Of a stretch of DNA of 42,086 nucleotides, positions 1-42,086 are shown one piece after another. Under the pieces are notes generated by a model. It did no database searches. It saw only the letters and a program-made list of their open reading frames with translations, and was not told the origin of the DNA. The first letter of the stretch is position 1, and each line of letters begins with the position of its first letter. Location of the stretch: IMG/VR virus record IMGVR_UViG_3300025674_006158, positions 1-42,086 of that record; one strand, given 5' to 3'. This DNA comes from a virus. Position numbers and translations under genes: made by a program.

Positions 1-188
1 GGATGACCATCGACAACAACGTTATGAGGAGGTAAAACATTGTTGATAAAATGAATGCTATCACCAGCACTGATACTAACATCCGAAGGTTCGAAAACAA
101 GTTGTCCATTATTACCCATTTGAACATCTACTGCCCATGCAGGAAGGGCAAAAAACATTGTAGCTAGAAGTGCAAAAAAGAATTTCAT
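1..188 (-). CDS. petE: plastocyanin precursor, N-terminal part (window edge)
   Basis: Partial gene read from ATG at 188 to the window edge, 62 residues. Residues 1-19 form a signal peptide ending in PAWA. The mature protein begins VDVQMG and shows the blue-copper fold start, with FEPSDVSISAGDSIHF followed by NNVLPPHNVVVDGHP, in which the His of PPHNV is the first type-1 copper ligand. The remaining Cys, His and Met ligands lie outside the window. Plastocyanin carries electrons from cytochrome b6f to photosystem I in the thylakoid lumen. It lies downstream of psbA in the same direction, so it probably belongs to the same transcription unit. No clear ribosome binding site precedes the ATG. The assignment is firm even though the gene is cut. 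Confidence 0.9.
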   Translation of the reverse strand, partial: MKFFFALLATMFFALPAWAVDVQMGNNGQLVFEPSDVSISAGDSIHFINNVLPPHNVVVDGH

Positions 189-221
189 TAGGTATTTGCA
201 ACTACAACTATGTATGAATAC

Positions 222-386
222 CTATTCAACACTATTCTCTTCTGTTGTGGATTGCAAATAATCTTTTTCTGTTTGATATGGATGCGATTTGCCTGACCAG
301 ATCTCGTAACCTTCTACAAGATCTGGGATCAACCACTGGTCAACACGGTAGCAATACTTCCAGTTGACAGGTTGAATACAATTCAT
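222..386 (-). CDS. small hypothetical protein between psbA operon genes
   Basis: A 54-residue protein beginning MNCIQPVNWKY and rich in Trp, Tyr and acidic residues, with no signal peptide or membrane segment. I chose the ATG at 386. The frame stays open upstream to a TTG at 458, but that would add hydrophobic residues and overlap the end of the preceding gene by 32 nt. It sits 33 nt upstream of petE and just after the gene ending at 427, so it is part of the psbA-petE gene string. I do not recognise the family. The reading frame is plausible because it fills the space between two real genes. Confidence 0.5.
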   Translation of the reverse strand: MNCIQPVNWKYCYRVDQWLIPDLVEGYEIWSGKSHPYQTEKDYLQSTTEENSVE

Positions 387-426
387 CACAACAACTTGGA
401 AGAATGCTACTAGGTGGATCCAGAAA

Positions 427-699
427 CTATACACTCTCTGGAGGTTGTGATGGAACAAAAGGACTTCGACTACGGTTCTTAATTACAATAAAAGCATCCT
501 TGTTATATTTAACTGTTCCCTTTAGTGGTGCCCATTTAGTTCCAGCACCGTCAATACCATAGACAGACATACCACCAATCTCTACGTGGATATCATCTCC
601 AGGTTCCCATTCAAGATCAGAGATAGCGGAACCTAGTTGTCCCAACCAGGGATTAGGCCATTCTTTAGCAGGATCTCTTACTGTTTCATTGTCTTCCAT
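427..699 (-). CDS. conserved cyanophage small protein
   Basis: A soluble protein of 90 residues from ATG 699, with the segment EWPNPWLGQLGSAISDLEW and then GDDIHVEIGGMSVYGIDG, followed by a basic C-terminus (VIKNRSRSPFV). It reads like a conserved cyanophage protein of unknown function, small and beta-rich. An AGAAGA stretch lies about 7 nt before the ATG at 699. An in-frame ATG at 732 abuts the T-run of the psbA terminator directly and would add 11 residues. It is the first gene after psbA and would need read-through of that terminator or a separate start. Confidence 0.65.
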   Translation of the reverse strand: MEDNETVRDPAKEWPNPWLGQLGSAISDLEWEPGDDIHVEIGGMSVYGIDGAGTKWAPLKGTVKYNKDAFIVIKNRSRSPFVPSQPPESV

Positions 700-732
700 A
701 ACATGTTCTTCTGGATCTAGTTTTCCGTGCAT

Positions 733-757
733 AAAAAAAGAGGGTCTCTCGACCCTC
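733..757 (-). terminator. psbA intrinsic terminator
   Basis: On the minus strand a 7-bp stem GAGGGTC/GACCCTC with a 4-nt loop is followed by seven T. It lies 27 nt beyond the psbA stop codon. The T-run is immediately followed by an in-frame ATG (732) of the next gene. Confidence 0.85.
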
Positions 758-784
758 CCATTATAACAGTTATTCAGTTTTAAA

Positions 785-1864
785 TCAACCAACAGCAGGT
801 GCGGTGAGTGCAACAGGAGTAGACTCTGCAGCTGCGAGGTCAAGAGGGAAGTTGTGAGCGTTGCGCTCGTGCATCACTTCCATACCGAGGTTGGCGCGGT
901 TGAGCACGTCAGCCCAGGTGTTCAGCACACGACCCTGGGAATCCAGGATCGACTGGTTGAAGTTGAAGCCGTTCAGGTTGAAGGCCATGGTGCTAACACC
1001 AAGAGCAGTGAACCAGATGCCAACAACAGGCCATGCTGCGAGGAAGAAGTGCAGAGAACGAGAGTTGTTGAAGGATGCGTATTGGAAGATCAGACGACCA
1101 AAGTATCCGTGAGCAGCAACAATGTTATAGGTCTCTTCTTCTTGACCGAACTTGTAACCATAGTTCTGGGACTCAGACTCGGTGGTTTCACGAACCAGCG
1201 AGGAAGTAACCAGAGAACCGTGCATTGCACTGAACAGAGAACCACCGAACACACCAGCGACACCCAACATGTGGAAGGGGTGCATCAGGATGTTGTGCTC
1301 TGCTTGGAAGACAAGCATGTAGTTGAAAGTACCACTAATGCCCAGGGGCATTGCATCAGAGAAAGAACCTTGACCGAAAGGATAGACCAGGAAGACAGCA
1401 GATGCAGCAGCAACAGGTGCAGAGTATGCAACGCAGATCCAAGGACGCATACCTAGACGGTAAGAAAGTTCCCACTCACGGCCCATATATGCATAGATGC
1501 CGATGAGGAAGTGGAAGACTACGAGTTGGAAAGGTCCACCATTGTAGAGCCACTCATCGAGAGAAGCTGCTTCCCAGATGGGATAGAAGTGAAGACCAAT
1601 TGCATTGGAGGAAGGGATAACAGCACCAGAGATGATGTTGTTTCCATACATCAGAGAACCAGCGACTGGTTCACGGATGCCGTCAATGTCCACAGGGGGA
1701 GCACCGACGAAGGCAACGATGAAGCAGGTTGCTGCAGCGAGCAACGTAGGAATCATCAGGACACCGAACCAACCAACATAAAGGCGGTTGTCAGTGGAGG
1801 TTACCCAGTTACAGAATTGTTCCCAGGCATTAATAGAACGTTTTTGTGAAAGAGTTGCAGTCAT
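785..1864 (-). CDS. psbA: photosystem II D1 protein
   Basis: A 359-residue D1 reaction-centre protein, essentially full length for cyanobacteria (360). It replaces the host D1, which turns over fast in light, in the thylakoid membrane and so sustains electron flow during infection. Key residues are in register with the standard numbering: Tyr161 (LVYPFGQ), Asp170 (SFSD), His190 (AEHN) and His198 (MHPFH). The C-terminal processing site follows LDLA at residue 344. Residue 130 is Glu (MGREWELS), the form typical of high-light D1. No intron interrupts the gene. It has its own strong promoter at 2031-2059, a 160-nt leader with a hairpin, and a terminator at 733-757. Assignment certain. Confidence 0.99.
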
Positions 1865-1914
1865 TGTTATGAACAGTTAGTAAGTCCATCAGGGAAATGG
1901 TGGAGGTACTATTT

Positions 1915-1935
1915 CCTCGCCACCCTCAGGCGAGG
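1915..1935 (-). other. hairpin in psbA 5' leader
   Basis: A perfect 7-bp stem CCTCGCC/GGCGAGG with a 7-nt loop lies about 50 nt before the psbA ATG. It could affect mRNA stability or ribosome access. It has no T-run after it, so it is not a terminator. A weaker CACCC/GGGTG pairing lies just upstream. Confidence 0.55.
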
Positions 1936-2025
1936 ATATGAGAGACGTGCTTTATACACCCTATAGGTCTCGGTTTGGGGTGTTACAAACGATTAGAAAT
2001 GTTTACATTCCTTAACCCGTTGACT

Positions 2026-2059
2026 TATTTAGTATAACCCGAACCCACTTTCGTGTCAA
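2026..2059 (-). promoter_or_regulatory. psbA promoter, host sigma-70 type, overlapping late motif
   Basis: On the minus strand TTGACA (2054-2059) and TATACT (2031-2036) are separated by exactly 17 nt, a near-consensus host promoter. CTAAATA (2026-2032), resembling the T4-type late motif, overlaps the -10 box. psbA could therefore be read both early by host polymerase and late by the phage-modified enzyme. The late role is inference. Confidence 0.85.
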
Positions 2060-2086
2060 GCCATGGGTTTTGGTGATTTAGTTTCC

Positions 2087-3355
2087 TTATAGGATACATT
2101 GAGTACACTTATGTGCAAGTCCAGGCATGTGTTCGAAGTATCCAAAGTCAAACACGGCATCAAGTTCCCAGATAAACATTGGATGAGCGATAGGAGATGT
2201 GGTCCAGGTATCATCCATCTGCACCGCTCCCTCCAAAGTAAAGTCTTTGGACATACAGATCTTCATGAACTCAGATCCTTGGACTTGGTTCATGGATACT
2301 TCAGAAGCCCAGTCCCAGAAAGGAGTCTTGTGAATACTTCCTCTGTGATAATGAAAAGCAATAAAGTCTCGGAATGAATGTAAATATCTTCGATACTGAT
2401 CATTCAATTCATCTTCTTCCAGATCATAGTTAAAATAATCTATCGCCATAGTAGCGAGAGTTGTATATAAAGGAACTCCATATCCATGAAGAGGTTCGTA
2501 TGTATAAAGGGCATTTCCATTCCTTAAAATTTTTCCATCAACAAATTTCTTAGAGTGATAGTGAGGCCAAGAAAAAGATTTTACGTTGTCCCTCAACTTA
2601 TCATAATCAATATGAGCTCTAGGAATTCTATGTTCTCGTAAAAATCTATGCGAGTCCTTTATTGCTTCTTCTTCAGTAGTGACCTTATTATTGTACAGGT
2701 ATCCCCAACTACTCCTATTACTAACTGGGATGCCAAACATCCATCCATTTGGATGAGCGATGTGATAGGTCCATTCCCAATCGCCTGGTTTATCACAGAC
2801 GTTTATGATCACAGAATTAATTGCAATCGATTCTGGATCTTCATATGTGTCATCAAATTCCTTTGGTATGCCTCTACAATCTATGACGTAATTGTATTTG
2901 AGAACTTCATCACCAAGGGACACATAAGCACCAGCAGAGTCTTGCCAGATATCTTTAACTACACCATGGACTTCCTTGAACTTGTGTCCCCAATAATGTT
3001 TGAGTCTGGGAAGTACAAATGGTCTCCATGAATATGTGTCAGCGTGTACTCCTTGACAGGAAAGAGATAGATATCCATTGAGGCTCTCAGGAAAGTTCTG
3101 AGTCTCACACCAATCCACAAGAGCAACACCATGTTTGGTTGTGGCATTTATTTCCTTCATGTCAAAAGGAAATTGAAACTGAAGTGATCCCCTAAGTAAC
3201 TGAACAAAGTCATGCGAAAGACTCTCCCCCACACCAATGATGGGAGAATTTGGATCATGTATTAAATCAACCTCCAAATCTACAGGAGACCTTGAACACA
3301 TGACCATCGCGGAAACTAATCCGCCTGTTCCACTTCCGACTACAGCTACTTTCAT
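2087..3355 (-). CDS. flavin-dependent tryptophan-halogenase-like protein
   Basis: A 422-residue FAD protein of the tryptophan halogenase family. The N-terminal dinucleotide-binding loop GSGTGG is at residues 7-12, the family motif GVGES at 41-45, and a Lys at the expected catalytic position in TTKHGV (Lys74). The C-terminal block FIAFHYHRGS...FWDW (331-349) is also family-like. Two signatures are altered. The WxWxIP motif reads WMFGIP (205-210), and the usual catalytic ESTG region reads LHGYG (289-293), with no Glu. The fold is well supported, but halogenation of tryptophan is doubtful, and another flavin oxidation or another substrate is possible. The gene starts just after a terminator T-run and lies between the psbA promoter and the hli/petF operon. 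Confidence 0.8.
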   Translation of the reverse strand: MKVAVVGSGTGGLVSAMVMCSRSPVDLEVDLIHDPNSPIIGVGESLSHDFVQLLRGSLQFQFPFDMKEINATTKHGVALVDWCETQNFPESLNGYLSLSCQGVHADTYSWRPFVLPRLKHYWGHKFKEVHGVVKDIWQDSAGAYVSLGDEVLKYNYVIDCRGIPKEFDDTYEDPESIAINSVIINVCDKPGDWEWTYHIAHPNGWMFGIPVSNRSSWGYLYNNKVTTEEEAIKDSHRFLREHRIPRAHIDYDKLRDNVKSFSWPHYHSKKFVDGKILRNGNALYTYEPLHGYGVPLYTTLATMAIDYFNYDLEEDELNDQYRRYLHSFRDFIAFHYHRGSIHKTPFWDWASEVSMNQVQGSEFMKICMSKDFTLEGAVQMDDTWTTSPIAHPMFIWELDAVFDFGYFEHMPGLAHKCTQCIL

Positions 3356-3367
3356 AAAATCAGGTAC

Positions 3368-3393
3368 AAAAAAAGTCAGAATCTCTTCTGACT
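3368..3393 (-). terminator. terminator of first hli/petF operon
   Basis: A perfect 8-bp stem AGTCAGAA/TTCTGACT with a 4-nt loop and a T7 run on the minus strand, 13 nt before the ATG of the halogenase-like gene. It ends the upstream hli/petF transcription unit. Confidence 0.85.
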
Positions 3394-3402
3394 TCCTTGA
3401 AA

Positions 3403-3409
3403 TATTTAG
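3403..3409 (-). promoter_or_regulatory. late-promoter-like motif over a stop codon
   Basis: CTAAATA on the minus strand, containing the TAA stop of the gene at 3406-3531 and lying about 50 nt before the halogenase-like gene. It resembles the T4-family late promoter. The single motif is weak evidence. Confidence 0.4.
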
Positions 3410-3531
3410 ATAGGGTTGTAAGCAGGGATCATCATTCCCCCATCCATGTCGTCATCATCGTCTGCATTGGAACTACCAGAGGCGACAATCAATAGATACG
3501 TTCCCAGTAGTATCATTGCAAACAATAACAT
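3406..3531 (-). CDS. small membrane protein with acidic tail (copy 1)
   Basis: A 41-residue protein with an N-terminal membrane helix (MLLFAMILLGTYLLIVA), a run of five Asp, and a Met/Pro C-terminus ending AYNPI. Its ATG overlaps the stop codon of the preceding hli gene as TGATG, so translation is coupled. A clear paralogue with the same helix, Asp run and AYIP ending lies at 39877-40005, again coupled to an hli gene. Conservation of both sequence and TGATG overlap in two copies argues for a real gene. Function unknown. It may sit beside the hli product in the thylakoid membrane. Confidence 0.75.
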   Translation of the reverse strand: MLLFAMILLGTYLLIVASGSSNADDDDDMDGGMMIPAYNPI

Positions 3532-3638
3532 CACCAAATACCAGGAATGATTTGACCTGTGGTGGCATAGGATCCCATTGCAGCGATCACTCCGATCATT
3601 GCTGCCCAACCATTAATACGTTCTGCGCGTTCGTTCAT
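3531..3638 (-). CDS. hli: short high-light-inducible protein, 35 aa (copy 1)
   Basis: A 35-residue single-helix Hli protein, shorter than usual. It carries the chlorophyll-binding helix motif as ERINGWAAMIGV (canonical ExxNGRxAMxG, with Trp in place of Arg) followed by YATTGQIIPG. Hli proteins protect photosystems by binding chlorophyll and dissipating energy. The start is set by AGGAG 7 nt before ATG 3638. The start overlaps the end of the gene at 3613-3786, and the stop overlaps the acidic membrane protein. Confidence 0.85.
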   Translation of the reverse strand: MNERAERINGWAAMIGVIAAMGSYATTGQIIPGIW

Positions 3639-3786
3639 TTGTTTTCTCCTGTTTTGTTTTGTTGTAAATAATAATCTCTTCACCGTCGTGGGTGAAGACT
3701 AGTTCATCATCGTGCGCCCAGCAAAGTTCTTCATACAAAGAATTGAGTCTCCTCATATCTTCCCAGAGAGCATTTTCCTTAGACAT
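3613..3786 (-). CDS. conserved small cyanophage protein
   Basis: A 57-residue soluble protein beginning MSKENALWEDMRRLNSLYEE, then a DDELVF...GEEIIIYN stretch and a basic C-terminus. It starts 4 nt after the petF stop and overlaps the next hli gene by 26 nt. It resembles a small protein often seen near petF/hli in cyanophages, but its function is unknown. In the second copy of this module a peroxiredoxin occupies this place. Confidence 0.7.
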   Translation of the reverse strand: MSKENALWEDMRRLNSLYEELCWAHDDELVFTHDGEEIIIYNKTKQEKTNERTRRTY

Positions 3787-3790
3787 AATA

Positions 3791-4084
3791 TCAATAGAGT
3801 TGATCTTCTTGATCAGTCAATAGGGTAACATCACTGGTTGGATATGCAACACAAGTCAGAACAAATCCAGCTTCAATTTGATCATCATCAAGGAAGGACT
3901 GGTCACCTTGGTCAACAGTACCACTTACAATCTTACCAGCACAGGAAGAACAAGCACCTGCACGGCAGGAGTAGTTCATATCCACACCCTGATCTTCAGC
4001 AGCATCCAAGATGTACTGATCATCTTCACAAGTGATAGTGGTTTCACCTTCTGCACTCTTAAGAGTAATGTTGTAGGAAGTCAT
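3791..4084 (-). CDS. petF: plant-type [2Fe-2S] ferredoxin (copy 1)
   Basis: A 97-residue ferredoxin with all four cluster ligands: Cys40, Cys45 and Cys48 (CRAGACSSC) and Cys78 (LTCVAYP). It accepts electrons from photosystem I. In phage-infected cells it may divert them to phage enzymes such as bilin or nucleotide reductases and the flavin or oxygenase proteins encoded here. It is coupled upstream to a 28-aa membrane peptide (TAATG overlap). A second ferredoxin, visibly diverged but alike in length and ligands, lies at 40624-40917. Confidence 0.97.
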
Positions 4085-4170
4085 TAATAAGTTTCAGATA
4101 GTTTTTCTACAGAGTACGCCAACAAAACAAAGAAGGCGATACTAGTGATTGTAAAGCAAATCTGTGTCAT
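4084..4170 (-). CDS. 28-aa membrane microprotein upstream of petF (copy 1)
   Basis: A 28-residue peptide made of one membrane helix ([18 protein letters not shown]) ending in EKLSETY. Its TAA shares one base with the petF ATG. The same peptide, with identical TIT-AFFVLLA core and identical LSETY ending, precedes the second petF at 40917-41003 with the same overlap. Two diverged copies retaining the frame indicate a translated gene. I do not recognise it among the known small photosystem or cytochrome b6f subunits. Confidence 0.75.
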
Positions 4171-4172
4171 TG

Positions 4173-4391
4173 TCAAATACCAAAGGCACCGAAAAAGAAC
4201 AGACTACCAGTAGTGGCATAAGAAATGACCGCTGCTACAAATCCAAGCATTGCAGTACGACCATTGAGTTTCTCTGCACGTTCTGCATGAGACTCCATAC
4301 CATACTTAGCACGGTCTTCATCAGTCATATACATTGCAGGTTCGATAGCGAACATATTTTGTTGTCCGCGTTCGTTTGTAGTAACAGTCAT
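4173..4391 (-). CDS. hli: high-light-inducible protein, 72 aa (copy 1)
   Basis: A 72-residue Hli protein. The N-terminal half is polar and includes GQQNMFAIEPAMY. The C-terminal half is the chlorophyll-binding helix AEKLNGRTAMLGFVAAVISY ending in TTGSLFFFG. It would bind chlorophyll in the thylakoid membrane and protect the photosystems. It is the first gene of the operon, preceded by a strong promoter (4417-4446) and followed within 3 nt by the 28-aa peptide gene. Its paralogue is at 41014-41208. Confidence 0.95.
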   Translation of the reverse strand: MTVTTNERGQQNMFAIEPAMYMTDEDRAKYGMESHAERAEKLNGRTAMLGFVAAVISYATTGSLFFFGAFGI

Positions 4392-4416
4392 TATTTTGTT
4401 AAGATTTACAACTATA

Positions 4417-4446
4417 ATTATATAGTATTGTAACAGTTTTTGTCAA
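4417..4446 (-). promoter_or_regulatory. promoter of first hli/petF operon
   Basis: TTGACA (4441-4446), 18-nt spacer, perfect TATAAT (4417-4422) on the minus strand, about 25 nt before the hli ATG. The sequence between the boxes resembles that of the second module's promoter at 41235-41263, so the promoter was duplicated with the genes. Confidence 0.88.
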
Positions 4447-4462
4447 CGGTATTTTTGTTATA

Positions 4463-4618
4463 TTAGTAACCAAATTCCATCAGTTTATCTAATACTTTAG
4501 ATAAGTACTGGTGGGCTTTCCACTTTTCCCCATTAGGAATTTCCTCGTGGTCCAGCTGGTGTTTCAAGTTATAGATATGGGCAATCAATATGTTCTTGTC
4601 CACAGGTCCTCTAGGCAT
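4463..4618 (-). CDS. conserved small cyanophage protein
   Basis: A 51-residue basic protein beginning MPRGPVDKNILIAHIYNLKH and ending YLSKVLDKLMEFGY, probably two helices. It looks like a small protein widespread in cyanomyoviruses, with no assigned function. It lies 26 nt after the oxygenase gene at 4645-5229. Its 3' end is followed directly by the promoter of the hli/petF operon. Confidence 0.75.
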   Translation of the reverse strand: MPRGPVDKNILIAHIYNLKHQLDHEEIPNGEKWKAHQYLSKVLDKLMEFGY

Positions 4619-4644
4619 TGTTCTAAATGAGTATTCATTACTAG

Positions 4645-5229
4645 TTATACCTCAGGAACATCAAAGTTATACCATCCTGTTGCGATATACTTCGTTTGTG
4701 TGTGGGAAACCTGACTTCTATGAGTATGCGTCCAATACGCAGGCCAAATAACTACCCTACCTTCGACTGCTTTTAGTGTAGTTTCTTGGTCTAGAAATTG
4801 AGTGCCGCCATCTGGAACATCATTTAAGTAAATCATCCAAGCAAGTATCCTCCTACATGCATCAGAATGAGGAAACTCATTAAAGTTTCCATGTTCATGA
4901 TGCCAATTTTTAAATCCGCCTCCTGGGAAATACTTCTGAATGTTGTAATAGGGATCCAAGTTCCAAGAACTAGAGACATAATTGATCCCCTTTACTTCTT
5001 CATGATATTCTTTTGTATGATATATAAGAATTTCTTCAAGCAATTGATCTACTGGATCTTGTTCCCTGAAGTCCTTAGTCCAGTCAGTAGATTGTTTATG
5101 TGATTGATCTACTTCGCCACCCCAAGCAACCCCAGGACTGTGTTTGTCTGGGTGCATTTCAAACCATTTAATAACCCTCTCACATTCAACATGCGAGAGG
5201 GCACCATCACGAACGTATATAAATTGCAT
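4645..5229 (-). CDS. Fe(II)/2-oxoglutarate oxygenase, prolyl-4-hydroxylase-like
   Basis: A 194-residue protein with the double-stranded beta-helix pattern of prolyl 4-hydroxylases. The proximal iron ligands appear as H-x-E in WHHEHG (the family more often has HxD). A conserved RRILAWMIYLNDV strand and GGTQFL follow, then the distal His in YWTHTHRS and the 2-oxoglutarate-contacting KYIATGWYNF. Substrate unknown. A cousin with the same LAWMVYLNDV and KYIATGWY motifs is at 18302-18892. I chose the ATG at 5229 over a GTG directly before it. Confidence 0.85.
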   Translation of the reverse strand: MQFIYVRDGALSHVECERVIKWFEMHPDKHSPGVAWGGEVDQSHKQSTDWTKDFREQDPVDQLLEEILIYHTKEYHEEVKGINYVSSSWNLDPYYNIQKYFPGGGFKNWHHEHGNFNEFPHSDACRRILAWMIYLNDVPDGGTQFLDQETTLKAVEGRVVIWPAYWTHTHRSQVSHTQTKYIATGWYNFDVPEV

Positions 5230-5256
5230 CACTAATCACAGAAGTGTTCTCTATTA

Positions 5257-5460
5257 CTAATTATATTCACTAATAATCCGTTCACACTTCTCCGTATTCT
5301 TCTTGCAAAATTCCGTAACGTAAGAATCTACGTCTACATTCATTTTATAGTGAGCATGTGTATGGATTAATTGTATTGCACATAAAGATCCAACAGTTAT
5401 CAACAACAAATGACAAATAGGACTGCTTGCACAGCAGAGTAGATTCTTACGAAAGTTCAT
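5257..5460 (-). CDS. small hydrophobic secreted or membrane protein
   Basis: A 67-residue protein with an N-terminal basic stretch and a hydrophobic segment (CHLLLITVGSLCAIQLI) that could be a signal peptide or membrane helix. A polar tail follows with Cys residues (FCKKNTEKCE). Its ATG overlaps the stop of the gene before it as TGATG, suggesting translational coupling. Not recognised. Confidence 0.55.
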   Translation of the reverse strand: MNFRKNLLCCASSPICHLLLITVGSLCAIQLIHTHAHYKMNVDVDSYVTEFCKKNTEKCERIISEYN

Positions 5461-5816
5461 CAGAAGCGATACTTAGTGGTGATCTCTGCCTTCCAATCAG
5501 TCTTGGTGCTCAGGCTGATTGCTTCAACCTTTGCCTTAGCAGAAAGCTTTTCGGTCAACTTGATAGCGGATCCGATCTCAGCAGCAACGAAACCTTTGGA
5601 GTCGCCACCATCAGGGGTCTTGGCACCACCACCAAGCTCAACATAGGGCTTAGCGATACCAACTTTCCAGTCATAACCAAGACGAGCCTGGTTGACTGCT
5701 TCTTTGTAGTTGTCGTCGGTGAATTTGAATTCAGACTTCGTGGACACATAGGGTCCTGCAAGGGCAGGTGCTGCGATCATGGGCAGTGCCAGAGCAGCAA
5801 GAGCGATTGCTTTCAT
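5460..5816 (-). CDS. secreted small beta-barrel-like protein A
   Basis: A 118-residue protein with a clean signal peptide (MKAIALAALALPMIAAPALA, cleavage before GPYVS). The mature part has alternating polar and nonpolar strands and ends in an aromatic Phe (TTKYRF), as outer-membrane barrels do. AAAGGA lies 8 nt before ATG 5816, which excludes the longer upstream frame. The mature start GPYV is shared with the next gene upstream (5915-6286), so the two are probably distant paralogues. They may be inserted into the host outer membrane or remain periplasmic. Function unknown, although secretion is well supported. Confidence 0.75.
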   Translation of the reverse strand: MKAIALAALALPMIAAPALAGPYVSTKSEFKFTDDNYKEAVNQARLGYDWKVGIAKPYVELGGGAKTPDGGDSKGFVAAEIGSAIKLTEKLSAKAKVEAISLSTKTDWKAEITTKYRF

Positions 5817-5850
5817 GGGAAATTTCCTTTGAATTGGGTTTACTTGTCTC

Positions 5851-5885
5851 AAAAAAAGAGACCTCTACAGTTTAGTAGAGATCTC
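5851..5885 (-). terminator. terminator between the two barrel-like genes
   Basis: Minus-strand stem of 11 bp (GAGATCTCTAC/GTAGAGGTCTC, one G-T pair), 6-nt loop, then seven T. It ends the transcript of the upstream gene, with partial read-through likely to serve the next one. Confidence 0.88.
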
Positions 5886-5914
5886 GGATTTTGTCGTTAA
5901 GTATTAGTTAACAA

Positions 5915-6286
5915 TCAGAAAGTGAACTTCAGACCAGCCTTGGTGCCGTAAGAACGGTCAACACCAGCAACGCCACTACCAACGAAGGAGACTTCGCCGT
6001 AAGCAGACAGTTGATCGGTCAGACCAGCAGACAGACCTGCCTTACCCGAAGGAACGGTGTCAGAAGCACCACCGTCAGGAGCAACGATCGTAGCACCACC
6101 TTGGACGTACCAAGCAGCGGACTCACCCAGAGCACCTTCGTAGCCGACGTGGGTGTCGATGTTGGTGCCAGAGTAGTTAGAACCAGTGAAACCACTGTTG
6201 GCTTCTACGTTAACGTAGGGACCTGCAAAAGCAGCGCCAGCGAACAGGGGGGCAGCAGCAGCGGCTGCGAGAACAGATTTAAACAT
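5915..6286 (-). CDS. secreted small beta-barrel-like protein B
   Basis: A 123-residue protein with a signal peptide (FKSVLAAAAAAPLFAGAAFA, then GPYVNVEA). The mature region is rich in Gly, Ser and Thr with strand-like alternation, and ends LKFTF, the C-terminal Phe favoured by outer-membrane barrels. GAGGAA lies 8 nt before ATG 6286. It has its own host-type promoter (6365-6393), a late motif further upstream and a strong terminator, so it is likely well expressed. It could act at the host envelope, for example against superinfection, but that is inference. Confidence 0.78.
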   Translation of the reverse strand: MFKSVLAAAAAAPLFAGAAFAGPYVNVEANSGFTGSNYSGTNIDTHVGYEGALGESAAWYVQGGATIVAPDGGASDTVPSGKAGLSAGLTDQLSAYGEVSFVGSGVAGVDRSYGTKAGLKFTF

Positions 6287-6364
6287 TTGAATTCCTCGTA
6301 ATTTACTTGCGGAATGGTTACCCGCAGATGATGGATCGGGTTCGACTTTCCGATCGCTATTAAT

Positions 6365-6393
6365 AGAATACCACATAACCGTGGTCAGGTCAA
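6365..6393 (-). promoter_or_regulatory. host-type promoter for protein B
   Basis: TTGACC (6388-6393), 17-nt spacer, TATTCT (6365-6370) on the minus strand, about 80 nt before the ATG at 6286. Confidence 0.75.
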
Positions 6394-6458
6394 CAAAACG
6401 TCTGCGAGTAGTTGAGGCTTTCGTTTGTTGTAAAACGTAACACTGGGTTACGTCCATT

Positions 6459-6466
6459 TATTTATA
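6459..6466 (-). promoter_or_regulatory. late promoter TATAAATA
   Basis: A perfect T4-type late promoter octamer TATAAATA on the minus strand, just after the end of the glycan operon and about 170 nt upstream of the barrel-like gene B. With the host-type promoter it would allow both early and late expression. Confidence 0.7.
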
Positions 6467-6488
6467 CTACCTTATTTCTTTAGGATTG

Positions 6489-7316
6489 TCAAGCCATCGC
6501 TGGAGATTGCAGTTCTTGTTGTTGAACTTGGTCTCTTCCCGCGACACGACCCAAATATGGATCGAAATCAGAAATCATATCGATAGTGATATCCGAACCT
6601 CGGGTCTCCCAAAGTTCTCTCAAACCATTGTGGCTACCTCTGTGGAAGATCTCGATATGTTCTGGGTGAATACTCGATCCCAGTTCGATCTTATACAGGA
6701 AGATAGGACAGGCATAAGAGGCACCAGAGTTGTAGATGAGATCATCTGCAACAGGACGTGGCTTAACACCATTGTCCAACTTATACTTTTCTCCTCGGCA
6801 ATGCAAGTCAATCAACTTCTTGGCATGGTGACGAGTGATCACATAACATGCCGTGGAGAAATCATTGATGAATCTGCGATGAATATTTACATGCAGTTCT
6901 CCAGGACAAATGATGGCGACTTGAACCACGTCCCAATCATATGGGACTCTAGACATAAACTGACGCCAGGTAAAAGTCCAGAACCTAGCGATGCTGATGT
7001 CACAATCATCTTCCATCATGATTGCATATGGTGCATCAGTTTCCTCATAGAAGTGTTTAATAGCCTTCAAGTGAGAGGTTAGACACCCAATCTCTCCAGA
7101 GGAAACCTGTTCTGGATATCGTCCTTGGATAATTTCACTTAAATCACTACCAACATTAGGTCTACCATCATAAGCAGAGATACGAGTGTAGTCTTCGATT
7201 TCCCAATACTTAAGTTGATTCTCCATCCAAGCCCATCTCTCTGGTTGATCATCCAGATTGATGATATACAGAGGACCAAACCCCTTCAGTTTATATGCTG
7301 ATTTGTTCTTATCCAT
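6489..7316 (-). CDS. glycosyltransferase family 25 (LPS-type)
   Basis: A 275-residue GT25 enzyme. Visible signatures are IINLDDQPERW near the N-terminus, the SGEIGCLTSHLKAI block, and the acidic MMEDDCDI motif that binds the metal and sugar nucleotide. GT25 enzymes add hexoses, usually galactose or glucose, to lipopolysaccharide or protein glycans. I chose ATG 7316, which overlaps the previous stop by 8 nt, over a TTG 15 nt upstream. It is the last gene of the 14-gene glycan operon, and the string ends before a region with no gene (6317-6488) carrying two promoters. Confidence 0.88.
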   Translation of the reverse strand: MDKNKSAYKLKGFGPLYIINLDDQPERWAWMENQLKYWEIEDYTRISAYDGRPNVGSDLSEIIQGRYPEQVSSGEIGCLTSHLKAIKHFYEETDAPYAIMMEDDCDISIARFWTFTWRQFMSRVPYDWDVVQVAIICPGELHVNIHRRFINDFSTACYVITRHHAKKLIDLHCRGEKYKLDNGVKPRPVADDLIYNSGASYACPIFLYKIELGSSIHPEHIEIFHRGSHNGLRELWETRGSDITIDMISDFDPYLGRVAGRDQVQQQELQSPAMA

Positions 7317-7827
7317 TTGGTTCGATGTCAAAAAAGAATACCTGTGTAAGTCTGCTAGTTTCTATACTATTCCCAAAACCAGGAATCGTACTTCTATGAT
7401 ACATTATATCGCCTCTATATGCAACTAATCTATTATAAACATTACCAATGCGGATATCTTCTGCATAGTCTCTGATATCTACTCTATGATAGATTGAAGT
7501 TCCGGCTTTAAACGGAGCATCTGGAGTTAGATATAGGACTGCGGCCCATTGAGATCCAATGTCCCTATGAACCCATGTCTCCGTGTCTTCATCGCATGAT
7601 TGGAAATGGAACGTATCATTATTCCAATTCCATTTTATCTTTGCGTTAAAAATTTCCTCAAATCGTTTTGTAATTCCAGTCTCATACTCCCCAGATGCCC
7701 TATTACTACTTCGTACACCAGGAACATGCTTATCGTATTTGGTGTACTCAAATTCGGTTAAAGCAAGGTTCCTGATGTAGTCAGGGGCATCTAAAAAGTT
7801 ATCTACAACTATTAAATTACGATCCAT
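7309..7827 (-). CDS. DUF6445-like Fe/2OG-oxygenase-fold protein
   Basis: A 172-residue protein beginning with the typical VVDNFLDAPDYIRNLAL. An HRD iron-binding motif lies in WVHRDIGSQWAAVLYL, and a distal His/Arg pair in GDIMYHRSTIPGF...SRLTQVFFF. This matches the DUF6445/oxygenase group often found in cyanophages near glycan genes. The substrate is unknown, and hydroxylation of a sugar or protein is possible. It overlaps both neighbours (16 nt and 8 nt) and so belongs to the glycan operon. Confidence 0.75.
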   Translation of the reverse strand: MDRNLIVVDNFLDAPDYIRNLALTEFEYTKYDKHVPGVRSSNRASGEYETGITKRFEEIFNAKIKWNWNNDTFHFQSCDEDTETWVHRDIGSQWAAVLYLTPDAPFKAGTSIYHRVDIRDYAEDIRIGNVYNRLVAYRGDIMYHRSTIPGFGNSIETSRLTQVFFFDIEPNG

Positions 7828-8669
7828 CCTTCACAATAGAGATCTTTAGTGTCCTTATCTGCATAGTCTGGACCAAACCACATCTTAGGTGCAACAACAG
7901 GTCCACGACCGTTCTGCAACCAGGCACCCCACCAGGACAGAGAAGAGTTAGCAATGACAGCACCGCTGCAGAGACTCATGATACAGAGGTCCACAAAGGG
8001 TTCATACGAACCATCCTTATACTTGTCCGTAGGTTCAGAGACCATGAACCTATCATCCTCAAACATCTCCTGTTCTTTAACCCACTCAGGAGAGTCAGAA
8101 CAGATGATTACGGGTTGATCCTCAGGGAAGTTCTTCAGAGCTTCCTCGTAATAGGCCAACGGCTGTGGTGGATGTTGTGACGAACACTGCGTATACGACC
8201 ACTTAAATCCCCTAGCATCGACAAGGTTAGGATCACCCCTACGAACATGAAGAAAGAGAGGCGCTTGATCAAGAGAACCCATAAGTTCCTTGACAGGGTT
8301 GAGGATCGAATCGTGGAAGGTGAAGTCTTCTCTAATCTCATTTTTGATGTTAGCAAAGTACTTCTCTGTCTGGAAGAATCCAAACAAACTCACATCGTTG
8401 GGACACATACGATGAAGTTCTTCATCGAAGTGAAAATGTTTTTCAACAACGACAGGAGCGTGTCCATTATCTAGGACGTGAAGATTTCTCCTCGTCACAT
8501 TGGGAAGAGTAAAAGCTCTATGCAGACTATAGTTATCCACACGATTGCTTTCAAAAGGAGGAATACCAAATTCGTATCCACGCATTGCGGCAATACCTCT
8601 CACCGCAGCATACTGGAACATCTGGTTTCCCAGTCGTCCCAGATTACCCATATTATTAAAGGCTAGCAT
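7812..8669 (-). CDS. GT11 alpha-1,2-fucosyltransferase-like (paralogue 1)
   Basis: A 285-residue family 11 glycosyltransferase. It has the N-terminal GRLGNQMFQYAAVRGIA motif, the GDP-sugar-binding FLHVRRGDPN, and the C-terminal ANSSLSWWGAWL. All three are textbook for this family, and the HxRRxD motif is intact. Such enzymes transfer L-fucose (or the close analogue L-galactose) from its GDP form. It is one of three tandem GT11 genes in the operon and overlaps the next gene upstream by 14 nt. Confidence 0.93.
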   Translation of the reverse strand: MLAFNNMGNLGRLGNQMFQYAAVRGIAAMRGYEFGIPPFESNRVDNYSLHRAFTLPNVTRRNLHVLDNGHAPVVVEKHFHFDEELHRMCPNDVSLFGFFQTEKYFANIKNEIREDFTFHDSILNPVKELMGSLDQAPLFLHVRRGDPNLVDARGFKWSYTQCSSQHPPQPLAYYEEALKNFPEDQPVIICSDSPEWVKEQEMFEDDRFMVSEPTDKYKDGSYEPFVDLCIMSLCSGAVIANSSLSWWGAWLQNGRGPVVAPKMWFGPDYADKDTKDLYCEGWIVI

Positions 8670-9492
8670 TTAATTCTTTCCCCCGTCGTTTGATGTAGTC
8701 AAGTGTTGAATAGTATTTTGTAAGACTTTCTTTGTCTTGTTTTCGAATCCAGTTCCAAAGACTATCATTAGCTTGGAACTTAGGATTATGATAGTGGGAA
8801 TTGAAAGTTCTACCATGTTCAAAGTGATAGATGTCATCAATGACTCTACCAACTTTAAATCCAAATAGATTTAGGCGATAATAAAACTCACAATCTTCTG
8901 CTCCCCAAGAAATGAACTCTTCATTCCAAAGACCAGCAGATACCTCACATGATTTGGTGATCATCTGACCCCAACCAATAGAGGATGGGATACGAACTTT
9001 GTTATCCTTTAGAACATCAAAGTCAAAGTCACTTCCATCATGAGATGAAAGGAACTTATCTAACAGTTGGTCACCATAGTTAACAGCCCACTGATAGATT
9101 CCGCATCCAAAAGGATAAACAGCATCAGAGCCTTCTTTAGTGATGGAATGGTATGCAAGTTCATGACTATTCTTAGGTACAACAACATCCACATCATGAT
9201 TATACACGATTGGAGTATCTGCGGCTACACAGAGATCATTGAGAATTCTAGTCTTATGAAAGAACTTCTCTTCACTCTCCTCAAAGATATGTTTGAGTTG
9301 ACTTGTGTCACCAACATACTTTTTAATTTGAGGAAGAGCATACTCCTTGAAATTAGAAGTGGTATCTACTTCTTTGATTAGAACTTTTGCCTCTGGAAAG
9401 TTCTTAAGTAGATACGTTACTGATGTAATTACATTGCGGAGACGATCGTCCGTCTCAATTCGACAAGGCAGGAGATAAGTTAGATCTTTCAT
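8656..9492 (-). CDS. GT2/GT7-like glycosyltransferase
   Basis: A 278-residue GT-A glycosyltransferase. The N-terminus (DLTYLLPCRIETDDRLRNV) is the family 2-like nucleotide-sugar domain, and the metal-binding acidic motif appears as YNHDVDVVVP. The galactosyltransferase-type C-terminal signature FISWGAEDCEFYYRLNLFG follows, then a HFEHGR segment. The sugar transferred cannot be read from sequence. It overlaps both flanking GT11 genes by a few bases. Confidence 0.85.
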   Translation of the reverse strand: MKDLTYLLPCRIETDDRLRNVITSVTYLLKNFPEAKVLIKEVDTTSNFKEYALPQIKKYVGDTSQLKHIFEESEEKFFHKTRILNDLCVAADTPIVYNHDVDVVVPKNSHELAYHSITKEGSDAVYPFGCGIYQWAVNYGDQLLDKFLSSHDGSDFDFDVLKDNKVRIPSSIGWGQMITKSCEVSAGLWNEEFISWGAEDCEFYYRLNLFGFKVGRVIDDIYHFEHGRTFNSHYHNPKFQANDSLWNWIRKQDKESLTKYYSTLDYIKRRGKELNASL

Positions 9493-10385
9493 TCTGGAGT
9501 CACTGGGGTTGGGTCATTGTGTACCTTCACCCATCTTTCAGGGATCATATCCTTCATGTTGTAGTGTGCGTATGCAGGACCGAACCAAGGGTCAGGAGCG
9601 ACTACCTTAACGTCAAGACCCTGCAACCATGCGCCCCACCAACTCAGAGAAGAGTTAGCGATAATCGCACCACCACACATACTCATGAGACAAAGGTCAA
9701 TGTAGGGGACTGAGGCACCGTCTCCGAACTCTTCATAAGAAGCGTCAGAGAAATAGAATCGATCACCCTGCAACCAAGACTGTTCCTTGCACCAATCAAT
9801 AGTATCAGAAACAACAACGACTTTCTTGTCGTCTGGGAACATCTTTAAAGCTTCAAGATAATATTCAGCTTTACAGAGCGGGTGGTATTCTTGGACCATC
9901 TGATAAGACCACTTCTCCCCTCTGCGCCCAGTAAGATTTGGAGAACCGCGACGAACGTGCAAAAAGATGCACTCATCACGTCCACCAAGAGAAGCAATAA
10001 ACTCTTTACACGGCTCCGAATACGCCTTCTTAAAAGTGAAATCCTCACGGATAGACGAGGCGATGGCCTCGAAATACTTTTCTGTTTGGAAGTTGCCTGA
10101 GAAGTTTGTGTTATCTTCGCATTCATTGAAAATCTGTTCGTTGAAGTGCATGTCACGATACTCAACCTTCTTGGCGAAGAATGGTTCCCCAGTATTTTTA
10201 CTGAGGTCACAGTTGGCGAGTTCAAAACAATCAAATAGGCCGTAGTTATCTAGTCGATCTGCGTCGGGACCAGGAATGATCCAGTCGAATCCACGATTAG
10301 CGGCAACGCCACGAACAAAAGCATACTGAAACATCTGGTTACCCAGACGACCTTCGTTGCCAAGACCCTGAAATGAAATAGACAT
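9489..10385 (-). CDS. GT11 alpha-1,2-fucosyltransferase-like (paralogue 2)
   Basis: A 298-residue GT11 protein with GRLGNQMFQYAFVRGVA, the GDP-binding region FLHVRRGSPNL and ANSSLSWWGAWL. The acidic residue of HxRRxD is Ser here, unlike paralogue 1. Base composition seems more GC-rich than its nitrilase neighbour. It overlaps the next gene by 4 nt and lies 7 nt after the nitrilase stop. Confidence 0.9.
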   Translation of the reverse strand: MSISFQGLGNEGRLGNQMFQYAFVRGVAANRGFDWIIPGPDADRLDNYGLFDCFELANCDLSKNTGEPFFAKKVEYRDMHFNEQIFNECEDNTNFSGNFQTEKYFEAIASSIREDFTFKKAYSEPCKEFIASLGGRDECIFLHVRRGSPNLTGRRGEKWSYQMVQEYHPLCKAEYYLEALKMFPDDKKVVVVSDTIDWCKEQSWLQGDRFYFSDASYEEFGDGASVPYIDLCLMSMCGGAIIANSSLSWWGAWLQGLDVKVVAPDPWFGPAYAHYNMKDMIPERWVKVHNDPTPVTPE

Positions 10386-10392
10386 CTATTAT

Positions 10393-11247
10393 TTACCTCA
10401 AAAGTTTAACATAGGGATACTCATCGGACATTCTTCCGTCATAGTTTTTGTACTCTTGTGCTGTATTCAATTCTATATCACAATAAAAATATTGTCTACC
10501 TTGTCTAGGAACGTTTGTTTGCCACCCCATAAAATTAAGAACTCCACTAGGACTAGAAGTAATAGATTCGTTTATTAAACTTTCATCACCATTCCAGTTC
10601 CAAGGAACACAGGAATCAACAGTAATTAAATTTGATTGACTTTTAAAAGCCGTCATTCTCAAAAACCCTTCACTATAACTAGAAAAAACATCATTGCGTT
10701 TATCATTTTTATTCCACTTCATACCATTAGTGGCATGAAATATAACAGATAATCCCCTATCTACAAGGTGTCTTTCACAAAAAGCAATTCCTAATTCTTC
10801 AGCTGCACCCCACATATCATTACAAATCATACCAATAGCCCAGACTCCTGATTCCAATTCAAAATATCGAACAGGATCGTCATTAAGTCTACCAAGGCAT
10901 CGGTCTTGTGAAATACAATAGGTCTTACGAGTTATCGTATTTAATTTACTAGACTTGTCATAATGTCGGATTTGATTCCTATGAATTAATCCAATGGATT
11001 CTTTTTCTTTTGTAAGTACACCCAAATGTAGTCCAACACCACGTTGACATTGTTCTATTTCTTTGAGAGCACTAGATATTTCTTCGTCCTTTTCTTGCCA
11101 TCCATCACAATATCCAGAGAGAGCTCCCTCTGGGGTCAAAAGATGGTCAACTCTATTTTGTTTTGCCCAATCTAAAGCCTTTAGGATCTCTCTCTTATTG
11201 GATTGAATATTTGGTCCTACAGGAATTTGAGCTCCTGCTATACGCAT
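10393..11247 (-). CDS. nitrilase-superfamily amidohydrolase
   Basis: A 284-residue carbon-nitrogen hydrolase. The Glu-Lys-Cys triad is visible: Glu40 in LLTPEGALSGY, Lys98 in HYDKSSKL and Cys142 in GMICNDMWG. Members hydrolyse amides or nitriles, or release ammonia from glutamine for a partner synthetase. Glutamine-dependent NAD synthetases have this domain fused at the N-terminus. Here an NadE-type synthetase is encoded two genes upstream in the same operon, so a split glutaminase-synthetase pair is possible. The gene is visibly AT-richer than its neighbours, hinting at separate acquisition. It shares one base with the GT11 gene before it (TAATG). Confidence 0.85.
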   Translation of the reverse strand: MRIAGAQIPVGPNIQSNKREILKALDWAKQNRVDHLLTPEGALSGYCDGWQEKDEEISSALKEIEQCQRGVGLHLGVLTKEKESIGLIHRNQIRHYDKSSKLNTITRKTYCISQDRCLGRLNDDPVRYFELESGVWAIGMICNDMWGAAEELGIAFCERHLVDRGLSVIFHATNGMKWNKNDKRNDVFSSYSEGFLRMTAFKSQSNLITVDSCVPWNWNGDESLINESITSSPSGVLNFMGWQTNVPRQGRQYFYCDIELNTAQEYKNYDGRMSDEYPYVKLLR

Positions 11248-12107
11248 TACTTACTCCAATCTAAAGTTTCCCAATATGCGGGTACGATTTGACTGGTGTC
11301 GAGATGAGACATAGCAGTACCAAACCACTTCTCTGGATTGGGTGCTACAACTTTACCACGACCTTTTTGTAACCAAGCGCCCCACCAAGAGAAGGAAGAG
11401 TTGGCAATAATTGCACCATTACAAAGACTCATCAGACACAGATCAACCTGAGGTAGAAGAGTGTTCTGCATCTTGCCAGTGCCATCAATGGTCTGGTACT
11501 GATACCTCTCAGGATTATCATTGAACATGAATCTATCCTGTTTGAAGAACTCCTGAGACTTGCACCACTCTAGATCATCAGTGAATACAAAGCAAGGAGT
11601 ATCTTCAGGGAATTGTTTTAGCGCGTCTTCAAAGAACGAAATGGGAAGGATGGGGTGATACTCTTCTCTCCCAATGTTGTCAGACTGACGAACATGGAGA
11701 AAGATAGGAGGACGATCCAGGCTGTTAATGTACTCCATACAAGGAGTGAGATAATCCTCTCTAAACGTGAAGTCTTCATGGATCTGGTCAGCAATATGAA
11801 CGAAATAGTTCTCGGTTTGCATATAACCATCTAGGTTCACGCCATCAGTGCAGTAGAAAAGACTTTCATCAAAGGCGTGAGTTGTTTCTTGAATTGTCAT
11901 TGCACTATTAAACCCAAGGTTCTCGGGTTTACAGTGAGTCATTTCAAAGGTTTCAAACAATCCATAGTTATCTTTATGGTTGTGTTCCTCAGGTGGAATC
12001 ATCCACTGGAAACCATTATAAGCTGCAATACCTCTGAGAGAGGCGTACTGGAACATTTGATTTCCCAGTCGCCCATTACTCCCAAGGCGATTATAACTAA
12101 TCGTCAA
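11247..12107 (-). CDS. GT11 alpha-1,2-fucosyltransferase-like (paralogue 3)
   Basis: A 286-residue GT11 protein with GRLGNQMFQYASLRGIA and ANSSFSWWGAWL. The HxRRxD region reads FLHVRQSDN, so the second Arg is lost. The start is a TTG at 12107. It gives an N-terminus that aligns with the other two paralogues, has GGAGG 7 nt upstream, and overlaps the stop of the dehydrogenase gene as TTGA. A TTG five codons earlier lacks these features. Confidence 0.9.
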   Translation of the reverse strand: MTISYNRLGSNGRLGNQMFQYASLRGIAAYNGFQWMIPPEEHNHKDNYGLFETFEMTHCKPENLGFNSAMTIQETTHAFDESLFYCTDGVNLDGYMQTENYFVHIADQIHEDFTFREDYLTPCMEYINSLDRPPIFLHVRQSDNIGREEYHPILPISFFEDALKQFPEDTPCFVFTDDLEWCKSQEFFKQDRFMFNDNPERYQYQTIDGTGKMQNTLLPQVDLCLMSLCNGAIIANSSFSWWGAWLQKGRGKVVAPNPEKWFGTAMSHLDTSQIVPAYWETLDWSK

Positions 12108-13255
12108 AGATCTATCCTCCAAACAGGTTCATGAATTTCACTCTTGTTAGTAACGAAAACAATGTTGTCACCGTAGGCATCAATCAAGTCATCTTCACAT
12201 TGAGAAACGACATCATCAATTTCCTCAACATAAACAGTATAACCTTTCTTGAGTAGATCTTCAACCAGTCGAAGTCTAGGACTTTCAACTACCATATCAG
12301 TTCCTTTCTTAAAACAAATGCTTTGAATAAAGAAAGGAAGTTTATCTACGTTCTGTTCGACGCAATAGTTAGCAATGAAATTTGCATGTGCATCGTTGAA
12401 CTTATCCGTAACATCGGGAAGACTATATTCTAGTCCCACGCGATTAGCGTAGTGTCCCAATGCACGGTTGTCTCGGGGGAGACAAGGACCACCGAAGCCT
12501 AATCCGTAACGCAAGTATTTAGACCCCACTCTGGTGTCGTCTCCGACAGCGGAGAGGACGTTATCAATCTCATCACCACAACCAGCGTTGTAGAGAATCT
12601 GACCCATCATGTTTGCATAACTGATCTTATAGGTCAGGAAACAGTTCACACCAATCTTAGTGATCTCTGCTGCTGTACGAGACATTGGATAGAAATGAAC
12701 ATCAACATCTTGAATATCATCAAAGATACCTTCGATAATATCAAATCCTTCTTGATCATCACCACCACAAAGAATCATGTCTGCATTACGCATATCTTTG
12801 AGGATGGAACCCTGAGCAATAAACTCAGGATTATAGTAAACTCGAAGACCCCTGTCCTTTAATCTCTCCTGAACTGTGTCGGAGTACCCAGGATTCGTGG
12901 TACAACCAATAACAAAGATCTTGCCATCAAGGTTAGGAGAGTCTTCTAGGTCTTGTACAACCTGTTCGACATACTGAACATCATAAGAACCATCTTCAAG
13001 AGATGGAGTGGGAACGAAGGTAAAGATAACATCAGAGTTACGAATAACATCCCTGTTACTAACAGTAGCAGTGAGATTCTCCGATCGCATTAAAAGATCT
13101 TCTACCTCAGGTTCATTAGAAAAGATCTCTTTGTTATTAAGATCCTGAACGTAATGCCTGTTTACGTCAGAACATTGGACATGATGTCCTGCAGCCTCAC
13201 AAAGGAGAGCAAAACAGATACCAAGTCGTCCTGCTCCGATAACACCGATGTTCAT
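12104..13255 (-). CDS. UDP-glucose/GDP-mannose-type nucleotide-sugar 6-dehydrogenase
   Basis: A 383-residue protein. It has an N-terminal NAD-binding domain (GVIGAGRLGICFA), VPTPS, the conserved YNPEFIAQGS block, and a catalytic Cys in FGGPCLPRD. The family oxidises the sugar C6 alcohol twice to a uronic acid. The exact substrate (UDP-glucose, UDP-HexNAc or GDP-mannose) is not evident. It overlaps NadE (TAATG) upstream and the GT11 gene downstream. A GGAGG precedes its ATG. Its product could be the acid that is amidated by the adjacent synthetase-like enzyme. Confidence 0.93.
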   Translation of the reverse strand: MNIGVIGAGRLGICFALLCEAAGHHVQCSDVNRHYVQDLNNKEIFSNEPEVEDLLMRSENLTATVSNRDVIRNSDVIFTFVPTPSLEDGSYDVQYVEQVVQDLEDSPNLDGKIFVIGCTTNPGYSDTVQERLKDRGLRVYYNPEFIAQGSILKDMRNADMILCGGDDQEGFDIIEGIFDDIQDVDVHFYPMSRTAAEITKIGVNCFLTYKISYANMMGQILYNAGCGDEIDNVLSAVGDDTRVGSKYLRYGLGFGGPCLPRDNRALGHYANRVGLEYSLPDVTDKFNDAHANFIANYCVEQNVDKLPFFIQSICFKKGTDMVVESPRLRLVEDLLKKGYTVYVEEIDDVVSQCEDDLIDAYGDNIVFVTNKSEIHEPVWRIDL

Positions 13256-14016
13256 TATACCTCCAGTTTAAAAGTAGGAATGGGATTCATTTTATGTTGA
13301 TTTTTACAGTTAAACTCATGCAAGATTTTAACTGCTGGTCCAGTGCCATGTTCCATGGCATACTCAAGGTCTTCATAAGATGCACCGATCTGATCTTCAT
13401 CAGTACGACCATCTTCCCACAGACCATCAGTGGGTTTTGCATTAAGAATCTCTGGAATTACTCCAACAAATCGTCCGAGTTCTCTGACCTCGGTTTTGTA
13501 AAGGTCAGCAATAGGGGCGATATCAACACCACCATCACCATACTTAGTATAAAAACCGACTCCATAATCTTCTACCTTGTTACCAGTACCAACAACAATA
13601 CCATTAACGGATGCAGCAACCTGATATAGGGTCATCATTCTCATACGAGACTTACTATTTGCCCTGGCCATATCATTGATGGTGTATTCCACTCCAAGAT
13701 CAGCCGTAAGTTGTTTGATAAACTTAGTAAAAGGCTTTGTAAGATCTGTCTTAAGAACTGTCACATTTGGATAATTCTTTTCCAACCAGAATAGATGGGC
13801 ATCAGAAAGAGTTTCCTGTTCAGGACTCTGATTGAGTGGCATACCCATTGCATAGACAGGAAGTCCAGTCTTTGCAGCTAGAGTAGAAGAAACGGCGGAA
13901 TCAATCCCACCAGACACTCCTACAACTAGGGATTCAATATTGTTGTCACTACAGTACTTACAAAGAAAGAGAGTAATATCGCAAGTTACTTTGAGATAAT
14001 CACTAATTCGATTCAT
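13255..14016 (-). CDS. nadE: NadE-type NAD(+) synthetase (ammonia-dependent size)
   Basis: A 253-residue ATP pyrophosphatase of the NadE family. The PP-loop is VVGVSGGIDSAVSS (residues 32-45). NDMARANSKSRMRMM, VVGTGNKVED, the metal-binding TKYGDGGVDIAPIADLYKTEV and the TDGLWEDGRTDEDQIGASY segment follow. NadE adenylates nicotinate adenine dinucleotide and replaces the acid with an amide using ammonia. No glutaminase domain is fused, but a separate nitrilase is in the operon. Two roles are open. It may refill NAD during infection, or it may amidate a uronic-acid sugar made by the neighbouring dehydrogenase. Sequence alone does not decide. Confidence 0.9.
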   Translation of the reverse strand: MNRISDYLKVTCDITLFLCKYCSDNNIESLVVGVSGGIDSAVSSTLAAKTGLPVYAMGMPLNQSPEQETLSDAHLFWLEKNYPNVTVLKTDLTKPFTKFIKQLTADLGVEYTINDMARANSKSRMRMMTLYQVAASVNGIVVGTGNKVEDYGVGFYTKYGDGGVDIAPIADLYKTEVRELGRFVGVIPEILNAKPTDGLWEDGRTDEDQIGASYEDLEYAMEHGTGPAVKILHEFNCKNQHKMNPIPTFKLEV

Positions 14017-14800
14017 CTTTACGTGTGGCGAGAATAACAGTGTTTTCGTAGTCTTTACCTACGTCAAAGGTGTAATTTTCTTTCACCTTATCTATGAAAT
14101 CATTATAGTAGAAATCATTAAAATTGACAAGATTGTAGATAATGTAAGCAAACTTAGAATTTGCGACCAACTTATCATAGTATTCCATCTGGGTCTCTAC
14201 ATTGCACTCAGAGAGAGCATAGTTGCTGATGAAGAGGTCGATGTCTTTGATCTCTTCGTACTCAGTGCATGGAATACATTTTACCTTATCTTTGATATCT
14301 GGGAACTGATCGATGTACTTTCGTTGCAAAGCAGAGACTTCTGGAAGGTCAATCAGAACATACTCATCAAACTCACAGACAGTACTGAGAACCTTACACA
14401 GTCCACCATATCCACCACCAACTTCTACAATGCGACCAATCTCTGCATCATTACAGAGAAAAGAGATCTCAAAAGTGTTCTTAATGTACCTAGCAGTGGT
14501 AGGAGAAATCATTCCCACACCAGAGTACATGTGTACCTCGGGATTACCATACTTATCATTCTCTTTAAAACCAGCAAGGTTACCAAAGAGTGCAGTCTCA
14601 TTCATGTCAACAGCCATGTTCAGGTACTGTTCACCCTGAGACTTGAGGACATGTTCTAGAATAGTCTTATACTTGGGATTACTTTTGAAGTTAGCAAAGG
14701 CTTGATCATCCTCTACAGCTTCAATGCAAGCAGCAATATACTCATCTGCAATCTGAGTTTCTGCTTCCCATCCTTTACGGTCTTGTACTGTGGTCGTCAT
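14003..14800 (-). CDS. putative sugar O-methyltransferase
   Basis: A 265-residue protein resembling the 'putative sugar O-methyltransferase' family. The N-terminal half is family-specific (YLNMAVDMNETALFGNLAG, then GVGMISPTTARYIKN). The SAM-binding Rossmann motif is IVEVGGGYGGLCKVLS, followed by YVLIDLPEV and an FISNYALSEC segment. It would cap or modify a sugar of the glycan. It overlaps NadE by 14 nt and the GT10 gene by 4 nt. Confidence 0.85.
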   Translation of the reverse strand: MTTTVQDRKGWEAETQIADEYIAACIEAVEDDQAFANFKSNPKYKTILEHVLKSQGEQYLNMAVDMNETALFGNLAGFKENDKYGNPEVHMYSGVGMISPTTARYIKNTFEISFLCNDAEIGRIVEVGGGYGGLCKVLSTVCEFDEYVLIDLPEVSALQRKYIDQFPDIKDKVKCIPCTEYEEIKDIDLFISNYALSECNVETQMEYYDKLVANSKFAYIIYNLVNFNDFYYNDFIDKVKENYTFDVGKDYENTVILATRKDESN

Positions 14801-15753
14801 ACTGTTACGGGCCTCTGGTTTCTAAGTGGATCTAATTGAACTAGGTAGTTCTTGTACATATAGTCTTCTGCAGTTCTCATTTCCTTAGCAATATTGAAGT
14901 TCTCTTCAATAGCATCTTTCTTTGACTCATAGTATTCTGGAGTCAACTTGTCCCAAGGAATATTTTCATGGGGTTGATTCTGATCAAGGAAAATGATACC
15001 CTCATGATTAAAATACTGTGCAACTCCTGCAGTACCATAGTACACAGGAATGGTTCCACAGGCAAAACAATCAGTTAGTTTCTCTGTGAAGTAGGTTGGA
15101 TAATTTGCGTTCTCAACAGCAAAGGAGAACATATAATCTCTAAGTGCTCTAGACTTTTCCTTAAGAGGAAGTTCTTGAGGAAGTCCCCAACCAAACAAAT
15201 CATCACCACCAAACTTATTCCAGTATTCCTGTACTACTTTGAGGCGACGTTGATGTCCCACAGTGTATCCTTTGTTAGATGCGACCATTGAGACGAGCTT
15301 AGACTTGGGATAGAGGTCTCTGTCCATGACCCAAGGAGCAGCATTAGAGAGGCAATAAAGAAATTTACCGTCAGGACCCGCCTCGTGAGTGAGTCTTTGG
15401 TCACAAGTAAAGATACCATCCACACGACTAGCAACAAAATCATAGTTGTCCTCAATGAATTTGTACTGTTCAGGAATGATCTCCCTAGACTCTAGTAACC
15501 AAATAAACTTTGGAAGATTACTGGTATCTTCCAAAGCTTTCAAAGCAAAATGATTTACATAGAGGTTACAAAGTCCAGAACCATCATGAACCCATCTAGT
15601 ATAGACGGATCTATTGTTAGCAGATGTAGATGGTTCTAAAGAATCATTACAAATTAAATTGATTGGAAACTTATTCTCTGGTCCCAAAATAGGAAGGTCT
15701 AAACCTCCAGGGTTCTGACGTGCTTGTCCAAGAACCTCTTTAATATCACTCAT
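14797..15753 (-). CDS. GT10 alpha-1,3/1,4-fucosyltransferase-like
   Basis: A 318-residue family 10 transferase. The diagnostic C-terminal donor-binding block FAVENANYPTYFTEKLTD, CGTIPVYYG and FLDQNQPHENIPW is complete. The N-terminal acceptor domain includes NLYVNHFALKAL and FIWLLESREI. Such enzymes use GDP-L-fucose and can accept GDP-L-galactose. With a GDP-mannose 3,5-epimerase in the same operon, L-galactose is a reasonable donor sugar, though this is inference. Confidence 0.9.
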   Translation of the reverse strand: MSDIKEVLGQARQNPGGLDLPILGPENKFPINLICNDSLEPSTSANNRSVYTRWVHDGSGLCNLYVNHFALKALEDTSNLPKFIWLLESREIIPEQYKFIEDNYDFVASRVDGIFTCDQRLTHEAGPDGKFLYCLSNAAPWVMDRDLYPKSKLVSMVASNKGYTVGHQRRLKVVQEYWNKFGGDDLFGWGLPQELPLKEKSRALRDYMFSFAVENANYPTYFTEKLTDCFACGTIPVYYGTAGVAQYFNHEGIIFLDQNQPHENIPWDKLTPEYYESKKDAIEENFNIAKEMRTAEDYMYKNYLVQLDPLRNQRPVTV

Positions 15754-16594
15754 GGTAATGCTTCATCTCTCGATATACGTTTGCGATACCCTCTTCGATA
15801 CTTGTTTTTGGTTTCCACCATTTAGTAATAAAGGGGTCTGCTTGGTTGCGAGCATCTTTCTGAACAGTGTCTTTGGAGTCCGCAGGTACAACCTTAACTT
15901 CTTGACCATCAGCAGCAAATAGATCTTGGATAATGTTTCCAACTTCCAGAATGCTTGTACTGACAAAAGAAGTAATATGAAGAGGGTCAAAAGAGGTGAA
16001 GTCATCGTAATTTTCCATGACTGCCTCAAGAGCCTCACAGCAATCTTCTGCGTAGAGAAACTCTCTTTGTTCTGTACCATCTGTCATCATGTCGATGACA
16101 CCGTTCCTAAATCCCTTTACGATAAAGTCTGTAATGACGTGGGCTTTTTCCATGTCATTCTCAATACCATACACGTTCCAGAACTTAACAATCTTGCCAC
16201 CAAGCGACTCAGTATATAGTTCACCAACTCTCTTCATCACACCGTAAGGAGAGTAACTCATGCTACTCATCTGGGAAGATGCAAACACAAAGGGAGTCTT
16301 GAATTCTTCAAGATACTGAAATGCATTTGCCATCAACCTGGCATTATTATTGATGAAGTTGAAGGTGTGTTGATACTTCTTCAGGTAGTGGGAACCACCA
16401 ACATCAAAGGCAAGGAAGAAACAGAAATCAGTATCCACAAGTGCATCTCGAAGATTCACATTGGGGATACGAGTCATATCCTGCCAATCTGCATTAGCAA
16501 CATCAAACTCAACTACAGTATGTCCTTTTGCTTTCAAATACTGGGTCAGGTAGGCACCCACCTGACCAGCAGATCCTAAAATGGTAATCTTCAT
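15746..16594 (-). CDS. NAD-dependent sugar epimerase/dehydratase (extended SDR)
   Basis: A 282-residue extended short-chain dehydrogenase. The nucleotide-binding motif is GSAGQVGAYL, the catalytic Ser lies in FASSQMSS, and the Tyr and Lys in YGVMKR. KFWNVYGIEND follows. It acts on a nucleotide sugar (epimerase, dehydratase or reductase), but the exact substrate cannot be told. I chose ATG 16594, which overlaps the previous stop as ATGA, rather than a TTG 6 nt upstream. It could complete the nucleotide-sugar pathway begun by the 3,5-epimerase. Confidence 0.85.
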   Translation of the reverse strand: MKITILGSAGQVGAYLTQYLKAKGHTVVEFDVANADWQDMTRIPNVNLRDALVDTDFCFFLAFDVGGSHYLKKYQHTFNFINNNARLMANAFQYLEEFKTPFVFASSQMSSMSYSPYGVMKRVGELYTESLGGKIVKFWNVYGIENDMEKAHVITDFIVKGFRNGVIDMMTDGTEQREFLYAEDCCEALEAVMENYDDFTSFDPLHITSFVSTSILEVGNIIQDLFAADGQEVKVVPADSKDTVQKDARNQADPFITKWWKPKTSIEEGIANVYREMKHYHE

Positions 16595-17187
16595 GCCCAA
16601 TCAATATCGTGCTTAGAACCAAAGTTTACAAGTCCAGTACCACTCATGTGACCAACTGGAGTCACATCAATCTTGGGTTCTTCAATTGCATCCCACATGT
16701 CCTGAACCTCAGGCCAACCAGGACCAATATCATCCAGAAGCATGATACCTTTCCAACCTTTCTCGTTCAAGAATTCCATCATCTCAACTTCTTGAACACC
16801 GTCATGGGGATCAACATCGATCATGATGATAGAAATGTTATCCCAATCAAGAGTTTCATCCTCACGGAAGTCTTGAATCTTGAAAGTGATATTCTCTTTC
16901 TTGATAGCAGAGCTAGCACCCTGTTCAACCAGATCATAACTGATAACTTGGTTCTTATCGTTGTAAGAAAGAGCAAGTGCAGAACCTCCTGTACGGGTTC
17001 CAACGTCAAGGATGGTGGTGTTTTCAAACTGACTGGAGAGCCATGCATAGAGACGATACTCGCTCTGTCCTGCAGTCAACCAGTCGTTAGGATTGATGGA
17101 TTGTTCCTCAAGAGCAGACACATCTAGTGCCCGCACTGCATCCTTATCAATTCGAATAGTCTTTTTAGTCAGTGTAGAATTAGGCAT
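16591..17187 (-). CDS. class I SAM-dependent methyltransferase
   Basis: A 198-residue protein with SAM-binding motif I TILDVGTRTGGSALALS, an acidic motif near VISYDLVEQG, and IIMIDVDPHDG followed by GIMLLDDIGPG. The two Asp-rich strands resemble metal-assisted O-methyltransferases of sugar gene clusters. It is the second gene of the operon and overlaps both neighbours. Methylation of a sugar hydroxyl is likely. The acceptor is unknown. Confidence 0.8.
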   Translation of the reverse strand: MPNSTLTKKTIRIDKDAVRALDVSALEEQSINPNDWLTAGQSEYRLYAWLSSQFENTTILDVGTRTGGSALALSYNDKNQVISYDLVEQGASSAIKKENITFKIQDFREDETLDWDNISIIMIDVDPHDGVQEVEMMEFLNEKGWKGIMLLDDIGPGWPEVQDMWDAIEEPKIDVTPVGHMSGTGLVNFGSKHDIDWA

Positions 17188-18226
17188 TTACAAGTTCCTT
17201 AGATGTAGTTTCAGATTCCTTACGGGATTTAATTTGTTCAGAGATCCAGGCATAAGTGATACGAATGCCTTCCTCTAGAGATTGAGAATAATCCCAACCA
17301 AGTTTCTCACGGATGAGATCGTTATTGGAGTTACGTCCACGGACACCAAGAGGTGCATCTAGTTTGTGTCGTTTCTGAACCACTTTACCAGATACCTTAG
17401 CGGCAGTCTCAACCAGTTGGTTAATCGTTACCATTTCCTCAGAACCAATATTAACTGGTCCCATGAACTCTCCGTCCATCAGTCGTCGAGTCGCTTCAAT
17501 GCATTCATTAATGAACAGGAAGGAACGAGTTTGTAGACCGTCTCCCCACACCTCGATGGATCCACCTGTCTCTGGGAGGTAAGCGACTTTACGGCAGATT
17601 GCAGCTGGAGCTTTCTCCTTTCCACCTTCCCAGGTTCCTTCTGGTCCAAAGATATTATGATACCTAGCAACACGAACAGGGATCCCATAGTTACGATTGT
17701 AAGCAAGGAAGAGACGCTCAGAGAATAGTTTTTCCCATCCATACTCGGAGTCGGGGTTAGCTGGGTATGCGGATTCTTCACGGCAGTCAGGGTTGTCAGG
17801 ATCCAGTTGATTGTGTTCTGGGTACATGCAAGCAGAAGAACTATAGAAGATCTTCGTTGCATTTACATTATTAGTTTCATTATAATCTCTAACGGCATCC
17901 AATACGTTCAAGTTAATGGATGCGGAGTTGTGCATGATATCGGCGGAATGTTCATCTGTGAAGATGTATCCTGCTCCACCCATGTCAGCAGCAAACTGAT
18001 AAATCTCATCAAACGGTTCGGAATCAGGAGAGATGATGAGTTCCTTAACTCTAACAGCATCCCTCAGGTCAGCTTGAACAAAGTCATCTGCTGCAGATAC
18101 ACTGAACTCAGGGTACTTAATATCGACCCCACGAACCCAGTATCCTTCAGAACGAAGACGTTTTACCATGTGACTTCCAATGAACCCACCAGCACCCAGA
18201 ACGAGTGCAGTTTTACTATTTGCCAT
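17180..18226 (-). CDS. GDP-mannose 3,5-epimerase-like protein
   Basis: A 348-residue extended SDR that matches GDP-mannose 3,5-epimerase far beyond general SDR features. It has GAGGFIGSHMVKRL, FAADMGGAGYI, the catalytic Cys in SSSACMYPE and the Tyr/Lys in YGWEK. RYHNIFGPEGTWEGGKEKAP, WGDGLQTRSF and the C-terminal GVRGRNSNNDLIREKLGW complete the pattern. The enzyme makes GDP-L-galactose (and GDP-L-gulose) from GDP-D-mannose, as known from plant ascorbate and polysaccharide synthesis. It is the first gene of the glycan operon, behind a late promoter motif, and would supply the donor for the GT10/GT11 transferases. Confidence 0.9.
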   Translation of the reverse strand: MANSKTALVLGAGGFIGSHMVKRLRSEGYWVRGVDIKYPEFSVSAADDFVQADLRDAVRVKELIISPDSEPFDEIYQFAADMGGAGYIFTDEHSADIMHNSASINLNVLDAVRDYNETNNVNATKIFYSSSACMYPEHNQLDPDNPDCREESAYPANPDSEYGWEKLFSERLFLAYNRNYGIPVRVARYHNIFGPEGTWEGGKEKAPAAICRKVAYLPETGGSIEVWGDGLQTRSFLFINECIEATRRLMDGEFMGPVNIGSEEMVTINQLVETAAKVSGKVVQKRHKLDAPLGVRGRNSNNDLIREKLGWDYSQSLEEGIRITYAWISEQIKSRKESETTSKELVNA

Positions 18227-18250
18227 AGTCTAGTTTTTTGACTGCGTTGA

Positions 18251-18258
18251 TATTTATT
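18251..18258 (-). promoter_or_regulatory. late promoter for the glycan operon
   Basis: AATAAATA on the minus strand within an AT-rich tract, 25 nt before the ATG of the first glycan gene and just after the upstream terminator. It fits the T4-family late promoter. No host-type promoter is evident here. Confidence 0.6.
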
Positions 18259-18263
18259 ATAAT

Positions 18264-18289
18264 AAAAAAAGGGTATTTTGACAATACCC
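18264..18289 (-). terminator. terminator before the glycan operon
   Basis: Perfect 7-bp stem GGGTATT/AATACCC, 5-nt loop and T7 run on the minus strand, 12 nt after the stop of the oxygenase gene at 18302. It isolates the glycan operon from upstream transcription. Confidence 0.88.
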
Positions 18290-18301
18290 ATTCCTTCGTA
18301 T

Positions 18302-18892
18302 CTATAGTGGTTGTTGTAAATTCAATGAATGAACCTGAACCTGTTGTGCAAGTAGGCCAATATCACATTGATACCATCCTGTAGCAATATACTTATCTTG
18401 CATAGGTGGATTTCCCCTATGTAAATGAGTAAATGACCCAGGCCAAATAACTACCTTACCCTTTTCGGGTTTAATTTTAGTACTTTGATATAAAAACTCT
18501 GTCTCTCCACCCTCTTCTACATCATTAAGATAGACCATCCATGCCAGTGTTCGAGTGCTTGTATTCCAATTCAAATCCTCACCATGAAAGACATGATATC
18601 CTTCAGTTGGTGCAGTTTTTTGGAGAAGTACCAAAGAACTGATGTAATTAAAATTGGAAAGATATGGATATTTTTTCGAATAATAAAGAAGACAACCGTT
18701 AACGGGGTCCATTAGATCTGCAGCTTCTCCAGGAGAGAATGCATTCAGACATACTTGTTTGTCATGTACATGTGATGCTTGTCTAGCATTCACATATGAA
18801 GAAGAGTCTATATAATCCACCAACCAGTCACAAAGTTCTGGATTTACAGCCTCTTTGAAGACTCCGATAAAATCGTTATAGATTGGTTCCAT
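18302..18892 (-). CDS. Fe(II)/2OG oxygenase, prolyl-4-hydroxylase-like (second)
   Basis: A 196-residue protein with the P4H pattern. The proximal iron motif is H-G-E in YHVFHGEDL, the strand RTLAWMVYLNDVEEGGETEF follows, then GKVVIWPGSFTHLHRG with the distal His and KYIATGWYQCD. It shares the YLND and KYIATGWY motifs with the protein at 4645-5229, which suggests an old paralogy. It stands alone between a structured leader upstream and a terminator downstream. Substrate unknown. Confidence 0.85.
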   Translation of the reverse strand: MEPIYNDFIGVFKEAVNPELCDWLVDYIDSSSYVNARQASHVHDKQVCLNAFSPGEAADLMDPVNGCLLYYSKKYPYLSNFNYISSLVLLQKTAPTEGYHVFHGEDLNWNTSTRTLAWMVYLNDVEEGGETEFLYQSTKIKPEKGKVVIWPGSFTHLHRGNPPMQDKYIATGWYQCDIGLLAQQVQVHSLNLQQPL

Positions 18893-18996
18893 GTTTTCTG
18901 TAGGTTTGCAGGCTCGCCACCAATTCTTTGACTGGAAATTGGAAACCAGGCGGGGTTACCCCATCCGCACCACTTTGTTTTAGGAACAAAGAAACC
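18893..18996 (-). other. structured 104-nt leader with three hairpins
   Basis: No reading frame of note. On the minus strand I see CTTTGTT/AACAAAG with a 5-nt loop, GGGG/CCCC around TAA, and CCAAT/ATTGG. They lie between the Cys-rich gene stop and the oxygenase start, without a T-run. This may be a regulatory 5' leader. Confidence 0.35.
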
Positions 18997-19248
18997 TTAC
19001 CAAAAATCCAAAGGACATTTGGATGCGCTGAATCGCACTTTGTTTGAAAGATAACATCCGCAATCTGTACATCTATGTTCTACTTCATCATAAAACTGAC
19101 AGGTAGAACAAATTTGCAACCTAGCATCTTTCACATGATCAGGAACAAGTAAGTCACCAGTACTTACAAACTCTTTGATTATACCAAAAGCTGTTTTTGT
19201 TAGGTTGGCCATCTGCTTAGAAGCGGATGGGTATTGTTGATCTTCCAT
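18997..19248 (-). CDS. small Cys-rich, probably zinc-binding protein (DUF6171-like)
   Basis: An 83-residue protein whose C-terminal half is a zinc-ribbon-like domain: CSTCQFYD...HRCTDCGCYL...SASKCPLDFW, six cysteines. The N-terminal helix includes KTAFGIIKEFVSTGDLLVP. Similar short proteins with this Cys pattern are common in cyanophages and have no known function. The start is uncertain. A GTG at 19281, ATG 19248 and ATG 19212 are all in frame, and none has a clear ribosome site. Confidence 0.65.
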   Translation of the reverse strand: MEDQQYPSASKQMANLTKTAFGIIKEFVSTGDLLVPDHVKDARLQICSTCQFYDEVEHRCTDCGCYLSNKVRFSASKCPLDFW

Positions 19249-19283
19249 AAGATTAAAGGGACACACTCCCGACCAGGGCACAC

Positions 19284-19931
19284 TTAACGTCTGTCCGAGA
19301 CATGTACAAGATTTGTTCCATTCCCAATCTCCCCATAAACAAAGTAATTAAAAGCAATGGAGTACCTAGGTTCATCAGTTTCGGAGGCTGGAACCATGTG
19401 TGTTAGGTGGGAAGGAAACAAGAGTAACATATTAGTATTCACTCTCTTCAAATGAACTAATTCATTTTGAGCGGTTAACTCATCTAAATTAAATTCCCAA
19501 GCATCACTGGTCCAAGTAGGACCCATTCTCTTGAAAACAATTCCTGGCCCAGAATTGGGTGGAATATTTAGATAGTATACACCACTAAAGACACTGTTTG
19601 AATGATGATGTTCATGACAATAGTCATTCAAGTAGTGTCTGTTTGCCCATGAGTTAGTTCTCTTTACCGTAAGTTTTCTTGAAACTCGTAAGAAATCATG
19701 CACAAAAGCGTGCATATGATTATCTATGATAGTTGCAAGATTGGATAATGGATTGTGTGCAAGCACATCAAATACATCCAGATATTGTCCATTAGGATGA
19801 TCATGAATGTCAGTATCCGTAATCCAATCTAAATGTTCAACATAAGATTGGATTCTTGACCGTTCGTCATCAGAGATGTCTAGTTGGTCATGGTAAATTG
19901 GGGTTGGGAATAGTAATTGAACATCAGCCAT
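19284..19931 (-). CDS. TIGR02466-type Fe/2OG oxygenase
   Basis: A 215-residue protein. It begins with LLFPTPIYHDQL, the entry typical of this family, and contains YCHEHHHSNSVFSGVYYLNIP (proximal ligands). MLLLFPSHLTHMVPAS and a final RYSIAFNYFVYG bear the distal His and the Arg that holds 2-oxoglutarate. Cyanophages often carry several such genes, and their substrates are unknown. ATG 19931 is preceded by GGAG. A GTG nine bases upstream is less likely. Confidence 0.85.
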   Translation of the reverse strand: MADVQLLFPTPIYHDQLDISDDERSRIQSYVEHLDWITDTDIHDHPNGQYLDVFDVLAHNPLSNLATIIDNHMHAFVHDFLRVSRKLTVKRTNSWANRHYLNDYCHEHHHSNSVFSGVYYLNIPPNSGPGIVFKRMGPTWTSDAWEFNLDELTAQNELVHLKRVNTNMLLLFPSHLTHMVPASETDEPRYSIAFNYFVYGEIGNGTNLVHVSDRR

Positions 19932-19948
19932 AGGCTCCACCAGGGTTT

Positions 19949-20200
19949 TTAACGACTCTCCATGTCGTAAGACACATCATCTTTGATATAACACGGTACA
20001 CGATCTGGATCTAACCATTTCGTATACTCAAAATCCTCCATAGCAGTGGTAAGTTGCATACCATTATCACAAAGATACATGTCACTGTATCGTTTGGTAT
20101 AAGAATCTGCCTTCTGAATACGATAGTCGGGGAACCCATTGTCTAGGGTTCCAACTTCGACATACCGATAGGGAAAACGTTCAAGAATAATCTTTGTCAA
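19949..20200 (-). CDS. hypothetical protein with TTG start
   Basis: An 83-residue acidic protein with many Tyr and Asp residues and no membrane segment. The likely start is TTG at 20200. AAGGAG lies 8 nt upstream, and the codon overlaps the preceding stop as TTGA. No ATG occurs before residue 41. Function not recognised. It forms a two-gene unit with 20197-20424 under the promoter at 20448-20476. Confidence 0.65.
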   Translation of the reverse strand: MTKIILERFPYRYVEVGTLDNGFPDYRIQKADSYTKRYSDMYLCDNGMQLTTAMEDFEYTKWLDPDRVPCYIKDDVSYDMESR

Positions 20201-20424
20201 GCGAGTACTCCTTCAGTTTGAAGATCAGCTGCAATCAAATCAAGGACGAGTTCATAATCATCGTCAGGATCATTATAAAACTGAACTCCTTGATTGCGGT
20301 AATACTTCACAATCTTTTTGTAAATCTTAGGGTGGCGGAGGTCTAGATCCGTTTCCCGATTCACTGCGGATTGCAGAAGACTCAAATTGGTCTTGAACTT
20401 AGAAACAAACGCCGAGTTAGACAT
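20197..20424 (-). CDS. hypothetical protein
   Basis: A 75-residue, probably helical protein beginning MSNSAFVSKFKTNLSLLQ and ending DLQTEGVLA. It contains HPKIYKKIVKYYRNQGVQFY, which resembles small conserved cyanophage proteins. It is preceded by a strong promoter. Its own 3' end contains the ribosome binding site and start of the next gene. Function unknown. Confidence 0.65.
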   Translation of the reverse strand: MSNSAFVSKFKTNLSLLQSAVNRETDLDLRHPKIYKKIVKYYRNQGVQFYNDPDDDYELVLDLIAADLQTEGVLA

Positions 20425-20447
20425 TGATCGTTGTGTTGAACAGGTTT

Positions 20448-20476
20448 ATTGTACGATGGAATGAGTCGGATGTCAA
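20448..20476 (-). promoter_or_regulatory. host-type promoter overlapping the Phd-like stop codon
   Basis: TTGACA (20471-20476), 17-nt spacer, TACAAT (20448-20453). The TGA stop of the Phd-like gene (20473-20475) lies inside the -35 box. It drives the two small genes at 20197-20424 and 19949-20200. Confidence 0.8.
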
Positions 20477-20691
20477 GATCCTTCTCCAGTCTGATGATAC
20501 ATTTCAAAGTATGTATCATCAAGTTCAGAAACTAGTCCAGAATCAATAGATGCTTTGATGACTCCAGCATTAGGAACCATCATAACATCCTTACCATCTG
20601 GAGTCATGATATGAAATGATTTTCCTTGTTCTACTTGATCGAAGATGTCATCAAAGTTATCTTCAAGGTACTGCAAAGTAATCTTTTCCAT
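20473..20691 (-). CDS. Phd/YefM-like antitoxin-fold protein
   Basis: A 72-residue protein whose N-terminus, MEKITLQYLEDNFDDIFDQV followed by GKSFHIMTPDGKDVMMVP, fits the Phd/YefM pattern: a strand, a helix with the NFDDIFDQVEQG turn, and a beta hairpin ending in MVP. Phd proteins bind DNA and neutralise a partner toxin. No toxin-like gene lies beside it, so it may be a solo regulator or counter a host toxin. The start at 20691 excludes a longer frame that would run into the tRNA-Pro gene. Confidence 0.6.
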   Translation of the reverse strand: MEKITLQYLEDNFDDIFDQVEQGKSFHIMTPDGKDVMMVPNAGVIKASIDSGLVSELDDTYFEMYHQTGEGS

Positions 20692-20708
20692 GAATTTAAA
20701 AAGGAAAA

Positions 20709-20782
20709 TCGGAATGATAGGATTCGAACCTACGGCCACCCGCTCCCAAAGCGGGTGCTCTACCAAACTGAGCTACATTCCG
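20709..20782 (-). tRNA. tRNA-Pro (TGG)
   Basis: A complete cloverleaf: acceptor CGGAATG/CATTCCG, anticodon loop TTTGGGA with TGG, T-arm with GTTCGAATC. CCA is not encoded. It lies 8 nt downstream of a strong promoter carrying an inverted repeat. Confidence 0.96.
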
Positions 20783-20789
20783 AAGAAGA

Positions 20790-20825
20790 CCTAGTAATAA
20801 TACTCGATTACTACTAGGTTGTCAA
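20790..20825 (-). promoter_or_regulatory. tRNA-Pro promoter with embedded inverted repeat
   Basis: TTGACA (20820-20825), 17-nt spacer, TATTAT (20797-20802) on the minus strand. A 12-nt inverted repeat with one mismatch (20790-20801 with 20807-20818, 5-nt centre) covers the -10 box and most of the spacer. It could be an operator or form a hairpin at the transcript start. Confidence 0.78.
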
Positions 20826-21488
20826 TTAACCGATTGGGGCTGAGTTTACTTTTTGATTGGACCAATTCCCAGATCCATCATCGATGGGTTTTGGTGCCGA
20901 GAGATCGATAGTAGAAGACTTCATAGATCCAGCAGCTTGAATTTCATTAACCTTCTTCAAATAAGCGATAACACTTTCGGGAGTGCTTTCGATATATGGA
21001 TCATCTTCAGCATTATGATGAGTGGAAGGATTAGCAGACTCTTCCATGAAGACGTGAGTTACAATAAGATCTTCTACATGAATAGCATATCTCCAAGATC
21101 TTAAACCAAGTCCTTTATTATACTTTTTGACAAGGAATCCTTCTGGTTCTGCAATACCAGAGACTTCATTATGTCTTGCAGTGAAAGCAGCATTACCATC
21201 ACAAAGATACTTTACGTTTTGAACCTTTAGTTGTTTCCACCAAGCCTTCATAACAAAAGGATCGTTGATAGAAAGACAGTATACTTCATCAATACCAAGT
21301 GCCTTGATATCATCATATGCTTCATCAAAGTCAGGAACTTGACTGTTGCTGCAGGTGGGAGTGAATGCACCTGGGATACAGAAAATGATTACATTTTTGC
21401 CCCTAAGAGTATCATGGAGTGCTTCTCTCTTTAGGGTATTCTTACTGTTGAGAGAGAATAACTCAGCATTAGGTAGTTGATAAGCCAT
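20826..21488 (-). CDS. peroxiredoxin, Prx5 type, with C-terminal extension
   Basis: A 220-residue thiol peroxidase. The active site is PGAFTPTCSNSQVP with peroxidatic Cys46. FDEAYDDIKALGIDEVYCLS and SINDPFVMKAW are typical of the Prx5/AhpE-like group. After the core (about 170 residues) comes a tail of roughly 45 residues rich in Ser, Pro and Asn that the shorter phage peroxiredoxin at 40109-40624 lacks. It would detoxify peroxide made by stressed photosystems. The reductant is unknown. Confidence 0.92.
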   Translation of the reverse strand: MAYQLPNAELFSLNSKNTLKREALHDTLRGKNVIIFCIPGAFTPTCSNSQVPDFDEAYDDIKALGIDEVYCLSINDPFVMKAWWKQLKVQNVKYLCDGNAAFTARHNEVSGIAEPEGFLVKKYNKGLGLRSWRYAIHVEDLIVTHVFMEESANPSTHHNAEDDPYIESTPESVIAYLKKVNEIQAAGSMKSSTIDLSAPKPIDDGSGNWSNQKVNSAPIG

Positions 21489-21527
21489 GTTAAATCAATA
21501 GGTCGTAAACGTTAATTATATATGCAC

Positions 21528-21740
21528 TTAAGCACGGGTATTTTGTGGTTGCCTAGACAGTTTTTTGTCGAGAAAACCCTCCATAGTATAACGGAGTTCA
21601 TGGTTTTCTGTCAAGACATAATAACCAGTAAGATCTTTGCCATCATCACACCACCCATAAGATACAATTCTCTCATTCACAAGATCATGTTTCCTGTCTG
21701 TGTTGAGATAGTGGTTGTAAAGCTGGTGCAGGTTGATCAT
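21528..21740 (-). CDS. hypothetical protein
   Basis: A 70-residue protein beginning MINLHQLYNHYLNTDRKHDL, with a WCDDGKDLTGYYVL strand pair. GAGGAA precedes ATG 21740, and the start overlaps the previous stop by 4 nt. Function not recognised. Confidence 0.65.
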   Translation of the reverse strand: MINLHQLYNHYLNTDRKHDLVNERIVSYGWCDDGKDLTGYYVLTENHELRYTMEGFLDKKLSRQPQNTRA

Positions 21741-21982
21741 CGTTCCTCAAAATCAAGTTTACGAACTTTGCGTTTGCGTCGTTCCTCTTGGTATTTTAGG
21801 TCACTTTCTGTCAGGAAACCATGATTTTTTATAATGTTTTTAGATTTGATTAAAACAACTTCATTCAAATCGTTTGCTGTGATCGTACTGTCAGTGACTG
21901 TCATCATGTTTGAACATCCACAGCTTTGCATTCTAGTTCCGCCAACAATTTCTTTGTTGCAACATTTACATCTGGCTATCAT
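21737..21982 (-). CDS. small zinc-ribbon-like protein
   Basis: An 81-residue protein with a probable zinc site at the N-terminus, CKCCNKEI...MQSCGCSN. A middle part (TITANDLNEVVLIKS) and a strongly basic C-terminal helix (YQEERRKRKVRKLDF) that could bind nucleic acid follow. It overlaps the cupin-HD gene by 17 nt and the next gene by 4. It resembles small cyanophage proteins of unknown role. Confidence 0.7.
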   Translation of the reverse strand: MIARCKCCNKEIVGGTRMQSCGCSNMMTVTDSTITANDLNEVVLIKSKNIIKNHGFLTESDLKYQEERRKRKVRKLDFEER

Positions 21983-22865
21983 TGTTTTTACCTTGTATTC
22001 CTAATACAAGTTCAAACTCTTTCAAGATACTTTCGTTGGGAAATTGTTCTTTTATATTACAATACTCCAACCATCTTAAGGTAGTTCTCATAGGTTCGGA
22101 TAAACCTTTGCCATAGAGTATTGTATTTGTCCTGTCTTCCAGAGTACAGAAAGTATGAACTATATTTTCCGATTCGTATCCGATGAAGTATTGAACTTCT
22201 TTTCTAGTCTTTAATAATTTATAAGATTGAAACTCTGTGCCATAAATTGAGTGGAATAGAGCGGCTATTTGTTCAATATCAGATCTACCATACTCCATAA
22301 TTAGATTGGCAACATTAATGGAGTGATCCATAAGACTACCATCCCCATGGGGTACTTTATGCATGTCAAGGTTTTCCATCCACTCAACATACTTTTTAGC
22401 AAGAGCTGGTTGTACCCTCTTATTTTTATTATAAAGAGCTACACTCAGAGTAACTCTCGGACCAGGAGCATGTGGTTCATGATAAGTTTCTACAGGCATG
22501 AATAGAGAGTCGCCTGGGTGCAATACACACGGTTCATCATTAACGAAATACCGCATCTTGCCAATTAATTGGATCAATTCAATATCATAAAAGTCATAAT
22601 GATTATCATGTGACTTAGCATGTCCAGAGAAAGAAACATAAAGATCTATATTATGAAGATCAACTTGATCACGTAGTTTCATTTGATCTACTACATTCAT
22701 AATAGAATCAGGAAGCCAAGACCCCTTTAATATAAAGGTAGGAGTTTTACCAGTAACGCCACTAATAATATCGTAGTCACCAGAAGAAAAATCTCTATTT
22801 ATTTTTTCTATTACATCATCCCAAGTTACTTGAGATACATCGTATGTTTTTTGAGTATATTGCAT
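21966..22865 (-). CDS. JmjC/cupin oxygenase-like domain fused to DUF6817-like HD domain
   Basis: A 299-residue two-domain protein. Residues about 40-145 form a JmjC-type cupin: SHDNHYDFYDIELIQLIGK gives the H89-x-D91 iron ligands, and HPGDSLFMPVETYHEPH gives His129. Residues about 160-299 match an HD-like domain of the DUF6817 kind: HGDGSLMDHSINVANLI and ALFHSIYGT, with His173, His181 and His205. The first domain would hydroxylate and the second may hydrolyse a phosphoester, but neither substrate is known. The start at 22865 lies 16 nt after tRNA-Val. Longer starts would run into the tRNA. Confidence 0.75.
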   Translation of the reverse strand: MQYTQKTYDVSQVTWDDVIEKINRDFSSGDYDIISGVTGKTPTFILKGSWLPDSIMNVVDQMKLRDQVDLHNIDLYVSFSGHAKSHDNHYDFYDIELIQLIGKMRYFVNDEPCVLHPGDSLFMPVETYHEPHAPGPRVTLSVALYNKNKRVQPALAKKYVEWMENLDMHKVPHGDGSLMDHSINVANLIMEYGRSDIEQIAALFHSIYGTEFQSYKLLKTRKEVQYFIGYESENIVHTFCTLEDRTNTILYGKGLSEPMRTTLRWLEYCNIKEQFPNESILKEFELVLGIQGKNNDSQM

Positions 22866-22880
22866 ATCACTCTGTATGCA

Positions 22881-22952
22881 TGGGAGATACAAGGATCGAA
22901 CTTGTGACAATCTCGGTGTAAACGAGGTGCTCTACCGCTGAGCTAATCTCCC
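22881..22952 (-). tRNA. tRNA-Val (TAC)
   Basis: Acceptor GGGAGAT/ATCTCCC, D-arm AGCTCAGCGGTAGAGC, anticodon loop TTTACAC with TAC, and T-arm with GTTCGATCC. No encoded CCA. Confidence 0.96.
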
Positions 22953-22955
22953 AAA

Positions 22956-23028
22956 CTCCTCCACCTGGGCTCGAACCAGGGACATTCTGATTAACAGTCA
23001 GACGCTCTACCGACTGAGCTATAGAGGA
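22956..23028 (-). tRNA. tRNA-Asn (GTT)
   Basis: Acceptor TCCTCTA/TGGAGGA (one T-G pair), D-arm AGCTCAGTCGGTAGAGC, anticodon loop CTGTTAA with GTT, T-arm GGTTCGAGCC. It lies 3 nt before tRNA-Val and is probably cotranscribed. Confidence 0.96.
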
Positions 23029-23040
23029 ATGGGTGTTTCT

Positions 23041-23049
23041 ATTATAACA
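23041..23049 (-). promoter_or_regulatory. extended -10 promoter for tRNA-Asn/Val
   Basis: TGTTATAAT on the minus strand, a perfect -10 with the extended TGn, ending 12 nt before tRNA-Asn. No good -35 is visible. Confidence 0.55.
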
Positions 23050-23055
23050 CAGAAA

Positions 23056-23337
23056 CTAATCTTGTGGAAGCTCTTCTGGATTTTCTAACTCTAACTCATG
23101 AATTAGAGGAAGACATTCTTCTTGTGCAAGGTATGCTGCAGCTTTATAAAGATCTTCTTGATCCCAAACTTTATTTTTGTTTGCTTCCATCAAGATGTCG
23201 GGATCATCATAACATAGTGATGGAAGTTCGTCAAATGTAAATGGGATGTAATTTATAAAGTACATCTTAACGAGCAAGGTTTCCTCATAAGTCTCATACC
23301 AACAATAAGATGTTTGGATCCTGTACTTCTGGGACAT
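23056..23337 (-). CDS. hypothetical protein between tRNA genes
   Basis: A 93-residue acidic protein beginning MSQKYRIQTSYCWYETYEET, with a C-terminal helical half rich in Glu and Leu ending NPEELPQD. Function unknown. I chose ATG 23337 because the frame upstream would run into tRNA-Gly, which ends 36 nt before it. Confidence 0.65.
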   Translation of the reverse strand: MSQKYRIQTSYCWYETYEETLLVKMYFINYIPFTFDELPSLCYDDPDILMEANKNKVWDQEDLYKAAAYLAQEECLPLIHELELENPEELPQD

Positions 23338-23373
23338 GTCTCGTTTTCCTGACACATTACTATTTAACCAGTA

Positions 23374-23445
23374 AGCGGGTGATCGGATTCGAACCGACGA
23401 CATTCAGCTTGGAAGGCTGACGTTCTACCACTGAACTACACCCGC
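23374..23445 (-). tRNA. tRNA-Gly (TCC)
   Basis: Acceptor GCGGGTG/CACCCGC, D-arm AGTTCAGTGGTAGAAC, anticodon loop CTTCCAA with TCC, T-arm GGTTCGAATCC. Its first 21 bases overlap the 3' end of the oxygenase gene 23425-23976. Confidence 0.96.
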
Positions 23446-23976
23446 ACCTAAAGATCCTAGATAAGCAATATTACCTGCCACCATAAATCTATTGTCTACA
23501 GGACATGGTTCTACTTTATGTATAAGATGTCCAGCAAATATAACCAGTTGACCTGATTCAACTTGAATTTCATTCCCATCAATAATGATTGGGGAACTTC
23601 CTTCTGGGCAGTTTACATAATATGCAAAAGACATTGCATAAGGCCAGTGGTTGTGTTCCATGGCGGAAGCACCTTTATTATACCACATTCCCCAGTAATC
23701 TGCAATATCAAAATTTCTATGCCAGTCTGGAGAACCAAAGTATGCACTATTAGATCCTTGTGCCAATTTATTTGCACAAGAAACTAGATTAGAACGAATC
23801 CAATCAAATAGTATATCCAATTCTTCAACTGGAGATTCTTCAAGTCTTGTGCAATAGAAAGGAGTTCTAGAAGTTCCTGTTGGAAGTGTAAGATAACTAT
23901 CAGATTTAATCCATTCTATTAGTCCAGGATTAATCTGATCTGCTTTTTCAAATTGGGTTGAAAGAATCGCAAACAT
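23425..23976 (-). CDS. TIGR02466-like Fe/2OG oxygenase wedged between tRNA genes
   Basis: A 183-residue protein of the small phage oxygenase group. The proximal iron ligands are in MEHNHWPYAMSFAYYVN, GQLVIFAGHLIHKVEP holds the distal His, and NRFMVAGNIAY the Arg. The mid-part FGSPDWHRNFDIADYWGMWY is typical. The ATG lies one base beyond the 3' end of tRNA-Leu, with no ribosome site between. The stop codon lies inside tRNA-Gly, overlapping it by 21 nt. It must be translated from a transcript also processed for tRNAs. Confidence 0.78.
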   Translation of the reverse strand: MFAILSTQFEKADQINPGLIEWIKSDSYLTLPTGTSRTPFYCTRLEESPVEELDILFDWIRSNLVSCANKLAQGSNSAYFGSPDWHRNFDIADYWGMWYNKGASAMEHNHWPYAMSFAYYVNCPEGSSPIIIDGNEIQVESGQLVIFAGHLIHKVEPCPVDNRFMVAGNIAYLGSLGAGVVQW

Positions 23977-23977
23977 A

Positions 23978-24059
23978 TGTCGATGAAAGGACTTGAACCT
24001 TCATGAGTTGCCTCACTGGAACCTAAACCCAGCGCGTATACCAATTCCGCCACATCGAC
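23978..24059 (-). tRNA. tRNA-Leu (TAG)
   Basis: Acceptor GTCGATG/CATCGAC, anticodon stem CTGGG/TCCAG around loop TTTAGGT with TAG, a long variable arm as expected for Leu, and T-arm GGTTCAAGTCC. Confidence 0.94.
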
Positions 24060-24064
24060 GAAGG

Positions 24065-24138
24065 CGACTCAAGTAGGATTCGAACCTACGACCGACTGCT
24101 TAGAAGGCAGTTGCTCTATCCAGCTGAGCTATTGAGTC
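24065..24138 (-). tRNA. tRNA-Arg (TCT)
   Basis: Acceptor GACTCAA/TTGAGTC, D-arm AGCTCAGCTGGATAGAGC, anticodon loop CTTCTAA with TCT, T-arm GGTTCGAATCC. It is preceded by a strong promoter. Confidence 0.96.
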
Positions 24139-24146
24139 ATGGGACA

Positions 24147-24175
24147 ATCATACCAGAGACTGGTCAGATTGTCAA
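24147..24175 (-). promoter_or_regulatory. host-type promoter for tRNA-Arg/Leu
   Basis: TTGACA (24170-24175), 17-nt spacer, TATGAT (24147-24152). The spacer holds the inverted repeat ACCAG-TCT-CTGGT. The -35 box starts immediately at the 3' end of tRNA-Ser. Confidence 0.8.
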
Positions 24176-24262
24176 CGGAGAGTGAGAGATTCGAACTCTC
24201 GAAGGAGTTACCCCCTTACAGCATTTCCAGTGCTGCGCCATCGTCCACTCGGCCAACTCTCC
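24176..24262 (-). tRNA. tRNA-Ser (GGA)
   Basis: Acceptor GGAGAGT/ACTCTCC, anticodon stem CAGCA/TGCTG with loop CTGGAAA (GGA), a long variable arm and T-arm AGTTCGAATCT. 87 nt, normal for Ser. Confidence 0.96.
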
Positions 24263-24266
24263 AAGG

Positions 24267-24348
24267 TGGGCAGGGAGGGATTTGAACCCCCGTAGGCAGA
24301 GCCAGCGGATTTACAGTCCGCCTCCATTAACCACTCGGACACCTACCC
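24267..24348 (-). tRNA. tRNA-Tyr (GTA)
   Basis: Acceptor GGGTAGG/CCTGCCC, anticodon loop CTGTAAA with GTA, long variable arm, T-arm GGTTCAAATCC. Its first 22 bases overlap the end of the gene at 24327-24539. It is 4 nt upstream of tRNA-Ser. Confidence 0.96.
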
Positions 24349-24539
24349 TTCTCTTCTTTATTGAGTTTGAAGTACTTACTATAATACTTCTTTTTTAGGT
24401 TGTCAAGGACTTCCATGTCTTCATAGAAACCCATGTACTTAGTGAGTTGATAAGATCCTTCTAGCTCACTTATCAATCTTAGAATGTTTACTGAAGTTAC
24501 TGGGAGACCTCCAGGTTTGAATTCACTTGAAGGTCTCAT
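24327..24539 (-). CDS. conserved small protein ending inside tRNA-Tyr
   Basis: A 70-residue protein with the conserved-looking segment KPGGLPVTSVNILRLISELE and a basic C-terminal helix (LDNLKKKYYSKYFKLNKEEK). The last seven residues are read from the tRNA-Tyr sequence, and the stop is the TAA in its D-arm region. The ATG lies 7 nt beyond a tRNA-like fold (24547-24613). Function unknown. Confidence 0.65.
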   Translation of the reverse strand: MRPSSEFKPGGLPVTSVNILRLISELEGSYQLTKYMGFYEDMEVLDNLKKKYYSKYFKLNKEEKGRCPSG

Positions 24540-24546
24540 AAAATTA

Positions 24547-24613
24547 GGTGCGGCTATACAATTTGTGTAGATAGGGTAAACGATTTTTTGCTCTACGGGT
24601 GTTCTACCGCACC
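24547..24613 (-). other. tRNA-like fold, possible decayed tRNA
   Basis: On the minus strand a 7-bp outer stem GGTGCGG/CCGCACC encloses 53 nt. Directly inside the 3' strand is a 17-nt arm with the 5-7-5 geometry of a T-arm (CTACA, CAAATTG, TATAG, one mismatch), but without the T-loop consensus. No clear D or anticodon arm is seen, and the length is short by several bases. It may be a relic tRNA or a processing signal. Confidence 0.35.
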
Positions 24614-24618
24614 AACAG

Positions 24619-24625
24619 TATTTAG
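24619..24625 (-). promoter_or_regulatory. late-promoter-like motif over a stop codon
   Basis: CTAAATA on the minus strand containing the TAA stop of the lysozyme gene and upstream of the gene at 24327-24539. Motif evidence only. Confidence 0.35.
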
Positions 24626-25227
24626 GCCAGGACTAACTTTTTGGTATAATCGTATGCATATTGCTGACGATACCCTTTGATACCCCAACCTAACCAGTAG
24701 TAAGCAGCAACCATATACTGATCAACTGTCTTACCATTACCTTCAAACTCAGGAAGGTAACGTTGGAAGACGCTTTCGTTGATCATGTATGCTGTCTGAC
24801 CTTCAAGTGTAGAAGGGTCATACCCATAACGTTTGGCAAAAACACCAAGGTTCCTGTAACGTCCTACACTGGTCCACTGAATAAGACCATAACCCCCGCG
24901 AGTGCAAGACTTGTAAGGAACTCTAGCCCCTCCCTCGCAAATGTTGGGATGGAAGTTGCTTTCTGATTTAATGTTTCCCATGATCGTTGCAAGGGCATTG
25001 CGATCTGAGATTCTGGTCTTCTCTTGGAGTTTTTCCAGGACATATTTCTCATTGGCATTACATCCTGGGCACGTCCAAGTCTTCGGAACCACTTTAATTG
25101 GCACCGCCTTCTCTTCATTGACACTTACATCAACTGGAGGAGGATTTTTGATCTCACTGATTAGTGGATAAGCACAAGCAGCGGGAACAGATGAAGCCAA
25201 CAAAAGTGGCAGAAGTTTTTTGAACAT
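24622..25227 (-). CDS. secreted phage lysozyme-like protein (copy 1)
   Basis: A 201-residue protein with a signal peptide (MFKKLLPLLLASSVPAACA, cut before YP). The catalytic-type domain resembles phage tail lysozyme (Phage_lysozyme2): ALATIMGNIKSESNF holds the likely catalytic Glu, and GGYGLIQWTSVGRY and YYWLGWGIKGY follow. Cys52 and Cys55 (CPGC) and two further cysteines suggest disulfides. It would cleave peptidoglycan for entry or lysis. A close copy lies at 39144-39758, with stretches of nearly identical DNA. It resembles tail-associated more than endolysin enzymes, yet it is exported. Confidence 0.85.
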   Translation of the reverse strand: MFKKLLPLLLASSVPAACAYPLISEIKNPPPVDVSVNEEKAVPIKVVPKTWTCPGCNANEKYVLEKLQEKTRISDRNALATIMGNIKSESNFHPNICEGGARVPYKSCTRGGYGLIQWTSVGRYRNLGVFAKRYGYDPSTLEGQTAYMINESVFQRYLPEFEGNGKTVDQYMVAAYYWLGWGIKGYRQQYAYDYTKKLVLA

Positions 25228-25261
25228 TTAATTAATTGAACTCAACATCCGTTACAGGAAT

Positions 25262-25426
25262 TTAACTCCTCCTACGGCTCAAATGTGTATCGGTTTCATT
25301 GAAAACACTACGGTATTCTTCATACATGGCTACCGCATCTGCGATCCTACCATCGTTGACCAATTCATGCAAGCGATCAACCAAAGAGTCCCTAACCATA
25401 TCTTCATGAGTCATGTAGTGTTCCAT
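25262..25426 (-). CDS. small hypothetical protein
   Basis: A 54-residue helical acidic protein, MEHYMTHEDMVRDSLVDRLH, continuing with ADAVAMYEEYRSVF and ending RRRS. AGGA lies upstream of ATG 25426, and the gene overlaps the end of the GIY-YIG-like gene by 23 nt. It looks like a conserved small cyanophage protein of unknown role. Confidence 0.65.
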   Translation of the reverse strand: MEHYMTHEDMVRDSLVDRLHELVNDGRIADAVAMYEEYRSVFNETDTHLSRRRS

Positions 25427-25901
25427 TGAAGTAATCCTTCCTGAAGTAACGACTGAGAACGTTGTTATTATAGTAAGCAGGTTCCCCGTTGTCAAGAGCC
25501 TCAGTGAGGACGTTGTTCATGAAAAGCTGACGGGTCTCTTCGTAGTTTACAAATCCCTTAGTGGTGTGGACTGAGAGAATTTCCCTTCTAAAGTTCTCCC
25601 TGCCAATGGCAGCGATGTCTTCTTTAAGATTGTCAGAACTTCCATAGTAGTTCTTCCAGTCGCTTTCAGACTTAACTCTCCGATTTTTATTTCTAGGCTT
25701 TCGAAACTGCCAGAAGTATTTTCTACCGATGTACTTCTTCCCATTTCTGAGATTCGTAATACAGTAGACAAAGCCGTAGAGCCCGCCAATATCGTCAGAC
25801 TCAAAGCACTTACCATTGTACATCCAAGGGTTAGTATAGGAGCATGTTTCAGGAGTAGTTCCCCCCGCGCTCTCATTCGCTCTCTTAGTGTCGTCATTCA
25901 A
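25404..25901 (-). CDS. GIY-YIG-like endonuclease-fold protein
   Basis: A 165-residue protein with a GIY-YIG-like core: LYGFVYCITNLRNGKKYIGRKYF provides the two strands and the Arg. NYYGSSDNLKEDIAAIGREN and the acidic NYEETRQLF helix follow. Such phage proteins (Seg-like) include free-standing homing endonucleases. No inserted intron is seen nearby. The first codon appears to be TTG at 25901, right after an in-frame stop. Its ribosome site is weak, so the true start may lie inside. Confidence 0.7.
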   Translation of the reverse strand: MNDDTKRANESAGGTTPETCSYTNPWMYNGKCFESDDIGGLYGFVYCITNLRNGKKYIGRKYFWQFRKPRNKNRRVKSESDWKNYYGSSDNLKEDIAAIGRENFRREILSVHTTKGFVNYEETRQLFMNNVLTEALDNGEPAYYNNNVLSRYFRKDYFNGTLHDS

Positions 25902-25962
25902 TGTAACTCATTAATACACTAAGATATATATGAGCTTCCCTTTGAACCCTGGCAGAGTTAGT

Positions 25963-26169
25963 TTACCGAGATTTTAGACCCGTGTCAATCCCAGCCTCTT
26001 TTAAAAAGTCTTTCCATTTTTTACCATGGGATTCTTTAACTTCCGAATCCTGAGTATGTCCGTTCTCCTTACGGAGCATCCCCGCACGGTCCAGCATGAA
26101 TCCAGCAGGGATTTTCTTACACTTCTCGTCAGTGTGACACCAATAACTTCCAGCTTTACACTTACCCAT
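25963..26169 (-). CDS. small basic Cys-containing protein
   Basis: A 68-residue protein, MGKCKAGSYWCHTDEKCKKI, with three Cys and a His near the N-terminus and a Lys-rich remainder (ESHGKKWKDFLKEAGID). Its ATG overlaps the stop of the 349-aa gene (TGATG). It resembles small conserved cyanophage proteins next to virion genes. Function unknown. Confidence 0.7.
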   Translation of the reverse strand: MGKCKAGSYWCHTDEKCKKIPAGFMLDRAGMLRKENGHTQDSEVKESHGKKWKDFLKEAGIDTGLKSR

Positions 26170-27218
26170 CAGTCAAACCTCGAAGTATGTTTTGCCATCG
26201 CTGCATCATACTTCTTCTCTTTAGAAGTCTTACCGTGCTTAAGTTTTCTAAGAGTATCGCGACCAACTCTTCTGTTATGAGTCTCTAAAGGAGTTTCCTT
26301 AGCACCTTTTACCTTTTTCTTTTGACGAGAACCAGGGAAGTTTTTAGCGTGTGATTTTCCCTCAGGACTCTTACTGATATCCAGTTTAGTACCAGTCTTT
26401 TTCTCGTGCTTATCAAGAACTTTCTGGCGATCTTTCTTTGCCTCAAGAGACTTGGAAGCCTGCTTAGCACGAATCTCAACACCTACACGGTGTTCATCTT
26501 TCTTACCTTCCTTAGCAGCGCGAGTTGCTTCCTTAATAGTATTTGCGGAAGACCACAGATTGTTTTCCTTAATATAAGTATCTACTAACTCTTCTTTCTC
26601 CCACTTAGAAATATCATATCCCTGTTCGTGCAAAGACTCGATCCAGGATTCATACTTCTCTAGATGGTATTCCAGAAGATCTTCCTTATAATTCTCATAC
26701 TGTTCTCTATATCTACCCTTCTTCTCTGGTAACTTGTCATGTTTTGTACCAGCAAAATCTTTTGCATCCTTCTTAGTCATCGATGCAGCAGCAGCTGCAA
26801 CTTCGGGTGATGGTGCAGCCTTACCTTTCTTTGTAGCGTAGACCATACCCATGAATCTCTGCTGAGCTTTACTTACCGCAGCTTCCTTAACCTCAGAAGG
26901 ACACTTCTTTTTTCCATGGAGGGGACACTCTTCACCCTCAATGTTATGAGCACAAGTCTTTTCTTCTTTCGAAAACTCTTTATAGAATGCATCTGCTTCT
27001 CCATGTCTACCTTCTTTGGTAGACTTCTTACTCATGTCAAGCAGTTGTTTTTTAGAGTACTTATGTCCTTTCAGTACAGACGACATTTCAGAGGATGACA
27101 TTCCTTTCTCTATAACAAAATCTTGAACCTCAACAAAAGATTCACCATCAGCGTTTTCCACTGTGGAATATAATGTCTTGTATGCCTCGGATAAACCTTT
27201 TCCTATATCGTGGTTCAT
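26169..27218 (-). CDS. DUF3008-type protein, Lys/Glu-rich, probably virion-associated
   Basis: A 349-residue charged protein. The middle holds the DUF3008 signature SKAQQRFMGMVYATKKGKA with SPEVAAAAASMTKKDAKDFA and TKHDKLPEK. Before it is a small Cys/His cluster (CAHNIEGEECPLHGKKKC) that could bind zinc. The C-terminal third is basic (SRQKKKVKGAKET...RDTLRKLKHGKTSKEKKYD), suited to nucleic-acid binding. Cyanophage relatives are usually virion-associated proteins of unknown function. It starts next to a divergent late promoter pair. Confidence 0.75.
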   Translation of the reverse strand: MNHDIGKGLSEAYKTLYSTVENADGESFVEVQDFVIEKGMSSSEMSSVLKGHKYSKKQLLDMSKKSTKEGRHGEADAFYKEFSKEEKTCAHNIEGEECPLHGKKKCPSEVKEAAVSKAQQRFMGMVYATKKGKAAPSPEVAAAAASMTKKDAKDFAGTKHDKLPEKKGRYREQYENYKEDLLEYHLEKYESWIESLHEQGYDISKWEKEELVDTYIKENNLWSSANTIKEATRAAKEGKKDEHRVGVEIRAKQASKSLEAKKDRQKVLDKHEKKTGTKLDISKSPEGKSHAKNFPGSRQKKKVKGAKETPLETHNRRVGRDTLRKLKHGKTSKEKKYDAAMAKHTSRFD

Positions 27219-27242
27219 GTTAAAATCATACTCCTACATACG

Positions 27243-27250
27243 TATTTATT
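27243..27250 (-). promoter_or_regulatory. late promoter, leftward
   Basis: AATAAATA on the minus strand, 25 nt upstream of the ATG at 27218. One of a divergent pair. Confidence 0.65.
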
Positions 27251-27255
27251 AGATC

Positions 27256-27263
27256 AATAAATA
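27256..27263 (+). promoter_or_regulatory. late promoter, rightward
   Basis: AATAAATA on the plus strand, 31 nt upstream of the ATG at 27294, opening the structural island. Confidence 0.65.
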
Positions 27264-27293
27264 GAAGAAAGGGACCTTATCATAAGAACTTAA

Positions 27294-30182
27294 ATGGCTA
27301 GACAGGGAATTTTCACTGGATTTACGCCGAATGATGGTCTGGGAGATTCCCTCGCATCAGGTGCTGTAAAAGTAAACGCCAACTTCCAAGAGATTTATGA
27401 TGCTTTTGGTGATGGAAATAACCTGTCTCCAGGAGCAGGTGCTGGCGGTACATGGTCAAAGGCAAATACATACGGAATTAGTACAAGTAAGTACGTAGGC
27501 ATTGGAACTGACTTGCCTACATCTCAACTACATGTTGTTGGCAACTCACTCCTACAAGGTATCACCACTGGTACATTTGTTGGTGATGGATCTGGACTAA
27601 CAGGCGTTACTGCAACTGGAGATGGCGTTATCTTAAAAGATAACGGAGTACAAAGAGGTGTAGCTCAAACTCTAAACTTCGGTGACAGATTAAACGTCAG
27701 TAACGTCTTCCAGGGTGACGTAGATATTACTGTTGCAGATTACGTTTCATATGCAACTAATGCAGGATTCGCAACCTATGCACCAGTCGCTGGTATTGCA
27801 ACACTCGCAGACAATGCGACAACCGCAGGTGTAGCAACATATGCACCTCTGGCAGGTATCGCAACGTTTGCAACAACCGCAGGAATCGTAACCTATGCAG
27901 GTGCGTCTGGTGTCGCAACTAATGCAGGTGTTGCTGAGTACGCAAAACTGGCAGGTGTATCTACTTATGCAGTAACAGCTGGAGTTTCTACACTAGCTGG
28001 TTATGCAACTTCTACTGGAATTTCTACAGTAGCAAGAAACTTGACTGGTAATCCATCTATTACCATCGAGAACATCAATTCCATCACTGGTATTGTTACG
28101 GTTCCTGGTCAAGGCAGTAAGATGCGCTTTGACTTCGACTCCGTTGCCGACCTACCCCCTGCAGTGCAGTGGAGAGGTATGTTCGCTTATGCAAATAACA
28201 CCAAGTCACCATACGTATCTTTTGGAACAACCAACGGTGGATACCAGGGGTGGAGAAGACTCCTAGCCGAAGACATCTACGGTAACTATGAGACTACAGG
28301 TGTTATTACTGCAACTAGATTTGCTGGTGATGCATCTGGATTGTATAACCTACCATCAACCGATGCGATCTGGAGATCCAATCCAACTGGTATCGTTACG
28401 GCATCGAACGTAGGTATCGGAACAACAAATGCAGAAGAGAAGTTAGTTGTACTAGGAAACTTCCTACTCAAAGGAAGAATCGTTGGTGCTGCAACCACTA
28501 ACATTCTACCTTTCCTCTATGCAACGTATGCAGATCTACCAAGTGCATCCGATTATCACGGTGCATTCGCTCATGTCCATGAGACAGGTAAGGCATATTA
28601 TGCACACAGTAATGCATGGGTAGAACTAGTCAACGTAAGTGCAGGTGGTACTGTAGGTACAGGAACCGAAACTTACAACGTTGGACACTTCCAGGCAGAC
28701 CAAGCAAATATCCTAGGTGTTGTAACTGCAACCAATTTTGTTGGTGACGGTTCTGGTTTAACTGGAATCACCGCTTCTGGAACTGGTATTGAAATCAAGG
28801 ATGAGGGTAGTGTAGTTGGTACTGCAGGAACCATCAACTTCGTTGGCAGTGCAGTCACAACCACATTCGGTTCAGGAATCGCAACCGTAACCATCAGTGG
28901 ATCTGGAGGTGGTGCTGGTGTACTGAACGATCTGACTGATGTTGTTACCAGTGGAGTCCAACTCAATAACTATCTGAGATATAATGGATCTGTATGGACT
29001 CCAGTTGCAGGTATCAGCACACAGAATGCTGATAATGTAACACTAAACTTCGGTACGTCAGACGATCTCAGACTATATCATGACGGAACTAATAGTTGGA
29101 TCACAGATTCTGGATCTGGTTCTCTATTCCTAGATGGAAGTGATGTTTTCCTTCAGAATGGAGGATCCACAAAACTCCAAGTAACCAATGGCGGACTGAA
29201 CGTAACTGGTATTGTTACTGCTACTGGATTCTCTGGTGACTTCTACGTCACTGAGTCTGTAGATGACGATCAGAACTATAACCTAATGATGTTGAACACC
29301 ACTGCGGGTGGTGATGCATACAGGGGAACCATGGTTGATGCTGGAGGCATCACCTTCAATCCAAATGACAATACACTTAGGTTGAGTGGTTCTATTACTA
29401 TCCAGGGTGTATCTGGTCAGATCGATTGTACAAATGTTAATGCAACAGGAATCATCACTGCAAATACTTTCTATGGAGATGGTTCCAATTTAACAGGCGT
29501 TAGTGGTGGTGGCATCGGTACAGACGGAAGTGTAAATACCACTGGTATTATTACCGCTTCTTCTTTTGTTGGCGATGGTTCTGGTCTGACTGGTGTTGTT
29601 GGTTCTGGATCTGGTGTCATCATTCAAGATTCTGGATCTCCAGTTGGTACTGCAGGAACAATTAACTTTGGTACAAACCTCACGGTATCTGCAGTTTCTG
29701 CTGGTGTAGTTACTGTAACTGCAAGTGGAGGGAGTGTTGGTAGTGGTGGAACATGGGGAGTTTCAGTCACAGGTATTCATACCAATAAGAGTGTTGGTAT
29801 TGGAACAGATATTATAGCCGGCACACAATCCCTACAAATTAGAAACACAGTATTTGAAAGTCACGGAGTTGCGTCTTCTTCCTTTACCGCTTCTGCTGGA
29901 ACACCACAAGAAATTGATGTGTTTGTCGATGACTTTATGACTGCAGAATATACCATACATATTATTAATGGCAATAATTACCAGGCACAAAAAGCACTGG
30001 TAATGCACACGGGAGCAGGAACAACTGCATACGTATCTGAATATGGTGTCATGTTTGAACCCAATAGAATTGCTGATGTATCAGTAGCACTAGCTGCTGG
30101 TCAGATTCAAGTAAGTCTAGTTCCTCTATCTGGAATATCTGGCGTAACAACATATAGATTCACTTCACAAAAAATGCTTTGA
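27294..30182 (+). CDS. large repeat-containing virion (fibre-like) protein
   Basis: A 962-residue structural protein. The N-terminal segment MARQGIFTGFTPNDGLGDSL with VKVNANFQEIYDAFGDG is a common start of cyanophage virion proteins. A unit of the form I/V-TA-x-F-x-GDGSGLTG recurs near residues 93, 339 (degenerate), 478, 721 and 754. Residues 150-246 are an Ala-rich stretch with periodic GIATYA/GVSTYA units. Trp-containing segments (near 290-325 and 410-445) may be carbohydrate- or fold-related. The C-terminus (SSSFTASAGTPQEIDVFVDD to FTSQKML) is a frequent virion end module. A fibre or baseplate decoration binding the host surface is likely. The exact place in the particle is not known. Confidence 0.8.
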   Translation: MARQGIFTGFTPNDGLGDSLASGAVKVNANFQEIYDAFGDGNNLSPGAGAGGTWSKANTYGISTSKYVGIGTDLPTSQLHVVGNSLLQGITTGTFVGDGSGLTGVTATGDGVILKDNGVQRGVAQTLNFGDRLNVSNVFQGDVDITVADYVSYATNAGFATYAPVAGIATLADNATTAGVATYAPLAGIATFATTAGIVTYAGASGVATNAGVAEYAKLAGVSTYAVTAGVSTLAGYATSTGISTVARNLTGNPSITIENINSITGIVTVPGQGSKMRFDFDSVADLPPAVQWRGMFAYANNTKSPYVSFGTTNGGYQGWRRLLAEDIYGNYETTGVITATRFAGDASGLYNLPSTDAIWRSNPTGIVTASNVGIGTTNAEEKLVVLGNFLLKGRIVGAATTNILPFLYATYADLPSASDYHGAFAHVHETGKAYYAHSNAWVELVNVSAGGTVGTGTETYNVGHFQADQANILGVVTATNFVGDGSGLTGITASGTGIEIKDEGSVVGTAGTINFVGSAVTTTFGSGIATVTISGSGGGAGVLNDLTDVVTSGVQLNNYLRYNGSVWTPVAGISTQNADNVTLNFGTSDDLRLYHDGTNSWITDSGSGSLFLDGSDVFLQNGGSTKLQVTNGGLNVTGIVTATGFSGDFYVTESVDDDQNYNLMMLNTTAGGDAYRGTMVDAGGITFNPNDNTLRLSGSITIQGVSGQIDCTNVNATGIITANTFYGDGSNLTGVSGGGIGTDGSVNTTGIITASSFVGDGSGLTGVVGSGSGVIIQDSGSPVGTAGTINFGTNLTVSAVSAGVVTVTASGGSVGSGGTWGVSVTGIHTNKSVGIGTDIIAGTQSLQIRNTVFESHGVASSSFTASAGTPQEIDVFVDDFMTAEYTIHIINGNNYQAQKALVMHTGAGTTAYVSEYGVMFEPNRIADVSVALAAGQIQVSLVPLSGISGVTTYRFTSQKML

Positions 30183-30195
30183 TGGGGAATAACTA

Positions 30196-33100
30196 ATGTT
30201 TTCTACAGAAACAAATTACGAAGAATGGATTCAAGAGAGAAGAATTTCTTTTGAATCTTACAAGGATGAACTACCCAAAGTTCCAACAGAACCAGAGGCA
30301 AAGAAAGAGTATGTAGTTCTGTGTACTTCTAAGGAAGATTGGGAACACGTCCATGAAATTTTGATGCAGGACGGCACTCTAGAAGATAATATTCCAACCA
30401 GACACGTAGATTGCACTAGTGAATGTAACCACAGTGATGTGAGAGGAATATATCTTTTAGACGATGATGAAGTTGCTCAACTGAAAAACCACCCAAAAGT
30501 ATTGGGAGTAAATATCAATCACGGTTCTTATCCAGGATCTTTCATGGATAACCCAGATGATCTAACCTGTGAATTCAGTACACCATTAACAAAGACTAAC
30601 AGATATCCAAGTAATGTTTGGTGTCAAGGTAGCATTAATAGAAATTTTTATCTGAACTTTACACCAGGAGCAGATCTCAAAAATAGAGGATCGAGTCAAA
30701 TAATTAGACACATGCAAAGGGAAAGTCCCTTTGTAAGTCTATGGTGGTCAAACCCAGACAACCTAAGTGGAATTGCCGCAACACCAGGAGCATATGTCCA
30801 ACTAGGCAATAGACTGCCACAATATGGAACTGGTAAGGATGTTGATGTAATTGTATGTGACCAGGACATGTGGTTTGGCCACATTGAATTCCAAAATACT
30901 TTAGGTATCAGTACACTTACTTCTGCTGATGTTCCATCAAATTATGTTGGTGGCAATGCATTATCCAATCGTGGCATATCACCGAATTCTGGTACTTGCG
31001 ATCTATTAGATCTAACTTTAGATGCACCAATGTATCTCGATCCAGACTTCTTTAATGCTCGACTTGATGTATACTGGAATGGTCCAGTTGGTAATGTTGT
31101 TGGTGATGGTAGTGATTTCTTCAAGCGTGAAGTTACAACTAACGGTGTAAGGATTATGGGTGCAGGCACTGTTGGTGGACAAACAGCAGTACCAGATGCT
31201 TGGTTAGAAAAAGTTGGTCGTATGTTTGAACTGTTTACAAATCCATCAGGTCCAGCTGGTGTTGCAACAGTAGGCATTAATACAACATTCCAAAAAGGGT
31301 TGATTAACACACTGAGTGGTGAAACAGGAACTTATCACGCAGGCTTACCGACTATACAAAGAGTAGCAAGAGGTGCAGGAGCAGATTACACTCCAAACTT
31401 CTTAACTGACGAAGGCGTTGTATTTTGGAACCTAACTAACCTGTTTGACACTCACGTGCAAAATGACATGGTGTGGTACTTGAACTCAACTGGTAGTGGA
31501 TACGGCGACGGCGACCTAGACGCACAAGAAGTTATTGAACACGTATTCCACACACTTCATATGCACGGGTTACCTGCAGATGATATAAAACTATATCCAT
31601 ATATAAGTTCCGATTGGAACACTGGTGATTTGTATGCCGCAATGGAAGAAGCATATGATGCAGGCAAATGGGATCCATCAGGTTATCAAAGTCCATCAAA
31701 TGCTTGGAAAACAGATGCAGATGCATTTGAAGTAGCCGCAAAAGAATACTTATACTTACTAAACTTCTGCATGTTTGAATACACAGAACTTTGGGAAGGT
31801 GGAAGTCTTGCTCCAGAATGGACAGACGACATGCGTACCCAACTGGGTATTCAAGCAAATAATCCATTGGGGTATGCATTCTTTAACACATGGATGGCTC
31901 CAATTATCACTAAGCCTTCACTTACTACTATTAGGAGCATATTCCAAGACGGCAACACACCAGACCAAGACGATCCAACTCTAGCAGGAGCATCAGGATA
32001 TGTTGTGGATAATAATGGTAGAACGGAGACACGATGGGATGGAACTACCGTTCCTACAGATGTAGCAGCAAGAAACTGGTGGAGAAACAACAGTACAACT
32101 TATAGATCTCCCAAATATGTATCCGTAGGTATAGGATCAGGTACGGCAGTTCCAGGATCAGCACAAGACTTTGGTGCAATTCTAGTTAATAATGGGTACA
32201 GTAGACAAGTGTGCAATGGAAATCACACTACATATCAAACAGGAACTGGTTACCATGCAACTCCATGTGCTTCTCAAGCATATGGCAGACAATATGGTTG
32301 GGCATATAATTCAAACAAATGGTTCTTGAATCACTATGGAACTAACAACAGTGGATGGGAAGTTGGATTTGACCAACAGAAAGTGTTCCACCAATGCAAA
32401 CCAATAAATCCAGCATATGGCACACAAGATCCAACAATTTCCTCTAACAGTTGGGGACATAGACTTACTCCAGACTCTACTGGATGGATTTCTCATAGAA
32501 ATAATGTAACTGGTGATGGTACGGGTCAGGCAAAACTAGATGGATCCGATATGGTTCAATATAATAGTAAACCAAACTGTTTAGTTGCATATAATAATAC
32601 CGATATGGGAATTGCATATGCTACAGACAATAGTGTAATTCAAGCAGGAAAAGAACTAGTTGATTCTGGTGTTATCTATTGTTATGCTGCAGGAAACCAC
32701 GACCAAAAACAAGTTAGAGGAGATCATCCAGATTTCAACAACTACTACAGTGATCAAAATGAAGATATAGAATCTGCTAGAAGAAATGCCTTGTACAGCA
32801 GTATGTTTGGAACTCAATATTATACTTTCTACAATAGACCTGGGTTCCCAGGACATATTGGAGAGAGAACTGATGATAATGGAGTATCTTACTATAAGAC
32901 AATTGCTGTAGGTGCTCTTGATGAAACTGGTGTGACCTCTGGTGTAGGAACTTACTATAGAGAAGCCAAAACATTCTATACTAATACTGGCAATGCAGTT
33001 GATTGTTGGACCTTATGTGATAATAGTCTTTCTGCATGTGATGATAATACTGGTACTAGATACAATCGATATGATGCTTTCTACACTCTTGGTGGTATAC

Positions 33101-33474
33101 AGTCTGTCGAATCTGAAGATAGATTATTCAATGGAACCAGTTCCGCAACTCCTATTGCCGTTGGTCTCATTGCAACCAAGTTAGAATATAATAGACATTG
33201 GACTTGGGCAGATGTTAAGGGTTGGTTCAACACTCTGGGTTCTTTTGAGAGTATTAGAGACGCCGCTGGGACACTCGCAGTTTATACTGGAACTGAAGGT
33301 GGTAGTAATATAAATGACACTAATTACTTAGATTCTTATAACCTACAGGGATCTGATGCTCCTTTATTATGGGACGCTCCAACAGGAAATGAACCCAATA
33401 TATCTAAACTAATAGAAGGTGGATCTGATCCGATTTCCTTTACTGGCAATATAACAATTAAGATCGTAGAATAA
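30196..33474 (+). CDS. virion-type subtilisin-like serine protease with large insertion
   Basis: A 1092-residue protein. Residues 36-108 resemble a subtilase propeptide (YVVLCTSKEDWEHV...YLLDDDEVAQLKNHPKVLGV). The S8 triad follows in order: Asp222 (VIVCDQDMWFGH), His687 (GYHATPCASQ, in place of HGTxCA) and Ser982 (NGTSSATPIA). SSNSWGH at 749-755 and oxyanion Asn834 (AAGNHD) are present. An insertion of about 400 residues lies between Asp and His. It contains a His cluster, EVIEHVFHTLHMHGL (445-459), that might bind metal. The protein sits among fibre genes, so it may mature structural proteins or cut host surface proteins. The protease fold is convincing and activity is likely. Confidence 0.82.
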   Translation: MFSTETNYEEWIQERRISFESYKDELPKVPTEPEAKKEYVVLCTSKEDWEHVHEILMQDGTLEDNIPTRHVDCTSECNHSDVRGIYLLDDDEVAQLKNHPKVLGVNINHGSYPGSFMDNPDDLTCEFSTPLTKTNRYPSNVWCQGSINRNFYLNFTPGADLKNRGSSQIIRHMQRESPFVSLWWSNPDNLSGIAATPGAYVQLGNRLPQYGTGKDVDVIVCDQDMWFGHIEFQNTLGISTLTSADVPSNYVGGNALSNRGISPNSGTCDLLDLTLDAPMYLDPDFFNARLDVYWNGPVGNVVGDGSDFFKREVTTNGVRIMGAGTVGGQTAVPDAWLEKVGRMFELFTNPSGPAGVATVGINTTFQKGLINTLSGETGTYHAGLPTIQRVARGAGADYTPNFLTDEGVVFWNLTNLFDTHVQNDMVWYLNSTGSGYGDGDLDAQEVIEHVFHTLHMHGLPADDIKLYPYISSDWNTGDLYAAMEEAYDAGKWDPSGYQSPSNAWKTDADAFEVAAKEYLYLLNFCMFEYTELWEGGSLAPEWTDDMRTQLGIQANNPLGYAFFNTWMAPIITKPSLTTIRSIFQDGNTPDQDDPTLAGASGYVVDNNGRTETRWDGTTVPTDVAARNWWRNNSTTYRSPKYVSVGIGSGTAVPGSAQDFGAILVNNGYSRQVCNGNHTTYQTGTGYHATPCASQAYGRQYGWAYNSNKWFLNHYGTNNSGWEVGFDQQKVFHQCKPINPAYGTQDPTISSNSWGHRLTPDSTGWISHRNNVTGDGTGQAKLDGSDMVQYNSKPNCLVAYNNTDMGIAYATDNSVIQAGKELVDSGVIYCYAAGNHDQKQVRGDHPDFNNYYSDQNEDIESARRNALYSSMFGTQYYTFYNRPGFPGHIGERTDDNGVSYYKTIAVGALDETGVTSGVGTYYREAKTFYTNTGNAVDCWTLCDNSLSACDDNTGTRYNRYDAFYTLGGIQSVESEDRLFNGTSSATPIAVGLIATKLEYNRHWTWADVKGWFNTLGSFESIRDAAGTLAVYTGTEGGSNINDTNYLDSYNLQGSDAPLLWDAPTGNEPNISKLIEGGSDPISFTGNITIKIVE

Positions 33475-33477
33475 ATA
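33470..33477 (+). promoter_or_regulatory. late promoter motif over the protease stop
   Basis: AATAAATA on the plus strand includes the TAA stop of the protease gene and lies 18 nt before the next ATG. Confidence 0.55.
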
Positions 33478-33494
33478 GTTAAAAAATAGGAACC

Positions 33495-34100
33495 ATGGCA
33501 GATAAACCATTTGGTGTAAGACAACTGAATATAGTTGGTGCAGCAGGTACACCTACGATTGAAAGTGCAGCAGCACTAAGAATTGGTGGACAACAGGTTG
33601 CAATCACCACTAATACTTCTGTTGCTGGTGTCGTAACTGCAGCATCATTTTATGGTGACGGATCAAATCTGTCTGGAGTTGCGGTTCCAGCAAACCTAAC
33701 TGCAACTACTTTAGATGTATCTGGTATTTGTACGGCTGGTAGTTTTGTTACGGACCTGATCTCAGGTGATGGAACCAGTAGAGGATTTGCAACTAGATAT
33801 TACATCACTGCAGATGGTTCTACCAGTTATCGTTTTGCTGGTCCTGGTATGCCAAACACTGTGGCAAATCCAACTCTCTATCTAATGAGAGGATTTACAT
33901 ATATCTTTGAAAACTCCACTGGTAGTTCTCACCCATTCCGTATCCAATTCACAGGAACAACAACTGGCGTTGGAACATACGTTAGTGGATCCAATCAAGG
34001 GATTCAGGTATTCACAATCCCCCATGATGCACCAGCAAATTATCAATATCAATGTACCATTCATGGTGGTATGATAGGTTCATTCGTAATCCCTAATTAA
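33495..34100 (+). CDS. virion protein with C-terminal cupredoxin domain
   Basis: A 201-residue protein in two parts. Residues 1-90 carry the fibre-type repeat VTAASFYGDGSNLSGV. Residues about 102-201 form a cupredoxin: YYITADGSTSYRF, FTYIFENSTGSSHPFRI, FTIPHDAP and YQYQCTIHGGMIGSFVI. All four type-1 copper ligands are in place: His146, Cys187, His190 and Met193, with C-x2-H-x2-M spacing. Copper may stabilise the fold or take part in electron transfer on the virion. AGGAA lies 4 nt before the ATG. Confidence 0.82.
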   Translation: MADKPFGVRQLNIVGAAGTPTIESAAALRIGGQQVAITTNTSVAGVVTAASFYGDGSNLSGVAVPANLTATTLDVSGICTAGSFVTDLISGDGTSRGFATRYYITADGSTSYRFAGPGMPNTVANPTLYLMRGFTYIFENSTGSSHPFRIQFTGTTTGVGTYVSGSNQGIQVFTIPHDAPANYQYQCTIHGGMIGSFVIPN

Positions 34101-34101
34101 T

Positions 34102-34698
34102 ATGTCACCACTAGCATTTGGGATCGGAAAGTCCAGAGGAACTTTATTCGATCCAGCAGTATTTTACTGTAACTATCTTGTATTCAATCACAACTGGACT
34201 GACGGTAAAGACTTAGATCTTATTGCCAGTTTTTTATATCCAAATATCGATGGAGCATGTGGTTCCAGACAAGGAAACGAAATCACAAACGCTGAAGGAA
34301 CCGTCGTTTATATGAAGTGGGGTGGAGACAACACCGAAGATACTGTTGGATATGAATCTATTTACATTGATGTTCCCGCTATCAAACAAATTCCTGGGTT
34401 CGCTGGTGATGAAATTGAACTAGATTTAAGAGCTATTTGGTATTCTGAGGTGGGACAAGACCCAGTGATTGTTACCGCTGATGGATATCAAGACGGAAAT
34501 ATGTTACTGGAATCGGAAACTCCTAATGTTCCTGGTTATGGATTTCTAAATCCAACGTCAACAAGATCTTATATTGGATATAAAGAAACTAACGGAAAAC
34601 AACTTCAGTCTACCAATAGAGAAGACTCTGGACAAAGATTAACAAGAGCTAAAATTAATCTAAACAGTTACTCATTGACTTTTGTTGAGGATGATTAA
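34102..34698 (+). CDS. cyanophage structural protein of unknown function
   Basis: A 198-residue acidic protein beginning MSPLAFGIGKSRG, with YLVFNHNWTDGKDLDLIAS, AEGTVVYMKWGGDN, EIELDLRAIWYSE and a C-terminal SYSLTFVEDD. Probably all-beta, without signal peptide. Starts 1 nt after the cupredoxin gene and is cotranscribed. Similar proteins accompany tail-fibre genes in cyanophages. I cannot assign a role. Confidence 0.7.
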   Translation: MSPLAFGIGKSRGTLFDPAVFYCNYLVFNHNWTDGKDLDLIASFLYPNIDGACGSRQGNEITNAEGTVVYMKWGGDNTEDTVGYESIYIDVPAIKQIPGFAGDEIELDLRAIWYSEVGQDPVIVTADGYQDGNMLLESETPNVPGYGFLNPTSTRSYIGYKETNGKQLQSTNREDSGQRLTRAKINLNSYSLTFVEDD

Positions 34699-34700
34699 TA

Positions 34701-34707
34701 CTAAATA
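34701..34707 (+). promoter_or_regulatory. late-promoter-like CTAAATA
   Basis: CTAAATA on the plus strand (within TACTAAATAATT), 14 nt before the ATG at 34722. Confidence 0.45.
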
Positions 34708-34721
34708 ATTTTGACGTAGAT

Positions 34722-35189
34722 ATGGCTCAAATGAAAAGTGCAATCGCCACTTTTGCTATGATTCTGATGACCGCAAGTGCAGCTAATGCAGGCGGACTTG
34801 TTACTAAACATGCTTCTAGCGTTCAACTAACTGTTGATGCTGCACGGTCTACTGCGGTAAGAATCGGTGGTAGTTATTCTGCTTCTGGTTCTAACATCAC
34901 GGCAGGCACGATGGGTGGTGTTTCCACTGGTGCTGGCACATACACTGTCACCACATCTGGACAAGATTGGTCGTTGACTGAATCGTATAACGCAGCAGAT
35001 AGTGTTCCTGCCTCTGCTGTTAGCACAGGTGATGTTCCTAACTTCGGTAACCTTACCTCTTATGCTGCTGGTTCTGCTGGCACACTCGCAGGTACGATTG
35101 ACAGAACTCATGCTATCACGCTGACTGCTGGTGGTGCTGGTTCATCTGCAACAGGACAGTTCGTTACTGAGATCACTGTTATCGACTGA
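34722..35189 (+). CDS. secreted Ser/Thr/Gly-rich protein
   Basis: A 155-residue protein with an N-terminal signal peptide (MAQMKSAIATFAMILMTASA, then ANAGG). The mature part is rich in Thr, Ser, Gly and Ala with beta-strand alternation (GAGTYTVTTSGQDWSLTESY). It resembles small exported cyanophage proteins found next to fibre genes. Function unknown. Confidence 0.72.
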   Translation: MAQMKSAIATFAMILMTASAANAGGLVTKHASSVQLTVDAARSTAVRIGGSYSASGSNITAGTMGGVSTGAGTYTVTTSGQDWSLTESYNAADSVPASAVSTGDVPNFGNLTSYAAGSAGTLAGTIDRTHAITLTAGGAGSSATGQFVTEITVID

Positions 35190-35200
35190 GACTATATACT

Positions 35201-35635
35201 ATGAATAGATTATTAGAAGCAATCGGTCTCGGATTGGTTCTTGGTGCCTTACATGGGGCTGCTCAGGCAGTCCCCGTGGTCCCTAACTTCACACAAGGCT
35301 CCATGACCAGTCACACTGAGACGACACAAAAAATTACAGAGACCATTAATTCAATGGACTATAACACAGGGTATCAATACTCTGTGACAGGGAGTGGAAT
35401 TACAGCATCAGGTTCACTGCAACCAGGAACAGGTGCTAACAATGTAACTATAGACGGTGTGACATCATCATGGACAGGTATCAACAGCAGACCAAACTTC
35501 ACACAGACGACACCAGGAGCAGCGTTTCAGTTCACAGAAACCTACTCAGGTCCTGGTTTAAGCAACCACACAATTATTCAAAGGACCACAGAGGTCACAA
35601 GTATCACAGATACTACAAGTATCTTCTCGCAATAA
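35201..35635 (+). CDS. secreted Thr/Ser-rich protein
   Basis: A 144-residue protein with a signal peptide (LLEAIGLGLVLGALHGAAQA, then VPVVPNF). The mature part is beta-rich, with two similar motifs, PNFTQGSMTSHTETTQ and PNFTQTTPGAAFQFTETY, which suggest an internal duplication. The last 166 nt overlap the next gene in another frame. Function unknown. Confidence 0.72.
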   Translation: MNRLLEAIGLGLVLGALHGAAQAVPVVPNFTQGSMTSHTETTQKITETINSMDYNTGYQYSVTGSGITASGSLQPGTGANNVTIDGVTSSWTGINSRPNFTQTTPGAAFQFTETYSGPGLSNHTIIQRTTEVTSITDTTSIFSQ

Positions 35636-36357
35636 TCCTCAGTGGATTCCTTCCTACAAAAGCACTGGCTGAAGTTGGCGGTGTTTCTGCTACTGCGGCT
35701 CCTGTCGCCAATAGTTCTGGCAGTGTTACTAACCAGGCCATCCAAGTTCTCCAAGGACCCTACATTACCAACACATATGGAAACGGAATCCAGTGTCAAG
35801 GTCCTACTAGAAACTTTACCCCATATGTAACTGGTAGTGCATCCGCTACCAGACCATATGAACCATATTATTATGATCCTGTCTATGACATGAGGGACAT
35901 AGATGAGGACGGCGCACCAGATAATCCTGGCTCTGTTTTATATCGTGTTCCCATAAGAACTGGACAGAAAGATAACTACAACCTAGGTGTTGGTTTCTCA
36001 ATCACATGGTCTGAACCATTAGATAAGAAACTACAACAACAATGTAAGGAAGCAGCACAAGCTAACATTGATCTGATGAATCAAACAACTGCTAACAAGA
36101 GATTAGATTTTGAGATCGCTAGATTAAAAAATTGTGGCGAATTGATGAAGCAAGGTATTCAATTCCACCCTCGCTCACCTTATTATAAAGTGTGTGCTGA
36201 TGTGGTTGTGAATAATCCTCCAGGACATACTCACCCACACTATCACACTATCCCTTCCGTTTCTTCTTCCTCGGGAACACAGAACGCAACTCCCGAACAG
36301 CGTGGTTCATCTGACGCTGCTCTGCTCGGCGCTCCCCTGACGACAGGACGGGAATAG
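35470..36357 (+). CDS. secreted protein with unusual start, overlapping two neighbours
   Basis: The reading frame encodes an export signal (YYKYLLAIILSGFLPTKALA, then EVGG) at residues 47-66 if the only available ATG, at 35470, is used. No ATG, GTG or TTG lies closer. The preceding 45 residues are basic and low-quality, so the real start may be non-canonical or reached by frameshift from 35201-35635. The mature part includes DPVYDMRDIDEDGAPDNPG, a calcium-loop-like DxDxDG-type stretch, and a Gln/Lys helix (KKLQQQCKEAAQANIDLMNQ). The 3' end overlaps the convergent gene 36248-37045 by 110 nt. Confidence 0.6.
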   Translation: MDRYQQQTKLHTDDTRSSVSVHRNLLRSWFKQPHNYSKDHRGHKYHRYYKYLLAIILSGFLPTKALAEVGGVSATAAPVANSSGSVTNQAIQVLQGPYITNTYGNGIQCQGPTRNFTPYVTGSASATRPYEPYYYDPVYDMRDIDEDGAPDNPGSVLYRVPIRTGQKDNYNLGVGFSITWSEPLDKKLQQQCKEAAQANIDLMNQTTANKRLDFEIARLKNCGELMKQGIQFHPRSPYYKVCADVVVNNPPGHTHPHYHTIPSVSSSSGTQNATPEQRGSSDAALLGAPLTTGRE

Positions 36358-37045
36358 GTTTCTTCCTGATCGTAGCAATCTTCTTCATCACTTTCTTAAT
36401 CGTTGGTTTGACTGCTTTCAAAAGTATGTCTGCCAACGGTTTTGCTAGCAGTGCTGATGCAGTAGCAATCACAGCAACACCACCCACCTGAACAACCTGG
36501 CCACCACTAGGCAGTCCTGCTACTATCTGTTGAGGTAGTGGGACTGCTTCTGTTATCTGGACACACTCGTTGCCTATTAGTTTATATTCAACAACCTTCT
36601 TTCTAAATCCCTCCACCATTGTTCCTACAGGTTCCTTTGCTTCTTGTGCTGCTGTAGGACAATCTACCTTCGCAGTAGCAGGAGGAATTTTAGGTGTCGC
36701 TGGTAACTTGGGAGCTACGGGAGTTTTAGGTTGCCGTGTATCTACTCCCGAAGGTTTAGTAGGGATTATCTGTTCAGGTTCAAAGTTAATGGGATTGTAA
36801 CTGGGAACACCACTATCACAATAAGTGACCAATCCTCGCGAGTCATCTTGACCTAAGGTTTTAGATTTGCTGTTACTTTCGTGAGCTTCGACACAACCAG
36901 GCACGTCAACGATAGGCACACCAATATTTACCACTACAGGTGGTGCTAGTGGAGTTGATGTGTAATATTCGTCAGCAGTTATAACTCTCGGAATATCAAT
37001 ATCTCGGATATTGATATTGGGAGAAGTTATATTAGGAATCTCCAT
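36248..37045 (-). CDS. Pro-rich membrane-linked protein
   Basis: A 265-residue protein. The N-terminal part has IPNITSPNINIRDIDIPRVI, the middle is Pro/Lys-rich (KTPVAPKLPATPKIPPATAK), and a hydrophobic helix (GGVAVIATASALLAKPLADILL) is followed by a basic tail (KKVMKKIATIRKKPI...PRKKKRKG). This is a usual build for a cyanophage membrane or virion protein of unknown role. I chose ATG 37045, overlapping the previous stop (TGATG), over a TTG one codon earlier. Its 3' end runs antisense through the end of the gene at 35470-36357. Confidence 0.7.
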   Translation of the reverse strand: MEIPNITSPNINIRDIDIPRVITADEYYTSTPLAPPVVVNIGVPIVDVPGCVEAHESNSKSKTLGQDDSRGLVTYCDSGVPSYNPINFEPEQIIPTKPSGVDTRQPKTPVAPKLPATPKIPPATAKVDCPTAAQEAKEPVGTMVEGFRKKVVEYKLIGNECVQITEAVPLPQQIVAGLPSGGQVVQVGGVAVIATASALLAKPLADILLKAVKPTIKKVMKKIATIRKKPIPVLSSGERRAEQRQMNHAVRELRSVFPRKKKRKG

Positions 37046-37164
37046 CAATCATCATCAGTAAACAAATTCAAAATACCAGTCCAAATAGAATGAAAAAAGA
37101 CGTAAAGAAAGAAGGTTTCTGTTGCTTCTTTATTTGCTCTTTTCTTATAAGTCGATTGTGCCAT
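37045..37164 (-). CDS. 39-aa membrane-like microprotein
   Basis: A 39-residue peptide, MAQSTYKKRANKEATETFFL, then YVFFHSIWTGILNLF and a DDD end. A basic N-terminus, a hydrophobic middle and an acidic end are consistent with a small membrane protein. Its TGA overlaps the next ATG. No ribosome site stands out. Confidence 0.5.
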   Translation of the reverse strand: MAQSTYKKRANKEATETFFLYVFFHSIWTGILNLFTDDD

Positions 37165-37189
37165 AAGTATAATAAAAAATTTTAATTAT

Positions 37190-37438
37190 TTAAGGAAGTT
37201 GAATTCCCCCAGGAACGGAAGGAACATCTCCACCAGTTGTACCTGGCATCTTAGGCATAGCAGATTCCAGCATCCCTGGGAGGGCACCAGCGACTGCTTC
37301 TGTTGCTGCCTTGGTAGCAGCAGTCTTTGCCTGATCGATCAGTGCATCTTTATTCAGAAGCACATAACCAGCGCCACCGATGAGGGCAGCAGATGTAAGA
37401 CCAGAGAGAAGAGCAATAGCGTTGATTAATTTTTGCAT
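37190..37438 (-). CDS. small membrane protein
   Basis: An 82-residue protein with an N-terminal membrane helix (INAIALLSGLTSAALIGGAGYVLL), an Ala/Thr-rich helix (DQAKTAATKAATEAVAGALP) and a Pro/Gly tail (GTTGGDVPSVPGGIQLP). It resembles small cyanophage membrane or virion proteins near the tail genes. Function unknown. Confidence 0.7.
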   Translation of the reverse strand: MQKLINAIALLSGLTSAALIGGAGYVLLNKDALIDQAKTAATKAATEAVAGALPGMLESAMPKMPGTTGGDVPSVPGGIQLP

Positions 37439-37439
37439 T

Positions 37440-37598
37440 TTATTTCTCGTTGAATGTTTTTTCTAAATCTTTCAACTCAGAATAATATTCACAAGGATAC
37501 TCCATGGTGATTGGATCATTATCCATCATTATATCGGTTCTACACATCCCATTACCAAGTTCCATGTGTCCAATAATAAACAGTGTCATTAGTAACAT
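37440..37598 (-). CDS. small hypothetical protein
   Basis: A 52-residue protein beginning MLLMTLFIIGHMELGNGMCR and ending KDLEKTFNEK. A short hydrophobic N-terminus precedes a polar part with two Cys. It starts 5 nt after the stop of the putative holin gene and ends 2 nt before the next start, filling the space exactly. Confidence 0.55.
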   Translation of the reverse strand: MLLMTLFIIGHMELGNGMCRTDIMMDNDPITMEYPCEYYSELKDLEKTFNEK

Positions 37599-37602
37599 TG
37601 TT

Positions 37603-38064
37603 CTATACCGTTGGCATTACAGGTGGCTCACCGTCCTTCTTAGGTGCGGTGGCAATTTGAATAGGTGCTTGTTCAATACGAATCGTTTGAGCAGGTGCTG
37701 TCTGTGCTGCTGCGGCAATCAGTTTCTCTAGATCTGCCTTAGAGACACCGCCGCCACCACCCATCTTCATCGTTCCATCACCAGACTTCTTCGCAGTCTG
37801 AACTCCAAAGGTAGCTAAGACCCCAGTGAAGACGGATGCGATGAAAGTAGGATCAAGTTTCTGCTCGGGAATACCAAGAGCAGGAGGTAGTTTGATGTAG
37901 GCAAGCGTAAGAATACCACCAGACCAGATAAGAATACCAAGTCTAACCATTGTGCTGATTGCTTCTAACTGACCCTCGTGGTCATCAGCAGCTGCTTTTA
38001 ATTTAGCAAATGGACCTTTCTTTTTCTCTTCCTCTTTCAGAGGTTCCTTTACTTCTTCTGGCAT
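37603..38064 (-). CDS. membrane protein with two helices, candidate holin
   Basis: A 153-residue protein. A charged N-terminus (KEPLKEEEKKKG) precedes two membrane helices, LGILIWSGGILTLAYIKL and FIASVFTGVLATFGV, with a short Pro loop between them. A Gly/Ala/Pro tail follows. Size, topology and the neighbouring lysozyme gene are compatible with a holin, but this is position-based inference. Close proteins in cyanophages are annotated as hypothetical membrane proteins. Confidence 0.65.
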   Translation of the reverse strand: MPEEVKEPLKEEEKKKGPFAKLKAAADDHEGQLEAISTMVRLGILIWSGGILTLAYIKLPPALGIPEQKLDPTFIASVFTGVLATFGVQTAKKSGDGTMKMGGGGGVSKADLEKLIAAAAQTAPAQTIRIEQAPIQIATAPKKDGEPPVMPTV

Positions 38065-38086
38065 TATGTGTGAGATAAGGCATTGC

Positions 38087-38093
38087 TATTTAG
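38087..38093 (-). promoter_or_regulatory. late-promoter-like motif over a stop codon
   Basis: CTAAATA on the minus strand containing the TAA stop of the HExxH gene and lying 22 nt before ATG 38064 of the membrane protein. Confidence 0.45.
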
Positions 38094-38770
38094 TTAATAA
38101 ATCCTTCTTTACGCAACCACTTCTCAGTCAATGGTGTAGGTTCGTAGATTTCCCACATCTTACCAGTCGTACAAGCATCAAGTGCCTTAGCAGTCATACC
38201 CTCAGTTCTTCCTGCCCACTTTGCTTCTGCCTCAAAAGGAACAGCAGACTTTGGATATGTCTTCTCTACAATATCACGCCATACCCCAGGAACTTTATTC
38301 TCTGGAAAAATCAAAGCAATCAAACTATTCTTGATAGAACCTGCCATGCAGTCTTGTGCAGCGTGCCATCCTTCATGACGCATCACAGTCATAAGAACTG
38401 AAGGACGATGCATAAACTTCTCATTCAAATAGAAGTTATTAGATACTGTGTGATAAACTCCACGATGTCCAGGAGGGAAATACTTTTCGTGCCCTAGAAA
38501 AACCATAACTCCGATCTTATCAAGGGATACCAACATCGAGTCAAACTCGTCAGCAACAAGATCAAAATTAGAATTAGGAAACTCTTTACGAATATCGTCG
38601 ATATTCTTGATTCGTCGGACATCTTTGGTGCATTCTCTTGTGATCATACAACCCAATGCATCCATACTATAGAATCCCTTAGTTGGTTCAGCGGAAACAG
38701 ATAGTCCACTAAAAAAAGTCAAGGATAAAAAAGAAAGAACATTAATTGTTCTGCGTGTAATATGCTTCAT
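38090..38770 (-). CDS. secreted HExxH zinc-metallopeptidase-like protein
   Basis: A 226-residue protein with a signal peptide (INVLSFLSLTFFSGLSVSA, cut before EPTK). The zinc-protease motif HEGWH is at residues 132-136 inside VLMTVMRHEGWHAAQD. A possible third ligand is Glu180 or Glu182 in VPFEAEAKWA, the gluzincin arrangement. Four Cys could form disulfides. It would act in the host periplasm or on the envelope, possibly during lysis or entry. The motif context is helical and convincing, but the family is not one I can name. It overlaps the preceding gene by 29 nt. Confidence 0.72.
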   Translation of the reverse strand: MKHITRRTINVLSFLSLTFFSGLSVSAEPTKGFYSMDALGCMITRECTKDVRRIKNIDDIRKEFPNSNFDLVADEFDSMLVSLDKIGVMVFLGHEKYFPPGHRGVYHTVSNNFYLNEKFMHRPSVLMTVMRHEGWHAAQDCMAGSIKNSLIALIFPENKVPGVWRDIVEKTYPKSAVPFEAEAKWAGRTEGMTAKALDACTTGKMWEIYEPTPLTEKWLRKEGFIN

Positions 38771-38960
38771 AATATTTGGCTACTCCAAATGTTTGTGCAT
38801 TACCCTGCGATACCCAGTCATGAGCACACTCATAAATTGATTTCGTAGAATATTTGGGGACACCATTTTCTAATTGGTGTCCATATTTTGAGAGGAGAAT
38901 ATTTAATATTTTTCCTCTCAATTCTAATCTATCTTCTGTATATCGCCAGTCTTCTATCAC
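38742..38960 (-). CDS. hypothetical protein with GTG start
   Basis: A 72-residue protein (GTG-IEDWRYTEDRLELRGKI...) ending VAKYYEAYYTQNN. The GTG start overlaps the previous stop (GTGA). It resembles a short conserved cyanophage protein of unknown function. Confidence 0.65.
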   Translation of the reverse strand: MIEDWRYTEDRLELRGKILNILLSKYGHQLENGVPKYSTKSIYECAHDWVSQGNAQTFGVAKYYEAYYTQNN

Positions 38961-39136
38961 GATTCTTCGGATTCTTGTACAAGTGGTTCTTGTTCAGGAA
39001 GAGTAACACCAGTTTGAGTTAGATACTCAATAGCACCAAGAACTTTGTAATATGTTTCTTGAGTCTTTTGAAGTCTTTGCTCCAACTCGTTTTGTTGTCT
39101 AAGAAGATCAATAAGATGTTGTTGGTTTTCAGTCAT
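38957..39136 (-). CDS. small coiled-coil protein
   Basis: A 59-residue protein with a Gln/Leu heptad region (HLIDLLRQQNELEQRLQKTQ), predicted as coiled coil, and an acidic tail (EPLVQESEES). It lies 7 nt after the second lysozyme gene and is coupled to the next gene. Probably a small structural or scaffolding partner. Role unknown. Confidence 0.68.
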   Translation of the reverse strand: MTENQQHLIDLLRQQNELEQRLQKTQETYYKVLGAIEYLTQTGVTLPEQEPLVQESEES

Positions 39137-39143
39137 TTTTAAA

Positions 39144-39758
39144 TCAAGCGTAAACTAGTTTCTTTGCATAATCGTAAGCATACTGCTGACGATATCCTTT
39201 GATTCCCCACCCTAACCAATAATATGCACCAACCATATACTGAGAAATGGATTGACCATTGCCTTCAAATTCGGGGAGATATCTTTGGAACGTTGTTTCA
39301 TTAATCATGAAACGAGTTTGACCTTCAAGACTACTTGGGTCACATCCATATTTATTACAGAAGTTTCCTAGTGCCTTATATCTTCCTACTGAGGTCCACT
39401 GAATAAGACCATAACCCCCGCGAGTGCAAGCGTGGTAAGGAACTCTAGCCCCTCCTTCGCATATGTTGGGATAAAAGTTGCTCTCTGACTTAATGTTTCC
39501 CATGATCGTTGCAAGAGCATTACGATCAGTAATTTTTGTTTTTGCTTGGAGTTGTTCAAGGACATACTTTTCGTTATCATTACATCCAGGACACTTCCAA
39601 GTTTTTTCTACCACTTCAATAGGGATTGCCTTTCCGTGATCAACTTTTACATCCACAGAAGCAATCTGTGGTGGTGCTGCAATCTCACTAATTGAGGGAT
39701 AGGCACAGGCAGCAGGAATGATGCCTAGAAGTGATAGAAATGTTAAACGTTTTAGCAT
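39144..39758 (-). CDS. secreted phage lysozyme-like protein (copy 2)
   Basis: A 204-residue paralogue of the protein at 24622-25227. It has a signal peptide (LTFLSLLGIIPAACA, cut before YP), CPGC, the Glu-bearing MGNIKSESNF, GGYGLIQWTSVGRY and YYWLGWGIKGY. The first 50 residues differ most, while from residue 50 on most positions agree. Stretches of 30 or more nucleotides are identical between the two genes. It may have a different timing or target: this copy lies next to the putative holin and the HExxH protein. Confidence 0.85.
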   Translation of the reverse strand: MLKRLTFLSLLGIIPAACAYPSISEIAAPPQIASVDVKVDHGKAIPIEVVEKTWKCPGCNDNEKYVLEQLQAKTKITDRNALATIMGNIKSESNFYPNICEGGARVPYHACTRGGYGLIQWTSVGRYKALGNFCNKYGCDPSSLEGQTRFMINETTFQRYLPEFEGNGQSISQYMVGAYYWLGWGIKGYRQQYAYDYAKKLVYA

Positions 39759-39820
39759 TAAAATTAATTGAAATCTACATCCAAATCAAATCGCACTTGT
39801 TTGGCACAAAGGTATATATT

Positions 39821-39850
39821 AAAAGGGGGGAAAGTTCTGCACCTTCCCCC
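39821..39850 (-). terminator. terminator of second hli/petF operon
   Basis: Minus-strand stem GGGGGAA/TTCCCCC with an 11-nt loop, then CCTTTT. The T-run is short, but the position, directly after the operon, fits. A weak TTGACA-17-TAACAT promoter (39852-39880) overlaps its upstream side. Confidence 0.7.
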
Positions 39851-39876
39851 TATGTTATATGAATTATCAGTACTTG

Positions 39877-40005
39877 TCAAGAATTTGGGATGTATGCTGG
39901 TTGTAGCATACCACCACCCTGATCATCATCATCGTCTGTATCATTATTACCAAGAGCCATAATAAAGAAATAGGTTCCCAGTAAAATGATAGCAAACAAT
40001 AACAT
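39877..40005 (-). CDS. small membrane protein with acidic tail (copy 2)
   Basis: A 42-residue paralogue of the protein at 3406-3531. Membrane helix MLLFAIILLGTYFFIMALG, five Asp in a row, then GGGMLQPAYIPNS. It again starts within the stop of a 35-aa hli gene (TGATG). Confidence 0.75.
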   Translation of the reverse strand: MLLFAIILLGTYFFIMALGNNDTDDDDDQGGGMLQPAYIPNS

Positions 40006-40112
40006 CACCATACTCCAGGAATGATCTGACCAGTTGCAGCATAGGATCCCATAGCGGCAATGATGCCGATCATTGCTGCCCAACCATTAATGCGTTCTGC
40101 TTTTTCATTCAT
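40005..40112 (-). CDS. hli: short high-light-inducible protein, 35 aa (copy 2)
   Basis: A 35-residue Hli differing at only a few positions from copy 1 (ERINGWAAMIGI, YAATGQIIPGVW). AGGAG lies 8 nt before ATG 40112. The start overlaps the peroxiredoxin stop by 4 nt. Confidence 0.87.
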   Translation of the reverse strand: MNEKAERINGWAAMIGIIAAMGSYAATGQIIPGVW

Positions 40113-40624
40113 TGTTCTGTCTCCTTTTTTGCGTAAGTTTTGAGATAAGAAATAACTGTGTCAGGATCACTGACTTCATAAGGATCAACTGGACAATTAC
40201 CAACCTTTCCAGGTTCTTCAAATAATTGTTCAATCTCACCATCGTTTACAACCATTGCATAGCGCCAGGAACGGAAACCAAAACCAAGATTTGCTTTGTT
40301 GACCGACATTCCCATTGCGTAAGTAAACTCACCACTTCCATCAGGAATTGGTTTTACTTTTTCAATGCCTTGATCTTTGAACCAAGCATTCATAACGAAA
40401 GAATCGTTTACAGAAAGGCAATAGATTTCATCAATACCAAGTTCTTTAAACTCATCATACTTCTCTTCATAACCAGGAAGTTGATAGGTAGAGCAGGTAG
40501 GAGTGAAGGCACCAGGAAGTGCAAATACAACCACACGCTTTCCACCAAAAAGATAATCAGTTGATTGGTGTACCCATGACCCATCTTCACGGGTATGGAA
40601 AAACATTTCAGGAACTCTAGTCAT
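40109..40624 (-). CDS. peroxiredoxin, Prx5 type
   Basis: A 171-residue thiol peroxidase with PGAFTPTCSTYQLPG (peroxidatic Cys44), LGIDEIYCLSVNDSFVMNAW and GFGFRSWRYAMVV, the Prx5 group signature. It lacks the C-terminal tail of the paralogue at 20826-21488. Its ATG overlaps the petF stop (TGATG), so it is translated with ferredoxin in an operon of electron-transfer and light-protection genes. A role in removing peroxide from over-reduced photosystem I follows naturally. Confidence 0.93.
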   Translation of the reverse strand: MTRVPEMFFHTREDGSWVHQSTDYLFGGKRVVVFALPGAFTPTCSTYQLPGYEEKYDEFKELGIDEIYCLSVNDSFVMNAWFKDQGIEKVKPIPDGSGEFTYAMGMSVNKANLGFGFRSWRYAMVVNDGEIEQLFEEPGKVGNCPVDPYEVSDPDTVISYLKTYAKKETEQ

Positions 40625-40917
40625 CAGTACAACTCCTCTTCCTTTTCAGTTTCAATGACAAGATCGGAAGTGGGATATGCAACACAAGTCAGAACAAAAC
40701 CTGCATCAATTTGATCATCATCCAAGAATGACTGATCACCCTGATCAACAGAACCACTCACAATCTTACCAGCACAAGAAGAACAAGCACCAGCACGACA
40801 GGAATAGTTCAAGTCAATACCAGCCTCATCTGCTGCATCCAGAATGTATTGATCATCAGCACACTGAATAGTTTGTTCAGTGCCATCAGGAGAGCGAAGA
40901 GTAATATTAAAAGCCAT
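40624..40917 (-). CDS. petF: plant-type [2Fe-2S] ferredoxin (copy 2)
   Basis: A 97-residue ferredoxin with Cys40, Cys45, Cys48 and Cys78 in the same positions as copy 1. The central block [19 protein letters not shown] is almost identical, while the N- and C-terminal thirds have diverged (end EKEEELY). It is coupled to the 28-aa peptide before it and the peroxiredoxin after it. Two ferredoxins in one phage suggest different partners or dosage. Confidence 0.97.
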
Positions 40918-41003
40918 TAGTAAGTTTCGGATAATTGATTTACAGAGTGTGCCAGTAATACGAAAAAGGCGACGCTAGTTATTGTAAACAAAATTGAAGC
41001 CAT
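40917..41003 (-). CDS. 28-aa membrane microprotein upstream of petF (copy 2)
   Basis: A 28-residue peptide [20 protein letters not shown] ending VNQLSETY, the paralogue of 4084-4170, with the same one-base overlap (TAATG) onto petF. Confidence 0.75.
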
Positions 41004-41013
41004 TGTCAATCCC

Positions 41014-41208
41014 TCAGAAGATACCAAAATAGAGATTACCAGTAAGAGCGTAAGAAGCAAAGCCAGCAACAATACCGACCATTGCCCAACGTCCATTAGT
41101 GCGCTCCTTTACCATGTTGGGAGTCAGCATCCCATAGTTTTCATAATACATTACGGGCTCTTTGGCAAACATATTTTGCTGCCCGTACTCATTAGTAGTT
41201 ACAGTCAT
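41014..41208 (-). CDS. hli: high-light-inducible protein, 64 aa (copy 2)
   Basis: A 64-residue Hli. The N-terminus MTVTTNEYGQQNMFAKEP matches copy 1, and the chlorophyll-binding helix is KERTNGRWAMVGIVAGFASY followed by LTGNLYFGIF. It is the first gene of the second redox module, behind a consensus promoter. Confidence 0.95.
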   Translation of the reverse strand: MTVTTNEYGQQNMFAKEPVMYYENYGMLTPNMVKERTNGRWAMVGIVAGFASYALTGNLYFGIF

Positions 41209-41234
41209 TTCCTTTTGTAAAGAATTACTACAGA

Positions 41235-41263
41235 ATTATATAGCAATTGTAAACTTTTGTCAA
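41235..41263 (-). promoter_or_regulatory. promoter of second hli/petF operon
   Basis: Consensus TTGACA (41258-41263), 17-nt spacer and TATAAT (41235-41240) on the minus strand, 26 nt before the hli ATG. It resembles the promoter at 4417-4446, including TTACAAT within the spacer. Confidence 0.92.
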
Positions 41264-41285
41264 GGTTTTGTGTTGAAACCAATAC

Positions 41286-41510
41286 TCAATCAAAGACTGG
41301 TACTACAGAAGGATTCCATTCTTCACGAACGGCTTTCATAACATGCTTTGGTACTCCATAATATCCCATATGCATCCACACACAATCAATATAGCGGAGG
41401 TCTTCACGATCCGCGTCAAGGGTATACATGTCGCAGTATTTAATAATGTCTTGTGGAACCTCAACTTTTTTCCAGGTGATAGGTTCTTCAATAAAAAATG
41501 GTACAGTCAT
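41286..41510 (-). CDS. conserved small cyanophage protein
   Basis: A 74-residue protein, MTVPFFIEEPITWKKVEVPQ, with DREDLRYIDCVWMHMGYYGVP and a C-terminal NPSVVPVFD. It looks like a conserved cyanophage protein of unknown function. The ATG directly follows the T7 run of the pstS terminator, and no ribosome binding site is possible in front of it. Confidence 0.7.
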   Translation of the reverse strand: MTVPFFIEEPITWKKVEVPQDIIKYCDMYTLDADREDLRYIDCVWMHMGYYGVPKHVMKAVREEWNPSVVPVFD

Positions 41511-41533
41511 AAAAAAAGGGGTCCGAAGACCCC
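41511..41533 (-). terminator. pstS terminator
   Basis: Perfect 6-bp stem GGGGTC/GACCCC with a TTCG tetraloop and T7 run on the minus strand, 15 nt after the pstS stop. Confidence 0.92.
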
Positions 41534-41548
41534 AATATTATATCACAA

Positions 41549-42086
41549 TCATTTTAGAGTATCAACAGCAGCAAGTGCTTTCTGTCTCAGGTCCTCTGGA
41601 AGAGGCACATAACCAAGACTATCAGACTTGCTTTGTGCTTCCTCACTCAACATATAACGAAGAGTATCCTTCACGGCAGCATTCTTAGGAGACTCGGGAT
41701 AAGCAAGAATCCAAGTCAGGGAGACGATAGGATAAGCATTTTCACCTGAGGGGTTAGCATCAGCACCACGCAACTGATCATCAAGAACGATCTTAGAAAG
41801 ACCTGCCGCAGATGTTTCAGCAGAAGCGGTGACATAGTTACCATCCTTATTTTCTAAGGCAACTTGTTGAAACTTACCACCAGAAACATAACCATAGTTC
41901 AGGTAACCGATAGCACCATCCATCTGTTTGATTTGTGCGGCAACACCAGAGTTACCTTTGGCACCTACACCAGTCTTCCAAGAGACTGCCTTACCAGTTC
42001 CAACTTTCTCTTTCCATTCGGGAGAGAAAGCAGACAGAGAGTTGGTGAAACCTTTGGTAGTACCAGAACCATCAGAACGATACACA
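41549..42086 (-). CDS. pstS: phosphate-binding protein PstS, C-terminal part (window edge)
   Basis: The last 178 codons of PstS, the periplasmic phosphate-binding component of the high-affinity ABC transporter, commonly carried by cyanophages to raise phosphate uptake in starved hosts. The phosphate-contacting loop VYRSDGSGTTKGF is at the window edge, followed by VGAKGNSGVAAQIKQMDGAI, IGYLNYGYV and a typical end (YVPLPEDLRQKALAAVDTLK). The 5' part and its promoter, perhaps with a Pho box, lie beyond 42086. Confidence 0.95.
   Translation of the reverse strand, partial: VYRSDGSGTTKGFTNSLSAFSPEWKEKVGTGKAVSWKTGVGAKGNSGVAAQIKQMDGAIGYLNYGYVSGGKFQQVALENKDGNYVTASAETSAAGLSKIVLDDQLRGADANPSGENAYPIVSLTWILAYPESPKNAAVKDTLRYMLSEEAQSKSDSLGYVPLPEDLRQKALAAVDTLK

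Follow-up and report, generated by a model that had tools for sequence, protein, structure and literature searches.

The gene at positions 30196-33474 (+) of the window, i.e. the complete 42,086-nucleotide stretch of viral DNA analyzed here, encodes a predicted subtilase that carries an autonomous module in the loop between its catalytic Asp and His residues. This insert constitutes a separate domain family, which is undescribed in the databases searched, has a predicted fold without counterpart in the PDB and moves as a sharply bounded cassette of ~0.9 kb among the virion proteins of marine phages. In ocean Actinomarinales, the same module is found as a putative surface lipoprotein.

A cyanophage subtilase between gp9-like neighbours

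The gene is a single open frame of 1092 amino acids according to an ORF check, and the antisense frame is rich in stops. Its product matches Peptidase_S8 with an E-value of 1.7e-5 (24.7 bits; Pfam gathering cutoff 21.8) and phrog_9158 with an E-value of 3.8e-72 over residues 665-1019. The latter family covers the subtilase, yet is listed as having an unknown function. When the backbone was aligned with other phage subtilases, D222 (30859..30861; this and all further features of the gene lie on the + strand), H687 (32254..32256), N834 (32695..32697) and S982 within a GTSSATP motif (33139..33141) fell into the catalytic columns in intact order. This column-by-column agreement bears out the Asp222/His687/Ser982 triad proposed in the initial annotation and adds the oxyanion-hole Asn834, so that the gene product can be assigned, from its sequence, as a subtilase with an intact Asp/His/Asn/Ser tetrad. 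In addition, an N-terminal domain (residues ~36-125; 30301..30570) is conserved in the five phage subtilases compared and is suggestive of a propeptide; the Inhibitor_I9 profile gave a weak match in one of these five proteins (E 0.078). Backbone, tetrad and N-terminal domain are shared with the cyanophage subtilases of T4-GC 292 / phrog_9158, i.e. SSSM7_232 of S-SSM7, PSSM2_297 of P-SSM2 and Sf-FS3_197, which lack the nested module, however. A related subtilase also forms the start of a virion structural protein of S-TIM54 (L005:6004-12426, 2140 aa), which is encoded near a portal gene.

The window contains a D1 photosystem (Photo_RC) gene as well as tail genes, and its DNA matches mostly Synechococcus phages, which identifies it as a fragment of a marine cyanophage of the Synechococcus type. 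Directly upstream of the subtilase gene, a 962-aa tail protein with a tail fibre/gp9-connector-like N-terminus is encoded (27294..30182, +; phrog_6942, phrog_677; 58% identity to Sf-FS3_198), and the downstream gene (33495..34100, +) specifies a 201-aa protein that corresponds to the C-terminal part of gp9, the baseplate wedge tail fibre connector (phrog_677, 8.9e-42; 67% identity to Sf-FS3_196). The gene order is identical in phages Sf-FS3 and S-SSM7, and the virion-linked setting in the fibre region that had been assigned to the protein is supported by these virion and baseplate neighbours. The gp9-like sequence itself is split around the subtilase gene, with its N-terminal part upstream and its C-terminal part downstream, an arrangement that is likewise kept in both phages. 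A 1411-aa relative from S-SCSM1 is labelled as a virion protein in its record, and in the corresponding study, mass spectrometry detected 45 proteins of the virion (PMC9602691). The 1092-aa protein is presumably present in the particle of the virus investigated here as well. Elsewhere in the window, the Photo_RC gene adjoins a gene for a tryptophan-halogenase-like flavoprotein (785-1864 and 2087-3355, both on the - strand), and the region 5900-18200 (-) holds sugar-nucleotide/glycosyltransferase genes (GDP-mannose dehydratase-like, UDP-glucose dehydrogenase, GT10 and GT7-like) that probably form a cluster for surface glycan modification.

Boundaries of the nested module

The extent of the insert can be read from the syntenic orthologues of Sf-FS3 and S-SSM7. 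In an empty-site alignment, these are uninterrupted at the insertion site (...DPDWFNA-DP..R..RWDGT...), whereas the window protein reads ...DPDFFNA-[316 residues]-DNNGRTETRWDGT... Hence, the insertion comprises residues 289-604 (31060..32007), which start with RLDVYWNG and end with ASGYVVD; module homologues and the structure model support the same assignment. The initial annotation had already described a triad-splitting insertion, but with a size of more than 400 residues. While the insertion is real, its true size is 316 residues: the D222-H687 span amounts to 464 residues, about 148 of which lie outside the insert and represent the loop length of the subtilase family itself. The idea that a second domain is nested inside the subtilase was confirmed both by the empty-site orthologues and by homologues on unrelated backbones. 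An intein was considered as well and rejected, since the ends are wrong, with neither a Cys/Ser as first residue nor a terminal His-Asn followed by Cys/Ser/Thr.

Mobility among phages and cellular relatives

Relatives of the module were collected by four IMG/VR scans, the widest of which yielded at least 286 stretches. Modules about 79-86% identical to that of the window occur in S-RIM2 (SWTG_00062), Syn33 (Syn33_094) and RN05-S, in proteins referred to as 'baseplate wedge subunit/initiator' that share the module with the window protein but have an unrelated backbone without any subtilase. The S-RIM2 and Syn33 carriers, whose modules show 81-86% identity, are proteins of 1.7 kaa encoded between gp9 and gp8, an interval that in S-CREM1 contains a stand-alone subtilase. 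The module-bearing S-RIM2 protein (NC_020859.1) is annotated merely as a baseplate wedge subunit. Baseplate proteins of the Syn33 type also contain YHYH (PF14240), a predicted metal-dependent hydrolase with conserved His that is a promiscuous domain of tail and baseplate proteins (PMC7824862). The module and YHYH resemble each other in this promiscuity and in their conserved His residues, but their motifs differ and no sequence relation was found. The YHYH profile gave no match to the window subtilase, while it does match the baseplate-type host L054.

A host survey of 160 distinct full modules revealed a subtilase backbone in 91 hosts, in which the module occupies four different positions (N-terminal to Asp, in the Asp-His interval, in the Asn-Ser interval, and C-terminal to Ser). 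The tetrad DHNS is found in 74 of these 91 proteins, the remainder being mostly incomplete ORFs. The non-subtilase hosts belong to numerous unrelated protein classes, among them carriers of LamG, Ig, YHYH or baseplate domains; in addition, the module is encoded by itself in ORFs of 324-334 aa (L086-L088). The subtilase of Marine virus AG-345-F15 (L004:5956-8415) lacks the module and instead harbors a cupredoxin-like insertion (YYYNCEYHGPMQG) in another loop; a similar motif is present in 11 of the 91 subtilase hosts of the module. The subtilase backbone thus accepts several kinds of inserts.

Several comparisons document the movement of the module. Between the window protein and L041, the modules are 82% identical, whereas the subtilase backbones share merely 33-37%. 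L120 and L130 have backbones with 79% identity; the loop that holds the module is not the same in the two. At the DNA level, modules from unrelated hosts are up to 97.5% identical over 903 bp, and the homology ends at the module edges. A quick module tree requires the module to have changed at least 24 times between subtilases and hosts of other types, a number calculated without shuffled control that may be inflated by truncation of ORFs at contig edges. Every viral record checked contains one copy, including six records of at least 170 kb (up to 300 kb), and each isolate phage genome has a single module place. With dN/dS values of 0.07-0.18, the module is under strong purifying selection. 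As a peculiarity of L130 (4480-7500), the usual module start (DPEYNNG) is placed after the module end rather than before it; perhaps, this cassette edge was permuted or re-cut.

In marine Actinomycetota (Ca. Actinomarinales, Acidimicrobiia), the module occurs with 60-63% identity in proteins that have a lipoprotein-like signal, as read by eye, and no protease. Close or distant (about 24% identity) relatives are encoded in 19 of 42 genomes of Ca. Actinomarinales, and hhalign connected a distant actinobacterial relative with the module at 99% probability. An even draw of 396 genomes from the actinobacterial phylum gave no match beyond the query's own genome, and a plasmid search for module relatives did not retrieve any. 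For the remaining bacterial phyla, coverage consisted of a single pattern scan over the contigs of their genomes.

Invariant residues and predicted fold

Conservation was counted in an alignment (A5) of 64 diverse members with 38-86% identity to the window module. Invariant in all 64 sequences are H381 (31336..31338), D424 in an NDMVW strand (31465..31467), E445, E448, H449, H452 and H455 of an E445-xx-E448-H449-xx-H452-xx-H455 helix (31528..31560), K516, E517 (31744..31746), E541 and D544, ten of which are His, Glu or Asp. Some of these residues may be structural. The family is defined by homology to the A5 profile together with invariant E445, E448, H449, H452 and E517, all of which apply to the window module. 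The distant lipoproteins keep D424, E445, E448, H449, H452 and E517 and have lost H381 and H455. The cluster E448-H449-xx-H452-xx-H455-x-H457 highlighted in the initial annotation is indeed present, but its last position turned out to be dispensable: position 457 is His in 34 of the 64 members, and the relatives from actinobacteria have a Ser there. When the module sequence was shuffled 20,000 times, a stretch of nine residues with four His arose in only 10 cases.

An AlphaFold model built on A5 reached a pLDDT of 93.3 and a pTM of 0.92; an earlier model based solely on close relatives was of middling quality (pLDDT 77) and gave no fold match in the PDB or BFVD. In the A5 model, E445-H455 reside on a single helix (439-457) that follows the D424 strand, and E517 is located on a later helix (508-526). 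Zincins (M1, M48 and others) have, in this order, a sheet, a helix with paired acidic/His ligands and a later helix with a Glu. The order of elements in the module, with a sheet, an active-site-like helix and a later Glu helix, resembles this architecture, but all 64 members have EHxxH instead of the zincin HExxH, and a significant fold or profile match to zincins was not obtained. Against the PDB, the A5 model had no match at E<=0.001, with M1 zinc peptidases at chance level (E 2.6 and 4.9; TM about 0.2). Profile searches of Pfam, NCBIfam, PHROGs and the PDB with the module likewise gave nothing significant, and no paper on it was found among the open-licence papers searched.

Possible roles of the module

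We tentatively favor, at somewhat less than an even chance, that the module is a metal-dependent, enzyme-like surface domain acting beside the protease at the host surface. In this reading, the self-contained domain of ~300 residues that has been inserted into the Asp-to-His loop of a subtilase from the baseplate/fibre region would be extracellular, and the E-xx-EH-xx-H helix could hold a metal together with E517 (and D424 and H381). Displayed on the tail, the module would act on the host surface alongside the protease domain, and two surface-active functions would be combined in one virion protein. Metal binding and catalysis, a substrate and cooperation with the protease are all features that we infer. 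The invariant His/Glu/Asp set, located on one predicted helix and on further segments, lends indirect support to the metal site or second catalytic centre that the initial annotation had considered for the His cluster. Judging from secondary structure and general knowledge, the site may be zincin-like or correspond to an inverted HxxEH with E445 as its first residue, and the module is possibly a zincin-like hydrolase. This reading has to cope with the lack of any significant counterpart in the PDB, whether searched with the profile or with the fold, with EHxxH in place of HExxH, and with the distant lipoproteins that lack H381 and H455. A more far-reaching version, in which marine phages share an extracellular metalloenzyme of a new family and with a new fold as a mobile ~0.9-kb cassette that enters, with one copy per genome, any available tail protein, in most cases a second hydrolase, appears rather unlikely as a whole.

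The main rival is a non-catalytic, perhaps metal-stabilized binding domain, i.e. an adhesin (for a receptor, a glycan or matrix) that directs the protease or the tail to the host surface. It is a realistic candidate, albeit on the unlikely side. The occurrence of the module in lectin-, Ig- and YHYH-bearing tail proteins, in unrelated baseplate proteins and in a lipoprotein fits well, as phage adhesion domains are typically portable in this way. Yet, these domains usually vary fast, whereas the polar cluster of the module is invariant across 38-86% identity at the low dN/dS given above, and its ten invariant His, Glu and Asp residues resemble an active site. In T4 gp37, HxH motifs bind iron, and HxH has been reported in marine phage tails (PMC11705849). 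As H455-x-H457 of the window module is also a His-x-His in a tail protein, a similar iron site in the sense of the Ferrojan-horse idea was evaluated. This highly improbable option was dismissed owing to the variable H457; furthermore, the motif of the module is situated in a predicted helix, and not in a trimeric fibre as in T4 gp37.

The prevalence of subtilases among the hosts could point to a module that regulates the protease as an inhibitor, gate or folding aid near the active site. This is improbable, however, given that module positions vary widely from before the Asp to the C-terminus, that many hosts lack a subtilase or consist of the module alone, and that the relatives in bacteria are lipoproteins that have no protease part. 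A selfish, intein- or homing-like cassette without benefit to the phage would also match the sharp edges at the DNA level and the multitude of insertion sites. Such an element is hardly to be expected with one copy per genome and under strong purifying selection; in addition, bacteria carry the module as a secreted stand-alone protein, its ends (RLDVYWNG...ASGYVVD) are not intein-like, and it is placed in loops of surface proteins.

Implications

Taken together, a widespread, undescribed domain of marine viral tails and ocean bacteria has now been delimited, and its mobility between unrelated virion proteins has been demonstrated with sharp DNA edges. For annotation, this means that proteins labelled 'baseplate wedge subunit' in common cyanophages bear the module and that the unlabelled phrog_9158 is a subtilase. 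Beyond the initial annotation, the existence of an independent mobile family, spread over hundreds of marine phage contigs and actinobacterial lipoproteins, alters the meaning of the nested insert. The invariant positions provide a short list of residues for asking whether phages may bear a second surface enzyme beside the protease.
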